Assembly: GCF_947503465.1 (NCBI RefSeq)
Contig: NZ_CANNDN010000001.1
Location: forward strand, 2,253,501-2,317,500
DNA length: 64,000 nucleotides
DNA from: an uncultured Tateyamaria sp.
GTDB taxonomy: Bacteria > Pseudomonadota > Alphaproteobacteria > Rhodobacterales > Rhodobacteraceae
Direction: 5' to 3'
Both the position numbers and the translations under genes were made by a program. Positions 1 through 64,000 of the stretch are shown piece by piece. Below the pieces are notes generated by a model. It made no database searches. It saw nothing but the letters and a program-made list of their open reading frames with translations, and was not told where the DNA came from. The stretch's first letter is position 1. Each line of letters starts with the position of its first letter.

Positions 1-881
1 TGCTACGCGACGGGGCCATGGTCGGTGTTCGCAGCATTGACCACACAACTCCTGAAGAATTGGTACAAAAGATTGTCGGGCGCAAAACGCGCGAGACCGT
101 CAAAGCCACCGACGCCATCGGCGAGGCCGTTTTGTCTTTGCGCAACTTTGAAGTGCCGGGCATGCAACGTCTGGGTTTCGATCTGCAGAAGAACGAGGTG
201 CTTGGCCTGGTGGGTCTGCGTGGTGCCGGCCACGAGGCGATCTCGCGCGCGCTGTTCGGTCTGGTGCCCTTTGCGGGCCAAGTGACATTGGACGGGCAGA
301 TCCCCGACTTGTCGTCACCGCAAAAGGCACTTCATTCCGGTGTGGGCCTTGTTGCCAAGGACCGCACAGAAGAATCCGTGGCGATGAGCCTGTCGATCCG
401 GGAGAACACGTTTCTCAACCCCGACGGGATTGGCCGGAAACTGCTGAGCATGCTGTCACCCCGGGTCGAGGCCGATCAGGCCGCGATCATAGGTGCAGAA
501 TTGGGCCTGTCCCCAAACGATCCAAGCCTCGCCATCGAAGCCTTGTCTGGCGGAAACCAACAGAAGGTCGTCATTGGCCGCTGGCTTGCGACCAAACGCA
601 AACTCCTGATTTGCGAAGACCCTACTGCGGGCGTGGACGTGGGGGCGAAATCAGAAATCTACGCGCTGCTGAACCGCGCCTTGGGCGATGGCGTCGCGAT
701 CCTGATCATGTCCACCGATTTCGAGGAAATCGCAACAATCTGTCACCGGGCCATCGTGTTCAGTCAGGGCGCGATCGTGGACGAATTGAGCGGCACGCGT
801 CTGACCACGGAAAACCTGATCCAATCGGCGTCGGCCGGGAACATCAAGACAGAAGGGGGCGGTGCGCATGCAGTCGCTTGA
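1..881 (+). CDS. Sugar ABC transporter ATP-binding protein, C-terminal part (RbsA/MglA type), truncated by the window edge
   Basis: The reading frame is open at base 3 and continues from outside the window, so the N-terminal nucleotide-binding domain is missing. What remains is the linker and second ATPase domain of a duplicated ribose/galactose-type ABC ATPase. A degenerate Walker A region reads GLRGAGHEAISRALFG, the signature is LSGGNQQKVVIGRW, and Walker B (LLICEDPTAGVDVG) is followed by the GAKSEIYALL segment typical of RbsA/MglA second halves. Degeneracy of the second domain is normal in this family. It overlaps the permease gene that follows, so translational coupling is likely. Family is certain; the sugar is not known. 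Confidence 0.93.
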   Translation, partial: LRDGAMVGVRSIDHTTPEELVQKIVGRKTRETVKATDAIGEAVLSLRNFEVPGMQRLGFDLQKNEVLGLVGLRGAGHEAISRALFGLVPFAGQVTLDGQIPDLSSPQKALHSGVGLVAKDRTEESVAMSLSIRENTFLNPDGIGRKLLSMLSPRVEADQAAIIGAELGLSPNDPSLAIEALSGGNQQKVVIGRWLATKRKLLICEDPTAGVDVGAKSEIYALLNRALGDGVAILIMSTDFEEIATICHRAIVFSQGAIVDELSGTRLTTENLIQSASAGNIKTEGGGAHAVA

Positions 882-1890
882 ATCCAGCGCACTCGAGCCT
901 ACAAAGGCCGAACTCAAAGGGCTGCCGATGGGCAAGCGTTTGATGCGGTTCCTGCCGGTCTATGGTCTGGTGATCCTGACCGTGTTTCTGATCGGTCTGT
1001 TTTCGGTCCTGTTGCCCAACACGTTCCCTACACTGCTGAACCTGCGGTCCATCATCTCGGACAAGGCGATCATTGCGTTGCTGTCATTGGGGGCGATGAT
1101 CCCGATGGCAGCCGGGCGGATCGACCTGACCGTGGGATACGGCATCGTATTGTGGCACATTCTCGCCATCAGCCTCCAGACCATGCTCGGCCTGCCCTGG
1201 CCCATCGCGGTGGCGATCGTGCTGCTGCTGGGCGCAATCACCGGTTTCCTGAATGGTTTGCTGGTTGAGGTTGCCAAAATCGACAGTTTCATCGCCACGT
1301 TGGGCACGGGCACGGTGCTGTACGCGCTGGCGCTGTGGCACACAGGCGGTCGGCAGATGGTGGGGCTGTTGCCGGATGGCTTCTATGCCCTGAACACCAC
1401 CTTCGTCTTTGGCCTGCCCATCACCGCCTACTATCTAATCGTGATCACGGTCGTGATGTGGGTCGTGCTCGAATACACGCCGGTCGGCCGGTACCTTTAT
1501 GCCATCGGCGCCAACCAGCGCGCCGCGCAGCTCAACGGTATTCCCACCCGGAAATACGTGATCGGCGCCTTTGTCGCCTCGGGCACGATGACAGCCCTCG
1601 CAGGTGTGCTGCTGGCTGCGAAGCTGAGGATCGGTCAGGCCTCTGTGGGACTTGAGTTCCTGCTGCCGGCCCTTGTGGGCGCATTCCTTGGCTCAACCAC
1701 CATCAAGCCCGGACGGGTCAACGTATGGGGCACCGTTGTCGGTGTCGTCATTCTGGCTGTTGGCATTTCAGGCATTCAACAATTTGGCGGCTCCTTCTGG
1801 GTCGAGCCGCTGTTCAACGGAGTCACCCTGCTGGTTGCCATCGGCATCGCAGGCTACGCGCAGCGCAAAAAAGGTGCAGACAAGCGCTGA
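868..1890 (+). CDS. Sugar ABC transporter permease (RbsC/BPD_transp_2 family)
   Basis: A hydrophobic protein of about 340 residues with eight or more membrane segments, the usual size of RbsC-type permeases. The central AAGRIDLTVGYGI and the C-terminal ALVGAFLGSTTIKPGRVNVWGT segments match conserved loops of this family. I prefer the ATG at 868 over the GTG at 862, because AGAAGGGGG at 851-859 is correctly spaced for 868. The start lies inside the preceding ATPase gene and the binding-protein gene follows after 26 bases, so this is one operon. It should pair with the ATPase at 1-881 and the binding protein at 1917. Confidence 0.9.
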   Translation: MQSLESSALEPTKAELKGLPMGKRLMRFLPVYGLVILTVFLIGLFSVLLPNTFPTLLNLRSIISDKAIIALLSLGAMIPMAAGRIDLTVGYGIVLWHILAISLQTMLGLPWPIAVAIVLLLGAITGFLNGLLVEVAKIDSFIATLGTGTVLYALALWHTGGRQMVGLLPDGFYALNTTFVFGLPITAYYLIVITVVMWVVLEYTPVGRYLYAIGANQRAAQLNGIPTRKYVIGAFVASGTMTALAGVLLAAKLRIGQASVGLEFLLPALVGAFLGSTTIKPGRVNVWGTVVGVVILAVGISGIQQFGGSFWVEPLFNGVTLLVAIGIAGYAQRKKGADKR

Positions 1891-1916
1891 CGCACCAATT
1901 GCAAAGGGAGGAAACC

Positions 1917-2963
1917 ATGCAAAAACGTACATTCCTGGCTGGATTGACGGCCACGACAATGATGACCGCCGTTCCGGCCCTGGCCGAGTGGGATGGCCCG
2001 ACAACCGGCCCCGCAGCAGCCGAGGGCAAATCCATCGTGGTGGTGGCAGGTGATCTGAAAAACGGCGGTATTCTGGGTGTGACCACGGGTGTAGAAGAAG
2101 CTGCCGAAAAGATCGGCTGGGACGTGCGTGTCCTGGACGGTGCGGGCTCAATCCAGGGGCGGACTGCGGCGATTGGCCAGGCGCTTGCTCTGAAGGCCGA
2201 TGGCATCATCATCAACGGATTTGACGCCGTCGAACAGCAAGCCGCTCTGGAAGGCGTGGTCGCCGCCAATGTCCCGATGGTTGCCTGGCACTCTGGTCCC
2301 GTGATCGGCTGTGACGCACCCGGTGGCATCTTTGCCAACGTGTCGACGGACGCGATGACCGTGTCCGAAGTCGCCGCCGAATGGGCCATCGACGATGCAC
2401 AGGCGCAAGGCGAAGAGATCGGCGTCGTGATCTTTACCGACAGCACATACCAGATCGCCATCGACAAGGCGGATCGTCTGAAAGAGACGGTTGAGGCCGC
2501 AGGCGGCAAGGTTCTGGAATATGTGGACACACCGATTGCGGACACGTCCACCCGCATGGGCCCGCTAACGACGTCGCTGCTGCAAAAGTACGGTGAAAGC
2601 TGGACGCACGCGCTGGCGATCAATGACCTTTACTTCGACTTCATGGGACCATCGTTGGCCGCCGCCGGTCTGTCGCCCGATGCAGGGCCCTTGGCGGGGT
2701 CTGCGGGTGACGGGTCCGAGGCTGCGTTCCAACGCATCCGGTCGGGCGGCTATCAGGCCATTACGGTAGCCGAGCCGCTGAACCTGCAAGGCTGGCAACT
2801 CGTGGACGAGTTGAACCGCGCCATTCAAGGCGAGGCATGCTCGGGCTATGTGACTTCGCCTGCGCTGGTCACACCCGAGGGGCTGGCCAAGCTGGGCGAC
2901 AGCAACGCATTTGATCCCGACATTCCCTATCGCGAAGCCTACGCGGAGATCTGGGGCAAGTAA
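1917..2963 (+). CDS. Periplasmic sugar-binding protein of ribose-type ABC importer (Peripla_BP_4)
   Basis: 348 residues. The start at 1917 is set by the strong GGGAGG Shine-Dalgarno at 1906-1911. Residues 1-22 form a signal peptide ending in VPALA. The mature part has the two-lobed type I fold: a first strand IVVVAGDLKNGGILG, then ALKADGIIINGFD, then VVIFTDSTYQIAIDKADR. It completes an importer with the two upstream genes. The ligand cannot be read from sequence; related proteins bind ribose, xylose, other pentoses or polyols. A GC-rich intergenic stretch of 104 bases with weak hairpins separates it from the second transporter. Confidence 0.88.
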   Translation: MQKRTFLAGLTATTMMTAVPALAEWDGPTTGPAAAEGKSIVVVAGDLKNGGILGVTTGVEEAAEKIGWDVRVLDGAGSIQGRTAAIGQALALKADGIIINGFDAVEQQAALEGVVAANVPMVAWHSGPVIGCDAPGGIFANVSTDAMTVSEVAAEWAIDDAQAQGEEIGVVIFTDSTYQIAIDKADRLKETVEAAGGKVLEYVDTPIADTSTRMGPLTTSLLQKYGESWTHALAINDLYFDFMGPSLAAAGLSPDAGPLAGSAGDGSEAAFQRIRSGGYQAITVAEPLNLQGWQLVDELNRAIQGEACSGYVTSPALVTPEGLAKLGDSNAFDPDIPYREAYAEIWGK

Positions 2964-3067
2964 TTCTCCCCGCGGGGTCGGGCGGCAAGGTCTGGCCCCG
3001 CACCTGAATTCAGAACATCTTGGGCGCGTGCGCAGCCCATCCCATCCGGCCTACGGAGGAGAGAGAT

Positions 3068-3829
3068 ATGGCTGATACGCCACTCGTGCAGATGCGCGGA
3101 ATCACCAAACGGTTCGGCGGCGTCACCGCCCTGCAAGACGTCAACCTGAGTGCCTATGCTGGCGAAGTTCTTGCCATTGTCGGCGACAATGGGGCCGGTA
3201 AATCAACCCTGATCAAGGTGCTGACCGGGGTCTACCAACCGACCGACGGTGAAATCTACATCGACGGCGAAAAAGTCGAATTTTCCAACCACGCCGATGC
3301 CGCCAAGGCAGGTATCGACGCCGTGTATCAGACCCTTGCGCTGGCCGATCATCTTGACCCGGCAGCCAACATGTTCCTGGGCAACGAGCTGACAAAGAAA
3401 GTGTTTGGCATCACTGTCCTCGACAACAAGAAAATGCGCGAAGAAACCGAACGTGTCCTGATGGAACGTCTGGGGGTGCGCCTGAAGTCTCTGGATGCGC
3501 AGACCGACAGTCTGTCAGGCGGACAACGCCAAGCCGTCGCCATTGCGCGGGCGGTTTATCACGAAGGCCTGCGTGTGCTGGTGATGGACGAACCTACGGC
3601 GGCACTGGGACCGCAAGAAACCGCGCGGACCCTCAAACTGATCCTGTCTCTCAAGGCTCAAGGTCTGGCCGTCATTCTGATCAGCCACTCGCTGGACGAC
3701 GTGTTCGAGGTCGCGGACCGTGTGCACGTCCAACGCCGCGGACGATGCGTTGGCGTGGCGCTCACTGCCGAAAGCTCGACCCAGGAAGTGCTGGGCATGA
3801 TCGTTGGTGCCAAGGAGGACGCCGCATGA
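3068..3829 (+). CDS. Single-domain sugar ABC transporter ATPase (FrcA type)
   Basis: 253 residues with one nucleotide-binding domain, unlike the duplicated RbsA-type ATPase at the start of the window. Walker A is GDNGAGKST, the signature is LSGGQRQAVAIARA, Walker B is VLVMDEPTAAL and the switch histidine is in LISHSL. The D-loop part AALGPQET is typical of FrcA-like ATPases of alphaproteobacteria. GGAGGAGAGA at 3056-3065 fixes the ATG at 3068. The last bases overlap the following permease start (ATGA), so the two are translationally coupled. It powers the transporter whose binding protein is LuxP-like. Confidence 0.9.
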   Translation: MADTPLVQMRGITKRFGGVTALQDVNLSAYAGEVLAIVGDNGAGKSTLIKVLTGVYQPTDGEIYIDGEKVEFSNHADAAKAGIDAVYQTLALADHLDPAANMFLGNELTKKVFGITVLDNKKMREETERVLMERLGVRLKSLDAQTDSLSGGQRQAVAIARAVYHEGLRVLVMDEPTAALGPQETARTLKLILSLKAQGLAVILISHSLDDVFEVADRVHVQRRGRCVGVALTAESSTQEVLGMIVGAKEDAA

Positions 3830-4953
3830 ACTCCGCAGTTGATACAGACTACAAGCCACCGCTGAGCGAGCGGCTTGAACCTTACATGGCCGTCATCGCG
3901 CCCATGGCGATGATTGCGGCGATCTTCCTTTTCATGGCCGTCGCATCGCCTGACCGGTTCTATCGGATCAGCAACTTGGAACTGATCCTGCAGGACGCCG
4001 CCCTGTACATGCCGATGGCGATGGCAATGACCTTTGTCATCACGCAACGCGGCATTGACCTATCGGTCGGGTCGGTCGCTGTCCTGTCGGCCATCATCAT
4101 GGCCTTTTTGGTCAAGCAATTCGGGTTCTCGATTTATGTGGGCATCCCGATTGCGCTGACCATCGGCGCACTTCTGGGCCTAATCAACGGCCTCGTCATC
4201 ACACGCTTCAACGTACCCGACCTGATCGGTACGCTCGCGATGGACCTTGTCTACAAGGGATTGGCGCTGCTGCTTGCCAAAGGTCTGGTATTGGCCCGGT
4301 TCCCGGATTTTCTGACGGAAATGGGGCGCGGCCAAACCCCGTTTTTCATTCCAACCCCTGCGGTGATCGGGATGCTGACCATGGTTGCGGGCTACTACAT
4401 CCTGCAACGCACGCATTTTGGCCGCTACACGGTCGCCATCGGTTCCAGCCCGGAATCTGCGGAACTGACGGGTATCGGGGTCAAGCGGCACAAGGTCTAT
4501 GCCTATGTGCTGTGTGGCGCCTGCGCAGCCCTTGCGGGTCTGATGTTGACCGGAAAGCAGAACGCCATTCAGGCGACGATGGCCCCGTTCTTCAACTTGC
4601 ACGTCATTGCGGCGGTGGTTGTGGGGGGCACGTCACTCTTTGGTGGTCGCGCCTCGATCATCGGCTCGTTCTCGGGTGTGCTGCTGCTTGCCATGATGTT
4701 GAACGCGCTGGTGACATTGCGGATCGAATTCTTCTGGCAACCGGTCGCTTCGGGCTTTGTCATCATCAGTTCGGTCGCGCTTTATGCCTGGATTCAAAAG
4801 AAAGACCGCGATGGCGCGGGTGGCTGGTTCGCTGATCTCAAAACAGCGGAAGGCCAGAAACTGGTGCGGTTCTCCGCACTCCTGATTGGTGTCCTGATTG
4901 CGCTTTTGGCAATCGGCGGCGTCTTTGCCGGGGATACCGTGAACAGCGGGTGA
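3826..4953 (+). CDS. Sugar ABC transporter permease, partner of the LuxP-like binding protein
   Basis: 375 residues, RbsC/FrcC family. The start overlaps the stop of the ATPase by four bases and is preceded by AAGGAGG at 3811-3817. Eight to ten hydrophobic segments are visible, with the family landmarks TQRGIDLSVGSVAVL near residue 68 and VVVGGTSLFGGRASIIGS near residue 265. After the usual end of the family there is a hydrophilic stretch (KKDRDGAGGWFADL) and one more membrane helix ending at residue 369, a C-terminal extension. The gene is followed by a strong intergenic hairpin and then the binding protein. Confidence 0.88.
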   Translation: MNSAVDTDYKPPLSERLEPYMAVIAPMAMIAAIFLFMAVASPDRFYRISNLELILQDAALYMPMAMAMTFVITQRGIDLSVGSVAVLSAIIMAFLVKQFGFSIYVGIPIALTIGALLGLINGLVITRFNVPDLIGTLAMDLVYKGLALLLAKGLVLARFPDFLTEMGRGQTPFFIPTPAVIGMLTMVAGYYILQRTHFGRYTVAIGSSPESAELTGIGVKRHKVYAYVLCGACAALAGLMLTGKQNAIQATMAPFFNLHVIAAVVVGGTSLFGGRASIIGSFSGVLLLAMMLNALVTLRIEFFWQPVASGFVIISSVALYAWIQKKDRDGAGGWFADLKTAEGQKLVRFSALLIGVLIALLAIGGVFAGDTVNSG

Positions 4954-4975
4954 TCCGGCCCATGCGGGGTGGCCG

Positions 4976-4997
4976 GGCCGGGGGTGCAGCCCCGGCC
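4976..4997 (+). repeat. Intercistronic hairpin before the LuxP-like gene
   Basis: Perfect 8-bp stem GGCCGGGG/CCCCGGCC with a six-base loop, between permease stop 4953 and binding-protein start 5040. No T-run follows, so it is more likely an mRNA-stabilising or attenuating structure that favours high binding-protein output than a terminator. Confidence 0.55.
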
Positions 4998-5039
4998 GCG
5001 GCCGATGGCCCCGCTCTCATTGCAAAGGGAGGAACCAAG

Positions 5040-6185
5040 ATGAGACTTTTAGCAACCACAGCCCTCGTCGCAACCGCGATGACCGGAATCGCACTGGCGG
5101 ACGGGCACGCAACCCTGCCGCTGAAGGAACTACCGGACATCGCAGACCGCGATTATTGGGTGCCGGACGAGGTGAATGCCGAAGGCAAGCTGGAAGCCAT
5201 GCAGGCCATCGTAGGCGCAGAGGCGGTGAAATTCACCGGCACGCAGGACGCCCCGATCCAGATTGCCCTGATCTATCCATCCTCGGACACGTCGGACTTT
5301 TGGGCGCGCAACTATCTGGCCATGACCAAGCGTCTGGACGAATTGGGGGTGCAGTACGAAACGACCGAATTCGCGTCGCGCCAGATCGAACATTCGTTGC
5401 AAACGACCTATGCCAACCAGGTGGTTCTGGACAAAGACATCTATGATTACGTGATCTTTGGCCCGTCGGAACTGGCCATCCAGGCCGACAACATCTCGAA
5501 ACTGGCGGCGGAAAAGGACGACCTCACCACATATGTCTGGGCGTTTCACACCCCATTGAAAGAGCTTGATCATCAGCCAGCCGCCTGGTTCGACTTTTCG
5601 TCGGCTGCGGGTGCATTGACCATGTGCGACTACATGATCGGGCGCTTGGGAGAAGGCGTGACCATGGCGATGAACCGCGGCATCCCGGGCATCACTGACA
5701 ATCAGCGGTCCGGTGACTTCAAGGCTTGCGTGGAAGAAAAGGCTGGCTGGACCACCGTCTACGAACATTATGGCGAATATCAGCGCGAGGGCGGGTTTGC
5801 CGGGACATCGCTGATCCTGCAATCCTACCCTGAGGCTAAGATCATCCACAACGCAAACACCGCGATGGCAATGGGGTCGGTCGAGGCGCAGGTGTCGGTC
5901 GGCAAAGAGAAGGAGATCTTCTCGACCGGTTGGGGTGGCACAGGCCTTGAACTCGACGCCATCCGCCGTGGTGAACTGGACGCCACACCGATGCGAATGG
6001 GTGATGATGTGGGCGCGGCCACAGCCGAAGCCATTAAGGCAGACCTTGAAGGACGCGCGGATGAACTGCCCTTTGTCTTCCTGGGTCGGATCACGGTTGC
6101 CCACGACCAGATGAGTGCCGAGGAAATCGACGCGCTGGAACAGGAAGCCTTCCGCTTCTCGGGCGTCGGCGCGCTCGACCGCTAA
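5040..6185 (+). CDS. LuxP-like periplasmic binding protein (autoinducer-2 receptor family) in an ABC importer operon
   Basis: 381 residues with a signal peptide ending GIALA at residue 20; GGGAGG at 5028-5033 sets the start. It aligns along its length with Vibrio harveyi LuxP: SDFWARN (85-91) against SDYWVRN, TPLKELDHQP (171-180) against TPVREWDKHQP, GWGGTGLELDAI (297-308) against GWGGGSAELDAI, and MRMGDD (318-323) against MRMNDD. As I recall the LuxP structure, AI-2/borate contacts are Q77, S79, W82, N159, R215, T266, W289 and R310. By alignment here these are D83, S85, W88, A168, R223, T274, W298 and R319, so six of eight are kept, including both borate-binding arginines. No LuxQ-like sensor lies next to it; the neighbours are an ABC ATPase and permease. 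The ligand may be AI-2 or a related sugar. Confidence 0.82.
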   Translation: MRLLATTALVATAMTGIALADGHATLPLKELPDIADRDYWVPDEVNAEGKLEAMQAIVGAEAVKFTGTQDAPIQIALIYPSSDTSDFWARNYLAMTKRLDELGVQYETTEFASRQIEHSLQTTYANQVVLDKDIYDYVIFGPSELAIQADNISKLAAEKDDLTTYVWAFHTPLKELDHQPAAWFDFSSAAGALTMCDYMIGRLGEGVTMAMNRGIPGITDNQRSGDFKACVEEKAGWTTVYEHYGEYQREGGFAGTSLILQSYPEAKIIHNANTAMAMGSVEAQVSVGKEKEIFSTGWGGTGLELDAIRRGELDATPMRMGDDVGAATAEAIKADLEGRADELPFVFLGRITVAHDQMSAEEIDALEQEAFRFSGVGALDR

Positions 6186-6192
6186 AGCGAAA

Positions 6193-6219
6193 TGGCGTCA
6201 CCCGGTCCGGGTGGCGCCA
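6193..6219. terminator. Hairpin between convergent LuxP-like and beta-lactamase genes
   Basis: An 11-bp stem (TGGCGTCACCC with GGGTGGCGCCA, one G-T wobble) and a five-base loop lie 7 bases after the stop at 6185 and 5 bases before the stop of the convergent gene. No T-run is present; a bidirectional transcription end is likely. Confidence 0.5.
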
Positions 6220-6224
6220 CATAT

Positions 6225-7109
6225 CTAGTCCTGCGCGTCCGTCAAGTTACACGCCGCTAGCAACGTCTCCGCAAAATCCTTGCGATAGGTCCGGATCGCC
6301 TGAAAATATGGTCCGACTGCATGATGGGCAAAGACCGCCGTAACCTGATCACCCTGCGTCAGCCAGCCCACATACCAGCCTTCGAACGCGCCGGAAAACC
6401 GTTGTTCTGTTACCGGGCCCGCCCCGGTCTTGCCAAACAGCGTCGCGTCCCCAAGAGGACCCGCATGTGCCGCCGCCATCAAAGCGGACACATGATCCCG
6501 CTGAACATCAAGGTGGCCCGCGACCATTCGTTCGAGAAACTGCACTTGCTCGGCCACCGACAGCTTGAGCGGGCCTTGAAGCCAGAACGTGTCTGACCGG
6601 TCTGGGGCGTCGGCATTGCCATAATTCCACTTTGTGAGAAAAGCCCGGTATTGCGCCCCACCCACATCAAGCGCGAGGTCCTGATAGTACCATACAGCGG
6701 ACCGCTGGAATGCGGTTTTCAGTGTTTGACCCTGCCGCCAGGCATCCGGCCAAAACGCGGCAGCGGGGCGGTGCACCGGGTCCCAATCGCGCCAGGATTC
6801 GATGTCGGACACAACCCCGGTTTCCAGGGCAATCAGTGTATTAGGAACTTTGAAAGTCGACCATGGCGCGTGACGCATCTGAAGATCGCTGCCTTCAAGA
6901 ATACAGCTGTGCCCATCGGTCAGATCATGTGCCAGGAAGCTTGACCGCCGGTCGCCCATCTGTGCGGCAAAGTTTGCTCGCTTCAGCACGGTGTCGGCAG
7001 CGGCTTGGACGGAAAGAAGGGTCAACAGGCCCAGTATGATGGCAAGCCCGGGAATTGAACACCGAAGGGAAATTCGTATCACCGTGCTGAACACCCAGAG
7101 AAACACCAT
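6225..7109 (-). CDS. Class D (OXA-type) serine beta-lactamase
   Basis: 294 residues. All class D active-site motifs are present in order and spacing: STFK at residues 84-87 (nucleophile Ser84, carboxylatable Lys87), SAV at 137-139 (SxV motif), YGN at 163-165, FWL followed by LKLSVAEQVQFL, and KTG at 227-229. The N-terminus is hydrophobic (about residues 18-38) and looks like a long or internal signal peptide, so the enzyme should act in the periplasm; a downstream start would shorten it. It is convergent to the LuxP-like gene and divergent from the LacI-type regulator. No mobile element flanks it, so it looks like a resident chromosomal gene. Substrate range cannot be told from sequence; some relatives are BlaR-like sensors, but this one is free-standing. 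Confidence 0.92.
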   Translation of the reverse strand: MVFLWVFSTVIRISLRCSIPGLAIILGLLTLLSVQAAADTVLKRANFAAQMGDRRSSFLAHDLTDGHSCILEGSDLQMRHAPWSTFKVPNTLIALETGVVSDIESWRDWDPVHRPAAAFWPDAWRQGQTLKTAFQRSAVWYYQDLALDVGGAQYRAFLTKWNYGNADAPDRSDTFWLQGPLKLSVAEQVQFLERMVAGHLDVQRDHVSALMAAAHAGPLGDATLFGKTGAGPVTEQRFSGAFEGWYVGWLTQGDQVTAVFAHHAVGPYFQAIRTYRKDFAETLLAACNLTDAQD

Positions 7110-7237
7110 TCAGCATCGAAATAGGACGGCTCCGGCGGACCTGCAATCCATCAAGCGGTGTCTCGCTGGCGCCCTTCTGCGCACCTGACGGAAATACCGC
7201 CTTGACGCGCGTTGTGACCGGGCACACCCTGCACGCC

Positions 7238-8269
7238 ATGTCCCAAGCGCCGCACAAATCCACCGGTCCGGTCACGATGCGTGACGTGGCACGCGCGGCT
7301 GGTGTGTCGCGCATGACCGTCAGCCGCGCACTGAAAAAGGACAGCCCCATTTCCAAGGATACACGCGACCGTATCCTAAAGGTTGTGCGCGAAATGAACT
7401 ATGTGCCCGATCAGATGGCGGGTAGCCTGACGACCAAACGCTCGGGTTTTGTCGCGGTACTGGTCCCTTCGCTGAACAACCTGCACTTTGCCGAAACAGT
7501 GCAAGCCCTGACCGAGGAACTGGAAGGCATCGGGCAGCAGATTTTGCTGGGGCACACCGACTATTCCCCAGATCGCGAGGAACAGCTTGTCGAGGATATG
7601 CTCAAGCGTCGCCCGGAAGCCATCGTGCTGTCCTATGACGGTCATTCCGACCGCACAATCGCATTGCTCAGCGATGCGCATATCCCGGTGATCGAACTGT
7701 GGGAACGGCCAGACAATCCGATCGGCCACACGATCGGGTTTTCCAACCGGCAGGCCGCGGCGGACATGACGCGTGCGCTGATCGGCAAGGGGTATCGCAA
7801 CATCGCCTTTGTCGGTGAGGCGGACGATGACTGGACCCGTGGCGCCGCACGGCGCAAAGGATATCTTGACGCGATGAAGGAAGCAGGGTTGCCGACAAAC
7901 CGGGCCCTCAAGATCGGCAAACCGCCCCTGTCGATTGAAGAAGGAGCCGCTGCCGCGACCAGGTTGCTGAACGATTTTCCAGACACGGATTGCGTGTTTT
8001 GCGTATCGGACGCACCTGCATTTGGCGTGTTGTCCGTGATGCTGAAACTTGGAAAATCCGTACCCCAAGACATCGGCATCGCAGGCTTTGGGGATTTCGA
8101 AGTGTCGCGCTTTGCCACGCCGACCATAACCACCGTTTCGGTGGACCCGAAAACTATCGGGCGCGAGACCGGGCAACTGCTGGGACGTTTGTTGTCGGAC
8201 GGCGACCAAGCGAGTCGCACGCTTGTCCCAGTTCCTGTGAATCTGAGCTTTCGCGGCAGCACGAAATAA
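7238..8269 (+). CDS. LacI-family transcriptional regulator (GntR/gluconate-type)
   Basis: 343 residues from the ATG at 7238; a TTG at 7202 would add 12 residues but has no better ribosome site. The N-terminal helix-turn-helix is TMRDVARAAGVSRMTVSRAL, with the hinge helix around YVPDQMAGSLTTKRS. The rest is a type I periplasmic-binding fold for effector binding, ending in the usual IAGFGDFEVSRFATPTITTV region. Overall sequence is of the E. coli GntR/IdnR gluconate subgroup. It lies just upstream of a sugar ABC operon whose promoter region has GntR-type boxes, so it most likely represses that operon and the 6-phosphogluconate dehydrogenase gene, with a sugar acid or its phosphate as inducer. 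Confidence 0.9.
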   Translation: MSQAPHKSTGPVTMRDVARAAGVSRMTVSRALKKDSPISKDTRDRILKVVREMNYVPDQMAGSLTTKRSGFVAVLVPSLNNLHFAETVQALTEELEGIGQQILLGHTDYSPDREEQLVEDMLKRRPEAIVLSYDGHSDRTIALLSDAHIPVIELWERPDNPIGHTIGFSNRQAAADMTRALIGKGYRNIAFVGEADDDWTRGAARRKGYLDAMKEAGLPTNRALKIGKPPLSIEEGAAAATRLLNDFPDTDCVFCVSDAPAFGVLSVMLKLGKSVPQDIGIAGFGDFEVSRFATPTITTVSVDPKTIGRETGQLLGRLLSDGDQASRTLVPVPVNLSFRGSTK

Positions 8270-8290
8270 CAAAGTGGCTGTTTATCAGGC

Positions 8291-8350
8291 TGTTACCGGA
8301 TTTGTTTTCTCTTGTGTTACCGGTCACACTTGCTAATGTGACCGGTAACA
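8291..8350. promoter_or_regulatory. LacI/GntR-type operator cluster upstream of the sugar ABC operon
   Basis: Bases 8315-8350 form a perfect 14-bp inverted repeat (TGTTACCGGTCACA / TGTGACCGGTAACA) around an 8-base spacer. Each arm is itself a near-palindrome of the gluconate-repressor box TGTTACCGGTAACA. A third partial box TGTTACCGGA lies at 8291-8300. The cluster ends 18 bases before the ATG at 8369, where a repressor would block the promoter. A matching box occurs at 15805-15818. Confidence 0.78.
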
Positions 8351-8368
8351 AAAATTGAAAGCACTCTC

Positions 8369-9457
8369 ATGCCCACCATCCGGCTCGACAATCTGGTCAA
8401 ACGCTATGGCAATGTGGAGGTCTTGCACGGAATCGAGCTTGAGATGGCCGAGAACGAATTTACCGTGCTGGTTGGCCCGTCTGGCTGCGGCAAATCCACG
8501 ACCTTGCGCATGATTGCTGGGCTCGAGGACGTGTCGGATGGCGAGATCTATGTCGACGACAAACCGGTCAGTCATCTGGAACCGAAAGAACGCGATCTGG
8601 CGATGGTGTTTCAGGACTACGCGCTTTATCCGCATATGAACGTCGCCCAAAACATCAGCTTTGCACTGCGACTGGCCCGCCGCCCGAAATCCGAGATCAA
8701 CGCCAAGGTCAAGGAAGTGGCCGACATGGTCGGGCTCACCGAGTTCCTCGGCCGCAAGCCCGGCGCCTTGTCGGGCGGACAACGCCAGCGGGTCGCGATG
8801 GCGCGCGCGCTGGCCAAGGACAGCGGCATTTTCCTGTTTGACGAACCGCTGTCGAACCTCGATGCGAAACTGCGCGGGCAGATGCGCGCAGAACTGGCGC
8901 TGATGAGCCAGCGGGTTCAGAAAAACATGATCTACGTCACCCACGACCAGATCGAGGCGATGACGCTCGCCGATCGGATCGTCGTAATGCATGGCGGTTA
9001 CATCCAGCAGCAGGGCACGCCCGAGGAACTTTTCAAGCGCCCGGTCAACAAGTTCGTTGCGGGATTCATGGGTATGCCGCCAATGAACTTCCTGGATGGC
9101 ACGTTGGAAGAACGCGCCGGAGACATTTGGGTCACCGGCGACGGCTTCAACCTGAAACTGACCGGGGAAACTGCAGCCAAGGCCAAGGCGCATTCAAGCC
9201 GCGACGTGACACTGGGTATCCGCCCGTCCGACCTCAACTACGAAGAGGGCGCTGACCCCGCAGGTGCGCTCACGCTTGATGTTCAGGTGTCCGAATATGT
9301 CGGCGCGCAATCTGTCTTGCTCTGCAAATGCGGCCCCGCACAGGTGATGGTCGAGGTGAACTCGGAAACCCCTGTCGCCCTCGGCCAGACCCTTACCTTC
9401 GCAGTCAACCAACGCGGCGTCCACCTGTTCGACCGCACAACCGAAACCGCACTTTGA
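8369..9457 (+). CDS. ABC transporter ATP-binding protein, MalK/UgpC type
   Basis: 362 residues. Nucleotide-binding domain: Walker A GPSGCGKST, Q-loop VFQDYALYPHM, signature LSGGQRQRVAMARAL, Walker B IFLFDEPLSNLD, switch YVTHDQ. The C-terminal third is the TOBE/MalK regulatory domain (GIRPSDLNY and following). This is the shared ATPase of CUT1 sugar importers. First gene of the operon controlled by the GntR-type boxes; the binding-protein gene starts 28 bases downstream. Confidence 0.92.
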   Translation: MPTIRLDNLVKRYGNVEVLHGIELEMAENEFTVLVGPSGCGKSTTLRMIAGLEDVSDGEIYVDDKPVSHLEPKERDLAMVFQDYALYPHMNVAQNISFALRLARRPKSEINAKVKEVADMVGLTEFLGRKPGALSGGQRQRVAMARALAKDSGIFLFDEPLSNLDAKLRGQMRAELALMSQRVQKNMIYVTHDQIEAMTLADRIVVMHGGYIQQQGTPEELFKRPVNKFVAGFMGMPPMNFLDGTLEERAGDIWVTGDGFNLKLTGETAAKAKAHSSRDVTLGIRPSDLNYEEGADPAGALTLDVQVSEYVGAQSVLLCKCGPAQVMVEVNSETPVALGQTLTFAVNQRGVHLFDRTTETAL

Positions 9458-9485
9458 AGACCATAAAGTTCTAAGGGAGGAACAC

Positions 9486-10814
9486 ATGTTCAAAGGACTG
9501 AAAACCACGGCGTTGGGTCTGACGACCGCCGCCATCATGGTAGGGGCGGCCTATGCCAACCCATACGAGGAATATGCCGGCACGACGCTGATCGTGAACT
9601 TCCCCGCGCACCCGCACTACAACGCCGCGATGAAGGTACTGCCCGAATTCACCAAGGAAACGGGTATCGAAGTCGAAGTCGACCAGCTGCCTTACCTGAA
9701 GATGCGCGAACGTCAGACTCTGGAACTGGCTCAGGACGAAGGCGAATACGACCTCATTTCCTACGTCGTGTTTTCCAAGGCCGACTATGTGTTTGCCGAC
9801 CAGCTGGAGAACCTGGCGAAGTATTTCATGAACCCCAAACTGGCCGACCCGAACTATGACGCCGGTGATCTGATCGACGGCTATGTTGAAAACATCGGTG
9901 TCGCGGGCGGCTTCAAGGGCTATCTGCCGGGTCCGACCGGCTCGCTGTTCGGCATCCCGTTTGGGTCTGAAACGTCCGTCCTCGCCTACCGCAAGGACAT
10001 CTTTGAAAAGCACGGGATCCCGACGCCCGAAACCTATGATCAACTGCTTGATGCGGCATGCAAGATCCCCGAGGTTGAGCCGGGCATGGGCGGTATGGCG
10101 TCGCGCGCGGCGTCTGGCCACCAGGCCAGCCACGCGTTCCTTCTGCACCTCGCCCCCCTTGGCGGCCGCGTCTTTGACGATGCGTGGAACCCTATCATCA
10201 ACAACGCCGCCGGCGTCGAAGCGGCCAACGCGCTAAAAACCATCGTCGACTGCGGCCCCGAAGGCGCGATGAGCTTTGGCCCGTCCGAAGCGGCCAACGC
10301 ATTTGCCAGCGGTCAGGCGGCCATGTTCATGGATTCCATTGCTTTCATGCCAGGGTTCGAAGATCCAGAGCGCAGCCAGGTCGTGGGCAAGGTTGGCTAT
10401 GCGATGCATCCCGAAGGTGTGCGTCGCGGCAGCCAAACCGGTGGCTTTGGCATCGGCATCCCCAAGAACGCCGAGAACAAGGAAGCAGCCTTCCTGCTGA
10501 TGCAGTGGCTGACGTCCAAAAAAGGGGACCTGATGGTCGCCATGGAAGGCGGCAACCCCTCGCGCTTCTCGACCTACCAAGACGCAGGTCTGAACGAAAA
10601 GTACCCGTTCGCCGCGACCTTTGGTGAAGCGCTGAAATTCGCCGACCCCGACTGGCGCCCGATCATCCCCGTTTGGGGCAAGATCAATGCCGACATCGGC
10701 ACGACCATGTCCAAGGTGCTGACCGAGGATCTGGACATTCAGGAAGCCCTCGATGGCGTGGCCGAACGGACCCGCGCCGTGATGGAAGACGCCGGCTACT
10801 ACACCTGGCAATAA
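9486..10814 (+). CDS. CUT1-family sugar-binding protein (SBP_bac_1)
   Basis: 442 residues with signal peptide ending AAYA near residue 22 and start set by GGGAGG at 9475-9480. Mature protein shows the extracellular solute-binding protein family 1 pattern: LPEFTKETGIEVEVDQLPY, EYDLISY, YRKDIFEKHGIPTPETYD and PSRFSTY near the C-terminus. It belongs with the ATPase upstream and two permeases downstream. Gluconolactonase and 6-phosphogluconate dehydrogenase in the same regulatory neighbourhood point to an aldose, aldonate or polyol ligand, but this is inference. Confidence 0.9.
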   Translation: MFKGLKTTALGLTTAAIMVGAAYANPYEEYAGTTLIVNFPAHPHYNAAMKVLPEFTKETGIEVEVDQLPYLKMRERQTLELAQDEGEYDLISYVVFSKADYVFADQLENLAKYFMNPKLADPNYDAGDLIDGYVENIGVAGGFKGYLPGPTGSLFGIPFGSETSVLAYRKDIFEKHGIPTPETYDQLLDAACKIPEVEPGMGGMASRAASGHQASHAFLLHLAPLGGRVFDDAWNPIINNAAGVEAANALKTIVDCGPEGAMSFGPSEAANAFASGQAAMFMDSIAFMPGFEDPERSQVVGKVGYAMHPEGVRRGSQTGGFGIGIPKNAENKEAAFLLMQWLTSKKGDLMVAMEGGNPSRFSTYQDAGLNEKYPFAATFGEALKFADPDWRPIIPVWGKINADIGTTMSKVLTEDLDIQEALDGVAERTRAVMEDAGYYTWQ

Positions 10815-10826
10815 GCCATTCCTCCT

Positions 10827-10860
10827 GCCGGGGCGTGCGGTGTCACGCCCGCGCCCCGGC
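10827..10860 (+). repeat. Intra-operon hairpin after the binding-protein gene
   Basis: Stem GCCGGGGCG/CGCCCCGGC with a GC-rich loop, followed by CTTTTCCC. Placed between the binding-protein stop (10814) and the first permease (10893); likely an attenuator or mRNA 3'-end stabiliser giving an excess of binding protein over permeases. Confidence 0.6.
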
Positions 10861-10892
10861 CTTTTCCCTTCCTGAGTCCCAAAGGCATCACC

Positions 10893-11804
10893 ATGCGCAC
10901 CGCGATGGCCAACCGATTGACGCCCTACATGTTCATGGCGCCCGCCGCGATCATCATGGCAATCGCGCTGATGTACCCGCTGGGGTACATGGTCTGGGGT
11001 AGTTTCCGTGACTGGAATCCCAGCCAGACCATTGGTGAGGCCGAGTTCGTGGGCCTCAAGAACTACATCTTTCTGTGGAACGACCCGAACTTTCACGAAA
11101 GCCTGGGCGTCACGCTGCGCTTTGCCTTCTTCGTCGTTACCATCGAGATGATCATCGGTGTTGGCCTCGCCCTGCTGCTCGACCGCGAGATCCGTGGTAT
11201 CTCGATCCTGCGCACCATGTTCATCCTGCCCATGATGATTGCACCCGTCGTGGTGGGCCTGATGTGGCGCTATATGTACCACCCGACTGTCGGCACGTTT
11301 AACCGCTTTCTTGACAGCATCGGCCTGCCGCGCGTGGACTGGTTAGGGGATCACGCCCTCACCTCCGTCATCATCGCAGACATCTGGCAATGGACGCCCT
11401 TCATCTTCATCCTGTCGCTTGCCGCCCTGCAATCGTTGCCCCGTTCGGCTTTGGAGGCCGCGCGCATCGACGGTGCCACCGCATGGCAACAGATCATCCA
11501 CATCAAGCTGCCGCTGATGATGCCCGTCCTGATCGTCACGGCACTCCTACGCCTGATCGACGCCTTCAAGGTACTGGAAGTGATCCTTGTGATGACCGAG
11601 GGCGGCCCGGGCCTCAGCACCGAAATCCTGGCGCTGCGGATCAGTCGCACCGCCACCGAATTCCGCGAACTTGGCGTCGCGGCGGCCATGTCCAACTATC
11701 TGCTGATCCTGCTCTTGCTGCTGACCGTGGGCATGTTCGCCTTCAACCGCTGGCAGGAATCCCGCGCCGCCCGCCTGAACGCCCTGGTCGAGGAGGAAAG
11801 CTGA
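10893..11804 (+). CDS. Sugar ABC transporter permease, MalF/UgpA type
   Basis: 303 residues, six membrane segments. The cytoplasmic EAA loop that docks on the ATPase is EAARIDGATAWQQIIHIKLP, well conserved. The N-terminus YMFMAPAAIIMAIALMYPLGYMVW is typical of CUT1 permeases. The stop overlaps the start of the second permease (TGATG), so the pair is co-translated. It forms the membrane channel together with the next gene. Confidence 0.9.
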   Translation: MRTAMANRLTPYMFMAPAAIIMAIALMYPLGYMVWGSFRDWNPSQTIGEAEFVGLKNYIFLWNDPNFHESLGVTLRFAFFVVTIEMIIGVGLALLLDREIRGISILRTMFILPMMIAPVVVGLMWRYMYHPTVGTFNRFLDSIGLPRVDWLGDHALTSVIIADIWQWTPFIFILSLAALQSLPRSALEAARIDGATAWQQIIHIKLPLMMPVLIVTALLRLIDAFKVLEVILVMTEGGPGLSTEILALRISRTATEFRELGVAAAMSNYLLILLLLLTVGMFAFNRWQESRAARLNALVEEES

Positions 11805-12739
11805 TGGCCACCCCCAACTCCCGCGCCAATCCCGCCTTCTACGCCGTCATCGCGCTGCTGGTCTTCATGTCCGTAGGTCCCGTGATCCTGATGTTCATGA
11901 ATTCGTTCAAGCTGGACGTAGACATCATCTCTGGCACCTCCGGTCTCATCTTCCTGCCGACGATCCAGAACTACGAAAAGGCGCTTTGCGACGTGCTCTG
12001 GTACGAACCGGACCACATTGATTTCTGTTCGCTCAAATTCGGCAATGCTTTCATCAACTCGCTGATCATCGCGCTGATCTCGACCGCGCTGACGCTGGTG
12101 ATCGGATGCATGGCCGCCTACGCGCTGGTGCGCTTCCGGTTCATGGGGCGGGACACTGTTTCACTCAGCACGCTGATGGTGCGCATGGTGCCGCCCGCCG
12201 TGCTACTCGTCCCTGTCTTCGGTTTGTGGAATAACGAGTTCTGTCTGGATCGCGATGGCATCATCGGAGGCGCGATCCGCGACGCGTTTGGCGGGCGAGG
12301 CGATGTCTGCCTCGCCGGCACGCACTCCGGTATCATCCTGATCTATGTCGCGATGAACCTGCCCTTCGTGATCTGGATCCTGCAAAGCTTCATCGTGCAG
12401 GTCCCCCGTTCTCTGGAAGAGGCGGCGCGGGTCGATGGCGCAGGGCCGTTCCAGGTGTTCTTCAAGGTCGTGCTGCCACTGATCAAACCGGGCCTTGCTG
12501 CCGCCGCGATCTTCACCTTCCGCATCGCATGGAACGAATACCTGCTCGCTTCGGCCCTGTCGGACCGCGACACCCGCACGGTGCCGATCCTGATCGTGAA
12601 CAACATGTCCGAGTTTAACGTGGAATGGGGGGTGATCATGGCCACAGGCATGCTGCTGGCAATCCCGCCCATCATCTTCACTCTGCTGGCCAGCCGCCAG
12701 ATCATCACCGGCATGACGGCCGGGGCGGTCAAGGGCTGA
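11804..12739 (+). CDS. Sugar ABC transporter permease, MalG/UgpE type, with cysteine-containing loop insertions
   Basis: 311 residues, second CUT1 permease, EAA loop EEAARVDGAGPFQVFFKVVLP. AGGAGG at 11791-11796 supports ATG 11804. Odd feature: loops between membrane segments are longer than usual for MalG and carry paired cysteines (ALCDVLWYEPDHIDFC, and NEFC...GGRGDVC about 26 residues apart). These could form periplasmic disulfides. The stop overlaps the start of the b561-like gene. Confidence 0.9.
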   Translation: MATPNSRANPAFYAVIALLVFMSVGPVILMFMNSFKLDVDIISGTSGLIFLPTIQNYEKALCDVLWYEPDHIDFCSLKFGNAFINSLIIALISTALTLVIGCMAAYALVRFRFMGRDTVSLSTLMVRMVPPAVLLVPVFGLWNNEFCLDRDGIIGGAIRDAFGGRGDVCLAGTHSGIILIYVAMNLPFVIWILQSFIVQVPRSLEEAARVDGAGPFQVFFKVVLPLIKPGLAAAAIFTFRIAWNEYLLASALSDRDTRTVPILIVNNMSEFNVEWGVIMATGMLLAIPPIIFTLLASRQIITGMTAGAVKG

Positions 12740-13482
12740 TGGACTGGCTCCTCGCCCCCATTGATCCAACCCGCACGCACGAGGTCGGCTTTGCCATCTC
12801 GTGGCACGCAAGGTCGATGGTGCTGGCTTGGGGCATCCTCGCACCGCTCGCGGTGATCATCGCCCGGTTTTTCAAGGTCATGCCGGGCCAGGATTGGCCG
12901 CGCGAGGTTGACAACCTCGTCTGGTGGCGCAGCCACTGGATCGGGCAATCTCTGGTCGTCGGCCTGTCGGGCCTTGGCCTCTTGCTCGTGCTGCCCAGCG
13001 ATCTGGCGTCGATGAGCCTGCACAACTGGCTGGGATACGCAGTCCTTGCAGGCGCGACGATGCAGGTCCTTCTGGGCCTGGTGCGAGGGTCCAAAGGGGG
13101 GCCAACCGACACGCAAATGCGCGGTCACCATTACGACATGACACCCTGGCGGCGCATGTTCGAGACACTGCACAAGGGGGTCGGCTATACTGTGATCCTG
13201 TTGGGCATCATCACAATTCTGCTGGGCCTTTGGAAAGCCAACGGCCCGGTCTGGATGTGGCTGACATTGACGATATGGTGGGCGGTGTTGGCGGTTCTGT
13301 TCGTGGCACTTCAACGGCGCGGCATGGCGATTGACACATATCAGGCGATCTGGGGCACCGACCCCGCCCATCCCGGCAACCAGGGCCCGACACCGGGCTG
13401 GGGCGTGCGCCGGTTTGGCGAGACTATGGAAGGAAAAGACGATGTTCGGCGTGATCGAGGGGACCGGGTTCGAAGTCATTGA
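12739..13482 (+). CDS. Cytochrome b561-like integral membrane protein
   Basis: 247 residues, about five membrane helices. Histidines fall within or at the ends of the helices (VGFAISWHARSM, WWRSHWIGQSL, MSLHNWLGYAVL, ETLHKGVGYTV), the pattern of eukaryote-like cytochrome b561/ferric-reductase transmembrane domains that hold two hemes. No DOMON domain is attached. The start overlaps the permease stop (ATG within TGATGG) and the end overlaps the gluconolactonase gene by 41 bases, so it is firmly inside a sugar operon. A role in electron transfer linked to periplasmic sugar oxidation or ascorbate-like reductants is possible but unproven. Confidence 0.72.
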   Translation: MDWLLAPIDPTRTHEVGFAISWHARSMVLAWGILAPLAVIIARFFKVMPGQDWPREVDNLVWWRSHWIGQSLVVGLSGLGLLLVLPSDLASMSLHNWLGYAVLAGATMQVLLGLVRGSKGGPTDTQMRGHHYDMTPWRRMFETLHKGVGYTVILLGIITILLGLWKANGPVWMWLTLTIWWAVLAVLFVALQRRGMAIDTYQAIWGTDPAHPGNQGPTPGWGVRRFGETMEGKDDVRRDRGDRVRSH

Positions 13483-14365
13483 ACCCGAATTTGCCAACTG
13501 CTTTGTGGGCCATGCCCGTGTCGAACGGCTCTGGACCGGTGCCCGCTGGTCAGAAGGGCCGGTCTGGTTCGCTGCAGGGCGTTATCTGCTGTGGTCTGAC
13601 ATCCCCAACAACCGCATCCTGCGATACGACGACACGGACGGGTCGGTGTCGACCTACCGCCAGCCGTCCTGCAACTCCAACGGTCACACCGTCGACCGGC
13701 AAGGTCGGCTTGTATCCTGCGAACATCAGTCCCGACGGGTCACACGCACGGAACATGATGGTTCGATCACCGTCATTGCGGACAGCTATCGGGGCAAGCG
13801 CCTGAACTCGCCCAACGACGTCGTCGTGAAATCAGACGGCTCGGTATGGTTCACCGATCCCAGCTACGGCATCCTCATGGACTATGAAGGCGACAGGGCC
13901 GACAGCGAAATCGGCGCATGTCATGTCTACCGCGTCGATCCATCGGGCGAGATCACAATCGCTGCTGACGACTACATGAAACCCAACGGCCTTGCCTTCT
14001 CACCGGACGAATCGATGCTCTACATCGCGGACACCGGCATCACCCATGACCCGGATGGCCCAAAGCACATCCGCCGCCACAGCGTAAATGCAGACGGCAC
14101 ATTGTCCGGCGGCGATGTCTTCGCCACCTGCACCGAAGGGCTGTTTGACGGCTTCCGCCTAGACACCGACGGCCGCATATGGAGCTCTGCCGCGGACGGT
14201 GTGCACTGTATCAATTCCGACGGCGTGCTGATCGGAAAGGTGCACATCCCCGAACTGGTCGGAAATGTCTGCTTTGGTGGTGAGAAGTTGAACCGGCTGT
14301 TCATTGCCGGCACAACCTCGCTCTATTCCGTGTTCCTGAACGTGAACGGCGTCTCACCCCTGTAG
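13442..14365 (+). CDS. SMP-30/gluconolactonase family protein
   Basis: 307 residues, six-bladed propeller of the SMP-30/LRE family. Landmarks: ARWSEGPVWF (metal-binding Glu), SPNDVVVKSDGSVWFTDPSYG (conserved Asn-Asp), KPNGLAFSPDESMLYIADT (second Asn), and DGFRLDTDGRIWSS (catalytic Asp). No signal peptide, so cytoplasmic. It hydrolyses sugar lactones to aldonates, feeding gluconate or a related acid. AAGGAAAAG at 13428-13436 supports the ATG at 13442, which lies inside the b561 gene. Tail-to-tail overlap of 12 bases with the 6-phosphogluconate dehydrogenase gene. Confidence 0.9.
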   Translation: MFGVIEGTGFEVIEPEFANCFVGHARVERLWTGARWSEGPVWFAAGRYLLWSDIPNNRILRYDDTDGSVSTYRQPSCNSNGHTVDRQGRLVSCEHQSRRVTRTEHDGSITVIADSYRGKRLNSPNDVVVKSDGSVWFTDPSYGILMDYEGDRADSEIGACHVYRVDPSGEITIAADDYMKPNGLAFSPDESMLYIADTGITHDPDGPKHIRRHSVNADGTLSGGDVFATCTEGLFDGFRLDTDGRIWSSAADGVHCINSDGVLIGKVHIPELVGNVCFGGEKLNRLFIAGTTSLYSVFLNVNGVSPL

Positions 14366-15775
14366 GTGCTGATCCAGCCACGGACCATGATGCGCACCAT
14401 CCTTGTCAGTCCGCTCAAAACTGTGCGCTCCGAAGTAATCGCGCTGCGCCTGTAGCATGTTCGCCGTTGTGCAGGCGCTGGTGAGCGTGTCGAAGTAGTT
14501 CAGCGCCGCCGCGAGCGCGGGCACAGGCTGGCCTGACCCCATGGCAACCACGGCCACCTTGCGCAACCCGGCCACGTTCTTGCGCAGAATGTCCGCAAAA
14601 TAGGGCGCCAGCGCCAGATTCCGATCAGGCGCGTCGGTCAACGCCGACGCCATGTCGTTCAACATCGCCGACCGGATGATGCACCCTTCGCGCCAGACCT
14701 CGGCAATCTCGGCCATCGGCAGGTCCCAGCCATAGTCAACACTTGCCTTGATCAGCAACTCGAACCCTTGGGCATAGCACAGAACCTTGCCCGCGATCAG
14801 TGCCTGCTCCAATTCATCAAAGCTGAGCGCGCCGTCAGCCAATGCGCCCCCGGATGGCCCAAATACATCTGCTCCGGCCAGACGAAGGTCGCGGGCAGCG
14901 GACATGTTTCGGGCCACAACGGCCGCCTCGATCACGGGCACCGGCGCACCCAGCATCTGGCTCTCGATCACCGTCCAACGGCCGGTGCCCTTCTGCCCGG
15001 CACGGTCCAGGATCATGTCCAGCATCGCATTGCCGGTGTCAGGGTCCGTTGCGCCGGCCACCTTACCGGAAATCTCGATCAGATAGCTTTGCAGCAACCC
15101 TTCGTTCCAGCGATCAAACACCGCACCACACGCCGCCGCAGTCATGCCAATTCCGTCGCGCATCACGCCATAGGCTTCGGCAATCAACTGCATGTCGGCA
15201 TATTCGATCCCGTTGTGCACCGTCTTGACGAAATGTCCGGCCCCGCCGGCGCCCATATAGTTGGCACAGGGATGGCCCTCGTACTTGGCCGAAATGGCCC
15301 TGAGGATATGGGCCACGCGGTCCCAGGCCTCGGGTGTCCCCCCGCCCATGATCGACGGGCCAAAGCGGGCGCCTTCGGCCCCGCCCGACACACCTATGCC
15401 AAGATACGGTACACCAGCATCCACTGCATCCTTGGCGCGTCGTTCCGTGTCGTGAAAATTGGCATTGCCTGCATCGATGATCATGTCGTCTGCATCCAGT
15501 AGCGGGCGCAGGTGTTCGATTTGCGCGTCCACCGCGTCACCCGCCGGAACCATCAGGATGATGTTGCGTGGGCTGGCAAGGCCTTGCACGAAATCCTCGA
15601 GCGCGGCATGGCCAGTAATCCGTTCGGCCAGATCCCCTGCCTTGTCCATGAACTCCGGAATACGGGCCGCCGTGCGATTGTGAACGGCCACACGGAACCC
15701 GTTGTCCGCGATGTTGAGTGCCAGCATCGCTCCCATCGTTCCCAATCCGATCACACCGATTTCTGCTGCAGACAT
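14354..15775 (-). CDS. gnd: 6-phosphogluconate dehydrogenase, decarboxylating
   Basis: 473 residues from the ATG at 15775, the standard length. NADP-binding GLGTMGAMLALNIADNG at the N-terminus; substrate and catalytic motifs GVSGGAEGARFGPSIMGGG, GHFVKTVHNGIEYADMQLIAE (catalytic Lys and Glu) and the C-terminal AQRDYFGAHSFERTD are all intact. It converts 6-phosphogluconate to ribulose 5-phosphate in the pentose phosphate route. Reading upstream of 15775 in the same frame would add residues but the GGGAAGAGGAAAG ribosome site just before 15775 decides the start. A GntR-type box lies 30 bases upstream, tying it to the LacI-family regulator at 7238. Confidence 0.95.
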   Translation of the reverse strand: MSAAEIGVIGLGTMGAMLALNIADNGFRVAVHNRTAARIPEFMDKAGDLAERITGHAALEDFVQGLASPRNIILMVPAGDAVDAQIEHLRPLLDADDMIIDAGNANFHDTERRAKDAVDAGVPYLGIGVSGGAEGARFGPSIMGGGTPEAWDRVAHILRAISAKYEGHPCANYMGAGGAGHFVKTVHNGIEYADMQLIAEAYGVMRDGIGMTAAACGAVFDRWNEGLLQSYLIEISGKVAGATDPDTGNAMLDMILDRAGQKGTGRWTVIESQMLGAPVPVIEAAVVARNMSAARDLRLAGADVFGPSGGALADGALSFDELEQALIAGKVLCYAQGFELLIKASVDYGWDLPMAEIAEVWREGCIIRSAMLNDMASALTDAPDRNLALAPYFADILRKNVAGLRKVAVVAMGSGQPVPALAAALNYFDTLTSACTTANMLQAQRDYFGAHSFERTDKDGAHHGPWLDQHLQG

Positions 15776-15804
15776 GTGCTTTCCTCTTCCCGGAGCCACT
15801 GTTA

Positions 15805-15818
15805 TGTTACCGATAACA
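15805..15818. promoter_or_regulatory. GntR-type operator box between gnd and the GlcG/HbpS gene
   Basis: TGTTACCGATAACA differs by one base from the perfect palindrome TGTTACCGGTAACA implied by the boxes at 8315-8350. It sits between divergent starts at 15775 (minus) and 15842 (plus), so it could control both. Confidence 0.72.
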
Positions 15819-15841
15819 AAGCTGATGAAAGGATGGAAGTC

Positions 15842-16261
15842 ATGCATGTCGAAAAGTCGCTGAGCCTTGCTCATGAGGGTGTCATGGCCATGCTGACCGC
15901 CGCCGTTGCCCGCGCCGAAGACATGGGTCAGCCGCAGTGTATCGTGATCGTTGACGCCAGTGGCGTGACCCTTGGACAGTTGCGGATGAGCGGGGCAAAA
16001 TTTCTGAGCCTGAAGAGCGCAGGGACCAAGGCCCGCACCGCCGCGTCAATCAAAGCGCCGAGCGACGCAATCCCCGAAGCCGTCGGTCCAGCAATTGCGG
16101 CAGCAACCGACAATGCGGTGACCCGTTTGGGTGGTGGCCTGCCGATCTACGTGGACGGGCATTGCGTTGGCGGGATCGGTGTCGGATCCGGCACCGCGGA
16201 TCAGGACAAGGATGTCGCGCGGGCGGCCCTTGCCGCGATCGGCGCCACGGAGGCGCCATAA
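15842..16261 (+). CDS. GlcG/HbpS (DUF336) domain protein
   Basis: 139 residues, no signal peptide. Family pattern: LAHEGVMAMLTAAVARAEDMG at the N-terminus, IVIVDASGVTLGQLRM, and C-terminal GGGLPIYVDGHCVGGIGVGSGTADQD. Members bind heme or flavin-like cofactors or small acids and are often found near glycolate, alcohol or quinoprotein oxidation genes; the exact role is unknown. I prefer ATG 15842 to ATG 15833, because GAAAGGA at 15827-15833 is well placed only for the former. It lies between gnd and pqqA and shares the GntR box region with gnd. Confidence 0.82.
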   Translation: MHVEKSLSLAHEGVMAMLTAAVARAEDMGQPQCIVIVDASGVTLGQLRMSGAKFLSLKSAGTKARTAASIKAPSDAIPEAVGPAIAAATDNAVTRLGGGLPIYVDGHCVGGIGVGSGTADQDKDVARAALAAIGATEAP

Positions 16262-16290
16262 GCCTGTCCATCACAAGCAAATGTGACCGC

Positions 16291-16320
16291 TCGCGACCAA
16301 GCTAGGGCTAAAGTCGCATA
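16291..16320 (+). promoter_or_regulatory. CGACCAA...AAAGTCGC motif upstream of pqqA
   Basis: GCGACCAA (16293-16300) and TAAAGTCGC (16309-16317) form split arms GCGAC/GTCGC of the motif CGAC-CAAA-GTCG found in front of other genes of the quinoprotein cluster (28524, 36034, 36624 and a variant at 30211). It lies 55-80 bases before the pqqA start. Candidate activator site. Confidence 0.4.
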
Positions 16321-16374
16321 TGGCGTCGCCGTGGGCGCAGCTATCTTATGCGTGTGAAAGAGGAGGAATCTGCA

Positions 16375-16482
16375 ATGGCATGGACCAAACCCAAAGCGCG
16401 CGAAATCAAGTGCGGCATGGAAATCAACATGTATGGCCCCGGTGAAGACGATGACCGCGGCGCAGAGCGTGACGTGATCTAA
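16375..16482 (+). CDS. pqqA: PQQ precursor peptide PqqA
   Basis: 35-residue peptide. The Glu and Tyr that are cross-linked to form PQQ are in the conserved spacing MEINMY (Glu16, Tyr20), and the N-terminus MAWTKPKAREIKCGMEI is typical of proteobacterial PqqA. AGGAGGAAT at 16361-16369 is a strong ribosome site. PqqE, with PqqD as chaperone, links the two side chains. First gene of pqqABCDE, 15 bases before pqqB. Confidence 0.97.
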   Translation: MAWTKPKAREIKCGMEINMYGPGEDDDRGAERDVI

Positions 16483-16497
16483 GGCACCTTTCGGTCC

Positions 16498-17385
16498 ATG
16501 AGACTGATTGTACTTGGGGCAGCTGCCGGTGGGGGGCTGCCCCAATGGAATTGTGGGTGCCGCAACTGCGCGGATGCACGCGCCGGGGTGATCCCGCGCA
16601 TGACACAATCCTCTGTCGCGGTAACCGTGGATGGATCGGCTTGGGTGGTTTTGAACGCCTCGCCTGACATTAGGGTGCAAGTGGACACCTGCCCGCAGAT
16701 GCACCCGCCAGCATTGCGCGGTTCACCGATTGCGTCCGTGGTTCTGACCAACGGCGATATCGACCATATTGCCGGGCTGCTGACCCTACGGGAAAAGACG
16801 GGGTTTGATGTGTACACAACCTCGGCCGGCCTGGACATTCTTGCCTCCAACACGGTGTTCGGCGTCCTGGACCCGGCACTTGTCACCCAGCGCGCGATCA
16901 CGCTGGATACACCGTTTGAACCCGTTCCGGGGTTGCGTATCACACCGTTTGCCGTGCCAGGAAAGGTGGCGCTTTTTCTGGAAGGCGACACCCTGAACCT
17001 TGAAGAAGTGGGGGAGCAGACCGTGGGCCTGATGCTGGAAGATGGCGTGTCGCGTGCCGCGTATGTGCCGGGCTGCGCAGCTGTGCCGGACTGGCTGCAC
17101 GACAGGCTGGACGGTGTTGACCTGCTGCTGTTCGACGGCACCGTCTGGAACAATGACGACATGCAACGGACCGGGACCGGCGAAAAGACGGGGGCCCGCA
17201 TGGGACATGTGCCGCTGAACGGGGCACAGGGCAGTCTGGCCCGGCTGAGCGATCTGTCAGCGCGCAAGGTGTTCATCCATATCAACAACACCAACCCGAT
17301 CCTGCAGCCAGACAGCGCCGAACGCGCAACAGTTATCGACCACGGCTGGGACATCGCCTATGACGGGATGGAGATCACGCTGTGA
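16498..17385 (+). CDS. pqqB: PQQ biosynthesis protein PqqB
   Basis: 295 residues, metallo-beta-lactamase fold. N-terminal MRLIVLGAAAGGGLPQWNCG and the Cys-rich NCGCRNC structural zinc site are hallmarks, as is NGDIDHIAGLLTLRE in the active-site region. PqqB is thought to hydroxylate the PqqA-derived Glu-Tyr intermediate. The stop overlaps the pqqC GTG start by four bases (GTGA). Confidence 0.96.
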   Translation: MRLIVLGAAAGGGLPQWNCGCRNCADARAGVIPRMTQSSVAVTVDGSAWVVLNASPDIRVQVDTCPQMHPPALRGSPIASVVLTNGDIDHIAGLLTLREKTGFDVYTTSAGLDILASNTVFGVLDPALVTQRAITLDTPFEPVPGLRITPFAVPGKVALFLEGDTLNLEEVGEQTVGLMLEDGVSRAAYVPGCAAVPDWLHDRLDGVDLLLFDGTVWNNDDMQRTGTGEKTGARMGHVPLNGAQGSLARLSDLSARKVFIHINNTNPILQPDSAERATVIDHGWDIAYDGMEITL

Positions 17386-18128
17386 CCGACCAGCCCGACA
17401 GCGCGCAAGTGTTCGAGGCACGGCTGCGTGCCGTCGGTGACGCGCAGTACCATGACAAACACCCCTTTCATCATCTGCTGCATTCAGGCGGATGCACACC
17501 GGATCAGGTGCGGGCGTGGGTGATCAACCGCTACTACTACCAGACCCGAATCCCCATGAAGGACGCCGCGTTCATGTCCCGTGTCTCGGACCCCGCCTTG
17601 CGCCGCGCGTGGCGTTCGCGGATCGAAGATCACGATGGGTCTGCGCCTGGCGAAGGCGGAATTGCGCGCTGGCTCAAGCTGGCCGAAGGCGTGGGACTGG
17701 ACCCAGACTATGTCGCGTCAGAGGCGGGCATACTGCCCGCTACCCGCTTTGCCGTGGACGCCTATGTGCGCTTTGTCCGCGACGAACCCCTACTGCCTGC
17801 CGTTGCCTCGTCTTTGACTGAACTTTTTGCCCCGGCCATCCACAAGAACCGGATCGCAGGACTGTTGGAACATTACGCGTTCGCGAACGCAGACACGCTG
17901 TCCTATTTTCGGAATCGGTTGAACGAGGCGCCCAAGGACGTCGCCTTTGGGCTGAAATGGGTCTTGGACCACGCGGTGACAAAGGCCGATCAGGACGCCG
18001 CCGTGCGCGCCCTGACCTTCAAGACCGAAGTGTTGTGGGCGCAATTGGACGCGCTGTGGTCGGCCTATGTCGAGCCTGGGCGCATCCCCCCCGGCGGCTG
18101 GCGCCCCGGCGAAGGCCTTGCACAATGA
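17382..18128 (+). CDS. pqqC: Pyrroloquinoline-quinone synthase PqqC
   Basis: 248 residues, heme-oxygenase-like helical bundle. Conserved YHDKHPFHHLLHSGG near the N-terminus and VINRYYYQTRIPMKDAAF, then EDHDG, contain the active-site His, Arg, Tyr and Lys residues of the family. It catalyses the final ring closure and oxidation. GTG start coupled to pqqB; ATGA-type overlap with pqqD. Confidence 0.96.
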   Translation: MTDQPDSAQVFEARLRAVGDAQYHDKHPFHHLLHSGGCTPDQVRAWVINRYYYQTRIPMKDAAFMSRVSDPALRRAWRSRIEDHDGSAPGEGGIARWLKLAEGVGLDPDYVASEAGILPATRFAVDAYVRFVRDEPLLPAVASSLTELFAPAIHKNRIAGLLEHYAFANADTLSYFRNRLNEAPKDVAFGLKWVLDHAVTKADQDAAVRALTFKTEVLWAQLDALWSAYVEPGRIPPGGWRPGEGLAQ

Positions 18129-18403
18129 CACAAGACGACGTGCCATACTTGCCGCGCGGTGTGCGCACGCATTTTGATGCGGTGCGTCAGGTTGACGTGC
18201 TGCTCGGGCCCGAACGGGTGCTGGTGCTGGACCATGTTGGCACGGCTGTTTTGGGGCAGTTGGACGGGGTGGCCAGTCTGGGCGAAATCTCGACCAGGCT
18301 GGCCGAAGTCTATGATGCGCCGCTGGATGTGATCGCGCCGGATGTGACAGGCTTTGTCGCCGATTTGCGGGACAAGGGGATGGTACATGTCCACCCGCGT
18401 TGA
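18125..18403 (+). CDS. pqqD: PqqA-binding chaperone PqqD
   Basis: 92 residues, start ATG 18125 overlapping the pqqC stop. The family core LPRGVRTHFDAVRQVDVLLGPE, LDHVGTAVLGQLDG and VTGFVADLRDKGMV is clear. It binds PqqA and presents it to PqqE. Its last 17 bases overlap pqqE. Confidence 0.94.
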   Translation: MTQDDVPYLPRGVRTHFDAVRQVDVLLGPERVLVLDHVGTAVLGQLDGVASLGEISTRLAEVYDAPLDVIAPDVTGFVADLRDKGMVHVHPR

Positions 18404-19472
18404 TCCCCCCATGGCCATGCTTGCCGAACTGACGCATCGCTGTCCGCTGGCCTGCCCGTATTGTTCAAACCCGACTGAACTCTTGGCGAAGGACACCGAA
18501 CTCAGCACCGCGGCATGGTCTGATGTCTTTCGGCAAGCCGCGGCTCTGGGTGTCCTGCAATTGCACTTGTCGGGGGGCGAACCTGCATCACGGCGCGACC
18601 TTGTCGATCTGGTCGCGGCTGCGCGCGAGGCAGGACTTTATACGAACCTCATCACTTCCGGCATCGGTCTGAATGCGCGGCGCCTGCAAGAGCTGGACGA
18701 CGCCGGGCTGGACCATGTGCAATTGTCCCTGCAGGGCGTTACAGCAGCCATGGCGGACCGGATCGGCGGGTATGCAGGCGGGTTTGACCGCAAGATGCAC
18801 GTAGCTGAAATCATTGCCGATATCGGGTTTCCGCTGACCCTGAACGCGGTCATGCATCGCGAGAACCTGGATGATCTGCCCGCCACAATCGACATGGCTC
18901 GCCGGCTGGGCGCACGGCGGATCGAAGTGGCTTGTGTCCAGTTTCAGGGGTGGGCCCTTGTCAACCGCGCCGCCTTGCAGCCCAGCCGGGCGCAGGTGGA
19001 TGACGCCAAACGCACCGTGGCCCGTGCGGTCGAGGCGCTCAAAGGACGCTTGGTCATCGACTTTGTGCCACCTGACTACTACTCGGACTTTCCCAAGGCG
19101 TGCATGAACGGCTGGGGCTCCACAGGGGTGAACATCACACCGGACGGCACGGTCCTGCCGTGCCACGCGGCTGAGACACTTCCACACCTCACCTTCGACA
19201 AGGTGTCAGACCGCCCACTGGCAGAAATCTGGTATGATGGTGCGGCGTTCAACGCCTATCGCGGCACGGACTGGCTGCCGCCGTTGTGCCAGGGCTGCGA
19301 ACGCCGGGACATTGATTTTGGCGGCTGCCGGTGTCAGGCCATGGCCGTGTTGGGGGACGCATCGGCACCGGACCCGGTCTGCCACAAGTCACCCGGACGC
19401 GCCGCACTGGATGCATTGTTGACCGAAGAGGTGCACAGTGTCGATGCGCCCGAATTCGTCTATCGGCGATAG
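18387..19472 (+). CDS. pqqE: PQQ biosynthesis radical SAM protein PqqE
   Basis: 361 residues. Radical-SAM cluster motif CxxxCxxC at Cys19, Cys23 and Cys26 (HRCPLACPYC), followed by the GGEP SAM-binding motif and a C-terminal SPASM domain with GTVLPCHAAE, CQGCERRDIDFGGCRCQAM supplying auxiliary-cluster cysteines. Forms the Glu-Tyr carbon-carbon bond in PqqA. Start ATG 18387 lies within pqqD. No pqqF/pqqG protease gene is next to the operon. Confidence 0.96.
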   Translation: MSTRVDPPMAMLAELTHRCPLACPYCSNPTELLAKDTELSTAAWSDVFRQAAALGVLQLHLSGGEPASRRDLVDLVAAAREAGLYTNLITSGIGLNARRLQELDDAGLDHVQLSLQGVTAAMADRIGGYAGGFDRKMHVAEIIADIGFPLTLNAVMHRENLDDLPATIDMARRLGARRIEVACVQFQGWALVNRAALQPSRAQVDDAKRTVARAVEALKGRLVIDFVPPDYYSDFPKACMNGWGSTGVNITPDGTVLPCHAAETLPHLTFDKVSDRPLAEIWYDGAAFNAYRGTDWLPPLCQGCERRDIDFGGCRCQAMAVLGDASAPDPVCHKSPGRAALDALLTEEVHSVDAPEFVYRR

Positions 19473-19481
19473 GAGGAAAGG

Positions 19482-20183
19482 ATGCGGTGCACAGGTCAGA
19501 AGACGGCGGCGTTGGCAGGTATCCTGTCCGTCCTGCTGGCGAATGCCGCCCAAGCAAACTGCACCGAAGACGCCATGATCGTCTTTGACGGCTCTGGCTC
19601 CATGGCTGAAATGGGGTTCAACCAGATCGACGAACCGCGCATCTTCGAGGCGCGCCGGGCCATACGCACGGCCATGCCGCAGGTGGCGCCGTTCCGACGC
19701 ATCGGGCTGATTGTCTATGGCCCCGGAGGAGCGGGGGGCGTTGGCGAATGCTCGGGCATTGAATTGCGCTTTGGCCCGCGCGCGGACGCGGCGGGCCCGA
19801 TCATCGCAGCCGTCGACGGATTGCAACCCGAAGGGCGCACCGCCTTGACCGAGGCGGTTGCGCTGGCCGCCAAAACACTCGGCGCGCCCGAACAGCCAGG
19901 CACAGTCGTGCTGGTCACGGACGGCAAGGAAACCTGCGGCGGCCAGACCTGCACCTTGGCCGCGCAGCTGGCAGGCACGGGCACCACGGTCCACGTGATT
20001 GGCTTCAAGGTACGGGGCGAACACTTCGGCTGGGAAACCGAAGGCGACACCGATTACCTGAATTCGGTCAGCGTCGCTCGCTGCCTTGCCGATCAGACAG
20101 GCGGCGAATACGTGAACACCGAAACAGTCAACGAACTGGTCGAAGCCATGAACCGGACGCTGGGCTGCAAATTGCTGTTCTAG
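19482..20183 (+). CDS. Exported von Willebrand factor A (VWA) domain protein
   Basis: 233 residues; 9 bases after pqqE with AGGAGG at 19471-19476, so part of the pqq transcript. Signal peptide ends near residue 25 (AAQA). MIDAS metal-ion motif DxSxS at Asp36-Ser38-Ser40 (FDGSGSM), with the later Thr (GRTALTEA) and Asp (VLVTDGKETCGG) positions also present; cysteines (C27, the CGGQTC pair, ARC, GC) suggest disulfides in the periplasm. VWA proteins usually bind partner proteins or act in metal-cofactor insertion. Position after pqqE is unusual; it may help mature a quinoprotein, but that is inference. Confidence 0.8.
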   Translation: MRCTGQKTAALAGILSVLLANAAQANCTEDAMIVFDGSGSMAEMGFNQIDEPRIFEARRAIRTAMPQVAPFRRIGLIVYGPGGAGGVGECSGIELRFGPRADAAGPIIAAVDGLQPEGRTALTEAVALAAKTLGAPEQPGTVVLVTDGKETCGGQTCTLAAQLAGTGTTVHVIGFKVRGEHFGWETEGDTDYLNSVSVARCLADQTGGEYVNTETVNELVEAMNRTLGCKLLF

Positions 20184-20944
20184 GCAGCGCTGTGACGCCA
20201 GCGCGTTGCCCGCACCTCCATCATGCGCAGCAGCGTGAATTCAATCACCAGCATGAAGACAACAAAGCTCAGCGCGTAGGCCAACACAAAACCGGTTTCG
20301 AACAACTGAAAATACAGGTGAATCTGAAACCCGATCCCATTGCTGCGACCCAGAAATTCGACGACCAGAACGATCTTCCAGATGATGGCCAAACCGTTGC
20401 GCGTGGACGCCGCGATATAGGGCCAAAGCTGCGGCAAGACGACATGACGCAGATGCGCAACCCGGTGCATCCGAAACACGCGCGCCATATCGCGCAGCCG
20501 GGGATCAAGCGCCTGCACACCCTCGCGGATCGATACGGCGACCATCGCGGTCTTGTTCAGCGCAACGGCCGTGATGGCCGCCACTTCGTTCAAGCCGATC
20601 CACAGGTAGCACAGCACGATCACAACCAGCGCAGGCACATTCAGAAGCACGACCAACCAGGTGGAAAACCAACGGTTGATCGTGGCATTCATCCCCATCA
20701 CGAACCCGATGACAACGCCCAGTCCCATGGCAAGCGTAAAGGCCGCCGCCACCCGCAGCAACGTGGCGGCAAAGTGGACCTGCAGCTCACCTTGCGCAAC
20801 CTCGCCCACAAAGATGCGCCAGACCTGCGCCGGGCTTGGCAAAACACTGGGATCATCCCCGACCCAAGCCGCAGCCCACCACAGGGCAACAAGGCCCAGC
20901 AGGGACAGCACCAGCGCCTTGGTATCGAAACGGGTGTCTTGCAT
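20180..20944 (-). CDS. ABC transporter permease, TauC/SsuC (BPD_transp_1) type, separated from its partners
   Basis: 254 residues, six membrane segments and the docking loop ALDPRLRDMARVFRMHRVAH with the downstream VLPQLWPYIAASTRNGLAIIWK region typical of nitrate/taurine-type permeases. No ATPase or binding protein is adjacent. The only suitable partners in the window are the TauB-like ATPase at 34395 and the NMT1-like binding protein at 35010, on the same strand 13-14 kb away. Tail-to-tail overlap of 4 bases with the VWA gene; divergent from the NosR-like gene. Confidence 0.87.
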   Translation of the reverse strand: MQDTRFDTKALVLSLLGLVALWWAAAWVGDDPSVLPSPAQVWRIFVGEVAQGELQVHFAATLLRVAAAFTLAMGLGVVIGFVMGMNATINRWFSTWLVVLLNVPALVVIVLCYLWIGLNEVAAITAVALNKTAMVAVSIREGVQALDPRLRDMARVFRMHRVAHLRHVVLPQLWPYIAASTRNGLAIIWKIVLVVEFLGRSNGIGFQIHLYFQLFETGFVLAYALSFVVFMLVIEFTLLRMMEVRATRWRHSAA

Positions 20945-21048
20945 GGGCTCACCCTGTCACAAATGTGATTGCGTCCAAAGCCTTGTCAGCCCGCGTTCAT
21001 ACCTTAGTCGCATAGGGTCACGCAGGCTGTCGTCATAGGCTGCGAGGG

Positions 21049-23157
21049 ATGTCGATGATCAGGCCCATACATGCATTCCTGCTGTCCTCCATACTGTGGT
21101 GCATGGGGTTGATTTCGGCCGTGGCCGAGCCGCTCTCTCGCGACGTGCTTGAGCCTTACATCGTGCCCCCAATGTCGCTGGGTGCCAAGATCAATGACCA
21201 GGGGGTCTGGCAGCTTCTGAATTCAGGTGGGGCCGAGGCGGGATATGTATTTGAAACCGAACCGATGGCGCCGCTGCCCGGCTTTTCCGGGGCGGCTATC
21301 AACCTGCTCGTTGTCCTTGATCTGGACGGCCGTTTTCTGGATGTGCAGCTGATTTCGCACAACGAACCGATCTTTGTTTCGGGCCTGCCGGAAAAGCTGT
21401 TTTATGACTTTTTCAAACAGTATCGCGGGCACTCCATTTCGGATTCTCTGGTTGTGGGCTCGCCTTACGGCGCGGGCAGCGAAGGGTCCGCGCTGGTCTA
21501 TCTGGATGGGGTGACCAAGGGAACCGCATCGGTGCGCATTGCGCATGAAAGCATCCTGGCCGCCGCATTGCAGGTCGCGCGGGAAAAGATGGGCGGGATC
21601 TCGTCCGGCCCACCCGCCTATCCCGATCCCGATTACCGCGAAGACCTGACATGGGACGATCTGGTGGCGCAGGGCATTGTCACACGTAAGGTGGTGACCA
21701 ACGGCGAAATGGACATCGCCTTTGATGGCACCTTGTGGGAAGATGACGACCCCGAGGCCAAGGATGATCCCGACGGCGCCTACCTGGATCTATGGCTTGT
21801 AGATATCGGTGCGCCATCGATCGCACGGGCGGTGCTGAGCCCAAGCAGTTACGAAGAACTCCAGGGTTTCATGCAGATTGCGGACACCGACGAACCGGTG
21901 CTGGTGATCGAAGCCGCCCGGCACGGATTGGTCACAGACGAATTTGTGCGCAACACCGCACCGGACCTGATCAGCGCGGAACAAGGCGGTTTCCCCATCG
22001 CCTTTCGAGACAGCGACATCTACGTCGAACTGAACGACGCGCTGCCAGATGATCTGCATAACGCGGTCTATGACGGGGCCGCGTTGATCCTGCGCACGGA
22101 TCGGCGTCTGGGGTTTGATCCAACAACGGACTGGACACTCAAGGTCAAGGCACTGCGCGAACACGGGTCATTCCAACCCGAGATCGGGTCGGTCACTGTG
22201 GACGTGCCCCATGTCACGCCCGAACGGTTCTATGCCCGGCCCGAGATTGTAAAACCCGCACCGCCCTGGGTGGACGCGCTGCGCAATCGGGCCGTGGATT
22301 TGGTGGTGCTCGGGGTGTTTCTTGCAGGTTTGATCATCCTGCTTCTTCTTGGAACCAACCGCGTGGCTTCACTTGCGTGGTTCACCCCGCTACGCCTTGG
22401 TGTTCTTGCCTTTGTGACCGGCTTCATCGGGTGGTGGGGACAGGGCCAACTCTCCATCGCCACACCTCTCGCTGTTCTCCGAACGGCGCTGGATGGGGGC
22501 AGCTATGCCTTCCTGCTCTACGATCCGTTTTCGCTGGTTCTGTGGGCCGTGACCCTCGTGGGTTTTGTTCTGTGGGGGCGCGGCCTGTTTTGCGGCTGGC
22601 TGTGTCCGTTCGGTGCCTTGCAGGAATTTGCGAACCACCTGGGCCGCCTGTTGCGGTTGCCCCAGATTGAACCCAATGCATTCTGGGACAGCCAGCTGAA
22701 AAACCTGAAATATGCCGTACTGGCCGGTCTGGTGGCCTTGGTCTTTCTGGCACCCGGCGCACTCGACAAGGCCATCGAAGTGGAACCGTTCAAAACAGCC
22801 ATCACGACGTTCTTCGTGCGCGAATGGTACTATGTCGCCTACGCTGTGGGGCTGCTGCTCTTGTCGATGGTCCTGTTCAAGGGCTTTTGTCGTTACCTTT
22901 GTCCGCTGGGCGCCGTAATGGCCATCGGCGGGCTGGTACGAGGCCGCGACTGGATTGCCCGCCGGGCAGAGTGCGGATCACCCTGCCAGTTATGCAAGGT
23001 CAAATGCAGCTATGGCGCAATCAAGAAAACGGGAGAGATCCAGTATTCCGAATGTTTCCAATGCCTCGATTGCGTGACGATCCATGACGACGCAGACAAA
23101 TGCGTACCGTTGATCCTGGCCGCGCGGGGCCGCAAATTGCAGGTGGCCGCAGAATGA
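21049..23157 (+). CDS. NosR/NirI-like polyferredoxin membrane flavoprotein
   Basis: 702 residues. Signal peptide to about residue 27, then a periplasmic FMN-binding domain. In it DGVTKGTAS (153-161) is a variant of the DxxSGATxT flavinylation motif, with Thr159 at the acceptor position. Then come about five to six membrane helices with two CxxxCP-type motifs (CGWLCPFGALQEF and CRYLCPLGAVMAIGG), and a C-terminal cytoplasmic ferredoxin region (CGSPCQLCKVKCSYGAI, CFQCLDC) for two 4Fe-4S clusters. In denitrifiers NosR serves N2O reductase, but no nosZ is here. In this cluster it more likely passes electrons across the membrane for the quinoprotein pathway. ATG 21055 is an alternative start. The next gene (ApbE) overlaps by 4 bases and probably attaches its FMN. 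Confidence 0.88.
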   Translation: MSMIRPIHAFLLSSILWCMGLISAVAEPLSRDVLEPYIVPPMSLGAKINDQGVWQLLNSGGAEAGYVFETEPMAPLPGFSGAAINLLVVLDLDGRFLDVQLISHNEPIFVSGLPEKLFYDFFKQYRGHSISDSLVVGSPYGAGSEGSALVYLDGVTKGTASVRIAHESILAAALQVAREKMGGISSGPPAYPDPDYREDLTWDDLVAQGIVTRKVVTNGEMDIAFDGTLWEDDDPEAKDDPDGAYLDLWLVDIGAPSIARAVLSPSSYEELQGFMQIADTDEPVLVIEAARHGLVTDEFVRNTAPDLISAEQGGFPIAFRDSDIYVELNDALPDDLHNAVYDGAALILRTDRRLGFDPTTDWTLKVKALREHGSFQPEIGSVTVDVPHVTPERFYARPEIVKPAPPWVDALRNRAVDLVVLGVFLAGLIILLLLGTNRVASLAWFTPLRLGVLAFVTGFIGWWGQGQLSIATPLAVLRTALDGGSYAFLLYDPFSLVLWAVTLVGFVLWGRGLFCGWLCPFGALQEFANHLGRLLRLPQIEPNAFWDSQLKNLKYAVLAGLVALVFLAPGALDKAIEVEPFKTAITTFFVREWYYVAYAVGLLLLSMVLFKGFCRYLCPLGAVMAIGGLVRGRDWIARRAECGSPCQLCKVKCSYGAIKKTGEIQYSECFQCLDCVTIHDDADKCVPLILAARGRKLQVAAE

Positions 23158-24026
23158 CAGTGACCCGTCGCCGTTTCCTGTCCATCGCGGCCAGCTTTGC
23201 CGCAACGCCCGCCCTGGCGCAGGGACACACGTGGTCCGGCCGCGCATTCGGTGCCGACGTGTCAATTGTGCTGAACGGCCCCGCAGACGTCACCACCCGG
23301 GCGGTGCAAAAGGCGCAGACCCTGATGAAAGAGGTCGAGGGGATGTTCTCTCTCTACGACCCAACGTCCGACCTTGCCGTGCTTAACATGACGGGGGAAC
23401 ACACCGTCCCTGCACAATTCGAGACGTTGATGCAGATCGCAGACGTGGCCCACACCCTGACCGACGGTCTCTTTGATCCGACCATACAGCCGCTCTGGCG
23501 CGCCCTTGCCGACGGCAACGACGTGACCGCAGCACAAGCAAGCGTCGGGTGGGACCGGGTCGACAGGCGCGGCAATCATGTGCGTCTTGGACCGGGCCAG
23601 GCGTTGACCTTCAACGGAATTGCACAGGGTTTTGCGACGGACCTGGTAGCAGACACGCTCCGCGCGCTTGGGTTCACCCGCACCCTGGTCAATATCGGAG
23701 AATATCGCGGCGCCGGCGGCCCCTGGCGGCTTGGGGTGGCGGACCCGCAGCACGGGTTGCTTGCGACGCGCACGATCACGGACATGGCCGTTGCCACATC
23801 CAGCCCGATGGCGACACCGCTGGGCCAACAGGGGCACATCGTGCACGCGACGCAGGCACCGCACTGGTCAACCGTGACGGTCGAGGCGGAAACCGCAGCC
23901 ATGGCCGATGCGCTGTCGACGGGGCTGGTTCTGGCCGATCGCGCCCTGGTGGACCGGGTGCGCGGCGCCAAGGGGGTGCACCGGATCACCATTGTCGATC
24001 CCGTCGGGAACCTGACAACGCTTTAG
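23154..24026 (+). CDS. FAD:protein FMN transferase (ApbE/NosX family)
   Basis: 290 residues. N-terminal RRRFLSIAASFAATPALAQG is a twin-arginine-type signal. Catalytic-domain landmarks: SLYDPTSDLAVLN, LTFNGIAQGFATDLVADTLR, LVNIGEYRGAGG (the family usually has NIGGE or NLGGD) and TSSPMATPLG. It moves FMN from FAD to a Thr of a periplasmic target. Overlap ATGA with the NosR-like gene and the flavinylation motif there make that protein the obvious substrate. Confidence 0.9.
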   Translation: MTVTRRRFLSIAASFAATPALAQGHTWSGRAFGADVSIVLNGPADVTTRAVQKAQTLMKEVEGMFSLYDPTSDLAVLNMTGEHTVPAQFETLMQIADVAHTLTDGLFDPTIQPLWRALADGNDVTAAQASVGWDRVDRRGNHVRLGPGQALTFNGIAQGFATDLVADTLRALGFTRTLVNIGEYRGAGGPWRLGVADPQHGLLATRTITDMAVATSSPMATPLGQQGHIVHATQAPHWSTVTVEAETAAMADALSTGLVLADRALVDRVRGAKGVHRITIVDPVGNLTTL

Positions 24027-24033
24027 ACGAACC

Positions 24034-24055
24034 GGGCGGGGTACGATCCCCGCCC
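24034..24055. terminator. Bidirectional hairpin between ApbE and CoxM genes
   Basis: Perfect 8-bp stem GGGCGGGG/CCCCGCCC with six-base loop, between convergent stops at 24026 and 24080. No long T-run; placement supports a transcription end for both operons. Confidence 0.6.
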
Positions 24056-24079
24056 TGTCCGCAATAAAGGTCCGGAAAA

Positions 24080-24862
24080 TCAGCTTGCAGCTGTGACGGC
24101 ACGCCCGGTCATGACTTTGACCAGATGCGCCCGGTAGGTCGCCGCGCCATGCAGGTCGGTGATCATGTTGTCAGGCGACACGCTCAACCCGTCCAGGGCG
24201 GACGCGGAAAAGTTGGCGCTCAGCGCGGCTTCGGCCTCGCTCCAACGGAACACACCTTCGTTCGATGCGCCCGTCACAGCGACCCGTACACCGCTTGCGT
24301 ATTTGGCGACAAACACTCCGACCAACGCAAAGCGCGACGCGGGCTGTACGAACTTCTGGTAATGCGCTGCCTGCGGGACGGGGAAGGACACGGCAGTGAT
24401 GATCTCACCCTCGTTCAGGGCGGTGTCGAACATGCCCTGGAAATAGTCATCCGCCGCGATCTCTCGGCTGTTGGTGATGATGGTCGCACCCGACGCCAAC
24501 GCAGCCGCCGGATAACACGCCGCCGGATCATTGTTGGCAAGGCTGCCGCCAATGGTGCCGCGGTTGCGCACCGCCGGATCCCCGATCTGCGCGGCCAACG
24601 CCGACAGGGCGGGATAGTTGCCGTCGGCGGCAACGGATGCATGGGTCGTTGCCCCACCGATACGCAGGGTGTCTCCGTCCTTGCTGATCCCCTGCATCTC
24701 GGCGACACCGGACAGCGACACCAGGGTCGTCGGGCTGGCAAGGCGCTGCTTCAACGTGGGAATCAGCGTTTGCCCGCCGCCCAGCGCCTGTGCCTCTTCA
24801 CCACCCATCGCAGCGGCGGCGTCGGCAATCGTGCCCGGCTTTTCTACTTCAAAATTATACAT
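24080..24862 (-). CDS. Form II CO-dehydrogenase-type molybdenum hydroxylase, FAD (medium) subunit
   Basis: 260 residues from the ATG at 24862, preceded by AAAGGACC. FAD-binding motifs are ALGGGQTLIP (about 30) and RNRGTIGGSLANNDPA (about 110), standard for CoxM/CutM. C-terminal FAD-linked reductase domain follows. Last gene of the minus-strand coxG-S-L-M order. A hairpin with a T-run lies between it and the large subunit gene. Carries electrons from the 2Fe-2S subunit to the membrane acceptor. Confidence 0.92.
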   Translation of the reverse strand: MYNFEVEKPGTIADAAAAMGGEEAQALGGGQTLIPTLKQRLASPTTLVSLSGVAEMQGISKDGDTLRIGGATTHASVAADGNYPALSALAAQIGDPAVRNRGTIGGSLANNDPAACYPAAALASGATIITNSREIAADDYFQGMFDTALNEGEIITAVSFPVPQAAHYQKFVQPASRFALVGVFVAKYASGVRVAVTGASNEGVFRWSEAEAALSANFSASALDGLSVSPDNMITDLHGAATYRAHLVKVMTGRAVTAAS

Positions 24863-24913
24863 CTCTTGGTCCTTTCCTCTGAAACAGATCGCGAGGTCCC
24901 TCTCCTCTGTTTC

Positions 24914-24947
24914 AAAAAATCCCGGGGGTCCGGGGGATGGCCCCCGG
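24914..24947 (-). terminator. Intercistronic hairpin with T-run between large and medium subunit genes
   Basis: CCGGGGG/CCCCCGG stem (24930-24947) with four-base loop; on the minus strand it is followed by ACCCCCGGGA and six T (24914-24919). Resembles a leaky intrinsic terminator that would lower medium-subunit expression. Next to it TGAAACAGA and TCTGTTTCA (24878-24914 region) form a second inverted repeat. Confidence 0.5.
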
Positions 24948-24962
24948 TCCTTCCCTTTCACA

Positions 24963-27326
24963 TCACTGCATTGCTTCCCAAACGCGCGACGGCGTCACAG
25001 GCATGTCGATATGGGTCACGGTCTTGCCCCCCGACTGCAGCGCGTCGATCACCGCGTTGACGACCGTGGGCGGCGACCCGATGGCCCCGGCCTCGCCACA
25101 GCCCTTCACCCCAAGCGGGTTATGGGTGCACGGCGTGCCCTGGCTGTGATCCACCGCGAACATCGGCAGATCGTCGGCCCGGGGCATGGTGTAATCCATG
25201 TAAGACGCGCTCAGCAGCTGGCCGTTCTCGTCATAGGTGGTGTTTTCGACCAGCGCCTGCCCGATGCCCTGTGCCAGACCGCCATGGACCTGACCCGTCA
25301 CGATCATCGGATTTATGACATTGCCGAAATCATCTACGGCCGTCATCCGGTCGACGGTCACCTTGCCGGTTTCCGGGTCCACCTCAACCTCGCAGGCATA
25401 TGCGCCCGAGGGATAGGTGAAGTTCGCCGGATCGTAGAACGCCGTTTCCTCCAGCCCCGGTTCGATATCCTCCAGCGGGTATTCGTGCGGAATATACGCC
25501 TTCAGCGCGACCTCACCAAAGGTCACCGACTTGTCGGTACCCGAGACGGAGAACACGCCGTCTGCCAGCGTGATGTCGTGCTCGGACGCCTCCAGCATAT
25601 GGCCTGCAATCTTCTTGGCCTTGTTGATGATCTTCTCGGTCGCCCGCACCACGGCAGAGCCGCAAACGGCAAGGCTGCGCGAGCCATAGGTGCCCATCCC
25701 GAACGGGATCTTGGACGTGTCGCCATGCACGATGTCGATGACGGCGGGGTCGATGCCCAGCATCTCGGCCACCACTTGGGGAAAGGCGGTCTCGTGCCCT
25801 TGCCCGTGGCTGTGCGCGCCGACCATGACGCTCAGGTTGCCGGTGGCATTCACGCGCACCGTGGCGGCGTCATAGAGACCCACACGTGATCCCAGAACAC
25901 CGACAAGGTTCGACGGCGCGATGCCGCAGGCCTCGATATAGGCGTTCACGCCAAAGCCGCGCAGCAGCCCCTTGGCCTCGCTCTCCTTGCGACGCGCTGC
26001 AAAACCAGCCACATCCGCGACCTCTTCCATCTTGTCCATCAACGCGTCGTAATTGCCCGCGTCGTATTCCAGCCCGGCGGCGGAGGCAAAGGGGTACTGA
26101 TCCGGCTTGATGAAGTTCTTGCGGCGCAGTTCGATGGGGTCCATCCCCAACTCACGCGCGGCCTTGTCGATGACCCGTTCGATGGAATAGGTCGCCTCGG
26201 GCCGCCCGGCCCCACGATAGGCATCAACAGGGGCGGTGTTGGTAAAGACGGCCTTCACATTCACATAGACCAGAGGAACGGTGTAGTTCCCGGCCATCAG
26301 CGTGCCGTGCAGGAAGGTGGGCGTCGCGGTCGAAAAGTTCGACAGGTACGCACCCACATTCGCCTTCGTGTCCGTGCGGAAGGCAAGGAATTTGCCGTCC
26401 TTGTCCAGCGCCAATTCGATCTTGGTCACGTGGTCGCGGCCATGCGCGTCCGTCAGGAACGACTCGGTCCGGTCCGCCGTCCATTTCACCGGACGGTTCA
26501 ACCTTTTGGCCGCGGCCAGCACCAGCGCCTCTTCGCCGTAGTGGTAGATTTTCGAGCCGAAGCCGCCGCCCACGTCGGGGGCAATGACAGTCAGCATGTT
26601 CTCGGGAATACCCAGAACAAAGGCCGAAATCAGCAACCGCGTCAGGTGCGGGTTCTGCGATGTCGTGTGCAGGGTGTATTCACCCGTGCTGGCCTTGTAG
26701 CTGCCGATGGACGCCCGGGGTTCCATCGCGTTGGGGACAAGGCGGTTGTTGACCAGCTCCAGCGTGGTGACGTGATGCGCGTTCTTGATCGCATTGTCCG
26801 TTGCGTCGCGATTGTCCTCGATCCAGCCCCAGTCGAAACACTGGTTGGTGCCAATCTCGTCATGCACATAATTCGACCCCGACAGGGCGGCGTTCATGTC
26901 AACGATGGCGGGCAGCTCCTCGATGTCGGCCTCGATGGCCTCAACCGCGTCACGGGCCTGCTCTGCCGTCTCGGCGACCACGGCGGCATAGGCATCGCCC
27001 ACATGGCGGACCTTGCCGTGCGCCAGTACCGGGCGCTTGGGTTCCTTCATCGGCTCACCATTGCGCGAGTTGATCAGCCACCCGGCTGGGTTGCCGCCCA
27101 CTTCGGCAAAATCCTCGCCCGTGAACACGGCCAGCACGCCGGGCATCGCTTCGGCGGCCGATGTGTCGATAGATTTGATCGTGCCATGGGCAACGGTCGA
27201 GCGGGCAAAGACCGCGTAGGTCTGTTTTGCCAGCGTGATGTCGTCAGTGTATTCGCCGGTTCCGGTCAGGAAGCGGACGTCTTCGCGGCGCACTGTGGCG
27301 GCGCCAATCCCTGTATCCTTGGGCAT
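24963..27326 (-). CDS. Form II CO-dehydrogenase-type molybdenum hydroxylase, large (Mo-binding) subunit
   Basis: 787 residues, xanthine-oxidase family catalytic subunit, cytoplasmic (no signal). Active-site motif AYRGAGR at residues 369-375 is the form II signature; true CO dehydrogenase has AYRCSFR with the Cu-binding Cys, which is missing here. MPT-binding segments GGGFGSK and HGQGHETAFPQ and the catalytic Glu in VKGCGEAGAIG near the C-terminus are intact. It should oxidise an aldehyde or N-heterocycle, not CO. Position beside a PQQ alcohol dehydrogenase suggests an aldehyde substrate. Confidence 0.93.
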   Translation of the reverse strand: MPKDTGIGAATVRREDVRFLTGTGEYTDDITLAKQTYAVFARSTVAHGTIKSIDTSAAEAMPGVLAVFTGEDFAEVGGNPAGWLINSRNGEPMKEPKRPVLAHGKVRHVGDAYAAVVAETAEQARDAVEAIEADIEELPAIVDMNAALSGSNYVHDEIGTNQCFDWGWIEDNRDATDNAIKNAHHVTTLELVNNRLVPNAMEPRASIGSYKASTGEYTLHTTSQNPHLTRLLISAFVLGIPENMLTVIAPDVGGGFGSKIYHYGEEALVLAAAKRLNRPVKWTADRTESFLTDAHGRDHVTKIELALDKDGKFLAFRTDTKANVGAYLSNFSTATPTFLHGTLMAGNYTVPLVYVNVKAVFTNTAPVDAYRGAGRPEATYSIERVIDKAARELGMDPIELRRKNFIKPDQYPFASAAGLEYDAGNYDALMDKMEEVADVAGFAARRKESEAKGLLRGFGVNAYIEACGIAPSNLVGVLGSRVGLYDAATVRVNATGNLSVMVGAHSHGQGHETAFPQVVAEMLGIDPAVIDIVHGDTSKIPFGMGTYGSRSLAVCGSAVVRATEKIINKAKKIAGHMLEASEHDITLADGVFSVSGTDKSVTFGEVALKAYIPHEYPLEDIEPGLEETAFYDPANFTYPSGAYACEVEVDPETGKVTVDRMTAVDDFGNVINPMIVTGQVHGGLAQGIGQALVENTTYDENGQLLSASYMDYTMPRADDLPMFAVDHSQGTPCTHNPLGVKGCGEAGAIGSPPTVVNAVIDALQSGGKTVTHIDMPVTPSRVWEAMQ

Positions 27327-27348
27327 TCAAATTCCTCCCTTGAGGTTC

Positions 27349-27405
27349 GGTGCGCAGTAAATGCGCACCCTACGGGTTGCGTAGGGTGTGCGCTTTGCGC
27401 GCACC
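27349..27405. repeat. 57-base imperfect palindrome between small- and large-subunit genes
   Basis: Two 25-base arms (GGTGCGC...CACCCTAC at 27349-27373 and GTAGGGTG...GCGCACC at 27381-27405) are complementary except for a few central positions, around a 7-base loop. Each arm also holds a short palindrome GGTGCGC/GCGCACC. It looks like an intergenic repetitive element (REP-like); copies elsewhere in the genome would be expected. Confidence 0.65.
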
Positions 27406-27412
27406 TTTCGTG

Positions 27413-27898
<486 letters not shown>

Positions 27899-27935
27899 GC
27901 TTTCCTCCCTTGGAATGTCTGTCTTTTCCGTGCGC

Positions 27936-28451
27936 TCAACTGACCAGGCGCTTCAGCCAACCCTTCTTGGGTGCGTCTTCGGACGCGTCGGTCTCCGCGT
28001 CTTCGGCGGGCGGTGTGCCCACGTGGTCCTGAAAATTGTTGAAGAACTGGTCCGCCATCTTCTTGGCGAACCCGTCGATGATGCGACTGCCCAATTGGGC
28101 CAGCTTGCCGCCCACTTTCGCTTCGACATCGTAATGCAGAACGGTTTGCGCGCCCTGATCTTCCAGCCGCACCTTGGCGCCGCCCTTGGCAAAGCCTGCG
28201 GCGCCACCCTTGCCCTCACCCGTGATGTTCACGCTTTCCGGGGCTTGCATATCCGACAAGGTCACGGCCCCTTTGAATGTCGCCTTCACCGGGCCCACCT
28301 TTTGAACAACCGTCGCGGTGAACCCGTCCTTGGGCGTGCCCTCCATCTCCTGACAGCCGGGCACGCAGGCCTTCAGCACGTCGGGATCAAGGATTGCGGC
28401 CCAGACCGTTGCGCGGTCGGCATCGATGATACGTGTGTCGCTAAGATTCAT
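27936..28451 (-). CDS. CoxG-like SRPBCC protein (membrane anchor of Cox-type hydroxylase)
   Basis: 171 residues, polyketide-cyclase/START-like fold: N-terminal [30 protein letters not shown] is the CoxG family pattern. A C-terminal acidic linker ([18 protein letters not shown]) and short basic WLKRLVS tail may touch the membrane. CoxG recruits the hydroxylase to the membrane so that electrons can reach quinone. First gene of the cox operon; GGGGGG upstream serves as ribosome site and a CGACCAAAGTCGC motif lies 70-85 bases before the start. Confidence 0.88.
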
Positions 28452-28509
28452 GGAAGGACCCCCCTTTGCTTGTCGGAAAGCCTATGGCGCAGGGGGTCCA
28501 CGCACCATT

Positions 28510-28537
28510 CGACCAAGTGTGTACGACCAAAGTCGCG
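28510..28537 (-). promoter_or_regulatory. CGACCAAAGTCGC palindrome upstream of the cox operon
   Basis: CGACCAAAGTCGC at 28524-28536 has perfect CGAC/GTCG arms around CAAA; a half copy CGACCAAG is at 28510-28517. Lies in the gap between the XoxJ-like gene and coxG, where a separate cox promoter would be. Same motif occurs at 36624 and 36034. Confidence 0.48.
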
Positions 28538-28538
28538 C

Positions 28539-29438
28539 TTACCTTTCAGGGACTTGATGGGTCAGGCCGTACGCCTCGAAAATCGCCGGAATCCGCCCGT
28601 CCTGCAGCGCGAAATTGATCGCATCATCGACCGAATAGGACAGCGGGCGGTAACGGAAATTCACCGCCACGCCCAATGTCCAGCTGCTGACGGCGAAACC
28701 TGCAAGCGGCGGCTGGTGCACGGCACTTTTTTCGCTCAACCCGTACTCCAACTCCCCAAGCGACCCCATAACGGCCTTCACTTCGCCTGCATTCAACGCC
28801 TCCATGGCGGCGGCTGTGGTGGGAAAGCGGCGGATGTTCGGTTGCAACTGCCCGCCCACGAAACCCGACAGGTAGAAGTCAGAGATCGAATCATTCTCGA
28901 CGCCGACAGTGTCGAACCGGAAATAGGCCGGGACAGGTTTCTCGTCGGGATATGTCGCCTTGTCATAGGCAATCGCGATGCTCTCGCCTGCATATTGCCC
29001 GGTAAATACTACCTGCTCGACCCGGCACTTGAAGGCGCTGTCGTAAGGGATTCGCATCATCACATTGGCAATGCGCCCCCCGATCAGGGCACCACGCCAG
29101 ATATTGTTGCGCAGATCGGCATCCAGGTTCTCGCCCGCGGCCACGAAATTGAACCGGGCCTCGACGCCCAGATCGTCGGCAATGATGCGGGCAATCTCCA
29201 CATCAACACCCATCGGCTCGCCGCCTTCCTCCCAGGAATAGGGCGGGTAATCCTCGTAAACGGCAAACAGCATGTGGCCCTGGTCCTGGATTTCATCCAG
29301 CTCCTTGCCCACGATGTCGCGCCCCACGTTCTGGGGCTTGGGCTGAGGCACATGATCGGCGCACGGATCAGCGGCGTGGGCCTGCCCAAGGGACAGACCC
29401 ACAACCACCAGGGAGAAGATCGTTGTTCGTAGTGTCAT
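28539..29438 (-). CDS. XoxJ/MoxJ-like periplasmic substrate-binding-fold protein of quinoprotein dehydrogenase
   Basis: 299 residues with signal peptide ending AHA at residue 22. Type II periplasmic-binding fold (MLFAVYEDYPPYSWEEGGEPMGVDVEIARIIADDL). The N-terminal DPCADHVPQPKPQNVG stretch is typical of the MoxJ/XoxJ group rather than amino-acid binding proteins. MoxJ-type proteins help mature or activate PQQ alcohol dehydrogenases. It follows the cytochrome c gene after 4 bases, as in xoxGJ pairs. Confidence 0.8.
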   Translation of the reverse strand: MTLRTTIFSLVVVGLSLGQAHAADPCADHVPQPKPQNVGRDIVGKELDEIQDQGHMLFAVYEDYPPYSWEEGGEPMGVDVEIARIIADDLGVEARFNFVAAGENLDADLRNNIWRGALIGGRIANVMMRIPYDSAFKCRVEQVVFTGQYAGESIAIAYDKATYPDEKPVPAYFRFDTVGVENDSISDFYLSGFVGGQLQPNIRRFPTTAAAMEALNAGEVKAVMGSLGELEYGLSEKSAVHQPPLAGFAVSSWTLGVAVNFRYRPLSYSVDDAINFALQDGRIPAIFEAYGLTHQVPER

Positions 29439-29442
29439 GCCG

Positions 29443-30141
29443 TCAGTTTGCGGCAGACAATCCGATGGTCAAGACTTCGGACGCCGACTTGTACGCATCA
29501 GGCGTGCCGTCAATCAGGTTGGCCGCGCGGAACGCAACGCTGTCGGCCACTGGGGCACCCGACAGGGTTGGAATGCTTGTCGCAATCTCTGTCAGCCGGT
29601 TCTTGAGGCCGTCGGCATCCGCACCGCTTGCGTCACTGGCATATCCGGCCAACTGATCGCGCATCGCCTTCAACTCGTCCGCGACCTCTTCCATCGCGAC
29701 ATCATCGGGTCGGGCCTCGATATAGGTGCGGATGGCCCAGGCGGCCTCCTGCCCCAACAACTCTCCAAAGGCGGGCATCTTGGTAATACCGTTCTGGGTA
29801 TAGCCTTCGACAAAACGCTCAACATACCATTCGTCGCCGTATTCTTCGGCCTCAAGGAACCTCAGGTCGGGGGCCAGACCGCCCGAAACAACCTCAAGCC
29901 CGTGGCAGCGTGCGCAGTTCTGGTTGTAGCCCGACGCGCCGATCTCGACGGCGCGCAGCCAGGTTTCCTCGCCCACCTTGTCGGCGCGATAGGGGTTTTC
30001 GGTCAACCAATCCCCTTCGATGGTGGGCAGGCCAGTCGTATCGACCGCTTGGGGTGCGACATCGCCATGGGCCACCGCCAGGGTCGCTGCAACGCTCATC
30101 GCGCCGGCCATCCAAAGCTGTTTTCTGGTCTTGCTGTTCAT
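29443..30141 (-). CDS. Periplasmic c-type cytochrome, XoxG/cytochrome c550-like electron acceptor
   Basis: 232 residues from the ATG at 30141 with GGGAGG ribosome site. Signal peptide ends near VAHG (residue 26). One heme site CARCHG and a Met ligand candidate in ITKMPAFGELLG, with the long N- and C-terminal extensions seen in quinoprotein partner cytochromes. Operon partner of the XoxJ-like gene. It most likely takes electrons from the PQQ alcohol dehydrogenase at 36791. Confidence 0.87.
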   Translation of the reverse strand: MNSKTRKQLWMAGAMSVAATLAVAHGDVAPQAVDTTGLPTIEGDWLTENPYRADKVGEETWLRAVEIGASGYNQNCARCHGLEVVSGGLAPDLRFLEAEEYGDEWYVERFVEGYTQNGITKMPAFGELLGQEAAWAIRTYIEARPDDVAMEEVADELKAMRDQLAGYASDASGADADGLKNRLTEIATSIPTLSGAPVADSVAFRAANLIDGTPDAYKSASEVLTIGLSAAN

Positions 30142-30210
30142 CACATGCCTCCCTGACATGGGTGCTCCTCTTGCCTTCTGTCCTACGCCACCAGATCGGG
30201 GGGCGGTATT

Positions 30211-30234
30211 GGACTTTGGTTGTGCGGCCAAAGG
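30211..30234. promoter_or_regulatory. Facing pair of CCAAAG half-sites in the cytochrome c / PQQ-ABC divergent promoter
   Basis: CTTTGG (30214-30219) and CCAAAG (30228-30233) form an inverted repeat across 8 bases. Read on the minus strand, CAACCAAAGTCC (30222-30211) matches the cluster motif CGACCAAAGTCG at 10 of 12 positions; on the plus strand CGGCCAAAGG is a second variant. Located between starts at 30141 and 30304. Confidence 0.4.
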
Positions 30235-30303
30235 AGTAAGACCATGGTCCTATACACACTCATTTCCGGCGCACGCTAGCGTTGCGATAACGGGAGGACG
30301 ATC

Positions 30304-31467
30304 GTGAAACACCTTGCCTTGGGTGCGCTCGTGGGGGCTGCGCTGGCCGCGCCCGTCAGTGCGGAAATCACTTTGACCATCGGATATCTGCGGGTCGAGC
30401 AGCCCATCCCCCCGACCTTGTCGAACCTTGACCCGATCCCGGAAAACAACGGGCTTGCAGGCGCGCAGACCGGTCTGGCGGACAACCTGACAACCGGAAA
30501 ATTCCTGGGGCAGACCTACGAATTGACAGTGACCGAGGTGTTCGAGGGCGAAGACGCGCTTGCCGCTGCCCGCGACCTGCTCGCCGTGTCGCCCTATCTG
30601 GTGATCGACGCCGCCGCCCCGGACATCACCGCCATTGCCGATCTGCCAGAGGCAGATGGTGCCGTCTTGTTCAACACCTCTGCCGGTGATCTGGCCCTGC
30701 GCGATACCGAATGCCGCGGCAACCTGCTGCATACGCTCGCCTCTGACGCGATGCGCACGGATGCGCTGGCGCAGGTGCTGGTGAAAAAACGCTGGGACGA
30801 TCTGGTGATGATCACCGGGACGCATGATGCCGACACCAGCTATGCCCAGGCCATGCGCCGGTCCCTGACCAAGTTCGGCCTGTCGCTTGAGGGCGAAAAG
30901 GAATGGGCGTTTGACGCCGACATGCGCCGCAATGCCAGCGAGGAGGTTCCGCTCTTCACGCAGGATTTCGGCGACTACGATGCGTTGATCATCGCGGACG
31001 AAGTGCACGATTTCGGGCGCTATGTCCTTTACAACACCTGGCAGGCGCGGCCGGTGGTCGGCTCGGAAGGGTTGACCGCCGTGGGCTGGTCTCCGGTGAT
31101 CGAACAATGGGGCGCTGCGCAGTTGCAGTCCCGCTTTGAAAAAGAACACGCGCGCGAAATGACCGCGCAGGACTATGCCGCCTGGGCCGCCGTGCGTACG
31201 CTGGGCGAGGCGATGACGCGCACCAACGCGACCGATCCCGAAACGCTGCGCACCTACATCCTGTCTGACCAGTTCGAACTGGCAGGATTCAAGGGCCGTC
31301 CGCTGACCTATCGCGACTGGAACGGCCAGTTGCGCCAGCCCATCGCCATCGCGCACCCGCGTGCGCTGGTGGCACAGGCGCCGCTGGACGGGTTCCTGCA
31401 CCAAATCAATGAACTAGACAGCCTGGGGCTCGACCGCCCGGAAAGCAATTGCGAGGCATTCCAATGA
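30304..31467 (+). CDS. PQQ-system ABC transporter substrate-binding protein (LutA/PedA1-like)
   Basis: 387 residues with signal peptide ending VSA near residue 20. Branched-chain-amino-acid-type binding fold, but of the special family tied to PQQ alcohol dehydrogenase systems: start ITLTIGYLRVEQPIPPTLSNL, middle HDADTSYAQAMRRSLTKFGL, end LDSLGLDRPESNCEAFQ. In Methylobacterium (lutA) and Pseudomonas putida (ped) the equivalent ABC genes are linked to lanthanide uptake. It starts an operon of five genes (to 34398) and overlaps the next gene by 4 bases. Lanthanide role is inferred from context. Confidence 0.85.
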   Translation: MKHLALGALVGAALAAPVSAEITLTIGYLRVEQPIPPTLSNLDPIPENNGLAGAQTGLADNLTTGKFLGQTYELTVTEVFEGEDALAAARDLLAVSPYLVIDAAAPDITAIADLPEADGAVLFNTSAGDLALRDTECRGNLLHTLASDAMRTDALAQVLVKKRWDDLVMITGTHDADTSYAQAMRRSLTKFGLSLEGEKEWAFDADMRRNASEEVPLFTQDFGDYDALIIADEVHDFGRYVLYNTWQARPVVGSEGLTAVGWSPVIEQWGAAQLQSRFEKEHAREMTAQDYAAWAAVRTLGEAMTRTNATDPETLRTYILSDQFELAGFKGRPLTYRDWNGQLRQPIAIAHPRALVAQAPLDGFLHQINELDSLGLDRPESNCEAFQ

Positions 31468-32426
31468 TACGATTGACCGCGATATTCTCTCTTCTGGCCT
31501 CGACCGCGATGGCAGGCGAAATTTGGGTCACCAACGAAAAAGACGACACGATCTCGGTCATCTCGACCGAAACGCTCGAGGTCATCAAGACCTACGACAC
31601 AGGCGAACGCCCGCGCGGCATCCTGTTTTCCAAGGATTACAGCCGCGTCTACATCTGCGCCTCGGACAGCAACGCGGTGCAGGTCATGGACCCGAACTCG
31701 GGCGAGATCCTGCATGAACTGCCATCAGGCGACGACCCGGAACAATTTGTCCTGCACCCCAACGATCGGCACCTTTATATCGCCAACGAAGACGACGCGA
31801 TCACAACCGTGGTGGATGTCGAAACCCGCAAGGTGATCGCGCAGATCGACGTGGGCGTCGAACCCGAAGGGATGGCCGTGTCCCCCGATGGCACCATCGC
31901 GATCACCACGTCTGAAACCACGAACATGGCCCACTGGATCGACACGGAAACACAGGAACTGTTCGCTAACACATTGGTCGACAGCCGCCCGCGCCATGCC
32001 GAGTTCATCAAGGACGGGGCCGAGATGTGGGTGAGTTCCGAGATCGGCGGCACCCTCACCGTGTTCGACACCGCCACGCAGACCGAAAAGGCCAAGATGA
32101 GCTTTGAGGTCCAGGGCGTCCACCCCGACCGGGTCCAGCCCGTAGGGTTCGAGTTCACCGCCGGTGACACACACGCCTTTGTGGCGCTTGGGCCGTCCAA
32201 CCACGTCGCCGTCGTCAATGCCACGACCTACGAGGTCGAGGAGTACATCCTTGTCGGGCGTCGGGTCTGGCACATGGAATTCAACGAAGACCGGTCATTG
32301 CTGTTCACCACCAACGGCGTGTCGGGTGACGTGACGGTTATCGACGTGGCAAAACGCGAAGCGATCAAGTCCATCAAGGTGGGCCGCTTCCCTTGGGGGG
32401 CTGCGTTCCGCCCCACCGGTTCTTAA
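31464..32426 (+). CDS. PQQ-catabolism-associated YVTN beta-propeller protein
   Basis: 320 residues with a 17-residue signal peptide (ASTAMA). Seven repeats such as IWVTNEKDDTISVISTETLEVI and LYIANEDDAITTVVDVETRKVI form a periplasmic YVTN propeller. This family occurs with the PQQ ABC genes and resembles LutD of Methylobacterium. Function unknown; a metal- or cofactor-handling scaffold is possible. Start at 31464 overlaps the preceding stop (ATGA). Confidence 0.87.
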   Translation: MIRLTAIFSLLASTAMAGEIWVTNEKDDTISVISTETLEVIKTYDTGERPRGILFSKDYSRVYICASDSNAVQVMDPNSGEILHELPSGDDPEQFVLHPNDRHLYIANEDDAITTVVDVETRKVIAQIDVGVEPEGMAVSPDGTIAITTSETTNMAHWIDTETQELFANTLVDSRPRHAEFIKDGAEMWVSSEIGGTLTVFDTATQTEKAKMSFEVQGVHPDRVQPVGFEFTAGDTHAFVALGPSNHVAVVNATTYEVEEYILVGRRVWHMEFNEDRSLLFTTNGVSGDVTVIDVAKREAIKSIKVGRFPWGAAFRPTGS

Positions 32427-32447
32427 CCCGCAAACTGGAGAACACGC

Positions 32448-32897
32448 ATGAAAACCCTGGCCCTGATCGCCGCAATGTCGCTTGCCGCACCGACACTTGC
32501 ACTGGCGGATGACGATGATGGCCCCAGCTTTGGCGCCGCGGGTCTGCTGGGCGGCAGCAACAAGGAAGACCTGCCGCCGATCATCCTGTCGGCGGGCGAA
32601 CCCATCGCGCCCGAAGGCCCTTGGGAATTGCAATCCGGCACCTATTACGAATTTGAAATCCAGGGTGACGGCAGCCAGGAACTGGCGCTCGTGGGGCCCG
32701 AGTTCTTCCGCGCCATCTGGATCGACGAGATCGTGGTCGAGGGTCTCGAAATCCGCCCCCTCGGCCTCGACAGTATCGAGTTCGACGAGGCGGGCGAGAT
32801 GGAAATCGGTTTCGTCGCGATTAAACCCGGCGCATACTACATCAAGATCCCGGGCACGTCGGGCGAAACGCAACGGTTGGACATCACCATTAAATGA
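32448..32897 (+). CDS. Small acidic exported protein of the PQQ ABC operon
   Basis: 149 residues; signal peptide of about 20 residues ends LALA, followed at once by DDDDG. The mature part has about 26 Asp/Glu against 7 Lys/Arg, and predicted strands in a cupredoxin-like pattern (YYEFEIQGDG, IEFDEAGEMEIGFVAIKPGAYYIKI). No Cys or His metal site. Not recognised beyond being a constant neighbour in such clusters, where the lutB/lutC exported genes sit. The acidity would suit cation binding. Stop overlaps the ATPase start. Confidence 0.75.
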   Translation: MKTLALIAAMSLAAPTLALADDDDGPSFGAAGLLGGSNKEDLPPIILSAGEPIAPEGPWELQSGTYYEFEIQGDGSQELALVGPEFFRAIWIDEIVVEGLEIRPLGLDSIEFDEAGEMEIGFVAIKPGAYYIKIPGTSGETQRLDITIK

Positions 32898-33610
32898 CAG
32901 GACTTGAGGCGCGCGGCCTCAGCTATGCCTACGGAGACAAGCAAGCGCTGGACGATGTGTCGTTCAGCGTCTCTTCGGGTGTCTTCTGTGCCCTTCTTGG
33001 CCCCAACGGCGCGGGCAAGTCCACGCTGTTCAACCTGCTGACCCGCCTGTTTGTCGCGCCCCACGGTCAGATCGTGATCGCAGGGCACGACCTGCGCACG
33101 GCACCGCGCGCGGCGCTGGCCCAGCTGGGGATCGTGTTTCAGCAAACCACACTCGATCTGGACCTCACGGTCCGGCAGAACCTGGGGTACTTCGCGGCCC
33201 TTCACGGCTTGTCGGGGCGCAGCGCCCGCACCAGGATCGACGGCGCGCTCGATCAACTGGATATGCGCGACCGCGCCGATGAAAAGGCGCGCGCACTGAA
33301 TGGCGGACACCGGCGACGGACCGAAATCGCTCGCGCGCTCTTGCATGATCCCGGCGTCCTGCTGCTGGACGAACCCACCGTGGGCCTGGATGCCGCCGCA
33401 CGCGCGTCGATCACCGACTATGCCCACACGCTGGCGGATGCAGGCAAGACAATCCTCTGGGCCACCCACCTCACGGACGAGGTGCGGCCCGAAGATGACC
33501 TGATCGTCCTGCACAACGCGCGTGTCTATGCCAAGGGCACTGCGCGGGCCATTGCCGCGGACATGACACTTCAGGATCGCTTTTTGTCGCTGACCGGGGT
33601 CGGCACATGA
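32894..33610 (+). CDS. PQQ-system ABC transporter ATP-binding protein (LutE-like)
   Basis: 238 residues, one nucleotide-binding domain: Walker A GPNGAGKST, Q-loop VFQQTTLDLDLTVRQNLGYF, Walker B VLLLDEPTVGLD, switch WATHLTDE. The signature motif is LNGGHRRRTEIARALL instead of LSGGQ. This altered signature (Asn and His) fits the PQQ alcohol dehydrogenase ABC subfamily. Overlaps the preceding and following genes by 4 bases each. With the ABC-2 permease downstream and the binding protein at 30304 it would form the complete transporter. Confidence 0.87.
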   Translation: MTGLEARGLSYAYGDKQALDDVSFSVSSGVFCALLGPNGAGKSTLFNLLTRLFVAPHGQIVIAGHDLRTAPRAALAQLGIVFQQTTLDLDLTVRQNLGYFAALHGLSGRSARTRIDGALDQLDMRDRADEKARALNGGHRRRTEIARALLHDPGVLLLDEPTVGLDAAARASITDYAHTLADAGKTILWATHLTDEVRPEDDLIVLHNARVYAKGTARAIAADMTLQDRFLSLTGVGT

Positions 33611-34398
33611 CGGCCTATCTCACCTCTTTGCGGGCCATCGTGCTGCGCGAGGCGCTGCGCTTTATCCACCAACGCGAACGGTTCATCGCCGCGCTGGTCC
33701 GCCCGCTGGTCTGGCTGCTGGTCTTTGCGGCCGGGTTCCGCGCGGCACTCGGGCTCAGCATCATTCCACCCTACCAAACCTACATCACCTACGAGACCTA
33801 CATCGTGCCCGGCCTCTGCGGCATGATCCTGCTGTTCAACGGCATGCAATCCTCGCTCAGCCTTGTCTACGATCGCGAAATGGGCTCGATGAAGCTGCTG
33901 CTGACCGCGCCCCTGCCCCGGTGGTGGTTGCTGCTGTGCAAGCTGATGGGATCAACGGCCATCTCCATCCTTCAGGTCTATGCGTTCCTCGCCATCGCGG
34001 CGGCCTTTGACATCCGCATGCCGGGCTGGGGATACGTCACCGTATTGCCGTCGCTGATCATCGCCGGTCTGATGCTCGGGGCGCTGGGGCTGCTTCTGTC
34101 CAGCTTCATCAAGCAACTGGAAAACTTTGCCGGGGTCATGAACTTCGTCATCTTCCCGATGTTCTTCTTGTCCTCCGCGCTCTACCCGCTGTGGAAAATG
34201 GCCGAAAGCTCGGAACTGCTGCACGACATCTGCGCGGTGAACCCGTTCACGCACGCGGTCGAACTGATCCGCTTTGCGCTCTACATGGACTTGAACGCAA
34301 CCGCGCTGGGGTGGACGGCTCTGGCCACACTGGCCTTCGCGGCCGCAGCGCTTGTGGGCTACGATCCGGCCCGCACCCGCATCGGGAAACGCGGTTAG
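33607..34398 (+). CDS. ABC-2 type permease of the PQQ-associated transporter (LutF-like)
   Basis: 263 residues, six membrane helices, ABC-2 family: TYIVPGLCGMILLFNGMQSSLSLVYDREMGSMKLLLTAPLPRWWLL is the characteristic region (shown here only as landmarks GMQSS and DREMGSMK). NPFTHAVELIRFALY near the C-terminus is also conserved. Unusual pairing: an exporter-type permease with a periplasmic binding protein. That is the arrangement of lutAEF/pedA1A2BC systems linked to lanthanides. Tail-to-tail overlap with the TauB-like ATPase gene. Confidence 0.86.
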   Translation: MTAYLTSLRAIVLREALRFIHQRERFIAALVRPLVWLLVFAAGFRAALGLSIIPPYQTYITYETYIVPGLCGMILLFNGMQSSLSLVYDREMGSMKLLLTAPLPRWWLLLCKLMGSTAISILQVYAFLAIAAAFDIRMPGWGYVTVLPSLIIAGLMLGALGLLLSSFIKQLENFAGVMNFVIFPMFFLSSALYPLWKMAESSELLHDICAVNPFTHAVELIRFALYMDLNATALGWTALATLAFAAAALVGYDPARTRIGKRG

Positions 34399-35009
34399 AC
34401 CGGCCTGTCGCTGACAATGGTTGCAGGCGTCCCGCCCAGGGTCACGATGCGGTCCGCCAGATGCTGCGCTTCATCTGCCACGTGGGTGACAAGAATGGTC
34501 GCAACACCGTGCCTGGCCCGCAACTGTTCAAACAACACCATCATCTCGCGGACCAGATCGGGGTCCAGCGACACAAATGGTTCGTCCATCAACAACAGAT
34601 CGGGCTTCACGGCAAAGGCACGGGCCAGGGCCAGGCGGCGCTGTTGCCCAAGGGACAGTTGATTGGGAAAGTCCAGGGCGCGCGGGCCAAGGCCCACCTC
34701 GGTCAGGGCCGTGTTCACCGCACTGTCCGACGCGCCCGTCGTCAGCGCCACGTTCTGGGCCACCGTCCGCCACGGCAACAGGGTGGGTTCCTGAAACACC
34801 ATTGCGCACGTACCATTCAGCGCACAGTCGCCATCATACTTCGCCTCAAGCCCGGCAATGACCCGCAAAAGCGACGACTTGCCAATGCCCGACGGACCCA
34901 CAAGGGCAAGCGTTTCACCCGGGGCCAAGCGCAGGGATACGTTCCGCAAGACAGGCTTGCCCTGATAGGCCAGCCCGCGCAACCGAAGGTCAAGAAGCGG
35001 CGGCGTCAC
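34395..35009 (-). CDS. ABC transporter ATP-binding protein, TauB/SsuB type
   Basis: 204 residues, short for the family. Walker A GPSGIGKSS, Q-loop VFQEPTLLPWRTV, signature LSLGQQRRLALARAF (Gly to Leu-Gly variant), Walker B LLLMDEPFVSLD, switch LVTHVADE. GTG start at 35009 immediately follows the stop of the binding-protein gene (35010), so coupling is likely. Its permease is not adjacent; the TauC-like gene at 20180 is the candidate. Confidence 0.88.
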   Translation of the reverse strand: MTPPLLDLRLRGLAYQGKPVLRNVSLRLAPGETLALVGPSGIGKSSLLRVIAGLEAKYDGDCALNGTCAMVFQEPTLLPWRTVAQNVALTTGASDSAVNTALTEVGLGPRALDFPNQLSLGQQRRLALARAFAVKPDLLLMDEPFVSLDPDLVREMMVLFEQLRARHGVATILVTHVADEAQHLADRIVTLGGTPATIVSDRPV

Positions 35010-35978
35010 CTAGCTGCCGGGTTGCAGGAACGTACCGGCAGGCAAGGTGCGGGCCGAACCCACCAGGTCTTCGCCGCCCAGCTCGACCATCAGCGCAAGC
35101 ATGCGCGCGGCGGCCTCTTCATCCACCGGGCCTGCCTCGGGAATTCCGGCACGGAACCCCGCCTTCAACGCGTCGAACTGCGCGTCGGTCTTTGCATTCA
35201 TCTGGTCGCGCAACCGGTCCCACTCTGCTTCGTTCGATGCCAGTAAATCCTTCGCATCGCGCGACGCGGCGGCCAGACCGTGCACAAGGGCCGGGGTCTC
35301 GCGCAGCATCTCGCCCTTGACGACATACCCCAAAAGCGGCGTGTCCGGGTCAAGGCCCAGCGCGGTCGCGGCCTCTGCCACGTCCACCAGCTTGCGCATG
35401 CCGGACGCTTCCATCTTGGCAAGGAAGTGCCAGAAGTTGATGGCGGCACCGACCTCGCCGGACAGGGCGGACTTGAAGATCAGCGGCGGCGCGGCAAATA
35501 CCTGTTCGGTCGTCGCCTCAAGGTCAATGCCCGCCGTGTGTGCTGCATAGGCACGCAGGATCAACCAGCTTTTGTCCAACGGACCGCCTGCAATCCCGAT
35601 CTTGGATCCGGACAGATCGGCAATGGATTGCGCCGGGCTTTCCTTTGGGACCATCATTCCGCCCACGGCCTTGGAATAGGGAATGAACACGTAATCCTTG
35701 CCTGCCGCCCGCTGCCGCGCGACCCACAACCAGTCGGACACGATGACGTCGGCCTCGCCCCCTTGAAAGGCGACCTTGGCGGCTGATCCTCCGGCAACAC
35801 CCTGCACCTGCAGATCAAATCCGTGGGCGGCATCAAACCCGTGGTGCTTGATCGTGTTCAATTCCCAATTCACCGTTCCGAACTTCAGGACCGACACGCG
35901 CAGCGCCTGCGTCTCGGCCCAGGCCGCAGTGGTCAGCACGGCGGCGGCCACCGCCCCGATCAGCGTTTTGAAAAACAT
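35010..35978 (-). CDS. NMT1/TauA-like periplasmic binding protein of the split ABC system
   Basis: 322 residues, signal peptide ending AAWA at residue 21, start 35978 with GGGAGGATC upstream. Type II binding fold: LKFGTVNWELNTIKHHGFDAAHGF, FQGGEADVIVSDWLWVARQRA, GIAGGPLDKSWLILRAYA. This matches thiamine-precursor/sulfonate-type binding proteins, but with a tryptophan-rich pocket region. Ligand unknown. A variant CGACCAAAGGCGC motif lies 56-68 bases upstream. Inside the quinoprotein locus it may bring in a cofactor precursor or an alcohol/sulfonate substrate. Confidence 0.85.
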   Translation of the reverse strand: MFFKTLIGAVAAAVLTTAAWAETQALRVSVLKFGTVNWELNTIKHHGFDAAHGFDLQVQGVAGGSAAKVAFQGGEADVIVSDWLWVARQRAAGKDYVFIPYSKAVGGMMVPKESPAQSIADLSGSKIGIAGGPLDKSWLILRAYAAHTAGIDLEATTEQVFAAPPLIFKSALSGEVGAAINFWHFLAKMEASGMRKLVDVAEAATALGLDPDTPLLGYVVKGEMLRETPALVHGLAAASRDAKDLLASNEAEWDRLRDQMNAKTDAQFDALKAGFRAGIPEAGPVDEEAAARMLALMVELGGEDLVGSARTLPAGTFLQPGS

Positions 35979-36033
35979 GGCGTGATCCTCCCGTATCACA
36001 GAAATCGTAGCAGCATCGCGCGCCGCCGGAATA

Positions 36034-36046
36034 CGACCAAAGGCGC
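36034..36046 (-). promoter_or_regulatory. CGACCAAAGGCGC motif upstream of the split ABC operon
   Basis: One-base variant of CGACCAAAGTCGC, 56 bases before the ATG at 35978, between that gene and the unknown exported protein at 36051. Confidence 0.42.
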
Positions 36047-36050
36047 AGAC

Positions 36051-36572
36051 CTAGTCGATGACCAGCCGTGGCAGCCAGTGACTGTCGGGATCGCTTTCAT
36101 GCAGGTCGGACGGGTCCAGCGGGCGCAGGTTGCCCGCCTCGGGTGGCGCAGACAGCAGATCCATGTCCATCTCGTGCAGCGTACCGACAAGACGGCCCTC
36201 CTCCTGTTCCAGCTTGTAGTAGATACCGTTCCACATGTTGATCCCGTACTCGGTCGCGCCTTTCCAAAGGAACAGGAAATCATATTCCAGATCGGTCAGG
36301 TCTGCGCTGACATTCCGCGCGATGTCATAGGGATATGGCACATGGCACCAGTGCTTTCGCGGGCCTTCAAGACACCGGAACGGACGCATCGACAAAAAGT
36401 GGTCGGTAAACGGGGCGTCCAGCATCTCGACCTCGTAGTCCCCGCTTGGGGCAATCCGGACCGTGGCAATGTCGATGCGGGTGCCGTCCCCCGATTCGAG
36501 CGACACGGTCTGTGTCCCGGCCCACGCCACCTGGACAATCGCCATCACGGCAAGTGGCAGTGCTTTCAACAT
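36051..36572 (-). CDS. Exported protein of unknown function, conserved in quinoprotein loci
   Basis: 173 residues from ATG 36572 (GGGAGG-like GGCAGGGAGGCAC site). Signal peptide ends VAWA near residue 18. Two cysteines 9 residues apart ([18 protein letters not shown]) could form a disulfide. The middle [26 protein letters not shown] is rich in aromatic residues. I do not recognise a characterised family. Divergent from the alcohol dehydrogenase gene, sharing the region with the CGACCAAAGTCGC motif, so probably co-regulated with it. Confidence 0.72.
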
Positions 36573-36790
36573 CCCTGTGCCTCCCTGCCGCCAGATTACG
36601 CGCACCCAAATCGACTCGCTGCGCGACCAAAGTCGCAAGGCTCCTGTCAAGTTCCTTGGGGTCTTACGACCATTGGCCAATACCTGCTTGGCCCGTTTGC
36701 GCAAATAATTGGCACAGGGCGAAAGCTGTGCGCCACCTGTTGGTCGCTTTCGCAGGAACTGCCCACCAACGGGTTTTGGGAGGAAAACAC
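36573..36790. promoter_or_regulatory. Divergent promoter region of the alcohol dehydrogenase with CGACCAAAGTCGC palindrome
   Basis: Best copy of the cluster motif: GCGAC-CAAA-GTCGC at 36623-36637 with 5-bp arms. It lies about 155 bases before the dehydrogenase start and about 50 bases before the divergent start at 36572. The rest of the region shows TTGGCC repeats (36671-36700) and an AT-rich stretch but no clear sigma-70 pair. Confidence 0.5.
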
Positions 36791-38557
36791 ATGAACAGAT
36801 TTATTGCAGCTGCGGTCGCGGGGGTGCTGGCCACGACACCCGTCTTCGCCGAAGGCGTGACCGAGGAGATGCTGGCGAATGACACCGCCTCGACGGACAA
36901 CGTGCTGACAAACGGCATGGGCCGCCATCTCCAGCGCTATTCGCCGCTCGACATCCTCAACAAGGACAATGTCGACAACCTGGTGCCCGCCTGGGCCTTC
37001 AGCCTCGGCGGTGAAAAGCAGCGCGGCCAGGAAACCCAGCCCATCGTGCATGACGGTGTGATGTATATCACCGGCTCCTACAGCCGGATGTACGCCATCG
37101 ACGTCAAGACGGGCGAAGAGATCTGGCAATACGACGCCCGCCTGCCCGAAGGCATCCTGCCCTGCTGCGACGTGGTGAACCGGGGTGCGGCCATCTATGG
37201 CGACAACATCTACTTCGGCACGCTCGATGCCCGCATCGTGGCGCTGAACGCCAAGACGGGCGACACGGTCTGGAACAAGAAGATCGCCGACTACAAGGCC
37301 GGCTACAGCTATACGGCGGCCCCGCTGATCGTGGACGGTCTGGTCATCACCGGCAACTCCGGCGGTGAATTCGGCATCGTCGGCGCGGTCGAGGCGCGCG
37401 ACGCCGAAACGGGCGAACTGGTCTGGTACCGTCCCGTGATCGAAGGTCACATGGGCATGCTGAACGGCGAAGAAAGCACCATGACCGGCACGCTGAACGC
37501 GACCTGGCCGGGCGACATGTGGAAAACCGGTGGTGGTGCCACGTGGCTCGGTGGCTCCTATGACGCGGACACCGACACGCTGGTCTTCGGCACAGGCAAC
37601 CCCGCGCCCTGGAACTCGTGGTTGCGCGATGCGGGCCAGAACAATGACGGTTCGGGTGACAACCTCTATGCCGCCTCGCGTCTCGGGATCGATCCCAAGA
37701 CCGGCGAGATCAAGTGGCACTTCCAGACCACACCGCGCGAAGGCTGGGACTATGACGGCGTGAACGAAGTGGTGGCCTACGAAAACCGCGCGGGCGAAAA
37801 GCGTTTCGCCACGGCGGACCGCAACGGCTTCTTCTACGTCCTGAACCGCGAAGACGGCGCATTCGTGCGCGGCGTGCCCTTCGTCAAGGACATCAGCTGG
37901 GCTGACGGGCTGGACGAAAACGGGCGACCCATCTTTAATGAGGCGAACCGGCCCGGTGATCCGGCCGAAGCCGCAGACGGCAAGAAAGGCGAGGTTGTCT
38001 TTGCATCGCCCTCGTTCCTTGGGGGCAAGAACTGGATGCCCATGGCGTTCAGCCAGCGCACCGGCAACTTCTACGTGCCCTCGAACGAATGGGGCATGGA
38101 CATCTGGAACGAACCGATCACCTACAAAAAGGGTGCCGCCTATCTCGGGTCGGGCTTTACCATCAAGCCCAACTACGAAGACCATATCGGCAGCCTGAAG
38201 GCGATCGACCCCGACACCGGCGAAACCAAGTGGGAGTTCAAGAACGACGCCCCGCTCTGGGGTGGCGTGATGACCACGGGCGGTGGCCTCGTCTTCACCG
38301 GCACCCCCGAAGGCAAGTTCATCGCCTTCGATGACGAGACCGGCGAAGAACTGTGGTCCTTCCAGACCGGCTCGGGCATCGTGGGTCAGCCCATCACCTG
38401 GGAACAGGACGGCGAACAATATGTCACCGTCATCTCGGGCTGGGGCGGTGCCGTTCCGCTCTGGGGCGGGGAAGTGGCCAAAAAGGTCAACTACCTGAAC
38501 CAGGGTGGCATGCTCTGGACGTTCCGCCTGCCGGAACAGCTGGCCTCGGCCAACTGA
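36791..38557 (+). CDS. PQQ-dependent alcohol dehydrogenase with lanthanide-type active site (ExaF/XoxF-like)
   Basis: 588 residues with signal peptide ending VFA at residue 20; GGGAGG at 36779-36784 sets the start. Eight-bladed propeller quinoprotein. Adjacent cysteines PCCD form the vicinal disulfide ring. Metal ligands by alignment are Glu193 (GGEFG), Asn270 (GTGNPAPWN) and catalytic Asp320; Asp322, two residues on (WDYDGVNE), is the extra ligand found in lanthanide-dependent enzymes, where calcium MxaF has Ala. [18 protein letters not shown] resembles ethanol dehydrogenases (ExaA/ExaF) more than methanol XoxF. It oxidises primary alcohols in the periplasm, passing electrons to a cytochrome c. 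Main enzyme of the cluster. Confidence 0.93.
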
Positions 38558-38578
38558 TACCTGCGCAAAACCGTATCG

Positions 38579-38606
38579 AAACGCCCTCGCATCCGCGGGG
38601 GCGTTT
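38579..38606 (+). terminator. Intrinsic terminator after the alcohol dehydrogenase
   Basis: 12-bp stem from AAACGCCC to GGGCGTTT (one G-T pair) closed by an ATCC tetraloop, 22 bases after the stop at 38557, ending in TTTT. Confidence 0.82.
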
Positions 38607-38669
38607 TGCGTTGGACGTAGTACCTTTTGACAAGTGACCGATCGGACATGGCTGGTCTAAGCTGTGCCT

Positions 38670-39371
38670 ATGTCGCTTCAAACCTCACCGCTGTCCGATC
38701 CCTCCGAAACCAAGGTGCCGCAAGGCTGGGCGCTGGTGATTGATGATCATCCGTTGTTCTGCGATGCGCTTGAACTGACGCTCCGGTCGGTGGCCAATTT
38801 CGCACGGGTGGTCACCGCCGACAGCCTGGAACGCGCCCTTGAAAAGCTGGGCGAAGACGTACCCCCCACATTGATTCTGCTGGATCTGAACCTGCCGGAT
38901 GTCGACGGGCTGGACGGGCTCATGCGGCTCAAACGCACGGCTGACGCGACGCCGGTGATCATTGTGTCGTCCATGACGGACAATTCGATCATCGCCAATT
39001 CAATCATCGCGGGTGCGCAGGGGTTTGTGCCCAAACACTCGCACCGGTCCGTCTTCCGCGAAGCCATCGAGACGATCGCCGCGGGCGATATCTACAAACC
39101 GTCCGGCTTTGTCGAAGGCAATGGCACGGACCCGAAAGAAGACCACCTGACGCGGCTGACCTCGCTGACCAATCAACAGGCCCGCATTCTTGAACTGATC
39201 TGCGAAGGCAAGCTGAACAAGCAGATCGCCTATGACCTGTCCATCGCCGAAACCACGGTCAAGGCACATGTGACCGCGATCATGCGCAAGCTTGGGGTCC
39301 AAAGCCGGACCCAGGCCGTGCTGGTCGCGCAAGAAGCCAAGTATTCAAAGGTCTTGCCAAGTCCCGAGTGA
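38670..39371 (+). CDS. LuxR/NarL-family response regulator (ErbR/AgmR-like)
   Basis: 233 residues from ATG 38670; a GTG two codons earlier is possible. Receiver domain: acidic pair in VIDDHPLFCDAL, phospho-acceptor Asp in ILLDLNLPDVDG, SS in IIVSSMT, Lys in GFVPKHS. C-terminal LuxR helix-turn-helix: LTNQQARILELICEGKLNKQIA and ETTVKAHVTAIMRKLGV. Followed by a FIST sensor and a hybrid kinase, and next to a PQQ alcohol dehydrogenase. This mirrors the ErbR/ErcS' region of Pseudomonas aeruginosa ethanol oxidation. The best candidate to bind the CGACCAAAGTCG sites. Confidence 0.88.
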   Translation: MSLQTSPLSDPSETKVPQGWALVIDDHPLFCDALELTLRSVANFARVVTADSLERALEKLGEDVPPTLILLDLNLPDVDGLDGLMRLKRTADATPVIIVSSMTDNSIIANSIIAGAQGFVPKHSHRSVFREAIETIAAGDIYKPSGFVEGNGTDPKEDHLTRLTSLTNQQARILELICEGKLNKQIAYDLSIAETTVKAHVTAIMRKLGVQSRTQAVLVAQEAKYSKVLPSPE

Positions 39372-39403
39372 CGCTCGTATCCTGAGCGCCAGGGAGAACT
39401 CAA

Positions 39404-40609
39404 ATGACATTGCAGTCCAAAGCCGACAGGCTTGAAGGACGTGCCGTGGCGGACCAGTACGCTATATTGCGAACTGGTGAAGTGCGCGCTTCAACGACGT
39501 CGCCTGTAAAACATCTCAAACGCAAACTGGGTGACAGCCCCTTTGCGCTGGTCGCGCTGTTCGTGACACCCATGATCGACTTTCAAAGCGTCGTCGACGA
39601 AGCCGCAGACCTGTTTCCCGACACGGATGTGCTGGCCTGCACGACGGCCGGGGAAATCGGCACCACAGGGTACGAAGAGGGGCTTGTCGTTGCTGTTGGG
39701 TTCCCGTCTGACGGGTTTGTCACGACATCGCTGATGATCGAAGACATCAGCGCGCTCGACACCCAATCGACCATCGATCGGATCACGCTGGAACGGATGG
39801 CGCTGCGGGACAAGACGCCGGGGCTTGATGACAACTTCGCATTTCTCGTGGTTGATGGCCTGTCGCTCAGCGAGGATACACTCGCCGCCACCATCGCGCC
39901 CGCCCTTCGGGACTTTCCGATCTTTGGCGGCTCTGCGGGCGACGGCACCAGCTTTGCCCACACCTATGTTGCGTTGAACGGAAAGGTGGCCACCGACGCG
40001 GCCATCCTGACATTGGCCCGCAGCCGGTACCAGACCCGCGTGTTCAGTCTGAACCACCTGATCCCGGGCGACACGCAGATGGTTGTTACGGGCGCCGACC
40101 CGGCCCGAAGAATCGTCAAGGAAATCAACGCCGAACCCGCCGCACGTGAATATGCGCGACTTGTGGGCAAGGACCCGGACCAGTTGGATCGTTTCACCTT
40201 TGCCTCGCATCCGGTCGTGGTTCGGATCGGCAACACCCACCACGTGCGGGCGATCCAGCAGGTCAACGAGCATGGGGAACTGGTGTTCTTTTCCGCCATT
40301 GACGAAGGCATGGTGCTGACTGTTGCGTCGCAGGAAAACCTGTCGGCGCATCTGGAAAAGAAGCTGACGGAACTTGGCACGCCGAACCGGCCGGTAAACA
40401 TCATTGGCTGCGATTGTATCCTGCGTCGGATCGAGGCCGAACAATCCCAGCAGACACGGCAAATCTCGGACGTGCTGAGCGCGCACAGGGTGACCGGCTT
40501 TTCGACCTACGGCGAACAGATTGGCCCGCTGCATGTCAATCACACAATGAGCGGCGTTGCGTTCTACCATCCGGCACCGCATGGCAAGGCGAACGGCGAG
40601 TGTCCCTGA
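39404..40609 (+). CDS. FIST-domain sensor protein (NosP-like)
   Basis: 401 residues, cytoplasmic, with FIST_N (ALFVTPMIDFQSVVDEAADLFPDTDVLACTTAGEIG; landmark CTTAGEIG, then FGGSAGDG) and FIST_C (around GCDCILRRIEAEQ and GFSTYGEQIG) regions. Ribosome site GGGAGA at 39391-39396. FIST proteins sense small ligands; in P. aeruginosa NosP (PA1975) is a heme protein that senses NO and controls the kinase NahK/ErcS' encoded next to it. Here too the stop overlaps the kinase gene by 10 bases. Heme binding here is untested. Confidence 0.87.
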   Translation: MTLQSKADRLEGRAVADQYAILRTGEVRASTTSPVKHLKRKLGDSPFALVALFVTPMIDFQSVVDEAADLFPDTDVLACTTAGEIGTTGYEEGLVVAVGFPSDGFVTTSLMIEDISALDTQSTIDRITLERMALRDKTPGLDDNFAFLVVDGLSLSEDTLAATIAPALRDFPIFGGSAGDGTSFAHTYVALNGKVATDAAILTLARSRYQTRVFSLNHLIPGDTQMVVTGADPARRIVKEINAEPAAREYARLVGKDPDQLDRFTFASHPVVVRIGNTHHVRAIQQVNEHGELVFFSAIDEGMVLTVASQENLSAHLEKKLTELGTPNRPVNIIGCDCILRRIEAEQSQQTRQISDVLSAHRVTGFSTYGEQIGPLHVNHTMSGVAFYHPAPHGKANGECP

Positions 40610-42792
40610 TCAACCCACAGGATTCGCTTGAGCGGCAGAACGAAAAGCTGCTCCAGATTTCGCAGGCGCTGATGCGCCGGGTCGAACAGAAGACCGAACA
40701 ATCCGGGTTTGCCTACCAGCAATTCGAACGCGCCGCATTGCTGGAATCCGAGGTGCGCGAACGCACCCGCGATCTGGAACGCACGCTGGATCTGCTCCAG
40801 GATTCGAATGCCCGTCTTGAACAGGCCAATCTGGAAACCGAAACGGCCCGCGCCAACCTGACCGAGGCAATCGAGACGATCAACGAAGGCTTTGCGCTGT
40901 TTGATCAGGACGACCGGCTGGTGCTGTACAACAGCCGGTTCTGCCGCGACCTTCAGGATGTCGAGGCGATCCTGCACGAGGGTCTGTCCTTCAACGACTA
41001 TGTCACCTCGATCTCGAACAGCCGCTTTCTCGCCCTGCCGGACGGAGAGACACCCCATGACTGGGCGCAGTTGCGTCTGGAACGGCACCGCGAAGAGCAC
41101 GTGGTGTTCAACGTCAGCCTGATCTGGGACCGATGGTTGCAAGCCTCGGAACACAGGACGTCGCGCAATGGCACGGTGATCCTGCAAACCGACGTCACCG
41201 ACATCATCCGCATGGAACGGCAGGAACGCGACAAGATGCGTCACCAGCAGGCGCGCAAGTTGCAAGCCACGCTGGACCACCTCAACCAGGGTGTCTGTAT
41301 CTTTGACCACGACAAGACGCTGGTGGGCTGGAACAAGCGGATGGACCGGCTGCTGGACGTGGCCCCGGTACGCACCCGCCGCAAGCTGACCTTTGACGAC
41401 CTGATGGAACAGTTTCAGGAGGAACTGACCTTCGACACCGGCTTTAGCGCGGACCATCTGATCGACTGGACCCGACGCACCCGTCCGCGCGACCCCATCG
41501 CGTTCGAGGTGACGCGCAAAGGTGACCAGATCTATAGCATCTTTGCACAGGAAATGCCCGACCGCGGTTTTGTGATCAGCCTGACGGACGTCACGTCTGA
41601 ACGCGCCGCCACGCGTGCGCTGGCAGAGGTCAATGAAAAGCTGGAGGGATGGGTCGAGGCGCGCACGGCCGAGCTGGAAGAGGCGCTGTCGGATGCCGAA
41701 CGCGCCAACGCATCAAAGTCCCGCTTTGTCGCCGCGGCCAGCCACGATCTGTTGCAGCCCCTGTCGGCGGCCAAGCTGTTCGTGTCGTCGATCTCGGACC
41801 AGACCGACAACCGCGCCATCAAGGAAGTGGTCGCCAAGACCGAAACCGCGCTGCAAGGTGTCGAACAGATCATCGAGGCGCTGTCGGCGATCTCGAAGCT
41901 GGACGCGGGCAAGGCGGTGTTCGAGGTACAGCCCGTGTCGCTGACCGAAATCTTCAATCCGCTGCGCGACGAACTGGCGCCGACCGCCCGCGCCAAGGGG
42001 TTGACCTTTTCGCTGGTGCACAGCGGACTGACAGTGGTCAGCGACCCCGGATACTTGCGGCGGATCGTGCAGAACCTGCTGTCCAACGCCATCCGCTACA
42101 CCACCACGGGCCGCATCCTTGCCGGTGTGCGGCGTGTCGGCAGGTTCGCCCGGATCGAGGTCTGGGATACCGGCTGTGGTATTCGCGAGGAAGACCAGCA
42201 AACCATTTTCCAGGAGTTCAAGCAGCTTGGCTCGGGCCCGGCGAATGGCGGTCTGGGGCTTGGCCTTGCCATTGTGGAACGGGCCTGCAAGGGCCTTGAT
42301 CATCCGTTGGAGATGTGGTCGGAGCCGGGGATCGGCAGTTGTTTCAGCCTTGTCGTCCCGGTCTCGGCCCCGACCACCCGGATGCTGAGCCCCTTTGCAA
42401 GCCAGGGCCCCACCGTCGAACGTGACCTCAAGGGGTTGCTGGTGATGCTGGTGGAAAACAACCGCAGCGTCGCACAGGCCGTGACGCACCTGATCGAAAG
42501 CAGCCGGGGCGAGGTTATCCTGGCGGAAACGGCCGAAGAAGCGCTGGCGACCATTTCCGAAATCGACCTGGTGCCGGATGTATTCCTGCTGGACTATCAA
42601 CTGGGTGACGGCATGAACGGCATCCAGCTTTACGAACATATCCTGCGCACGTACGGCCCTGTTCCTGCGTCGATCGTGTCGGCGGACCGGACTGCCGAAC
42701 TGCGGGCGCACTGCAAGCGGCTGAACCTGAACATGCTGGCGAAACCGGTGAACGCGCAGCGGCTTTATGCCTTTCTGAGAGACGGGCTGTGA
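40600..42792 (+). CDS. Hybrid histidine kinase (NahK/ErcS'-like) with PAS regions and C-terminal receiver
   Basis: 730 residues from GTG 40600, which overlaps the FIST stop. N-terminal coiled coil (SLERQNEKLLQISQALMRRVEQKT onward to about residue 90), then two PAS-like regions (INEGFALFDQDDRLVLYNSRF; LNQGVCIFDHDKTLVGWNKRM). HisKA has His382 (AASHDLLQPLSAAKLF) and the ATPase has N-box (QNLLSNAIRYT), G1 (DTGCGI) and G2 (GLGLGLAI). The C-terminal receiver has Asp665 (FLLDYQLGDG). No membrane segment, so a cytoplasmic kinase probably controlled by the FIST protein, signalling to the LuxR-type regulator at 38670. Confidence 0.88.
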   Translation: MSLINPQDSLERQNEKLLQISQALMRRVEQKTEQSGFAYQQFERAALLESEVRERTRDLERTLDLLQDSNARLEQANLETETARANLTEAIETINEGFALFDQDDRLVLYNSRFCRDLQDVEAILHEGLSFNDYVTSISNSRFLALPDGETPHDWAQLRLERHREEHVVFNVSLIWDRWLQASEHRTSRNGTVILQTDVTDIIRMERQERDKMRHQQARKLQATLDHLNQGVCIFDHDKTLVGWNKRMDRLLDVAPVRTRRKLTFDDLMEQFQEELTFDTGFSADHLIDWTRRTRPRDPIAFEVTRKGDQIYSIFAQEMPDRGFVISLTDVTSERAATRALAEVNEKLEGWVEARTAELEEALSDAERANASKSRFVAAASHDLLQPLSAAKLFVSSISDQTDNRAIKEVVAKTETALQGVEQIIEALSAISKLDAGKAVFEVQPVSLTEIFNPLRDELAPTARAKGLTFSLVHSGLTVVSDPGYLRRIVQNLLSNAIRYTTTGRILAGVRRVGRFARIEVWDTGCGIREEDQQTIFQEFKQLGSGPANGGLGLGLAIVERACKGLDHPLEMWSEPGIGSCFSLVVPVSAPTTRMLSPFASQGPTVERDLKGLLVMLVENNRSVAQAVTHLIESSRGEVILAETAEEALATISEIDLVPDVFLLDYQLGDGMNGIQLYEHILRTYGPVPASIVSADRTAELRAHCKRLNLNMLAKPVNAQRLYAFLRDGL

Positions 42793-43114
42793 GGGGGGTC
42801 TTGCAGCGTATTCCACGGTCAGTCGGCCGGGACTGACGATGTGTCCCCGCGGGGACACGTGTTTCGGCGCGGTGACCGGATCTTAACCTATTTGAGATTG
42901 TCGCGGCGTGACAGACACTTGACCCTGCGGCCGTTGCATTGAGGCGATTTTAACCGTCGCAATGACAGACTGACCTACGAAGCAGGGCGGGTCGCGTTTT
43001 CGCCCACCGGACACCCCGAAACAATCCGATCTGACCGCGTTTTTCGGCAAGACGCGCCTGATGCCCACACGGGGTCGCATGGGCATCAGCGTGTCTTTTC
43101 ACGGTGCGGTCAGG
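42793..43114. other. 322-base gene-free region with three hairpins
   Basis: No credible coding frame. Inverted repeats: GTCAGTC/GACTGAC (42818-42837), the 18-base perfect palindrome GTGTCCCCGCGGGGACAC (42841-42858), and TGATGCCCA/TGGGCATCA (43059-43088). The first two follow the kinase gene and the third follows the convergent aldo/keto reductase gene, so they are likely transcription ends. None has a T-run. Confidence 0.6.
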
Positions 43115-44257
<1,143 letters not shown>

Positions 44258-44309
44258 GTGATTGGTCCTTGGATCAGGGAATTTTCAGACGTGAGCGTAA
44301 GTGGCGGTG

Positions 44310-44510
44310 TCAGCTGCCCGGTGTGTTGCGGACAACCGCGTTGCCGGACCAGCCCGCAACCCGCGCGTTCGCAGGGATCGTCGCGGGTTGCCCCCTGAGA
44401 AGCGTGTCCACAGTGATGGCCATCCCGGACAGCGATGCGTCTTCGGCAGGTGCCGGTGTGGCGGTGACCATCACCGTCGCCAGGACAGGTGCAGTAGGTG
44501 AGCGTTTCAT
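44310..44510 (-). CDS. Possible small exported protein upstream of the aldo/keto reductase
   Basis: 66 codons, starting MKRSPTAPVLATVMVTATPAPAEDA, a short signal-like N-terminus with an AxA-type end. Lies 52 bases upstream of the aldo/keto reductase on the same strand. No family recognised; composition is ordinary for the genome. GATGGAGACATCTG before the start gives a weak ribosome site. Confidence 0.42.
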   Translation of the reverse strand: MKRSPTAPVLATVMVTATPAPAEDASLSGMAITVDTLLRGQPATIPANARVAGWSGNAVVRNTPGS

Positions 44511-44592
44511 CAGATGTCTCCATCGTGTTGCGGCGATGAGAGATATCTGGGGGTGCAGTTACATAATTGGAAATTCTATAATGATATGGAAA

Positions 44593-45492
44593 TCATGCCT
44601 CAGTGGCATCAATCGCTTGAACGATATGTTGCAGGCGTTGCGCCAGTCCCCCTGCAGGTTTGCGGGCCGCAAAGAGGAACTGGATCGGGACGGACACACC
44701 CCGGACCTTGTAGAACCGGACATTGCGCGGTGGCCGGTGGGTGTTGGCGACATTGACAAACGCGCACCCGACCCCTGCCGAGACGAGGCTGAGTATCGTC
44801 GTTTCGGTCTCCGCCTCTTGCACGACAACCGGATCGAACCCGATGCCGGAGAGCGCCCCAAAGAGCGCGTCGTGATATCCCGGCGCCACTGACCGGGGGA
44901 AAGAGACGATCGGCAACCCGTCGATGTCGTCCAGGTCCAGTGGACCGTCCGTGTCGAACACCAGATCCGCAGACGCCGCCATGACAACATCATCCGTGCG
45001 CAGCGGCAGGAGAGTCAGTGCATCCACAACCAGGTTGGGTTGGGGATAGACAAAGCCCACATCGAGTTTGTCCGTCAGCAACGCGTCGATCTGTTCAACC
45101 GATCCCATCGGAACAACGTCCAGCCTGACATCCGGGTAGGCCCGCGCGAACCTGCTGAGGGCGATGGGCAAGTGCCCGGCCCAGGACGCGCTTTCCAGCA
45201 ACCCGATCCGCAGGTGGCCAGCTTCGCCCTTGTCGATGCGCCGCGCTTCCTCTGCCGCATTTTCCGAGGCCGCCAGGACGGCACGGGCCCGCGCGGCAAA
45301 GGCGCGTCCGGCATCCGTCAGGACCACGCGCCGCCCTTCGCGCAGCAACAGGTCCACGCCCACGTCCGCTTCGAGATCGCGGATCTGACGGGAGACGGCG
45401 GGCTGGGCGATGTTCAGCCGGTCGGCCGCGTGGCTTATGCCCCCGTGATCTGCCACAGCCACAAAATACCGCAAATGCCGAAGCTCCATCAT
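44593..45492 (-). CDS. LysR-family transcriptional regulator
   Basis: 299 residues. N-terminal winged helix: LRHLRYFVAVADHGGISHAADRLNIAQPAVSRQIRDLE, with the classic AQPAVSRQI recognition helix. The substrate-binding domain follows (LRIGLLESASWAGHLPIALSRFARAYPDV). Divergent from the EamA transporter at 45588, across an AT-rich gap, and upstream of the small peptide and aldo/keto reductase, so it may control either side. Inducer unknown. Confidence 0.92.
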   Translation of the reverse strand: MMELRHLRYFVAVADHGGISHAADRLNIAQPAVSRQIRDLEADVGVDLLLREGRRVVLTDAGRAFAARARAVLAASENAAEEARRIDKGEAGHLRIGLLESASWAGHLPIALSRFARAYPDVRLDVVPMGSVEQIDALLTDKLDVGFVYPQPNLVVDALTLLPLRTDDVVMAASADLVFDTDGPLDLDDIDGLPIVSFPRSVAPGYHDALFGALSGIGFDPVVVQEAETETTILSLVSAGVGCAFVNVANTHRPPRNVRFYKVRGVSVPIQFLFAARKPAGGLAQRLQHIVQAIDATEA

Positions 45493-45587
45493 CCATACCT
45501 ATGCGTTATGATTTACGTGTATATTTAGCATTGGTTGATATCATTCAAAAGTGCCATTCTTTGGTCGTCGCACCCGGAGTTGGAACA

Positions 45588-46508
45588 ATGCCCCTGCACC
45601 GCCTGTCTGGTCCGTTTGTGGGCGTCCTGACCATCCTGTGCTGGTCGGCCTACAACGTCGCGGCCAAACACGGGATCGACACCGGCATGTCGCCCGAAGC
45701 ACTGGTCTTTCTGCGGTTTTCGGTGCCGGGCATCGTGGCCGTGCCGGTGCTGTTGATCCTTGTCGCGCGGGGCAGGACCCTGGGCATACCGGTGTCCCGT
45801 CTGTTGGTTCTGGTGCTGTTGGGCGGCCCGCTGTTTGGCCTTGCCGCTGTCAGTGGATATGTGCACGCCCCGCTGTCCCACGGATTGCTGTTTGCGCCGG
45901 TGGCCGTGTTTCTGATGAGCAGCCTGCTGGGACGCCTGCTGTTGCGCGAGCCGGTGACAGGCCGCCGCATGGGGGCCGCCGCGCTGATGTTTGCGGCGCT
46001 CGCGATCCTGGTGGGGTTGGACATGCGGGCCGTTGGCACCGCGTGGAGCCAGGGGGCCGCATTCTTTGTGCTGGCGGGCGCGATGTGGGGTGCCTACATC
46101 GTTTTGCTGCGCCATTGGTGCATTCCCATGCCCGAAGGGGCCGTGGGCGTGGCTGCGGGTGCCGCCCTTGTCGCGCTGCCCGTTCTGGGTGCGGCCGCAG
46201 TTGAGACGTTGCGTACGGCACCGGCTGCCGAGATTGCCCTGCAAGCCCTGATGCAGGGCGTCGTTGGCGGCGTGATCAGCGTCGTGGCCCTGATCGGTGT
46301 GGTGCGGACCCTGTCCGTGCACACCGCGTCGTTGCTGCCCGTGTTCACGCCGGTTGTTGCCCTTGGCATCGCATATGTCCTGTTTGGCGCGGTTCCGTCG
46401 GGTGCAGAAGTGGCGGGTGTTGCGATCATAGCCATCGGATTTGTCGTCAGTCTGGGCCTGCGTGTCCCCGAAGGCTGGTCAAACCGCGTGTCCCATGCAC
46501 ATCGTTGA
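45588..46508 (+). CDS. EamA/DMT-family transporter
   Basis: 306 residues with ten hydrophobic segments in two EamA repeats (FVGVLTILCWSAYNVAAKHGI; GAAFFVLAGAMWGAYIVLLRHW). Start 45588 is chosen for GGAG at 45576-45579; an upstream frame opening exists but lacks a ribosome site. Likely an exporter of metabolites or amino acids; divergent from the LysR gene, which may regulate it. Confidence 0.88.
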   Translation: MPLHRLSGPFVGVLTILCWSAYNVAAKHGIDTGMSPEALVFLRFSVPGIVAVPVLLILVARGRTLGIPVSRLLVLVLLGGPLFGLAAVSGYVHAPLSHGLLFAPVAVFLMSSLLGRLLLREPVTGRRMGAAALMFAALAILVGLDMRAVGTAWSQGAAFFVLAGAMWGAYIVLLRHWCIPMPEGAVGVAAGAALVALPVLGAAAVETLRTAPAAEIALQALMQGVVGGVISVVALIGVVRTLSVHTASLLPVFTPVVALGIAYVLFGAVPSGAEVAGVAIIAIGFVVSLGLRVPEGWSNRVSHAHR

Positions 46509-46541
46509 GCCAGACGCATCCACAGCAAGGCGTTCACAGTG

Positions 46542-47885
46542 ATGTCGCAAGGCACCGACACTTTCGAGACGGAATCCGCGGCCCGCCTGATCCGGGCGGA
46601 GCAGACGGGGCTGCGTCTGGCCATTGCGTGCCGCACGCTTGTGACCGGGCTGGCCTTTGCGTGGTATGTCGGTGCCCCGCTTCTGTTCAGCGGGTTCGAG
46701 CCGCGATTTGCTGCGATCCTTGTCCTGCTGGTGTTCACGGCCGTGGGCGTGGCCCATCTGGCGGCGATCGGCACACGGTTTGATCGGTGGTGGATGAAAT
46801 ATGCCGTCTACGCCCTGGACACCCTGTCGATCTGCGCGACCTTTGCGCTGATCCCGATCAGCCGTGCGGACGACGTGCCCCAGATCATCGCGTTCCGCGC
46901 CTATGGCATCTATTACCTGTTCCCCCTTGTCGCCATCGCCTGCCTGAGCCTGTCGTGGCGGTTGGTCCTGTGGACCGGCGCACTGTGCGTTGCCGGTTGG
47001 TGGGGCGCGTTCCTGTGGGTATCGACGCGCATGGAGAATTCCTTGTCCTGGGCGGACATCCCCGCAAATGCGACGCGACAGGATTACGAGACGGTGTTCC
47101 TGTCCATGGACTTTATCGGACGGGGAAACCGGATCGAAGAGACCGCGATGATCATGTTTGCGGCCCTTGCCCTGGCCGTCGCGGTCTACAGGGCCCGCAG
47201 CGTGTTCTTTGCCCAGGTGGCATCCGAACTGGAATCACGCCAGGAACGATCAGCCCGGGAACGCGTCAGCACGCTGTTCGGAAAATACGTACCCGCGGAC
47301 ATCGCCAATTCGCTGATCGAAAATGACGGACGCATGCGTCCGCGCCGTGCGGCGGGCACTGCGCTGGTGATGGATATCGCAGGCTTTACCGCCTTTTCGT
47401 CTCGGCATACGCCCGAGCATGTCATCACCGTGCTGGATGCCTTTCTGTCGGACGCGACGGAGGCCGTTTCCGAACAGGGGGGCACCGTGATGTCCTATCT
47501 GGGTGACGGGTTCCTGGTGACGTTCAATGCGCCCATCAGCATCCCCGACCCGGCCCGCGCGGCAGTTGCAACCGCGACAAGGTTGGTGGAGGTCGGCAAG
47601 GCGCATGGCTTTGGCATCCGCGTCGGGATTGCCAGCGGCGATCTGGTGACCGGCACGATTGGGTCGTCCGAACGCCAGTCCTTTACCGTGTACGGCGACG
47701 CGGTGAACCTGGCCGCGCGGCTGGAAAGCCAGTGCAAGCGCCTTGGCGTTCCTGTTCTGGTCGATGCGGATACGCGGGCCGCCTGTGGACCGTCCGCGCC
47801 ACTTGCAACGCTTGGCGTGCAACAGATCGACGGGTTGGTTGGCGACGTGCCGGTGTTTGGCCTGTCGGATACTGCGGGTGGCTAA
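46542..47885 (+). CDS. Membrane-bound class III adenylate/guanylate cyclase
   Basis: 447 residues from ATG 46542 (GTG one codon earlier possible). Six membrane helices in residues 20-215, then a short coiled-coil linker (ESRQERSARERVSTLFGKYVP) and the cyclase domain. Metal-binding Asp residues are in VMDIAGFTAF and MSYLGDGFLV; transition-state Asn and Arg in TVYGDAVNLAARLES. It should make cAMP (or cGMP) in response to a membrane signal. Tail-to-tail overlap of 4 bases with the AraC gene. Confidence 0.92.
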   Translation: MSQGTDTFETESAARLIRAEQTGLRLAIACRTLVTGLAFAWYVGAPLLFSGFEPRFAAILVLLVFTAVGVAHLAAIGTRFDRWWMKYAVYALDTLSICATFALIPISRADDVPQIIAFRAYGIYYLFPLVAIACLSLSWRLVLWTGALCVAGWWGAFLWVSTRMENSLSWADIPANATRQDYETVFLSMDFIGRGNRIEETAMIMFAALALAVAVYRARSVFFAQVASELESRQERSARERVSTLFGKYVPADIANSLIENDGRMRPRRAAGTALVMDIAGFTAFSSRHTPEHVITVLDAFLSDATEAVSEQGGTVMSYLGDGFLVTFNAPISIPDPARAAVATATRLVEVGKAHGFGIRVGIASGDLVTGTIGSSERQSFTVYGDAVNLAARLESQCKRLGVPVLVDADTRAACGPSAPLATLGVQQIDGLVGDVPVFGLSDTAGG

Positions 47886-48775
47886 GCGCTTTTCCTGCGG
47901 ATGCCGCCGGGGGTTTCGCCAAGCTGCTTGGTAAAGGTCGAGGTCATGTGCGCCTGACTGGAAAACCCGCAGGCATAGGCCACTTCGGACAGGGGCATGT
48001 CCGAGGTCATCAGATATTCGGTCGCCCGGTGCAGCCTGCGACCAATCACGAATTGATGCGGGCTTGCCCCTGTGGCGGCCTTGAAGGCCTTGGAAAACCT
48101 GAACACATCCTGTTTCAGAACAGATGCCATCATGGACAGGTCGATGTTGCTTTCGAGGTTGCCTTCGACAAAGTCGGTGATTGTCTTGAGATCGCGTTGC
48201 GACAATTCATGGTCGGTCTGCGTGCGTTTCTGTTTTGAAAACGTCCGCAACACCTCGGATGCCACCATCAGGCCAAGGGTTTCGGATTCGATGTTCGTGT
48301 CCAGGTCGTTCTGCATCATCGCTTCGAAATGCAGAAGGATCAGATGGGCAATCCGTGGATTGTGCCAACCGAAGCGGGGTTCAAGATCGCCGACAGTGTC
48401 AAAACCGATGTCGGACTGTATGACCTGGGCAAACACGTCCTTGTGGATCGCGATGCAATCCGTCTGCGTGCGCCCCTGAAACGCATATTCCGCGTTCGTA
48501 TTGGCCGTCGAGAACCCAAGCACCCCCGAATGCACCATGGCGGTCATTTCGACATTGTCCTGCCGTGTGACCACATGCCCGTTCGCGTGGCGCTGCAATG
48601 TCAGGTCGTACTTGTCATCGGCGGGTACAATCGCCTCGTGATCGCCCACGGTGAAGCGGGCGCAACTGACCGGTAGGTTGCGATCAACAAACACCGCATG
48701 AAGGTTCAATTCATCCGGATTGACCGAAACCGAACACCGTTCATATCCCGCAACTGGCGGCAGATTCCGGGTCAT
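47882..48775 (-). CDS. AraC-family transcriptional regulator
   Basis: 297 residues. The C-terminal 100 residues hold two helix-turn-helix units (LSMMASVLKQDVFRFSKAFKAATGASPHQFVIGRRLHRATEYL and SEVAYACGFSSQAHMTSTFTKQLGETPGGIRR are the regions). The N-terminal 180 residues are a ligand or dimer domain without a clear cupin pattern. Target unknown; the convergent cyclase and the EamA gene on the same strand upstream are the nearest candidates. The next 265 bases upstream (48776-49040) hold nothing I can name. Confidence 0.9.
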   Translation of the reverse strand: MTRNLPPVAGYERCSVSVNPDELNLHAVFVDRNLPVSCARFTVGDHEAIVPADDKYDLTLQRHANGHVVTRQDNVEMTAMVHSGVLGFSTANTNAEYAFQGRTQTDCIAIHKDVFAQVIQSDIGFDTVGDLEPRFGWHNPRIAHLILLHFEAMMQNDLDTNIESETLGLMVASEVLRTFSKQKRTQTDHELSQRDLKTITDFVEGNLESNIDLSMMASVLKQDVFRFSKAFKAATGASPHQFVIGRRLHRATEYLMTSDMPLSEVAYACGFSSQAHMTSTFTKQLGETPGGIRRKSA

Positions 48776-49040
48776 ATCAGATGCTCCTTACGCGTCGTGC
48801 AGTATTGCGCCATCATGGTCGCTATCCACCCCTGCCTGGCGCTGCCAACGCAACCCCAAAGTCATTCACATCAAAAAAGACTGTCTCAGACCGAAGATTT
48901 GTCTGTCCCGCGCGCAGTATTTATCAGGTTCTGGCGCAGATATTTCAGAGTCTTGCAGTTGCGCTGTCTCTCATGTCTTTTCGCACTTTAGCGCATGACC
49001 GACCGGTCCTTGCGCCTTGGTCGGGTTGGGCCGTCCCCCC

Positions 49041-49928
49041 TCAGGCCGCGAGCGCCCGACCGTCTTGACGCAAAAGGTAGAGCGATGCCCCGACAATAAA
49101 AGCCGACCCCAGAAGCATAGAGCCCGGCGGCATGAACCCGAACACGGCGATCCCCAACACGACGTTCACCGGCAGTTTGAGGTGATCAAACGGTTGCAGG
49201 AAGCTGGCATCCGCGACGCTGTAGGCCGACGCCAGCGTAAATTGCGCCAGGCCGGTCAGGATGCCGGCCGCGATGGCAATGGCCCAGGCCCCCCCGACCA
49301 TCGACAGATCACCCGCACCCAACGCAACGGTCAGGTTGATCGGCGTCAGCAGCAGCATGACGTAGAAGGTGATCGTGGCCGGGCTTTCCGTTTGCGTCAG
49401 CCGCTTCATCAACAGTGAGGCTATGGCCCACAATGCAGCCGCGATGACGGGCAGGATCGCATAGAGCGTGAACCTGTCCGACCAGGGTGACAGTATGATC
49501 ATCCCGCCCAAGAACCCGGTGGCAACCGCAATCCAGCGTTCCACCGCGATCCTTTCCCGCAGGAAGATACGCGCGCCGATGGTCACGAAGAACGGGGACA
49601 GCATGGCAAGTGCAATCGCCTGCCAGATCGGAACATGTGCCAGGCCCATGACCCAGAACTGAATCCCTGCCGCGGCAAAGACGACCTGGATCAGGTGGAC
49701 CGGAAAGTGTCGCGTCGCGAGCGGTGCAAGGCCCTTTGCCGTGATCAGCGGCAACATGAAAAGGAACGCGACGGCGTATTGCCAGAAGGCCACCGTGGTC
49801 GATTGCAGCCCCGCGCCCATCGTGGCGTATTGCACCAGGGTGTTGGCCCCGGCAAAGAGCGCCCCCGTCGTCACCATCAACGCCGCACCACGGATAGCAG
49901 GCCTGCGCATCTGCATCGCAGCGATCAT
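49041..49928 (-). CDS. EamA/DMT-family transporter (second copy)
   Basis: 295 residues, ten hydrophobic segments, two EamA repeats; conserved FWQYAVAFLFMLPLI and SPFFVTIGARIFLRERI (the E-R of the family loop). Only distantly similar to the transporter at 45588. Preceded by an AT-rich upstream region. Substrate unknown. Confidence 0.88.
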   Translation of the reverse strand: MIAAMQMRRPAIRGAALMVTTGALFAGANTLVQYATMGAGLQSTTVAFWQYAVAFLFMLPLITAKGLAPLATRHFPVHLIQVVFAAAGIQFWVMGLAHVPIWQAIALAMLSPFFVTIGARIFLRERIAVERWIAVATGFLGGMIILSPWSDRFTLYAILPVIAAALWAIASLLMKRLTQTESPATITFYVMLLLTPINLTVALGAGDLSMVGGAWAIAIAAGILTGLAQFTLASAYSVADASFLQPFDHLKLPVNVVLGIAVFGFMPPGSMLLGSAFIVGASLYLLRQDGRALAA

Positions 49929-50246
49929 GGATTTGGCCCTGAGGGTGATGGAAACGGTACTTTAGGGTCGATATTCATTGGATCCAATTGTTTTTATTAT
50001 ATATTTCGCAAGGTCGATATAGTACGTTGTGCGTATCATATTTTGCGCAACATGAATTTTATGTAAGGTTAGCGCGCGACCCGGAAAAGTCCCGCACCCG
50101 GCGGGCAGGCAAAAAAACCCGGGCACGCAGGCCCGGGCAAGTCCAACAGGGAGGTGCATGTTTTGCCGCGGGGGCCCCGACATGCGCGGGCTTCGTGCCG
50201 TTAACCTGTGCCAAGGCGAAAGGTTCCGCTTTGACCCAGATCAATC
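49929..50246. other. 318-base intergenic region: AT-rich promoter zone and a terminator
   Basis: Bases about 49965-50070 are strongly AT-rich against the surrounding GC-rich DNA (TTTTTATTATATATTTC, GTATCATATTTTGCGC), probably the promoter of the minus-strand EamA gene. The other half carries the intrinsic terminator of the response-regulator gene at 50111-50137. No coding frame is convincing. Confidence 0.6.
50111..50137 (-). terminator. Intrinsic terminator of the CenR-like regulator gene
   Basis: On the minus strand: 7-bp perfect stem CCCGGGC/GCCCGGG (50118-50124, 50131-50137), six-base loop, then seven T residues (A7 at 50111-50117 on the plus strand). It lies about 110 bases after the stop at 50247. 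Confidence 0.9.
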
Positions 50247-50933
50247 TCAGGCCATCAGACGGTACCCACCGGATTCGGTCACAAGAAGGCGCGCATTTGA
50301 CGGATCTGGTTCAATTTTCTGACGCAAGCGGTAGATGTGCGTTTCCAATGTGTGGGTCGTGACACCGGCATTGTAGCCCCATACCTCGTGCAGCAGCACG
50401 TCGCGGGCCACCACGCCTTCGGTCGAACGGTAGAGGAACTTGAGGATGTTCGTCTCTTTCTCGGTCAGGCGGATTTTGCGGTCGTCTTCGGTGACCAGCA
50501 TTTTGACCGATGGTTTGAATGTGTATGGCCCAAGCGTGAACACCGCATCTTCGGACTGTTCGTGCTGACGCAGTTGGGCTCGGATGCGGGCCAGAAGCAC
50601 AGGGAACTTGAACGGCTTGGACACATAGTCATTGGCCCCGGCATCAAGGCCCAGGATCGTGTCCGCGTCGGTGTCGTGGCCCGTCAGCATCAGGATCGGC
50701 GATTTGACCCCCTGCTTGCGCATCACGCGGCACAGTTCGCGCCCGTCCGTGTCGGGCAGGCCAACATCAAGGATGACAAGGTCATAGATTGCTTCCTTGG
50801 CCTTGACCAATGCGTCCTGGCCGTTGCCGGCTTCGAACACATCGAAGTCTTCGGTCATGACCAATTGTTCGCTGAGCGCTTCGCGCAGGTCTTCGTCGTC
50901 ATCGACCAGCAGGATCTTTTTCAGTTGTGCCAT
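50247..50933 (-). CDS. OmpR-family response regulator (CenR-like)
   Basis: 228 residues. Receiver: acidic cluster LLVDDDEDLREAL, phospho-acceptor in LVILDVGLPDTDGRELC, Thr in LMLTGHD, Lys in YVSKPFKFP. Winged-helix output domain: RLTEKETNILKFLYRS and THTLETHIYRLRQKIEPD. The sequence is very like the conserved, often essential CenR regulator of envelope functions in alphaproteobacteria; the assignment is from memory of the family. Single gene with its own terminator, divergent from ribA. Confidence 0.9.
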   Translation of the reverse strand: MAQLKKILLVDDDEDLREALSEQLVMTEDFDVFEAGNGQDALVKAKEAIYDLVILDVGLPDTDGRELCRVMRKQGVKSPILMLTGHDTDADTILGLDAGANDYVSKPFKFPVLLARIRAQLRQHEQSEDAVFTLGPYTFKPSVKMLVTEDDRKIRLTEKETNILKFLYRSTEGVVARDVLLHEVWGYNAGVTTHTLETHIYRLRQKIEPDPSNARLLVTESGGYRLMA

Positions 50934-51095
50934 TGGCCTTACCTCCGCTTCGTGTTGAAGGATAGATGCGCTTTGGGGGCGAATTCAGCAAGTTATGCCC
51001 CATTTGTTTCACGCCCATGTGTCGGGGAACGGGCAAATGTTTCAATTCTCTTGCGATTTGCTTATGTCGGGCGGGCGTAGACGAGGATTTGTTAC

Positions 51096-52184
51096 ATGGG
51101 GCTGGGCCCGGATATCGTGGAGATGTTGGCGCGGGCACGGGCCGATCTGCGCATGGGGGTGCCCGTTGTCATATTGGGCGAACGGTCTGTGCTGGCCGTG
51201 GCGGTCGAGACGTTGACCCCTGCCCGGCTGGAAACCATGCGCGCCCTGGAGGGCGATCTGACACTGGCGCTGACAGGATGGCGGGCCGAGACGTTGAAGG
51301 CGCGAACCTATGATGGTGATCTTGCCCGCATCGCCGTTCCGGATGCCGCCGCCCTGGGATGGCTGCAATCGCTTGCTGATCCGGCTGACGACCTGTCGAC
51401 GCCCATGAAGGGCCCCCTGCGGTCCCTGCGCGACGGTGATGCGGCACCGCACCGCGCGGTGCTGCAATTGTGCAAGGCCGCGCAATTGCTGCCCGCAGCG
51501 CTGTGTATCGAGATCGAGGACGGCCTTGGCGTTGCGGTGCGCGAGGGATTGACCGCCGTGCCGCTGACGCTGGCCGCACCTCTCTTGGGCGGGTCGAGCC
51601 TGTTGCACCCTGTGGTGCAGGCCCGACTGCCGGTCGAGGCATCCGAGGCCGGACGATTGCACGTGTTCCGGCCCGAAGATGGTGGCGAAGAACATTACGC
51701 CTTTGAAATTGGCCGCCCAGACCGCAGCAAACCCGTGTTGGCGCGGCTGCATTCGGCCTGTTTCACGGGCGACGTGATGGGCAGTCTGAAATGCGATTGC
51801 GGCCCGCAACTGCGGGGTGCCCTGGCCCAGATGGGCGCAGAGGGCGCGGGTGTCCTTTTGTATCTGAACCAGGAGGGGCGCGGCATTGGCCTTGCCAACA
51901 AGATGCGCGCCTATGCCTTGCAGGATCAGGGGTTTGATACCGTGGATGCCAATCACCGCCTGGGTTTCGAAGATGACGAGCGCAATTTTGAGCTGGGATC
52001 GGATATCCTGAAGTCATTGGGATTTGGGGCTGTGCGCCTGCTGACCAACAACCCCCGAAAAGTGGTGATGATGGAAAAAAGCGGCATCGCCGTGACCGAA
52101 CGCGTGCCACTGAAGGTCGGCGAGAACCGGTTCAACCGCGCCTATCTGGCGACCAAGGCCGCGAAGTCGGGGCATCTGTTGTGA
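51096..52184 (+). CDS. ribA: GTP cyclohydrolase II (riboflavin biosynthesis)
   Basis: 362 residues. The C-terminal half (from about 170) is the GCH II domain with zinc ligands Cys222, Cys233 and Cys235 (HSACFTGDVMGSLKCDCG), catalytic region NQEGRGIGLANKMRAYALQD and TNNPRKV. It opens GTP to start flavin synthesis. The N-terminal 165 residues are not a working DHBP synthase (no acidic RibB signature); such degenerate N-terminal domains occur in alphaproteobacterial RibA. Overlaps the next gene by 4 bases. Confidence 0.93.
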   Translation: MGLGPDIVEMLARARADLRMGVPVVILGERSVLAVAVETLTPARLETMRALEGDLTLALTGWRAETLKARTYDGDLARIAVPDAAALGWLQSLADPADDLSTPMKGPLRSLRDGDAAPHRAVLQLCKAAQLLPAALCIEIEDGLGVAVREGLTAVPLTLAAPLLGGSSLLHPVVQARLPVEASEAGRLHVFRPEDGGEEHYAFEIGRPDRSKPVLARLHSACFTGDVMGSLKCDCGPQLRGALAQMGAEGAGVLLYLNQEGRGIGLANKMRAYALQDQGFDTVDANHRLGFEDDERNFELGSDILKSLGFGAVRLLTNNPRKVVMMEKSGIAVTERVPLKVGENRFNRAYLATKAAKSGHLL

Positions 52185-52675
52185 CGCCCTTGGATATGGT
52201 GGTCACGCTGCGCCGCATGCGCTTTGCCGGGCGGTGGTTTCCCTGCACGTTAGGCAAGGGCGGCATCACAGACAGCAAGCGTGAAGGGGATGGGTCCACA
52301 CCACGCGGTCTGCACCGGATTGTCGGAATGCTGTACCGTCCAGACCGCATGGCGCGCCCCGCAGATTGGGCGCTGCCCATAAGGCCCGGCGATCTGTGGT
52401 CAGATGATGCAGGGGACGAAGACTATAACCAGATGGTCCGCGCACCCTATGACCATAGTCACGAGCGGTTGCGCCGGGCTGATCCGCTTTATGATCTGGT
52501 GATCCTGACGGACTGGAACTGGCCCTATGCCGTGAAGGGGCGTGGGTCAGCCATATTTATCCACCGTTGGCGCAGGCCCGGATATCCAACCGAGGGCTGT
52601 GTTGCGTTGCAGCCCAACGATTTGCGTTGGATCGCGCCCCGGATCCGCTTTGGCACCCGACTGATTGTCCGCTAG
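52181..52675 (+). CDS. L,D-transpeptidase catalytic-domain (YkuD) protein
   Basis: 164 residues; GTG start at 52181 overlaps the ribA stop. The catalytic motif is present: His128 (IFIHRW) and Cys140 in YPTEGCVALQPNDL, matching the HxxxxxxxxSxGC pattern with T-E in place of S-x. No signal peptide is visible, so either it is cytoplasmic or the N-terminus is atypical. It would form 3-3 crosslinks or link proteins to peptidoglycan if exported. Confidence 0.85.
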   Translation: MTPLDMVVTLRRMRFAGRWFPCTLGKGGITDSKREGDGSTPRGLHRIVGMLYRPDRMARPADWALPIRPGDLWSDDAGDEDYNQMVRAPYDHSHERLRRADPLYDLVILTDWNWPYAVKGRGSAIFIHRWRRPGYPTEGCVALQPNDLRWIAPRIRFGTRLIVR

Positions 52676-53157
52676 CGGTTGGGCAGACCTGCCCTGCGCC
52701 GTTGCGCGCGCAGTTCGGACCTGGACGGCAGTGATGCGATCAATTCGTCCAGCCCCGCCAGCACATTCGCATGCACGCGGCCATAGCGTCGGCGCGGATA
52801 ATCGGGATCGTCGTTTTCCGCGGCCCATTTTCGGGCGCATGTCATGGCTTCGATCCAGTCATCGCGGTCCCCACCCAGCCACTGGTTGATGGGACGCGCC
52901 ACCGTTTCGCTGAGTGACGCAAAAAGGGCGGGGCCGCCATCGGGCGGCTGGTTTGGATTGGCGAGTAACAGCAGGCGCGCGCGGAATTGCCCCCGATACA
53001 TGACGCAACCGGCCTGTACCCGCTTGCCCGCGTTGAACAGCTCAGCCGCGCGTGCGTAATCATCCCAGGCGCTGGGTGTGATTGGCCCCGGCGTCACGGA
53101 TTGGGCAAAGACAAGCGTTGGCCAGAAGAGACCGAGAAAGACCAAATACCGCATCAC
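52672..53157 (-). CDS. Exported protein of unknown function
   Basis: 161 residues (or 160 from the ATG at 53154). Signal peptide MRYLVFLGLFWPTLVFAQS. The mature part, PSAWDDYARAAELFNAGKRVQAGCVMYRGQFRARLLL, looks helical and TPR-like, with a very basic C-terminus (SELRAQRRRAGLPNR). Not recognised. Overlaps the end of the YggS gene, so co-transcribed with it. Confidence 0.75.
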   Translation of the reverse strand: MMRYLVFLGLFWPTLVFAQSVTPGPITPSAWDDYARAAELFNAGKRVQAGCVMYRGQFRARLLLLANPNQPPDGGPALFASLSETVARPINQWLGGDRDDWIEAMTCARKWAAENDDPDYPRRRYGRVHANVLAGLDELIASLPSRSELRAQRRRAGLPNR

Positions 53158-53807
53158 TGCACCTCCCTTTCGCCGAATATAGCAGATCCCACGCGCACAT
53201 GCGTGGCCCCAAGCGCGATGGCGTTTTCGAAATCGCTGCTCATGCCCATGGAGAGGCCCGCGAGACCGTTGCGCGCCGCGATCTTGGCCAGCAAAGCAAA
53301 GTGGAGCGATGGTTCTTCGTCAATGGGCGGGATGCACATCAGGCCCTGAACCGGCAGATCCAACGCAAGACAATCTGCGATGAATGCATCGGCGTCGGCG
53401 GGCTGTACGCCGGCCTTTTGTGGTTCTTCGCCGGTGTTGATTTGCAGGAACAGGTCCGGGCAATGGCCCAACTCTTGCGCCAGGCGCGCGATGGCCTTGG
53501 CCAGTTTGGGTCGGTCCACGGAATGGATCGCCTGAAACAGGTCCATCGCCTGACGGGCCTTGTTGCTTTGGAGCGGGCCGATGAGGTGGACATCTACATG
53601 CCCATACTGCGCGCGCAGGTCCGGCCACTTGCCCGCAGCCTCTTGCACCCGGTTTTCGCCAAACAGGCGGTGCCCCTGATCCAGAACGGCTGTTATCCGT
53701 TCGAGCGGTTGCACTTTGCTGACGGCGATCAGATGGACATCGGCAGGTGAGCGCCCCGCCTTTGCACATGCGGCGTCAACCTTGGCAGAGATTTCAGACA
53801 GAGACAT
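53154..53807 (-). CDS. YggS/PLPBP-family pyridoxal phosphate homeostasis protein
   Basis: 217 residues from ATG 53807. PLP-binding Lys in LIAVSKVQP; other landmarks FGENRVQEAAGKW, HLIGPLQSNKA, and the phosphate-binding GLSMGMSSDFENAI and HVRVGSAIFG. Binds PLP and balances vitamin B6 and amino-acid pools; it has no known catalysis. Followed by the exported unknown gene. Confidence 0.94.
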   Translation of the reverse strand: MSLSEISAKVDAACAKAGRSPADVHLIAVSKVQPLERITAVLDQGHRLFGENRVQEAAGKWPDLRAQYGHVDVHLIGPLQSNKARQAMDLFQAIHSVDRPKLAKAIARLAQELGHCPDLFLQINTGEEPQKAGVQPADADAFIADCLALDLPVQGLMCIPPIDEEPSLHFALLAKIAARNGLAGLSMGMSSDFENAIALGATHVRVGSAIFGEREVQ

Positions 53808-53879
53808 CGTGTGCACCTATCGCGTTGGGATCACGGCGCAGAAAGCACGACAGGATCACAAATGCAAAGGGCTGAAACG

Positions 53880-53906
53880 AAAAGGGGCAGGCCATAGGCC
53901 CGCCCC
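53880..53906 (-). terminator. Intrinsic terminator of the porin gene
   Basis: Minus-strand stem GGGGCGGGCC/GGCCTGCCCC (one mismatch) with TAT loop followed by TTTT, 25 bases after the porin stop. Confidence 0.82.
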
Positions 53907-53930
53907 AAATCGTCAGTGAGTGTTCAACTA

Positions 53931-54962
53931 TTAGAAGTTGAAGACCACACCCAGGTCGGCGAAGGTGTCGCCCTGGATTTCGCCAACACCACCGCGCAGC
54001 GACACACCGCCGCCCAGCGAGTGGCGGAAGCCGATGCCGTAGGATTCTTCATCAGCTGCACCGTCACCGGCATCTGCGAATGCAAAGCGGATTTCGGTTG
54101 CCGCGCCGACGTCGTACTTGACCGAGAAGCCGTACGAGGTGTCGGGGTTGGCGTCGTAGTCAGCGATCAGGATCGAGAACGCGAATGCGCCGATCTCACC
54201 GCCGAACGACAGAGCGTAGAAGTCGTTGTCAACACCAGCGGACGCGACTTCAGCAGTCACGGCACCAGCAGCGTCGATGGTTTGCGTTGTGATATCGGAG
54301 TCTTCGTTACCGAACGCGACACCAACCGAGTAGTTGCCGAAGTTATAGCCGAAGCCGATCTGGTACTCTTCACGCTGTTCCAGAACCCGCGTACCAGCCT
54401 GTGCTGTGTCCGAGGTGTCGCTGGTGACCAGAGCCGAGTCGTCGGTGATCGATGCCGAAACGGTGAAGTCGCCAGCAGTGTAGCGCAGTTTCACGGTCGG
54501 AGCGATACCTGTGCCGGGATCAGATGTGCCGAAGCCGGAAGCAGGCAGGCCGAACGACGTCGATTGTTCGATCGACGAGGTCAGACCAACGCCGAAGCCG
54601 TAGTAGTCAACAACGTCGCCGGAGTCGATAACGTCAGACACGTGACCCACGTCCAGACGGAAACCGCCGGTCGACACGGCAAAACCGGCTGCCGAGTTGT
54701 TGGCGACGTTCGAGTTGCCCTGCGCTTGGTCGTCTGTTTGGAAACGAATACGACCTTCGAATTCCAGGCCGTTGTCGGATGTTGTCGTACCTGTTGCCGT
54801 CAGACGGAAACGCTGTTCGATGCGCAGTTCGTCTGTTGTGGCGGAGTCGTTGCCTTCATCATACAGAAGGCCGAAGCGGCCAAAGCCGCCAAAGCTAACT
54901 TCCGCAGCTGCCATGCCTGTGGTGGCGATCAGCGCGGTTGTAGCGAAGAGAACTTTTTTCAT
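53931..54962 (-). CDS. Outer-membrane porin (Rhodobacter type)
   Basis: 343 residues. Signal peptide MKKVLFATTALIATTGMAAA then EVSFGGFGRFGLLYDEGND, typical porin first strand. Alternating strands with aromatic girdles continue to a final FADLGVVFNF, whose terminal Phe is the outer-membrane insertion signal. Composition is rich in Gly, Asp, Thr and Ser. It has its own terminator and is divergent from the DUF3576 gene over a 264-base promoter region. Confidence 0.93.
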   Translation of the reverse strand: MKKVLFATTALIATTGMAAAEVSFGGFGRFGLLYDEGNDSATTDELRIEQRFRLTATGTTTSDNGLEFEGRIRFQTDDQAQGNSNVANNSAAGFAVSTGGFRLDVGHVSDVIDSGDVVDYYGFGVGLTSSIEQSTSFGLPASGFGTSDPGTGIAPTVKLRYTAGDFTVSASITDDSALVTSDTSDTAQAGTRVLEQREEYQIGFGYNFGNYSVGVAFGNEDSDITTQTIDAAGAVTAEVASAGVDNDFYALSFGGEIGAFAFSILIADYDANPDTSYGFSVKYDVGAATEIRFAFADAGDGAADEESYGIGFRHSLGGGVSLRGGVGEIQGDTFADLGVVFNF

Positions 54963-55226
54963 GAGTTTTCCCTCGGTTTTCAGTCACACGCCCTAACCGG
55001 GGAATCCGGCGAGGGGATGAATGCTGTCTCAACCATTTGCCGGGGCATCTCAAGCGACGCATCATACACGGGCCGCAATTCCGGCATGGTTGGTGCAGCT
55101 TTGCCACAGTCCTGCCGCATCCCCATTCATCGCATTATAGTAGCCGAACATGCGCAAGCGCCCGTCTTGCGAGCCTGTAGCAACTTGTCTATCACGGTGC
55201 GCAACGAACAGGGGTTGGGAAGTCCT

Positions 55227-55721
55227 ATGGGCAAAACACGAGTGGTGGGCCGGTTGGCCGTTCTGTCTTTTGCGGTGTTTCTTACCGCGTGTGGCGGCCG
55301 TGTGGGCGTGACAGACCCCGACTCGGAACGGATTGTCGGCGACGGTGACAGCGCGCGCGAGCGGGATATTCGCACCGGCACAACGCTGGGCGAGGCGCTG
55401 CGCGCAAGGCGCAACCAGGAATCCATCGTTCGCGTGAACAAATACATCTGGTCCGCGACCCTGCAGGTCCTCGACTTCTTGCCAATCCAGTCGGTTGACC
55501 CGTTCACCGGCGTGATCGTCACCGGCTTTGGTACGCCACCCGGCGGCGGCCGGGCCTACCGAGCAACCGTGTTGATCGGTGACCCGGCCCTTGACGCGCG
55601 GTCGTTGAACGTGGCGTTGCAGACCCGCAATGGCCCGGCCAGCGCCGCGACCGTGCGCGCCATCGAAGACGCGATCCTGACACGGGCCCGCCAACTGCGC
55701 GTGGCGGACAACCGTCTATAG
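55227..55721 (+). CDS. DUF3576 lipoprotein
   Basis: 164 residues; lipobox LTAC with Cys22 ([11 protein letters not shown]). The rest, [38 protein letters not shown], is the DUF3576 pattern common directly upstream of leuS in alphaproteobacteria. Probably an outer-membrane lipoprotein of unknown role. Start of the block DUF3576-leuS-lptE-holA. Frame continues open upstream, antisense to the porin, but codon use and the signal sequence mark 55227 as the true start. Confidence 0.9.
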
Positions 55722-55801
55722 GCCCTTTCACGACACATCATTCCACACTATCAGATGCGCCGGGCCAATCAGCCCGGCGTTTGCACATTCAGGACCAGAC
55801 C

Positions 55802-58339
55802 ATGGCAACCTATACCCCATCCACGATCGAAGCCCGCTGGCAGGCCGCCTGGGACAAGGCCAACGTGTTCACAGCGACCCGCAGCGCCGACAAGCCCAAG
55901 TATTATGTGCTTGAGATGTTTCCCTACCCGTCGGGCCGCATCCATATGGGGCACGTGCGCAACTATACGATGGGCGACGTGATCGCGCGCTACAAGATGT
56001 CGACGGGCCATAACGTGCTGCACCCGATGGGCTGGGATGCCTTTGGAATGCCTGCGGAAAACGCAGCCATGGCCATCGGCGGCCACCCCAAGACATGGAC
56101 CTACGACAACATCGCCGACATGCGCAGCCAGATGAAGCCGCTGGGCCTTTCCATTGACTGGTCGCGCGAGTTCGCCACCTGCGACCCCGAATATTATGGC
56201 CAACAGCAAGCGCTGTTCCTTGATATGCTTGAGGCCGGTCTGGTCTATCGCAAGAACGCGCAGGTGAACTGGGACCCGGTCGATATGACCGTTCTGGCCA
56301 ATGAGCAGGTGATTGACGGCAAAGGATGGCGGTCTGGCGCCGAGGTCGAGCGACGCGAGCTGACCCAGTGGTTCTTCAAGATCTCGGACATGGCCGGAGA
56401 GCTGAAGGACGCGCTTGCGGGCCTTGAAAACTGGCCCGCCAAGGTCCGCCTGATGCAGGAAAACTGGATTGGCGAAAGCCGTGGCATCGATATCCCGTTT
56501 GTCCGTACGGATGGAAACGGCACGATCCTGTGCTATTCGACCCGCCCCGACACGATGCGCGGCGCATCCTTCATTGCCGTGGCACCCGACCACCCGGTCG
56601 CGAAGGCGCTTGAGACCGAAAACCCCGATCTGGCCGCCTTTATCGACGAATGCCGAAAGATGGACACCACCGAAGCGGCCATGGAAAAGGCGGAAAAGAA
56701 GGGTGTGGACACCGGCGTGCGGGTCAACCACCCGGTCTACCCCGATGTCGAACTGCCCGTCTGGATCGGCAATTTCGTTCTGATGGATTACGGCACCGGC
56801 GCTGTTTTTGGCTGCCCGGCCCACGATCAGCGTGACCTGGATTTTGCCCGCAAATACGACCTGCCCGTTCAAAATGCATTCTATATGCCCGGCAACGAAA
56901 CCGAGGTCGCAAACGAGGCCTTGGTGCCCGCCAAGACCGAGAAGGTCGCCTATATCGATCATTTCGCGGGTGTGACCGAGGTCACAAGCCAAGAGGCCAT
57001 CGACGCCACCATCGACTATTTCGAGGCGCACGGGCTGGGCAAGGGTCAAACACAATACCGCCTGCGCGATTGGGGCCTGTCGCGTCAACGCTATTGGGGC
57101 TGCCCCATTCCGGTTGTGCATTGCGATGACTGCGGCGTGGTGCCTGAAAAGAAAGAGAACCTTCCGGTCGAATTGCCCGACGATGTCAGCTTTGACATCC
57201 CGGGCAACCCGCTGGACCGCCACCCGACCTGGCGTGACGTGCCCTGCCCGGCCTGCGGCAAGCCTGCGAAACGCGAAACGGACACGATGGACACGTTTGT
57301 GGATTCGTCCTGGTACTTTGCCCGCTTTACCGCCCCGCGTGCGGACACGCCCACGGTTCAGGAAGACGCCGCATACTGGATGAACGTGGACCAGTATATC
57401 GGCGGGATCGAACACGCGATCCTGCACCTGCTTTATTCCCGGTTCTTTGCGCGGGCGATGCAGATCACAGGGCACCTGCCCAAATCCGCGATCGAGCCGT
57501 TCGATGCGCTGTTCACCCAAGGGATGGTCACGCACGAGATTTACCAGTCCCGCGATGACAAGGGGCGGCCCGTCTACCACCTGCCCGAGGATGTGACGGA
57601 CGGCAAGCTGTCCGACGGCACGCCGGTCGAGATCATCCCCTCTGCCAAGATGTCGAAATCCAAAAAGAACGTGGTCGATCCGCTGGGCATCATCGCAAGC
57701 TACGGCGCTGACACCGCGCGCTGGTTCGTCCTTAGCGACTCTCCGCCCGAACGGGATGTGGAATGGACGGCCTCGGGCGCGGAGGCCGCGTTTAAACACC
57801 TGACCCGCGTCTGGAACATCTGCGACCGGATCGGCGAAATGGACAAGGATGCGCCCGGCACGGGTGACGACGACCTGCTGCGCGCCATGCACAAGACGAT
57901 CCACGATGTGACGATGGGCGTCGAATCATTCGGCTTTAACGCAGCCATCGCCAAGCTCTATGGCTTTACCGCGACACTGCAGAAATCCAGGGCCAGCCAT
58001 GCGGCCCAGCGCGAAGCGGTGATGACGCTTGCCCAGTTGATGGCCCCGATGACCCCGCACCTGGCCGAAGACATCTGGGCCCATCAGGGTGGCAACGGGC
58101 TGATCATCAACGCCCCTTGGCCGGTCGCGGACGCAGGGATGCTGGTGTCGGATACCGTGACTATGCCCATCCAGATCAATGGCAAACGGCGCGGTGAAAT
58201 CACCGTACCCGCCGATATGGACAAGGCCGAGGTTGAAAAAGCGGCGCTGGCGACCGAAGCTGTGCAAAAGGCGCTGGACGGCGGATCGCCCAAGAAGGTG
58301 ATTGTGGTCCCGGGCCGTATCGTGAACGTGGTGGTCTGA
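55802..58339 (+). CDS. leuS: Leucyl-tRNA synthetase
   Basis: 845 residues. Class I signatures HMGH (residues 48-51, in [14 protein letters not shown]) and KMSKS (616-620, [14 protein letters not shown]). The editing CP1 domain contains the expected TRPDT motif ([14 protein letters not shown]) and zinc-like CDDC/CPAC pairs ([16 protein letters not shown]). Charges tRNA-Leu in the cytoplasm. Six bases separate it from lptE. Confidence 0.98.
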
Positions 58340-58345
58340 CCCGAC

Positions 58346-58813
58346 ATGCGCATCCTTGCTGCCCTTGCCCTGATCCTGATGGTGTCCGCCTGCGGGTTTG
58401 AACCGGTCTATGGCCCCGGGGGAACAGGCACGCAGTTGCAGAACAGGGTGTTGGTGGACAAACCCATCGACCGCGAGGGGTTTTTGTTGGTGCGCCAACT
58501 GGAGGAACGTCTGGGCCGCACCGGCGATCCCGCCTACAGGCTGGGTATCAAGCTGGCCGTGGCGGAAGAAGCACGCGCAATCGACCCGGATGGTGACATA
58601 CGCCGGTTCCACGTGATCGGCACCGCGGAATACACGCTGGCAGATGCCGCAACCGGCGCAATTGTTCGTTCGGACAGTGTGGACAACTTTGTGGGTTACT
58701 CCGCCACCGGCACGACCGTTGCGACACTGGCTGCCAAGCGCGACGCAACCGAACGCCTGATGACGATCCTCGCGGATGAGATCGTGCTGCAATTGCAGGC
58801 TTCGGAACTGTGA
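58346..58813 (+). CDS. lptE: LPS-assembly lipoprotein LptE
   Basis: 155 residues with lipobox VSAC (Cys16) followed by GFEPVYGPGGTG, the alphaproteobacterial LptE start. Plugs the LptD barrel in the outer membrane to place LPS. Located between leuS and holA as in most alpha- and gammaproteobacteria; the stop overlaps the holA GTG start. Confidence 0.88.
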   Translation: MRILAALALILMVSACGFEPVYGPGGTGTQLQNRVLVDKPIDREGFLLVRQLEERLGRTGDPAYRLGIKLAVAEEARAIDPDGDIRRFHVIGTAEYTLADAATGAIVRSDSVDNFVGYSATGTTVATLAAKRDATERLMTILADEIVLQLQASEL

Positions 58814-59811
58814 AGCTGAATACCGGTCAGGCGAATGCCTACTTTTCCAAACCTGATGCGGATGCTGCGGGGCTGTTGATATATGGCGCGGACGGTATGC
58901 GTATCGCGTTGAAGCGACAGCAGGTGGTCGCGGCCCTGATCGGCCCGCACGGCGAAGAGGAAATGCGGCTGACCCGTATCGCGGCAGCGGACCTGCGCAA
59001 GGAACCCGCCCTTTTGCTGGATGCGGTCAAGGCCATCGGATTTTTCCCGGGGCCGCGCGTGGCGCTGGTCGAGGACGCCAATGATACGGTGGGCCCCATC
59101 GTCACCAACGCCCTGTCGGATTGGGCGCCGGGGGATGCGCAAATCGTGGTGACGGCCGGTGCGCTGAAACCGACATCCAAGCTGCGCAAGGCGTTCGAAG
59201 CCCATACATTGGCCTACGCCGTCGGCATCTACGACACGCCCCCCACACGCGACGAGATCGAGCGCGACCTGACAGCCGCCGGTATCACAAACCCGCCCCA
59301 AGAGGCGATGCACCTGCTGATGGACCTTGCGCGCCAACTGGAACCGGGGGATTTCCGCCAAACTCTGGAAAAGATCGGGCTGTACAAGCTGAACGATCCC
59401 GCCCCGCTCAGTGCTGATGACATTGCGGCCTGCGCCCCCGCGTCGATCGAGGCGGATGTGGACGACGTTCTGCTGGTTGTGGGTGACGGCAACGCGGCGG
59501 CCATCGGTCCGGTGATGCAGCGCCTGCAAGCGCAGGGGGCAAATGCGGTGTCGCTGTGCATCGGGGCCATGCGCCACTTCCGAACCCTGCACCGCGCGGC
59601 AAGTGACACATCTGGCCGCCCGCAGATCTGGGGCCCGAACCGGGACAAGATGCTGGCACAGGCCCGCAATTGGGGCGCACCCAAGCTGGAGATGGCACTG
59701 ACCGAATTGACCGATACGGACCTGCAACTTCGGTCCGCGGGCCAAAACGCACCCGCACTGGCGGTGGTCGAACGCTGTTTCATCCGCCTTGCCATGCTCG
59801 CCCGGCGCTGA
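58810..59811 (+). CDS. holA: DNA polymerase III subunit delta
   Basis: 333 residues from GTG 58810, overlapping lptE by 4 bases. Three-domain clamp-loader subunit: N-terminal AAA-like part with LLIYGADGMRIALKRQQVVAAL, then VVTAGALKPTSKLRKAFE, then the C-terminal collar helices (MRHFRTLHRAASD...ALAVVERCFIRLAMLARR). Position after leuS-lptE supports the call. Confidence 0.92.
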   Translation: MKLNTGQANAYFSKPDADAAGLLIYGADGMRIALKRQQVVAALIGPHGEEEMRLTRIAAADLRKEPALLLDAVKAIGFFPGPRVALVEDANDTVGPIVTNALSDWAPGDAQIVVTAGALKPTSKLRKAFEAHTLAYAVGIYDTPPTRDEIERDLTAAGITNPPQEAMHLLMDLARQLEPGDFRQTLEKIGLYKLNDPAPLSADDIAACAPASIEADVDDVLLVVGDGNAAAIGPVMQRLQAQGANAVSLCIGAMRHFRTLHRAASDTSGRPQIWGPNRDKMLAQARNWGAPKLEMALTELTDTDLQLRSAGQNAPALAVVERCFIRLAMLARR

Positions 59812-59860
59812 ACGCGTTCGTATTTCTCTGACTTAAGACATCCCGGGGACGTCGCCACAG

Positions 59861-59882
59861 TGACGGGGGCAAAGCCCCGTCA
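59861..59882. terminator. Hairpin between convergent holA and GFA genes
   Basis: Perfect 8-bp stem TGACGGGG/CCCCGTCA with a six-base loop, 49 bases after the holA stop and 30 bases before the convergent stop. No T-run. Confidence 0.55.
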
Positions 59883-59912
59883 TCATGTCATCGCCGCATG
59901 GCGGCCCTTGGA

Positions 59913-60356
59913 TCACGCGTGGTCCGGGGGCGGGGCCGCAAACATAGCGATGACCTCCGCCTCGGTCATCTGGTGGCGCCCCGCACCGGCAAAGGCGTAT
60001 CCATCTGGCTTGAGGTCAATGTAAAGCTCCCCCGTCAGCGGGATGTTGGACGCATCGGAAAAGGTGCCCAACCCCACATGCATTTCGCCGTTCATCGGTC
60101 CCGGGGCCGTCACGCGGTAGAACACCGAGGCGCCGCAAGACTTGCAAAACGCCCGCTCCGCCCACTCGGACGAGGTATAGATTGTCAGGTTGTCTTTGCC
60201 GTGGATCGTCATGCCATCCTTGGGAACACGCACCCCCAGAAATACGCCGCCGGACCATTTGCGGCACATCCCGCAATGGCAGGCCCCGGTTTCTGTCACC
60301 GGGGTGGTGATTTCGAACGTAACCGCGCCGCAGACGCAAGAACCTGTGTGGGACAT
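59913..60356 (-). CDS. GFA (glutathione-dependent formaldehyde-activating) family zinc protein
   Basis: 147 residues from ATG 60356, with AGGAGGGTTTC before it. Zinc-binding cysteines: GSCVCGAVTFE, GACHCGMCRKWSGG and ERAFCKSCGASVF. Members bind zinc and in some cases glutathione; formaldehyde activation is disputed for most. Given the alcohol-oxidation cluster in this window, an aldehyde-related role is conceivable but not shown. Confidence 0.88.
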   Translation of the reverse strand: MSHTGSCVCGAVTFEITTPVTETGACHCGMCRKWSGGVFLGVRVPKDGMTIHGKDNLTIYTSSEWAERAFCKSCGASVFYRVTAPGPMNGEMHVGLGTFSDASNIPLTGELYIDLKPDGYAFAGAGRHQMTEAEVIAMFAAPPPDHA

Positions 60357-60476
60357 GAAACCCTCCTGTCTTAGATGCACACGCACGCTACCACACCGGT
60401 GTGACAAATCCTGACAGCAGGCTTGCGACCCGTCCCGCTGCCTGCAATCGTGCAAGCGCAGCAAAAGGAACACCCC

Positions 60477-61064
60477 ATGTACCGAGTCGTCGGAACCGTC
60501 AAAAGCCGTGCATTTCGTGTGCTCTGGATGCTTGAGGAGCTAGGCCAGCCCTATGAGTTGGTCACTGCCACCCCGCGCTCGGACGAGGCGCGCGCGTTCA
60601 ATCCGTTGGGCAAGATCCCCGCGCTCGCGGACGGGGAGGCAGTGCTGACCGACAGCGTGGCGATCATGACTTATCTTGCGGACAAGCATGGCCGCCTGTC
60701 CGCACCCGCCGGCACCCCGGATCGCGCACGACAGGATGCCGTCACCCTGTGGCTGATCGACGAGATGGACGCACTGTTGTGGGCGGCAAGCAAACACAGC
60801 TTTGTCCTGCCTGAAAAACTGCGCGTTCCGGCGCTGACACCAACACTGCATAAGGAGTTCGCGCGCAATGTGGACACCCTGGCAGGGATGCTTGACGCGG
60901 GACCCTTCCTCATGGGCGACGACATCACCTTACCGGACATTCTGGCGGTGCACTGTCTTGGCTGGGCATTCGGCGCGGGTTTCCCGCCGCTTCCCGACCC
61001 TGTCAAAGCCTACAGCAAACGGCTGCGTGCACGTCCCGCCTTTCGCGCGGCGGCGGACCACTAG
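60477..61064 (+). CDS. Glutathione S-transferase family protein
   Basis: 195 residues, ATG 60477 after AAAAGGAA. Thioredoxin-like N-terminal domain (YRVVGTVKSRAFRVLWMLEELGQPYELV, NPLGKIPALADGEAVLTDSVAIMTYLA with the cis-Pro and E/D-S glutathione motif) and an all-helical C-terminal domain (GDDITLPDILAVHCL). Detoxification or unknown conjugation. Tail-to-tail overlap with the flavoprotein gene. Confidence 0.92.
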   Translation: MYRVVGTVKSRAFRVLWMLEELGQPYELVTATPRSDEARAFNPLGKIPALADGEAVLTDSVAIMTYLADKHGRLSAPAGTPDRARQDAVTLWLIDEMDALLWAASKHSFVLPEKLRVPALTPTLHKEFARNVDTLAGMLDAGPFLMGDDITLPDILAVHCLGWAFGAGFPPLPDPVKAYSKRLRARPAFRAAADH

Positions 61065-62233
61065 ATACGCAGATAATCCATTACGCCCTGCCCGGCCCAG
61101 CGCCCCGTGGCAAGGCACGCGGTCAACAGATAACCCCCTGTGGGCGCTTCCCAATCCAGCATCTCGCCTGCGCAGAACACGCCTGGACGGGACCGCAGCA
61201 TCAGGCGGTCATCCAACGCGACGGCGGGCACGCCACCCGCGGTCGAGATCGCCTCGTCCATCGGACGCACGCCATGTTGTGCCACGCGCAACTTTTTCAG
61301 ACGCCGCGCAACCCGAAGCGCCTCGTCAGGCCATGGACGGCCCCATTCCTGCGCCAGCGCAATCTTGAGCGGGGACAGTTTCAGAACCTTGCGCAGATGG
61401 TTGGAAAAGCTTGCCTTGCCACGCGGTCGGTCGAGGCGCGTGGCCACGTCGTCAACATTCATGTCGGGCAGCAGGTCAAGAAACAGGTCGGCGCCCTCGC
61501 GGACCCCGCGCGATACCGAATACACCCCGCCCCCTTCAAGGCCACGGCGCGACGCAACCGCTTCGCCTCGGGACCGGTAGGACCCGGCGCGCCATGCTAC
61601 CCCTTTGATGGGGTGACCCATATGCCGGGCCATGTGATCGGACCAGTTCACAGCCACGGCCGCGTTGGCCGCACCAAAAGGTGCAGTGCCCACACCGATC
61701 CAATCGGCCCATGCCCCATCAGACCCCAGCCGCGCCCAGCTTGCACCCCCGCACGCCAGAACAACCGCATCCGCCGTTATGGGGACCGGGGCAGAGGACG
61801 GGCCGGATATCGAAAGCGCATCGCCATCCCAACCGGTCCAGCGGTGACGCGTACGCATCTCAACCCCCAGATCGTCCAGGCGCTGCAGCCAGGCCCGCAA
61901 CAGCGGTGACGCTTTCATGGCCTTGGGAAAAACGCGGCCCGTGGTCCCGGTGAACACCTCTTGTCCCAACCCTTGGGCCCAATCAGAAATCGCCGCCGCG
62001 TCCCACGCCTTGATGGCCGGGCCCAGCCAATGTGCCGCTTCGGCATAGTGCGGCAGCAGCGTGCCGACATCTTCGGCCTTGGTCAGGTTCAGGCCCGATT
62101 TTCCCGCCATCAGGAACTTGCGCGCGACAGTCGGTTTTGCGTCGTAGACCGTCACTTGCGCCCCGGCCTGTGCCATCACCTCGGCCGCAGCCAGACCGGC
62201 AGGCCCGCCACCGATGACTGCGACACCGCTCAC
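61061..62233 (-). CDS. HI0933/YhiN-family flavoprotein (NAD(P)/FAD-dependent oxidoreductase)
   Basis: 390 residues. Dinucleotide-binding GGGPAGLAAAEVMAQAGAQVTVYDA at the N-terminus, GKSGLNLTKAED typical of the HI0933 family, and the C-terminal FAD motif GVFCAGEMLDWEAPTGGYLLTACLATG. Function of this family is not settled. Coupled to the MscS gene (4-base overlap). Confidence 0.9.
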   Translation of the reverse strand: MSGVAVIGGGPAGLAAAEVMAQAGAQVTVYDAKPTVARKFLMAGKSGLNLTKAEDVGTLLPHYAEAAHWLGPAIKAWDAAAISDWAQGLGQEVFTGTTGRVFPKAMKASPLLRAWLQRLDDLGVEMRTRHRWTGWDGDALSISGPSSAPVPITADAVVLACGGASWARLGSDGAWADWIGVGTAPFGAANAAVAVNWSDHMARHMGHPIKGVAWRAGSYRSRGEAVASRRGLEGGGVYSVSRGVREGADLFLDLLPDMNVDDVATRLDRPRGKASFSNHLRKVLKLSPLKIALAQEWGRPWPDEALRVARRLKKLRVAQHGVRPMDEAISTAGGVPAVALDDRLMLRSRPGVFCAGEMLDWEAPTGGYLLTACLATGRWAGQGVMDYLRI

Positions 62234-63561
62234 CCTGACGTTGTCCGCAACTCACCCTTCATTTCAACCACGCGGTGCGGATAGGGGATTTCGATGTTGT
62301 TGTCCTTGAGCGCGTTCCAGATCAGGAACAGCACATCCGAGGTGTATTTGTTCGGCCCGTCATCGATGCCGTTGACCCAGAATTCCACGGCAAAGTCGAT
62401 GCCGCTGTCGCCAAATCCGCGCAATTCGCAATCCGGGGGAAAAGGCGAATCCAGCACTTCGGGATGCGTGGCAACGGCCGCCTCGATGATCGCGGGCACG
62501 GTGTTGATGTCGGTGTCGTAGCTGACGGAAAACGGTGCCTCATACCGGTTAGCCGAACCGCTGTCGGAATAGTTGACGACGCGGGTTGTGATGAAATCCT
62601 CGTTTGGGACCACGATCCACCGGCCGTCATAGGTTTCAAGGATCGCCGCACGCGCCGACATTTTGACAATCGTGCCTGCCTCGCCACCGTCCAGTTCAAC
62701 ATAGTCACCGACAGTTGCCTGCCCCTCTACCAGCAGAATCACGCCAGAGATGAAGTTCGACGCGATTTTTTGCAGGCCAAAACCAAGGCCGACACCGATG
62801 GCACCGCCCAGCACGGCAAGGGCTGACAGGTTGATACCCATGATGTTCATCAGCAAAAGAAAGGCGACGCCAAAGATCATGAACTCGATCGACTTGGCCA
62901 CCAATTGCCGAAGCGAGGGGCGCATCTCTTCCTGCTTCTGGATGAAGGTGGAGGATTGGCTGTTTGACCATTGGCCCAGCCAGAAAATCACGCCCCCCAC
63001 CGCAAGGAACTGCAACAGCCACAGCAGGTTGAACGACAGGTTGCCCAAGGGGACCACCGTCGCTTCAAGCCACGAGGCCACGGGCTCCAGCAACCCAAGG
63101 GCGTACAGCGCGGCGATCGGAACCAGGATGTACCGCCCAAGCAGTTTCAGGAACGGATCCGCAACGATGTCGCGGACCAGGGCCCGAACGGCCAGGAACA
63201 GAAACACACGCTTGCCAAAGGCAATGACCGCGCCGCTGTCAAAGATCGACCGCACGACGCCTTCGCCGATGCCGGTCAGCACATAGGCCAGCAGGGGCAA
63301 GAGCAATGGCAGGAACTGGGCCACGAACCTGCGCGCCTTGGCAAAAAGGTTGTCCGCGTCACCGGGATCAAGCAGGCGTGCCAGCATGGGGCGCACCCGG
63401 CGCGCGATCACCAATGCAGCCAGATAGGCGACGATCAACAGCGCGAATTGCGACCAGGCCGCCGGGCTCAGCAGCCATAACAGCGCCAGTTCCCACCCTT
63501 GCAGCGCATAGCCTGCAACGGTCTGCACAATCTCCGGCTGGCTTTCCAGGTCGAACTCCAC
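62230..63561 (-). CDS. MscS-family mechanosensitive ion channel
   Basis: 443 residues from GTG 63561 with AAGAGG upstream. Five or so membrane helices; the pore helix and beta domain region is SALAVLGGAIGVGLGFGLQKIASNFISGVILLVEGQATVGDYVEL, then VPNEDFITTRVVNYS and the C-terminal KDNNIEIPYPHRVV, all standard for MscS. It releases solutes on hypo-osmotic shock. First gene of a two-gene operon with the HI0933 protein. Confidence 0.93.
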   Translation of the reverse strand: MEFDLESQPEIVQTVAGYALQGWELALLWLLSPAAWSQFALLIVAYLAALVIARRVRPMLARLLDPGDADNLFAKARRFVAQFLPLLLPLLAYVLTGIGEGVVRSIFDSGAVIAFGKRVFLFLAVRALVRDIVADPFLKLLGRYILVPIAALYALGLLEPVASWLEATVVPLGNLSFNLLWLLQFLAVGGVIFWLGQWSNSQSSTFIQKQEEMRPSLRQLVAKSIEFMIFGVAFLLLMNIMGINLSALAVLGGAIGVGLGFGLQKIASNFISGVILLVEGQATVGDYVELDGGEAGTIVKMSARAAILETYDGRWIVVPNEDFITTRVVNYSDSGSANRYEAPFSVSYDTDINTVPAIIEAAVATHPEVLDSPFPPDCELRGFGDSGIDFAVEFWVNGIDDGPNKYTSDVLFLIWNALKDNNIEIPYPHRVVEMKGELRTTSG

Positions 63562-63635
63562 GGCGCACCTCTTGCCTTGGTTACACACCGTTCCAATTGT
63601 CACGGGCAACCGTGTTACTGCAAGGGATCACGCCG

Positions 63636-63929
63636 TTGTCTGACCCGATCTGTGCCCTCTGTGGCCGTCCAATCCCACCTGACGCCCCACAAAGCCTGCA
63701 TCACCTTGTTCCCAAGCTGAAGGGTGGCAAGGGGGGTCCCACCGTGCTGTTGCATCATATCTGTCACCGCGAAATCCACGCCACCCTCACCGAGGCGGAA
63801 CTGGCGCGCAACTACTGCACGCCCGAAGCGTTGCGGGAACATCCGCGACTTGGCAAGTTCCGCACGTGGGTGGCCAAGCGCCCGCCGGGATTTGCGTCCA
63901 AGGTTCCGGGTGCACGGCGCAAGCGTTAG
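63636..63929 (+). CDS. Small HNH-type protein
   Basis: 97 residues from TTG 63636, where AAGGGA at 63622-63627 is well placed; GTG at 63612 is an alternative. Zinc-ribbon-like CALCGRP, then HHLVPKLKGGKGGPTVLLHHICHREIHAT, an HNH nuclease-like core (His-His, then Asn replaced, then His). No toxin partner next to it. Could be a small HNH nuclease or an inactive relative. Convergent with the partial gene at the window end. Confidence 0.78.
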   Translation: MSDPICALCGRPIPPDAPQSLHHLVPKLKGGKGGPTVLLHHICHREIHATLTEAELARNYCTPEALREHPRLGKFRTWVAKRPPGFASKVPGARRKR

Positions 63930-64000
63930 CTCGACTTGCCCTTGCTGTCCTGGGTTCGCTTTTCCTCGATCCGCCGACTGACATCGCTCAGGATGTCAGA
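63926..64000 (-). CDS. C-terminal end of an unidentified gene, cut by the window edge
   Basis: Only the last 24 codons are seen, ending in the stop at 63926-63928: a highly charged tail (RRIEEKRTQDSKGKSS). Too short to identify. Overlaps the HNH gene stop by 4 bases, tail to tail, which supports it as real. Confidence 0.45.
   Translation of the reverse strand, partial: SDILSDVSRRIEEKRTQDSKGKSS

Follow-up and report, generated by a model that had tools for sequence, protein, structure and literature searches.

The window analysed here, a 64,000-nt stretch of DNA from an uncultured Tateyamaria sp., carries three signalling genes immediately downstream of a PQQ alcohol dehydrogenase (ADH) gene, and the locus raises the question of what such a system senses and which genes it controls. 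Pfam assigned a response regulator (R), a FIST protein (T) and a hybrid histidine kinase (S), the latter with two PAS_7 stretches, HisKA, HATPase_c and Response_reg, and with no Hpt domain found in the Pfam scan (Table 1). Inspection by eye located the receiver Asp of R, and the HisKA histidine and C-terminal receiver Asp of S. The R ORF opens at GTG 38664, with an ATG at 38670, and starts 106 nt after the ADH end; a 32-nt gap between R and T, and a ~10-nt overlap of T and S, assuming that S starts at GTG 40600 (which we preferred to TTG 40414), make the three genes look like one operon. The first-pass annotation, which had read these genes as a LuxR regulator, a FIST protein and a hybrid kinase directly behind a lanthanide-type dehydrogenase, was borne out, as all three are co-directional and lie where it placed them. 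A FIST–kinase fusion, a possibility raised by extended open frames next to certain T genes, was discarded: T and S do not share a frame, and a stop follows T in 7/7 loci checked.

Table 1. Features of the island and of the R-T-S triad in the 64,000-nt window.
Feature	Position	Strand	Basis
pqqB to pqqE region, PQQ cofactor synthesis	16498..19472	+	Pfam Lactamase_B_2, Radical_SAM/SPASM; ORFs
Molybdenum hydroxylase large subunit, AYRGAGR motif	24963..27326	-	Pfam, motif
PedF cytochrome c550	29443..30144	-	TIGR04494 185 bits, above cut-off; start by comparison with T. omphalii
Operator-like site, PedF/PedA1 divergent promoter region	30205..30224	-	third-best PWM match in window, 15.9 bits
Operator-like site, PedF/PedA1 divergent promoter region	30237..30256	+	second-best PWM match in 64-kb window, 21.8 bits
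PedA1-type ABC substrate-binding protein	30304..31467	+	TIGR03863 above cut-off
PedA2-type beta-propeller protein	31464..32426	+	TIGR03866 above cut-off
PedB-type ABC ATPase	32894..33610	+	TIGR03864 above cut-off
PedC-type ABC permease	33607..34398	+	TIGR03861 above cut-off
Operator-like site upstream of SsuA-like binding protein gene	36032..36051	+	fourth-best PWM match in window, 12.1 bits
Conserved palindrome GCGACCAAAGTCGC beside operator	36623..36636	.	alignment of 15 promoters
Putative R operator TACGACCATTGGCCAATACC	36665..36684	+	footprint; 73 nt before ADH start codon
Lanthanide-type PQQ alcohol dehydrogenase (ADH)	36758..38557	+	TIGR03075 766 bits; D331/D333
R, NarL/LuxR-type response regulator (FlhR/AfdR/AgmR-like)	38670..39371	+	Pfam Response_reg + GerE
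T, FIST sensor protein, C338 + E371 invariant pair	39404..40609	+	Pfam FIST + FIST_C (FIST_N + FIST_C)
S, soluble hybrid histidine kinase, FlhS/NahK-like	40600..42792	+	Pfam, NCBIfam; start codon by inspection

Lanthanide-dependent PQQ-ADHs carry an Asp two residues past the catalytic Asp. This pair, D331 and D333, was found in 42/42 aligned ADH rows including that of the window, whose enzyme is on this residue evidence a putative lanthanide user. PedA1, PedA2, PedB, PedC and PedF, all scoring above the NCBI cut-offs beside the PQQ-ADH, identify a ped-type alcohol oxidation cluster. The window also encodes a molybdenum hydroxylase, which we take to be form II from its large-subunit motif, and a PQQ synthesis region whose pqqB and pqqE gave tblastn matches to the genes annotated as pqqB and pqqE in a relative (locus L051); in our reading pqqC lies inside this region, and pqqD was not located there.

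The linkage was then followed through Rhodobacteraceae in 89 loci, found via T and representing 89 of 91 FIST copies (the window's own copy and one weak match were omitted). R was the next marked gene upstream of T in 85/89 loci (gap ≤230 nt), and the first marked gene downstream was S in 88/89 (gap ≤260 nt); therefore, the R-T-S arrangement is not accidental. The neighbourhood scan used chosen marker genes, a set without NO-metabolism genes, and it placed ADH directly upstream in 27 loci, C1/formaldehyde genes beside 20 and a Mo-dehydrogenase beside 19, the remainder having ALDH (3), ped/pqq only (2) or no marker (18). In the 27 non-C1 loci with an ADH in view, this gene was always the next marked one before R, at ≤400 nt in 24 and at 1.0–2.0 kb in 3. 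A triad scattered or absent next to this ADH in relatives had been named in the first-pass annotation as evidence against its reading, and neither was seen. Other arrangements do occur: a FIST gene on a Methylorubrum DM4 plasmid has no annotated regulator or kinase adjoining it in an incomplete gene table, and in Azospirillum and Novosphingobium T-S stands without R upstream.

Among 198 genomes, FIST and PQQ-ADH occurred together in 54, FIST alone in 24, PQQ-ADH alone in 5 and neither in 115 (odds ratio 52, p 1e-23). Where PQQ-ADH occurs without R-T-S, in five genomes, the enzymes are exclusively XoxF-like or divergent. For nirK, one marker of NO metabolism, no association with FIST was seen (odds ratio 0.6, p 0.37). 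Of the first-pass suggestion that a FIST ligand, NO or another small molecule, gates alcohol oxidation, the NO half gains no support from the nirK result, and the other half is the better one. R-T-S very probably controls the surrounding PQQ alcohol-oxidation island.

We propose, with a probability of about 0.52, that R-T-S is an auxiliary-sensor two-component system in which the activity of S and R follows the detection of an aldehyde by T. The cytoplasmic FIST protein T would bind the signal and set the activity of the soluble kinase S, phosphate would be passed from S to R, and R would bind TACGACCATTGNNCAATACC-like elements before ADH, PedF/PedA1 and, in many relatives, its own gene, its activation switching the island on. 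The signal would most likely be the aldehyde product of ADH, caught reversibly by the thiol of C338 under activation by E371, in the manner of C326/E362 of human FBXO22. The T–S contact, the S–R transfer, R as the binder and the aldehyde ligand are the parts that we infer; we put the odds of a carbonyl signal, aldehyde or other, at even.

The candidate chemistry comes from the FIST fold. The AlphaFold model of T (pLDDT 92.9) found its best fold match in the FIST domain of FBXO22 (Z 21.3, rmsd 3.0, 252 residues), with 12–14% identity in the structural alignments, and C338/E371 of T aligned with FBXO22 C326/E362 in a 32-row profile alignment (E 0.48, ranked under two proteasome chains). Only this broad profile reached FBXO22 in PDB sequence searches; neither the window T alone nor one distant FIST alone gave a match, and a 45-row profile returned three unrelated weak matches and no FBXO22. 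C338, E371 and H377 are kept in 111/111 T rows. The C338/E371 pair may be structural or may serve other ligands, because it is invariant in all 32 aligned FISTs, 20 of them distant. In the available text of two reports, FBXO22 C326 captures aldehydes and E362A is defective, the aldehydes described there being synthetic degrader compounds (PMC13316043, PMC11208438), and the available part of another structure paper describes no obvious ligand pocket in the FIST domain (PMC11185555). A literature search covering few subscription papers tied a FIST domain to an aldehyde in FBXO22 only, with no bacterial case. These observations suggest, without proving it, that the aldehyde made by ADH is sensed by the cell. 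Several points count against the proposal: the 18 loci without a marker, the absence of T from 10/20 same-genus genomes, and the binding of heme and NO by NosPs.

An unlikely but best-surviving alternative is that T is a NosP-like heme protein sensing NO (or CO), with alcohol oxidation placed under the control of nitrosative or low-oxygen signals. T is homologous to NosP (E 1.6e-107), shares with it H218 (79/87 class I/II rows, 23/23 NosP rows), H377, C79 and C338, any of which could be a heme ligand, and NosPs bind heme and NO in the available text of PMC12570481 and PMC12889525, the literature read naming no axial ligand; moreover, the triad of Sinorhizobium NGR234 is induced in nodule bacteroids (PMC3732241, available text). 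However, T scored 359.8 bits against the NosP model NF041558, below its cut-off of 450, and has V54 and S297 at two columns that hold Cys in 23/23 NosP rows, a criterion of our own. In a quick, midpoint-rooted tree, the window T fell within a 57-row class I/II clade (SH-aLRT 99) and NosP in a separate 36-row clade (97); this tree omitted loci L047, L055, L080, L081, L121 and L143, rows without a long S, and rows above a set number per class. Even among loci above the NosP cut-off, 20/23 adjoin ped, PQQ-ADH, ALDH or GSH-FDH genes, a raw count in which two loci entered through a CXXCW protein alone, and FIST does not co-occur with nirK. S likewise missed both NahK/ErcS' models (393.6 against 1500 for NahK, NF041831; 340.8 against 400 for the NahK/ErcS family, NF041832). 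A kinase tree leaned weakly towards placing S outside the NahK/ErcS' group, the side that the first-pass annotation had reserved as evidence against itself; given its long branches, a single short row and no more than five other kinases, it carries little weight. The likeness to NosP, NahK and ErbR drawn there therefore holds as homology of the families and fails as identity, and the NosP alignment that it called for retained the four shared residues and lacked C54 and C297. On the scores of T and S and the clade of T we rejected the triad as a NosP/NahK copy, and on the NosP/NahK scores, the nirK null, the missing cysteines and the T tree we dropped NO gating as the preferred reading.

Somewhat less probable still is that S itself detects alcohol or the redox state by way of its pair of PAS domains, T being accessory or redundant. 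The two PAS_7 stretches would fit this, as would an rfdT mutant whose adhI expression in formaldehyde was unchanged (PMC4776306, available text), a result that also speaks against aldehyde sensing, in a host where a second T (afdT) exists. Against this reading stand the adjacency of T to R and S in the 89 loci, which were found by T, and a Burkholderia NosP that binds its kinase and inhibits kinase autophosphorylation, according to the accessible text of PMC12570481.

A candidate binding site for R lies upstream of ADH. The consensus TACGACCATTGNNCAATACC was derived from 15 promoters (window and 14 relatives); the window copy, TACGACCATTGGCCAATACC, is the sole match in the genome with ≤2 mismatches, and GCGACNNNNGTCGC, in the neighbouring palindrome, has a single exact copy in the window. 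At ≥15 of 20 positions the element precedes ADH in 41/52 loci (shuffles 1.15%), and in 27/38 ADH upstreams once the 14 derivation relatives are excluded. It was also carried by 10/12 window-type ADH genes with no R-T-S link seen (a count omitting L336–L338, three of the 38 upstreams in this separate comparison, whose ADH was already in the matrix) and therefore tracks with the enzyme and not with R alone; XoxF-like or divergent ADH genes had it in 1/23. The copies before PedF/PedA1, ssuA and, in relatives, R are degenerate. R upstreams exceeded the 95% null in 18/27 class I, 11/20 class II, 8/16 other and 1/20 class III loci, and the 99% null in only 2/83; this null is conservative, because its sequences come from those very loci and include real sites. 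In the window, no site before R was among the 14 best matrix matches. Upstream of XoxF, flhA and gfa the element was not enriched, and Mo-dehydrogenase upstreams gave 0/29 at 15 of 20, a poor test in that the promoter may precede another subunit. Copies before ADH, PedF/PedA1, ssuA and the R genes of relatives make the element a likely, putative R operator. That it belongs instead to another regulator of this ADH subfamily while R controls something else, as the unlinked ADH genes and the lack of a strong copy before R in the window might suggest, is the least probable of the alternatives, given weak copies before R with no ADH in view (class II and other loci), their near absence in class III, and the restriction of PQQ-ADH genomes lacking R-T-S to XoxF-like or divergent enzymes.

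Were aldehyde sensing the task of the FIST protein in the middle position, two questions in the literature would reduce to one residue, C338. One is how AfdRS and RfdRS sense formaldehyde: in the available text of a review, their regulators and kinases seem to have no conserved cysteines, and the role of the middle protein is called unclear (PMC4776306). The other is what the NosP homologue and PedS1 respond to, NO or alcohols, a choice that the available text of a ped review does not decide (PMC12997753). A chemistry common to human FBXO22 and the FIST proteins of bacteria would follow, and the promoter element offers a defined target for R. A wider idea, which we consider doubtful, would make covalent carbonyl sensing an ancient function of the FIST domain: its invariant Cys-Glu pair would reversibly catch aldehydes in bacteria and in FBXO22 and, in bacteria, link a kinase to aldehyde formation by dehydrogenases of alcohols or methanol. 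The formaldehyde sensor still sought in the Afd/Rfd/Flh systems would then be this domain, and the NO response of NosPs a later or side property.

Among known systems, the window triad, in which R, T and S directly follow one another on the same strand, has the arrangement published for afdRTS, rfdRTS and flhR-orf2-flhS (regulator, middle ORF, kinase; PMC4776306), to which it is likened by description; AfdRTS and RfdRTS of Rhodobacter sphaeroides and FlhR-orf2-FlhS of Paracoccus denitrificans control methanol/formaldehyde oxidation genes, as stated in the available text of PMC4776306 and PMC8879981. Neither species is named among the best 80 of 293 relatives kept in a contig search with 15 class III T proteins. 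The window T is homologous to the class III T of S. meliloti and Alloyangia (AfdT itself being known by description), whose triads adjoin flhA, fghA, a cytochrome and xoxF-type genes, whereas the window triad belongs to another T clade, lies beside a non-XoxF PQQ-ADH and ped genes, and is of a type with the putative operator that class III lacks. The Pseudomonas NosP-NahK/ErcS' and AgmR/ErbR systems (PP_2663–PP_2665, PA1975–PA1978) share a homologous FIST protein, hybrid kinase and LuxR regulator, and NosP-grade loci adjoin PedC and often PedA1, A2 and B; they differ in higher NosP scores, extra constant cysteines and a published biofilm role via HptB. The first-pass parallel with the gene order of PA1975–PA1978 did not hold, as the NosP-grade gamma loci have T-S with R convergent, the order in the P. 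putida ped table (PMC12997753, available text). Sinorhizobium NGR234 (NGR_b03210–NGR_b03250) has an ADH 79% identical to that of the window, then R, T and S, an order also found in relative locus L303. The FIST, kinase and LuxR genes of NGR234 track neighbouring ADH/pqq expression in Leucaena bacteroids, and regulation of the PQQ genes by these signal genes is a question that the authors of that study had raised; the system differs in being rhizobial, in a downstream pseudoazurin, and in that the available text proposes no sensor ligand (PMC3732241). Human FBXO22, finally, is part of a ubiquitin ligase and distant from T in sequence, with synthetic aldehyde ligands in the text available, yet it shares with T the FIST fold and an aligned Cys-Glu pair.

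The alcohol-oxidation island spans 16.5-42.8 kb of the window and ends in a triad of a NarL/LuxR-type response regulator (R), a protein with FIST_N and FIST_C domains (T) and a hybrid kinase (S), in which two stretches match PAS_7. The triad follows a PQQ alcohol dehydrogenase (ADH) carrying the lanthanide-type Asp.

Features of the island, in order along the window
Feature	Position	Strand	Remark
Island	16498-42792		2.5-Mb contig here
pqqB-pqqE region			
ABC permease (BPD_transp_1)	20183-20944		about 14 kb from the ATPase/SsuA-like pair
4Fe-4S protein (Fer4_5; labelled NosR-like by us), ApbE flavin transferase	21049-24026		
Molybdenum hydroxylase	24963-27326		near PedF; AYRGAGR motif, presumably form II, CO-dehydrogenase-like
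PedF, PedA1, PedA2, PedB, PedC			
ATPase, SsuA-like binding protein	34395-35999		without own permease
Small, apparently secreted protein	36054-36572		divergent from ADH, operator region common to both
Putative operator	36665-36684	+	
ADH	36758-38557	+	
R	38670-39371	+	
T	39404-40609	+	
S	40600-42792	+	

T was matched in 78/198 genomes of the family and in 10 of 20 of the same genus. About 18 kb around 89 of the 91 listed T copies was taken where the contig allowed, and neighbours were marked by tblastn. R was the next marked gene 5′ of T in 85/89 loci (gap at most 230 nt) and S the next 3′ in 88/89 (gap at most 260 nt), and a PQQ-ADH was the next marked gene before R in 27/89, 24 of them within 400 nt. 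The first-pass annotation of the triad as a neighbour of an alcohol dehydrogenase is confirmed. The other neighbourhoods held C1 genes (gfa, flhA, fghA, SoxYZ-like and two small ORFs; class III, 20/89), a molybdenum dehydrogenase (19/89), an ALDH (3/89) or ped/pqq genes with ADH not in view (2/89), and 18/89 had no metabolic marker among the marked genes and gave no metabolic hint. The class III order was identical in S. meliloti and Alloyangia pacifica. ADH precedes R-T-S on plasmids of Tateyamaria, Pseudosulfitobacter, Sulfitobacter, Ruegeria, Shinella and Paracoccus, with two genes in between on three Paracoccus plasmids, and on a second Ruegeria plasmid R-T-S adjoins the molybdenum dehydrogenase without ADH. 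At compared loci L060, L064 and L067, a peptide-type ABC binding protein and a gene resembling 3-hydroxybutyrate dehydrogenase (judged by the ORF starts) adjoin the triad, and none of the alcohol markers is in view.

The island itself looks like a mobile unit. In T. omphalii it is carried by a 60-kb plasmid (L042, pDOK1-4-4), and several Roseobacteraceae have it on plasmids too. The ATPase and SsuA-like protein, which have an operator-like site, may be partners of the distant permease. The 4Fe-4S and ApbE proteins were found again in several such PQQ islands, the molybdenum hydroxylase family adjoins R-T-S in 19/89 loci with no alcohol dehydrogenase in view, and the small divergent protein had no match in an NCBIfam search.

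Across genomes, FIST and PQQ-ADH occurred together (both/FIST only/PQQ-ADH only/neither, 54/24/5/115; odds ratio 52, p 1e-23, a value that overstates independence because the genomes are related), and no co-occurrence was found for FIST and nirK (7/71/17/103; odds ratio 0.6, p 0.37). In the available text on Sinorhizobium NGR234 transcriptomics, pseudoazurin, kinase, FIST and LuxR genes track the neighbouring ADH and pqq genes, whose expression rises in Leucaena bacteroids (PMC3732241), and we confirmed this gene order on pNGR234b. R-T-S likely runs the island.

Alignment of 15 ADH upstreams gave a shared element, TACGACCATTGNNCAATACC, and a second one, GCGACCAAAGTCGC, that starts 42 nt earlier in the window and its close relatives. 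Counting its two N positions as matches, TACGACCATTGNNCAATACC was matched at 15 or more of 20 positions in 41/52 ADH upstreams versus 1.15% of shuffles, and in 27/38 outside the 14 relatives used for its discovery; 9 of the 11 without a match were outside the window's family. With a matrix trained without the window itself, though on close relatives, the five best hits in the 64 kb comprised the ADH promoter, a site before ssuA and three in the PedF/PedA1 region, of which two overlap, and the ADH site was the only one genome-wide (4.1 Mb) with at most two mismatches. The element was also present in 10/12 window-type ADH genes not seen linked to R-T-S, and in 1/23 XoxF-like or divergent dehydrogenases. 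R upstreams exceeded the 95% null in 18/27 class I, 11/20 class II (ADH not in view), 8/16 other and 1/20 class III loci, and the 99% null in only 2/83; the window's own R upstream held no site among the 14 best matrix hits. This distribution over ADH and R upstreams fits a putative operator of class I/II R.

The confident AlphaFold model of T (pLDDT 92.9) best matched human FBXO22 among solved folds (Z 21.3, rmsd 3.0, 252 residues); chorismatase and the cyclic amide hydrolases came next, with Z 8.8-12.7. C338, E371 and H377 were invariant across 111 T rows, and C338, R341, G365, F366, G370, E371 and two more glycines across 32 FISTs that included 20 distant ones. The profile built from this set placed C338 and E371 at residues 318 and 354 of FBXO22 (8s7d_D), numbered 8 higher (326 and 362, counted along the alignment) in the 403-residue chain 29hg_A. 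The sequence match alone is weak (E 0.48), whereas the fold match, drawn from the predicted structure, is strong. FBXO22 C326 is described as forming a reversible hemithioacetal with aldehydes, lost in C326A, and E362A as losing activity (available text of PMC13316043 and PMC11208438). Because T adjoins enzymes making or consuming aldehydes, we propose, at about even odds, that it senses aldehyde through C338; since C338 and E371 are invariant in all FISTs aligned, the pair alone cannot mark aldehyde sensors. With H218 and H377 conserved, T might also bind heme.

The first-pass annotation had likened the triad to NosP-NahK/ErcS'-ErbR of P. aeruginosa. R-T-S proved not to be a NosP/NahK relocation, because T (359.8 bits; NosP cut-off 450) and S (393.6 bits, NahK cut-off 1500; 340.8 bits, NahK/ErcS family cut-off 400) fall below the NCBIfam cut-offs and T lies outside the NosP clade: a quick tree placed window T with class I/II (57 rows, support 99) and gave two further clades, one of NosP and alphaproteobacterial NosP-like rows (36 rows, 97), the other of class III (20 rows, 99). 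In a phylum sample, the NosP model was matched in 127/349 genomes and exceeded its cut-off in 23; at the best loci of these 23, S adjoined T in 22, R lay within 6 kb in 20, and an alcohol/aldehyde oxidation marker was present in 20 (two by CXXCW protein only; a raw count with no random-locus baseline). Several were ordered T, S, R (convergent), CXXCW, PedC, PedB, PedA2, PedA1, which is the order of the P. putida ped cluster, where PP_2663 is labelled GfdT (PMC12997753, available text). In the available text of PMC4776306, formaldehyde sensing by the Afd/Rfd/Flh systems is given as unknown and no effect is reported for an rfdT mutant, which speaks against a simple role of T unless AfdT covers for RfdT. 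We infer that class III of T includes AfdT, RfdT and orf2. The order of R-T-S is that described there for afdR-afdT-afdS, rfdR-rfdT-rfdS and flhR-orf2-flhS (PMC4776306), and R-T-S belongs to a known kind of triad, in which it forms a clade of its own.
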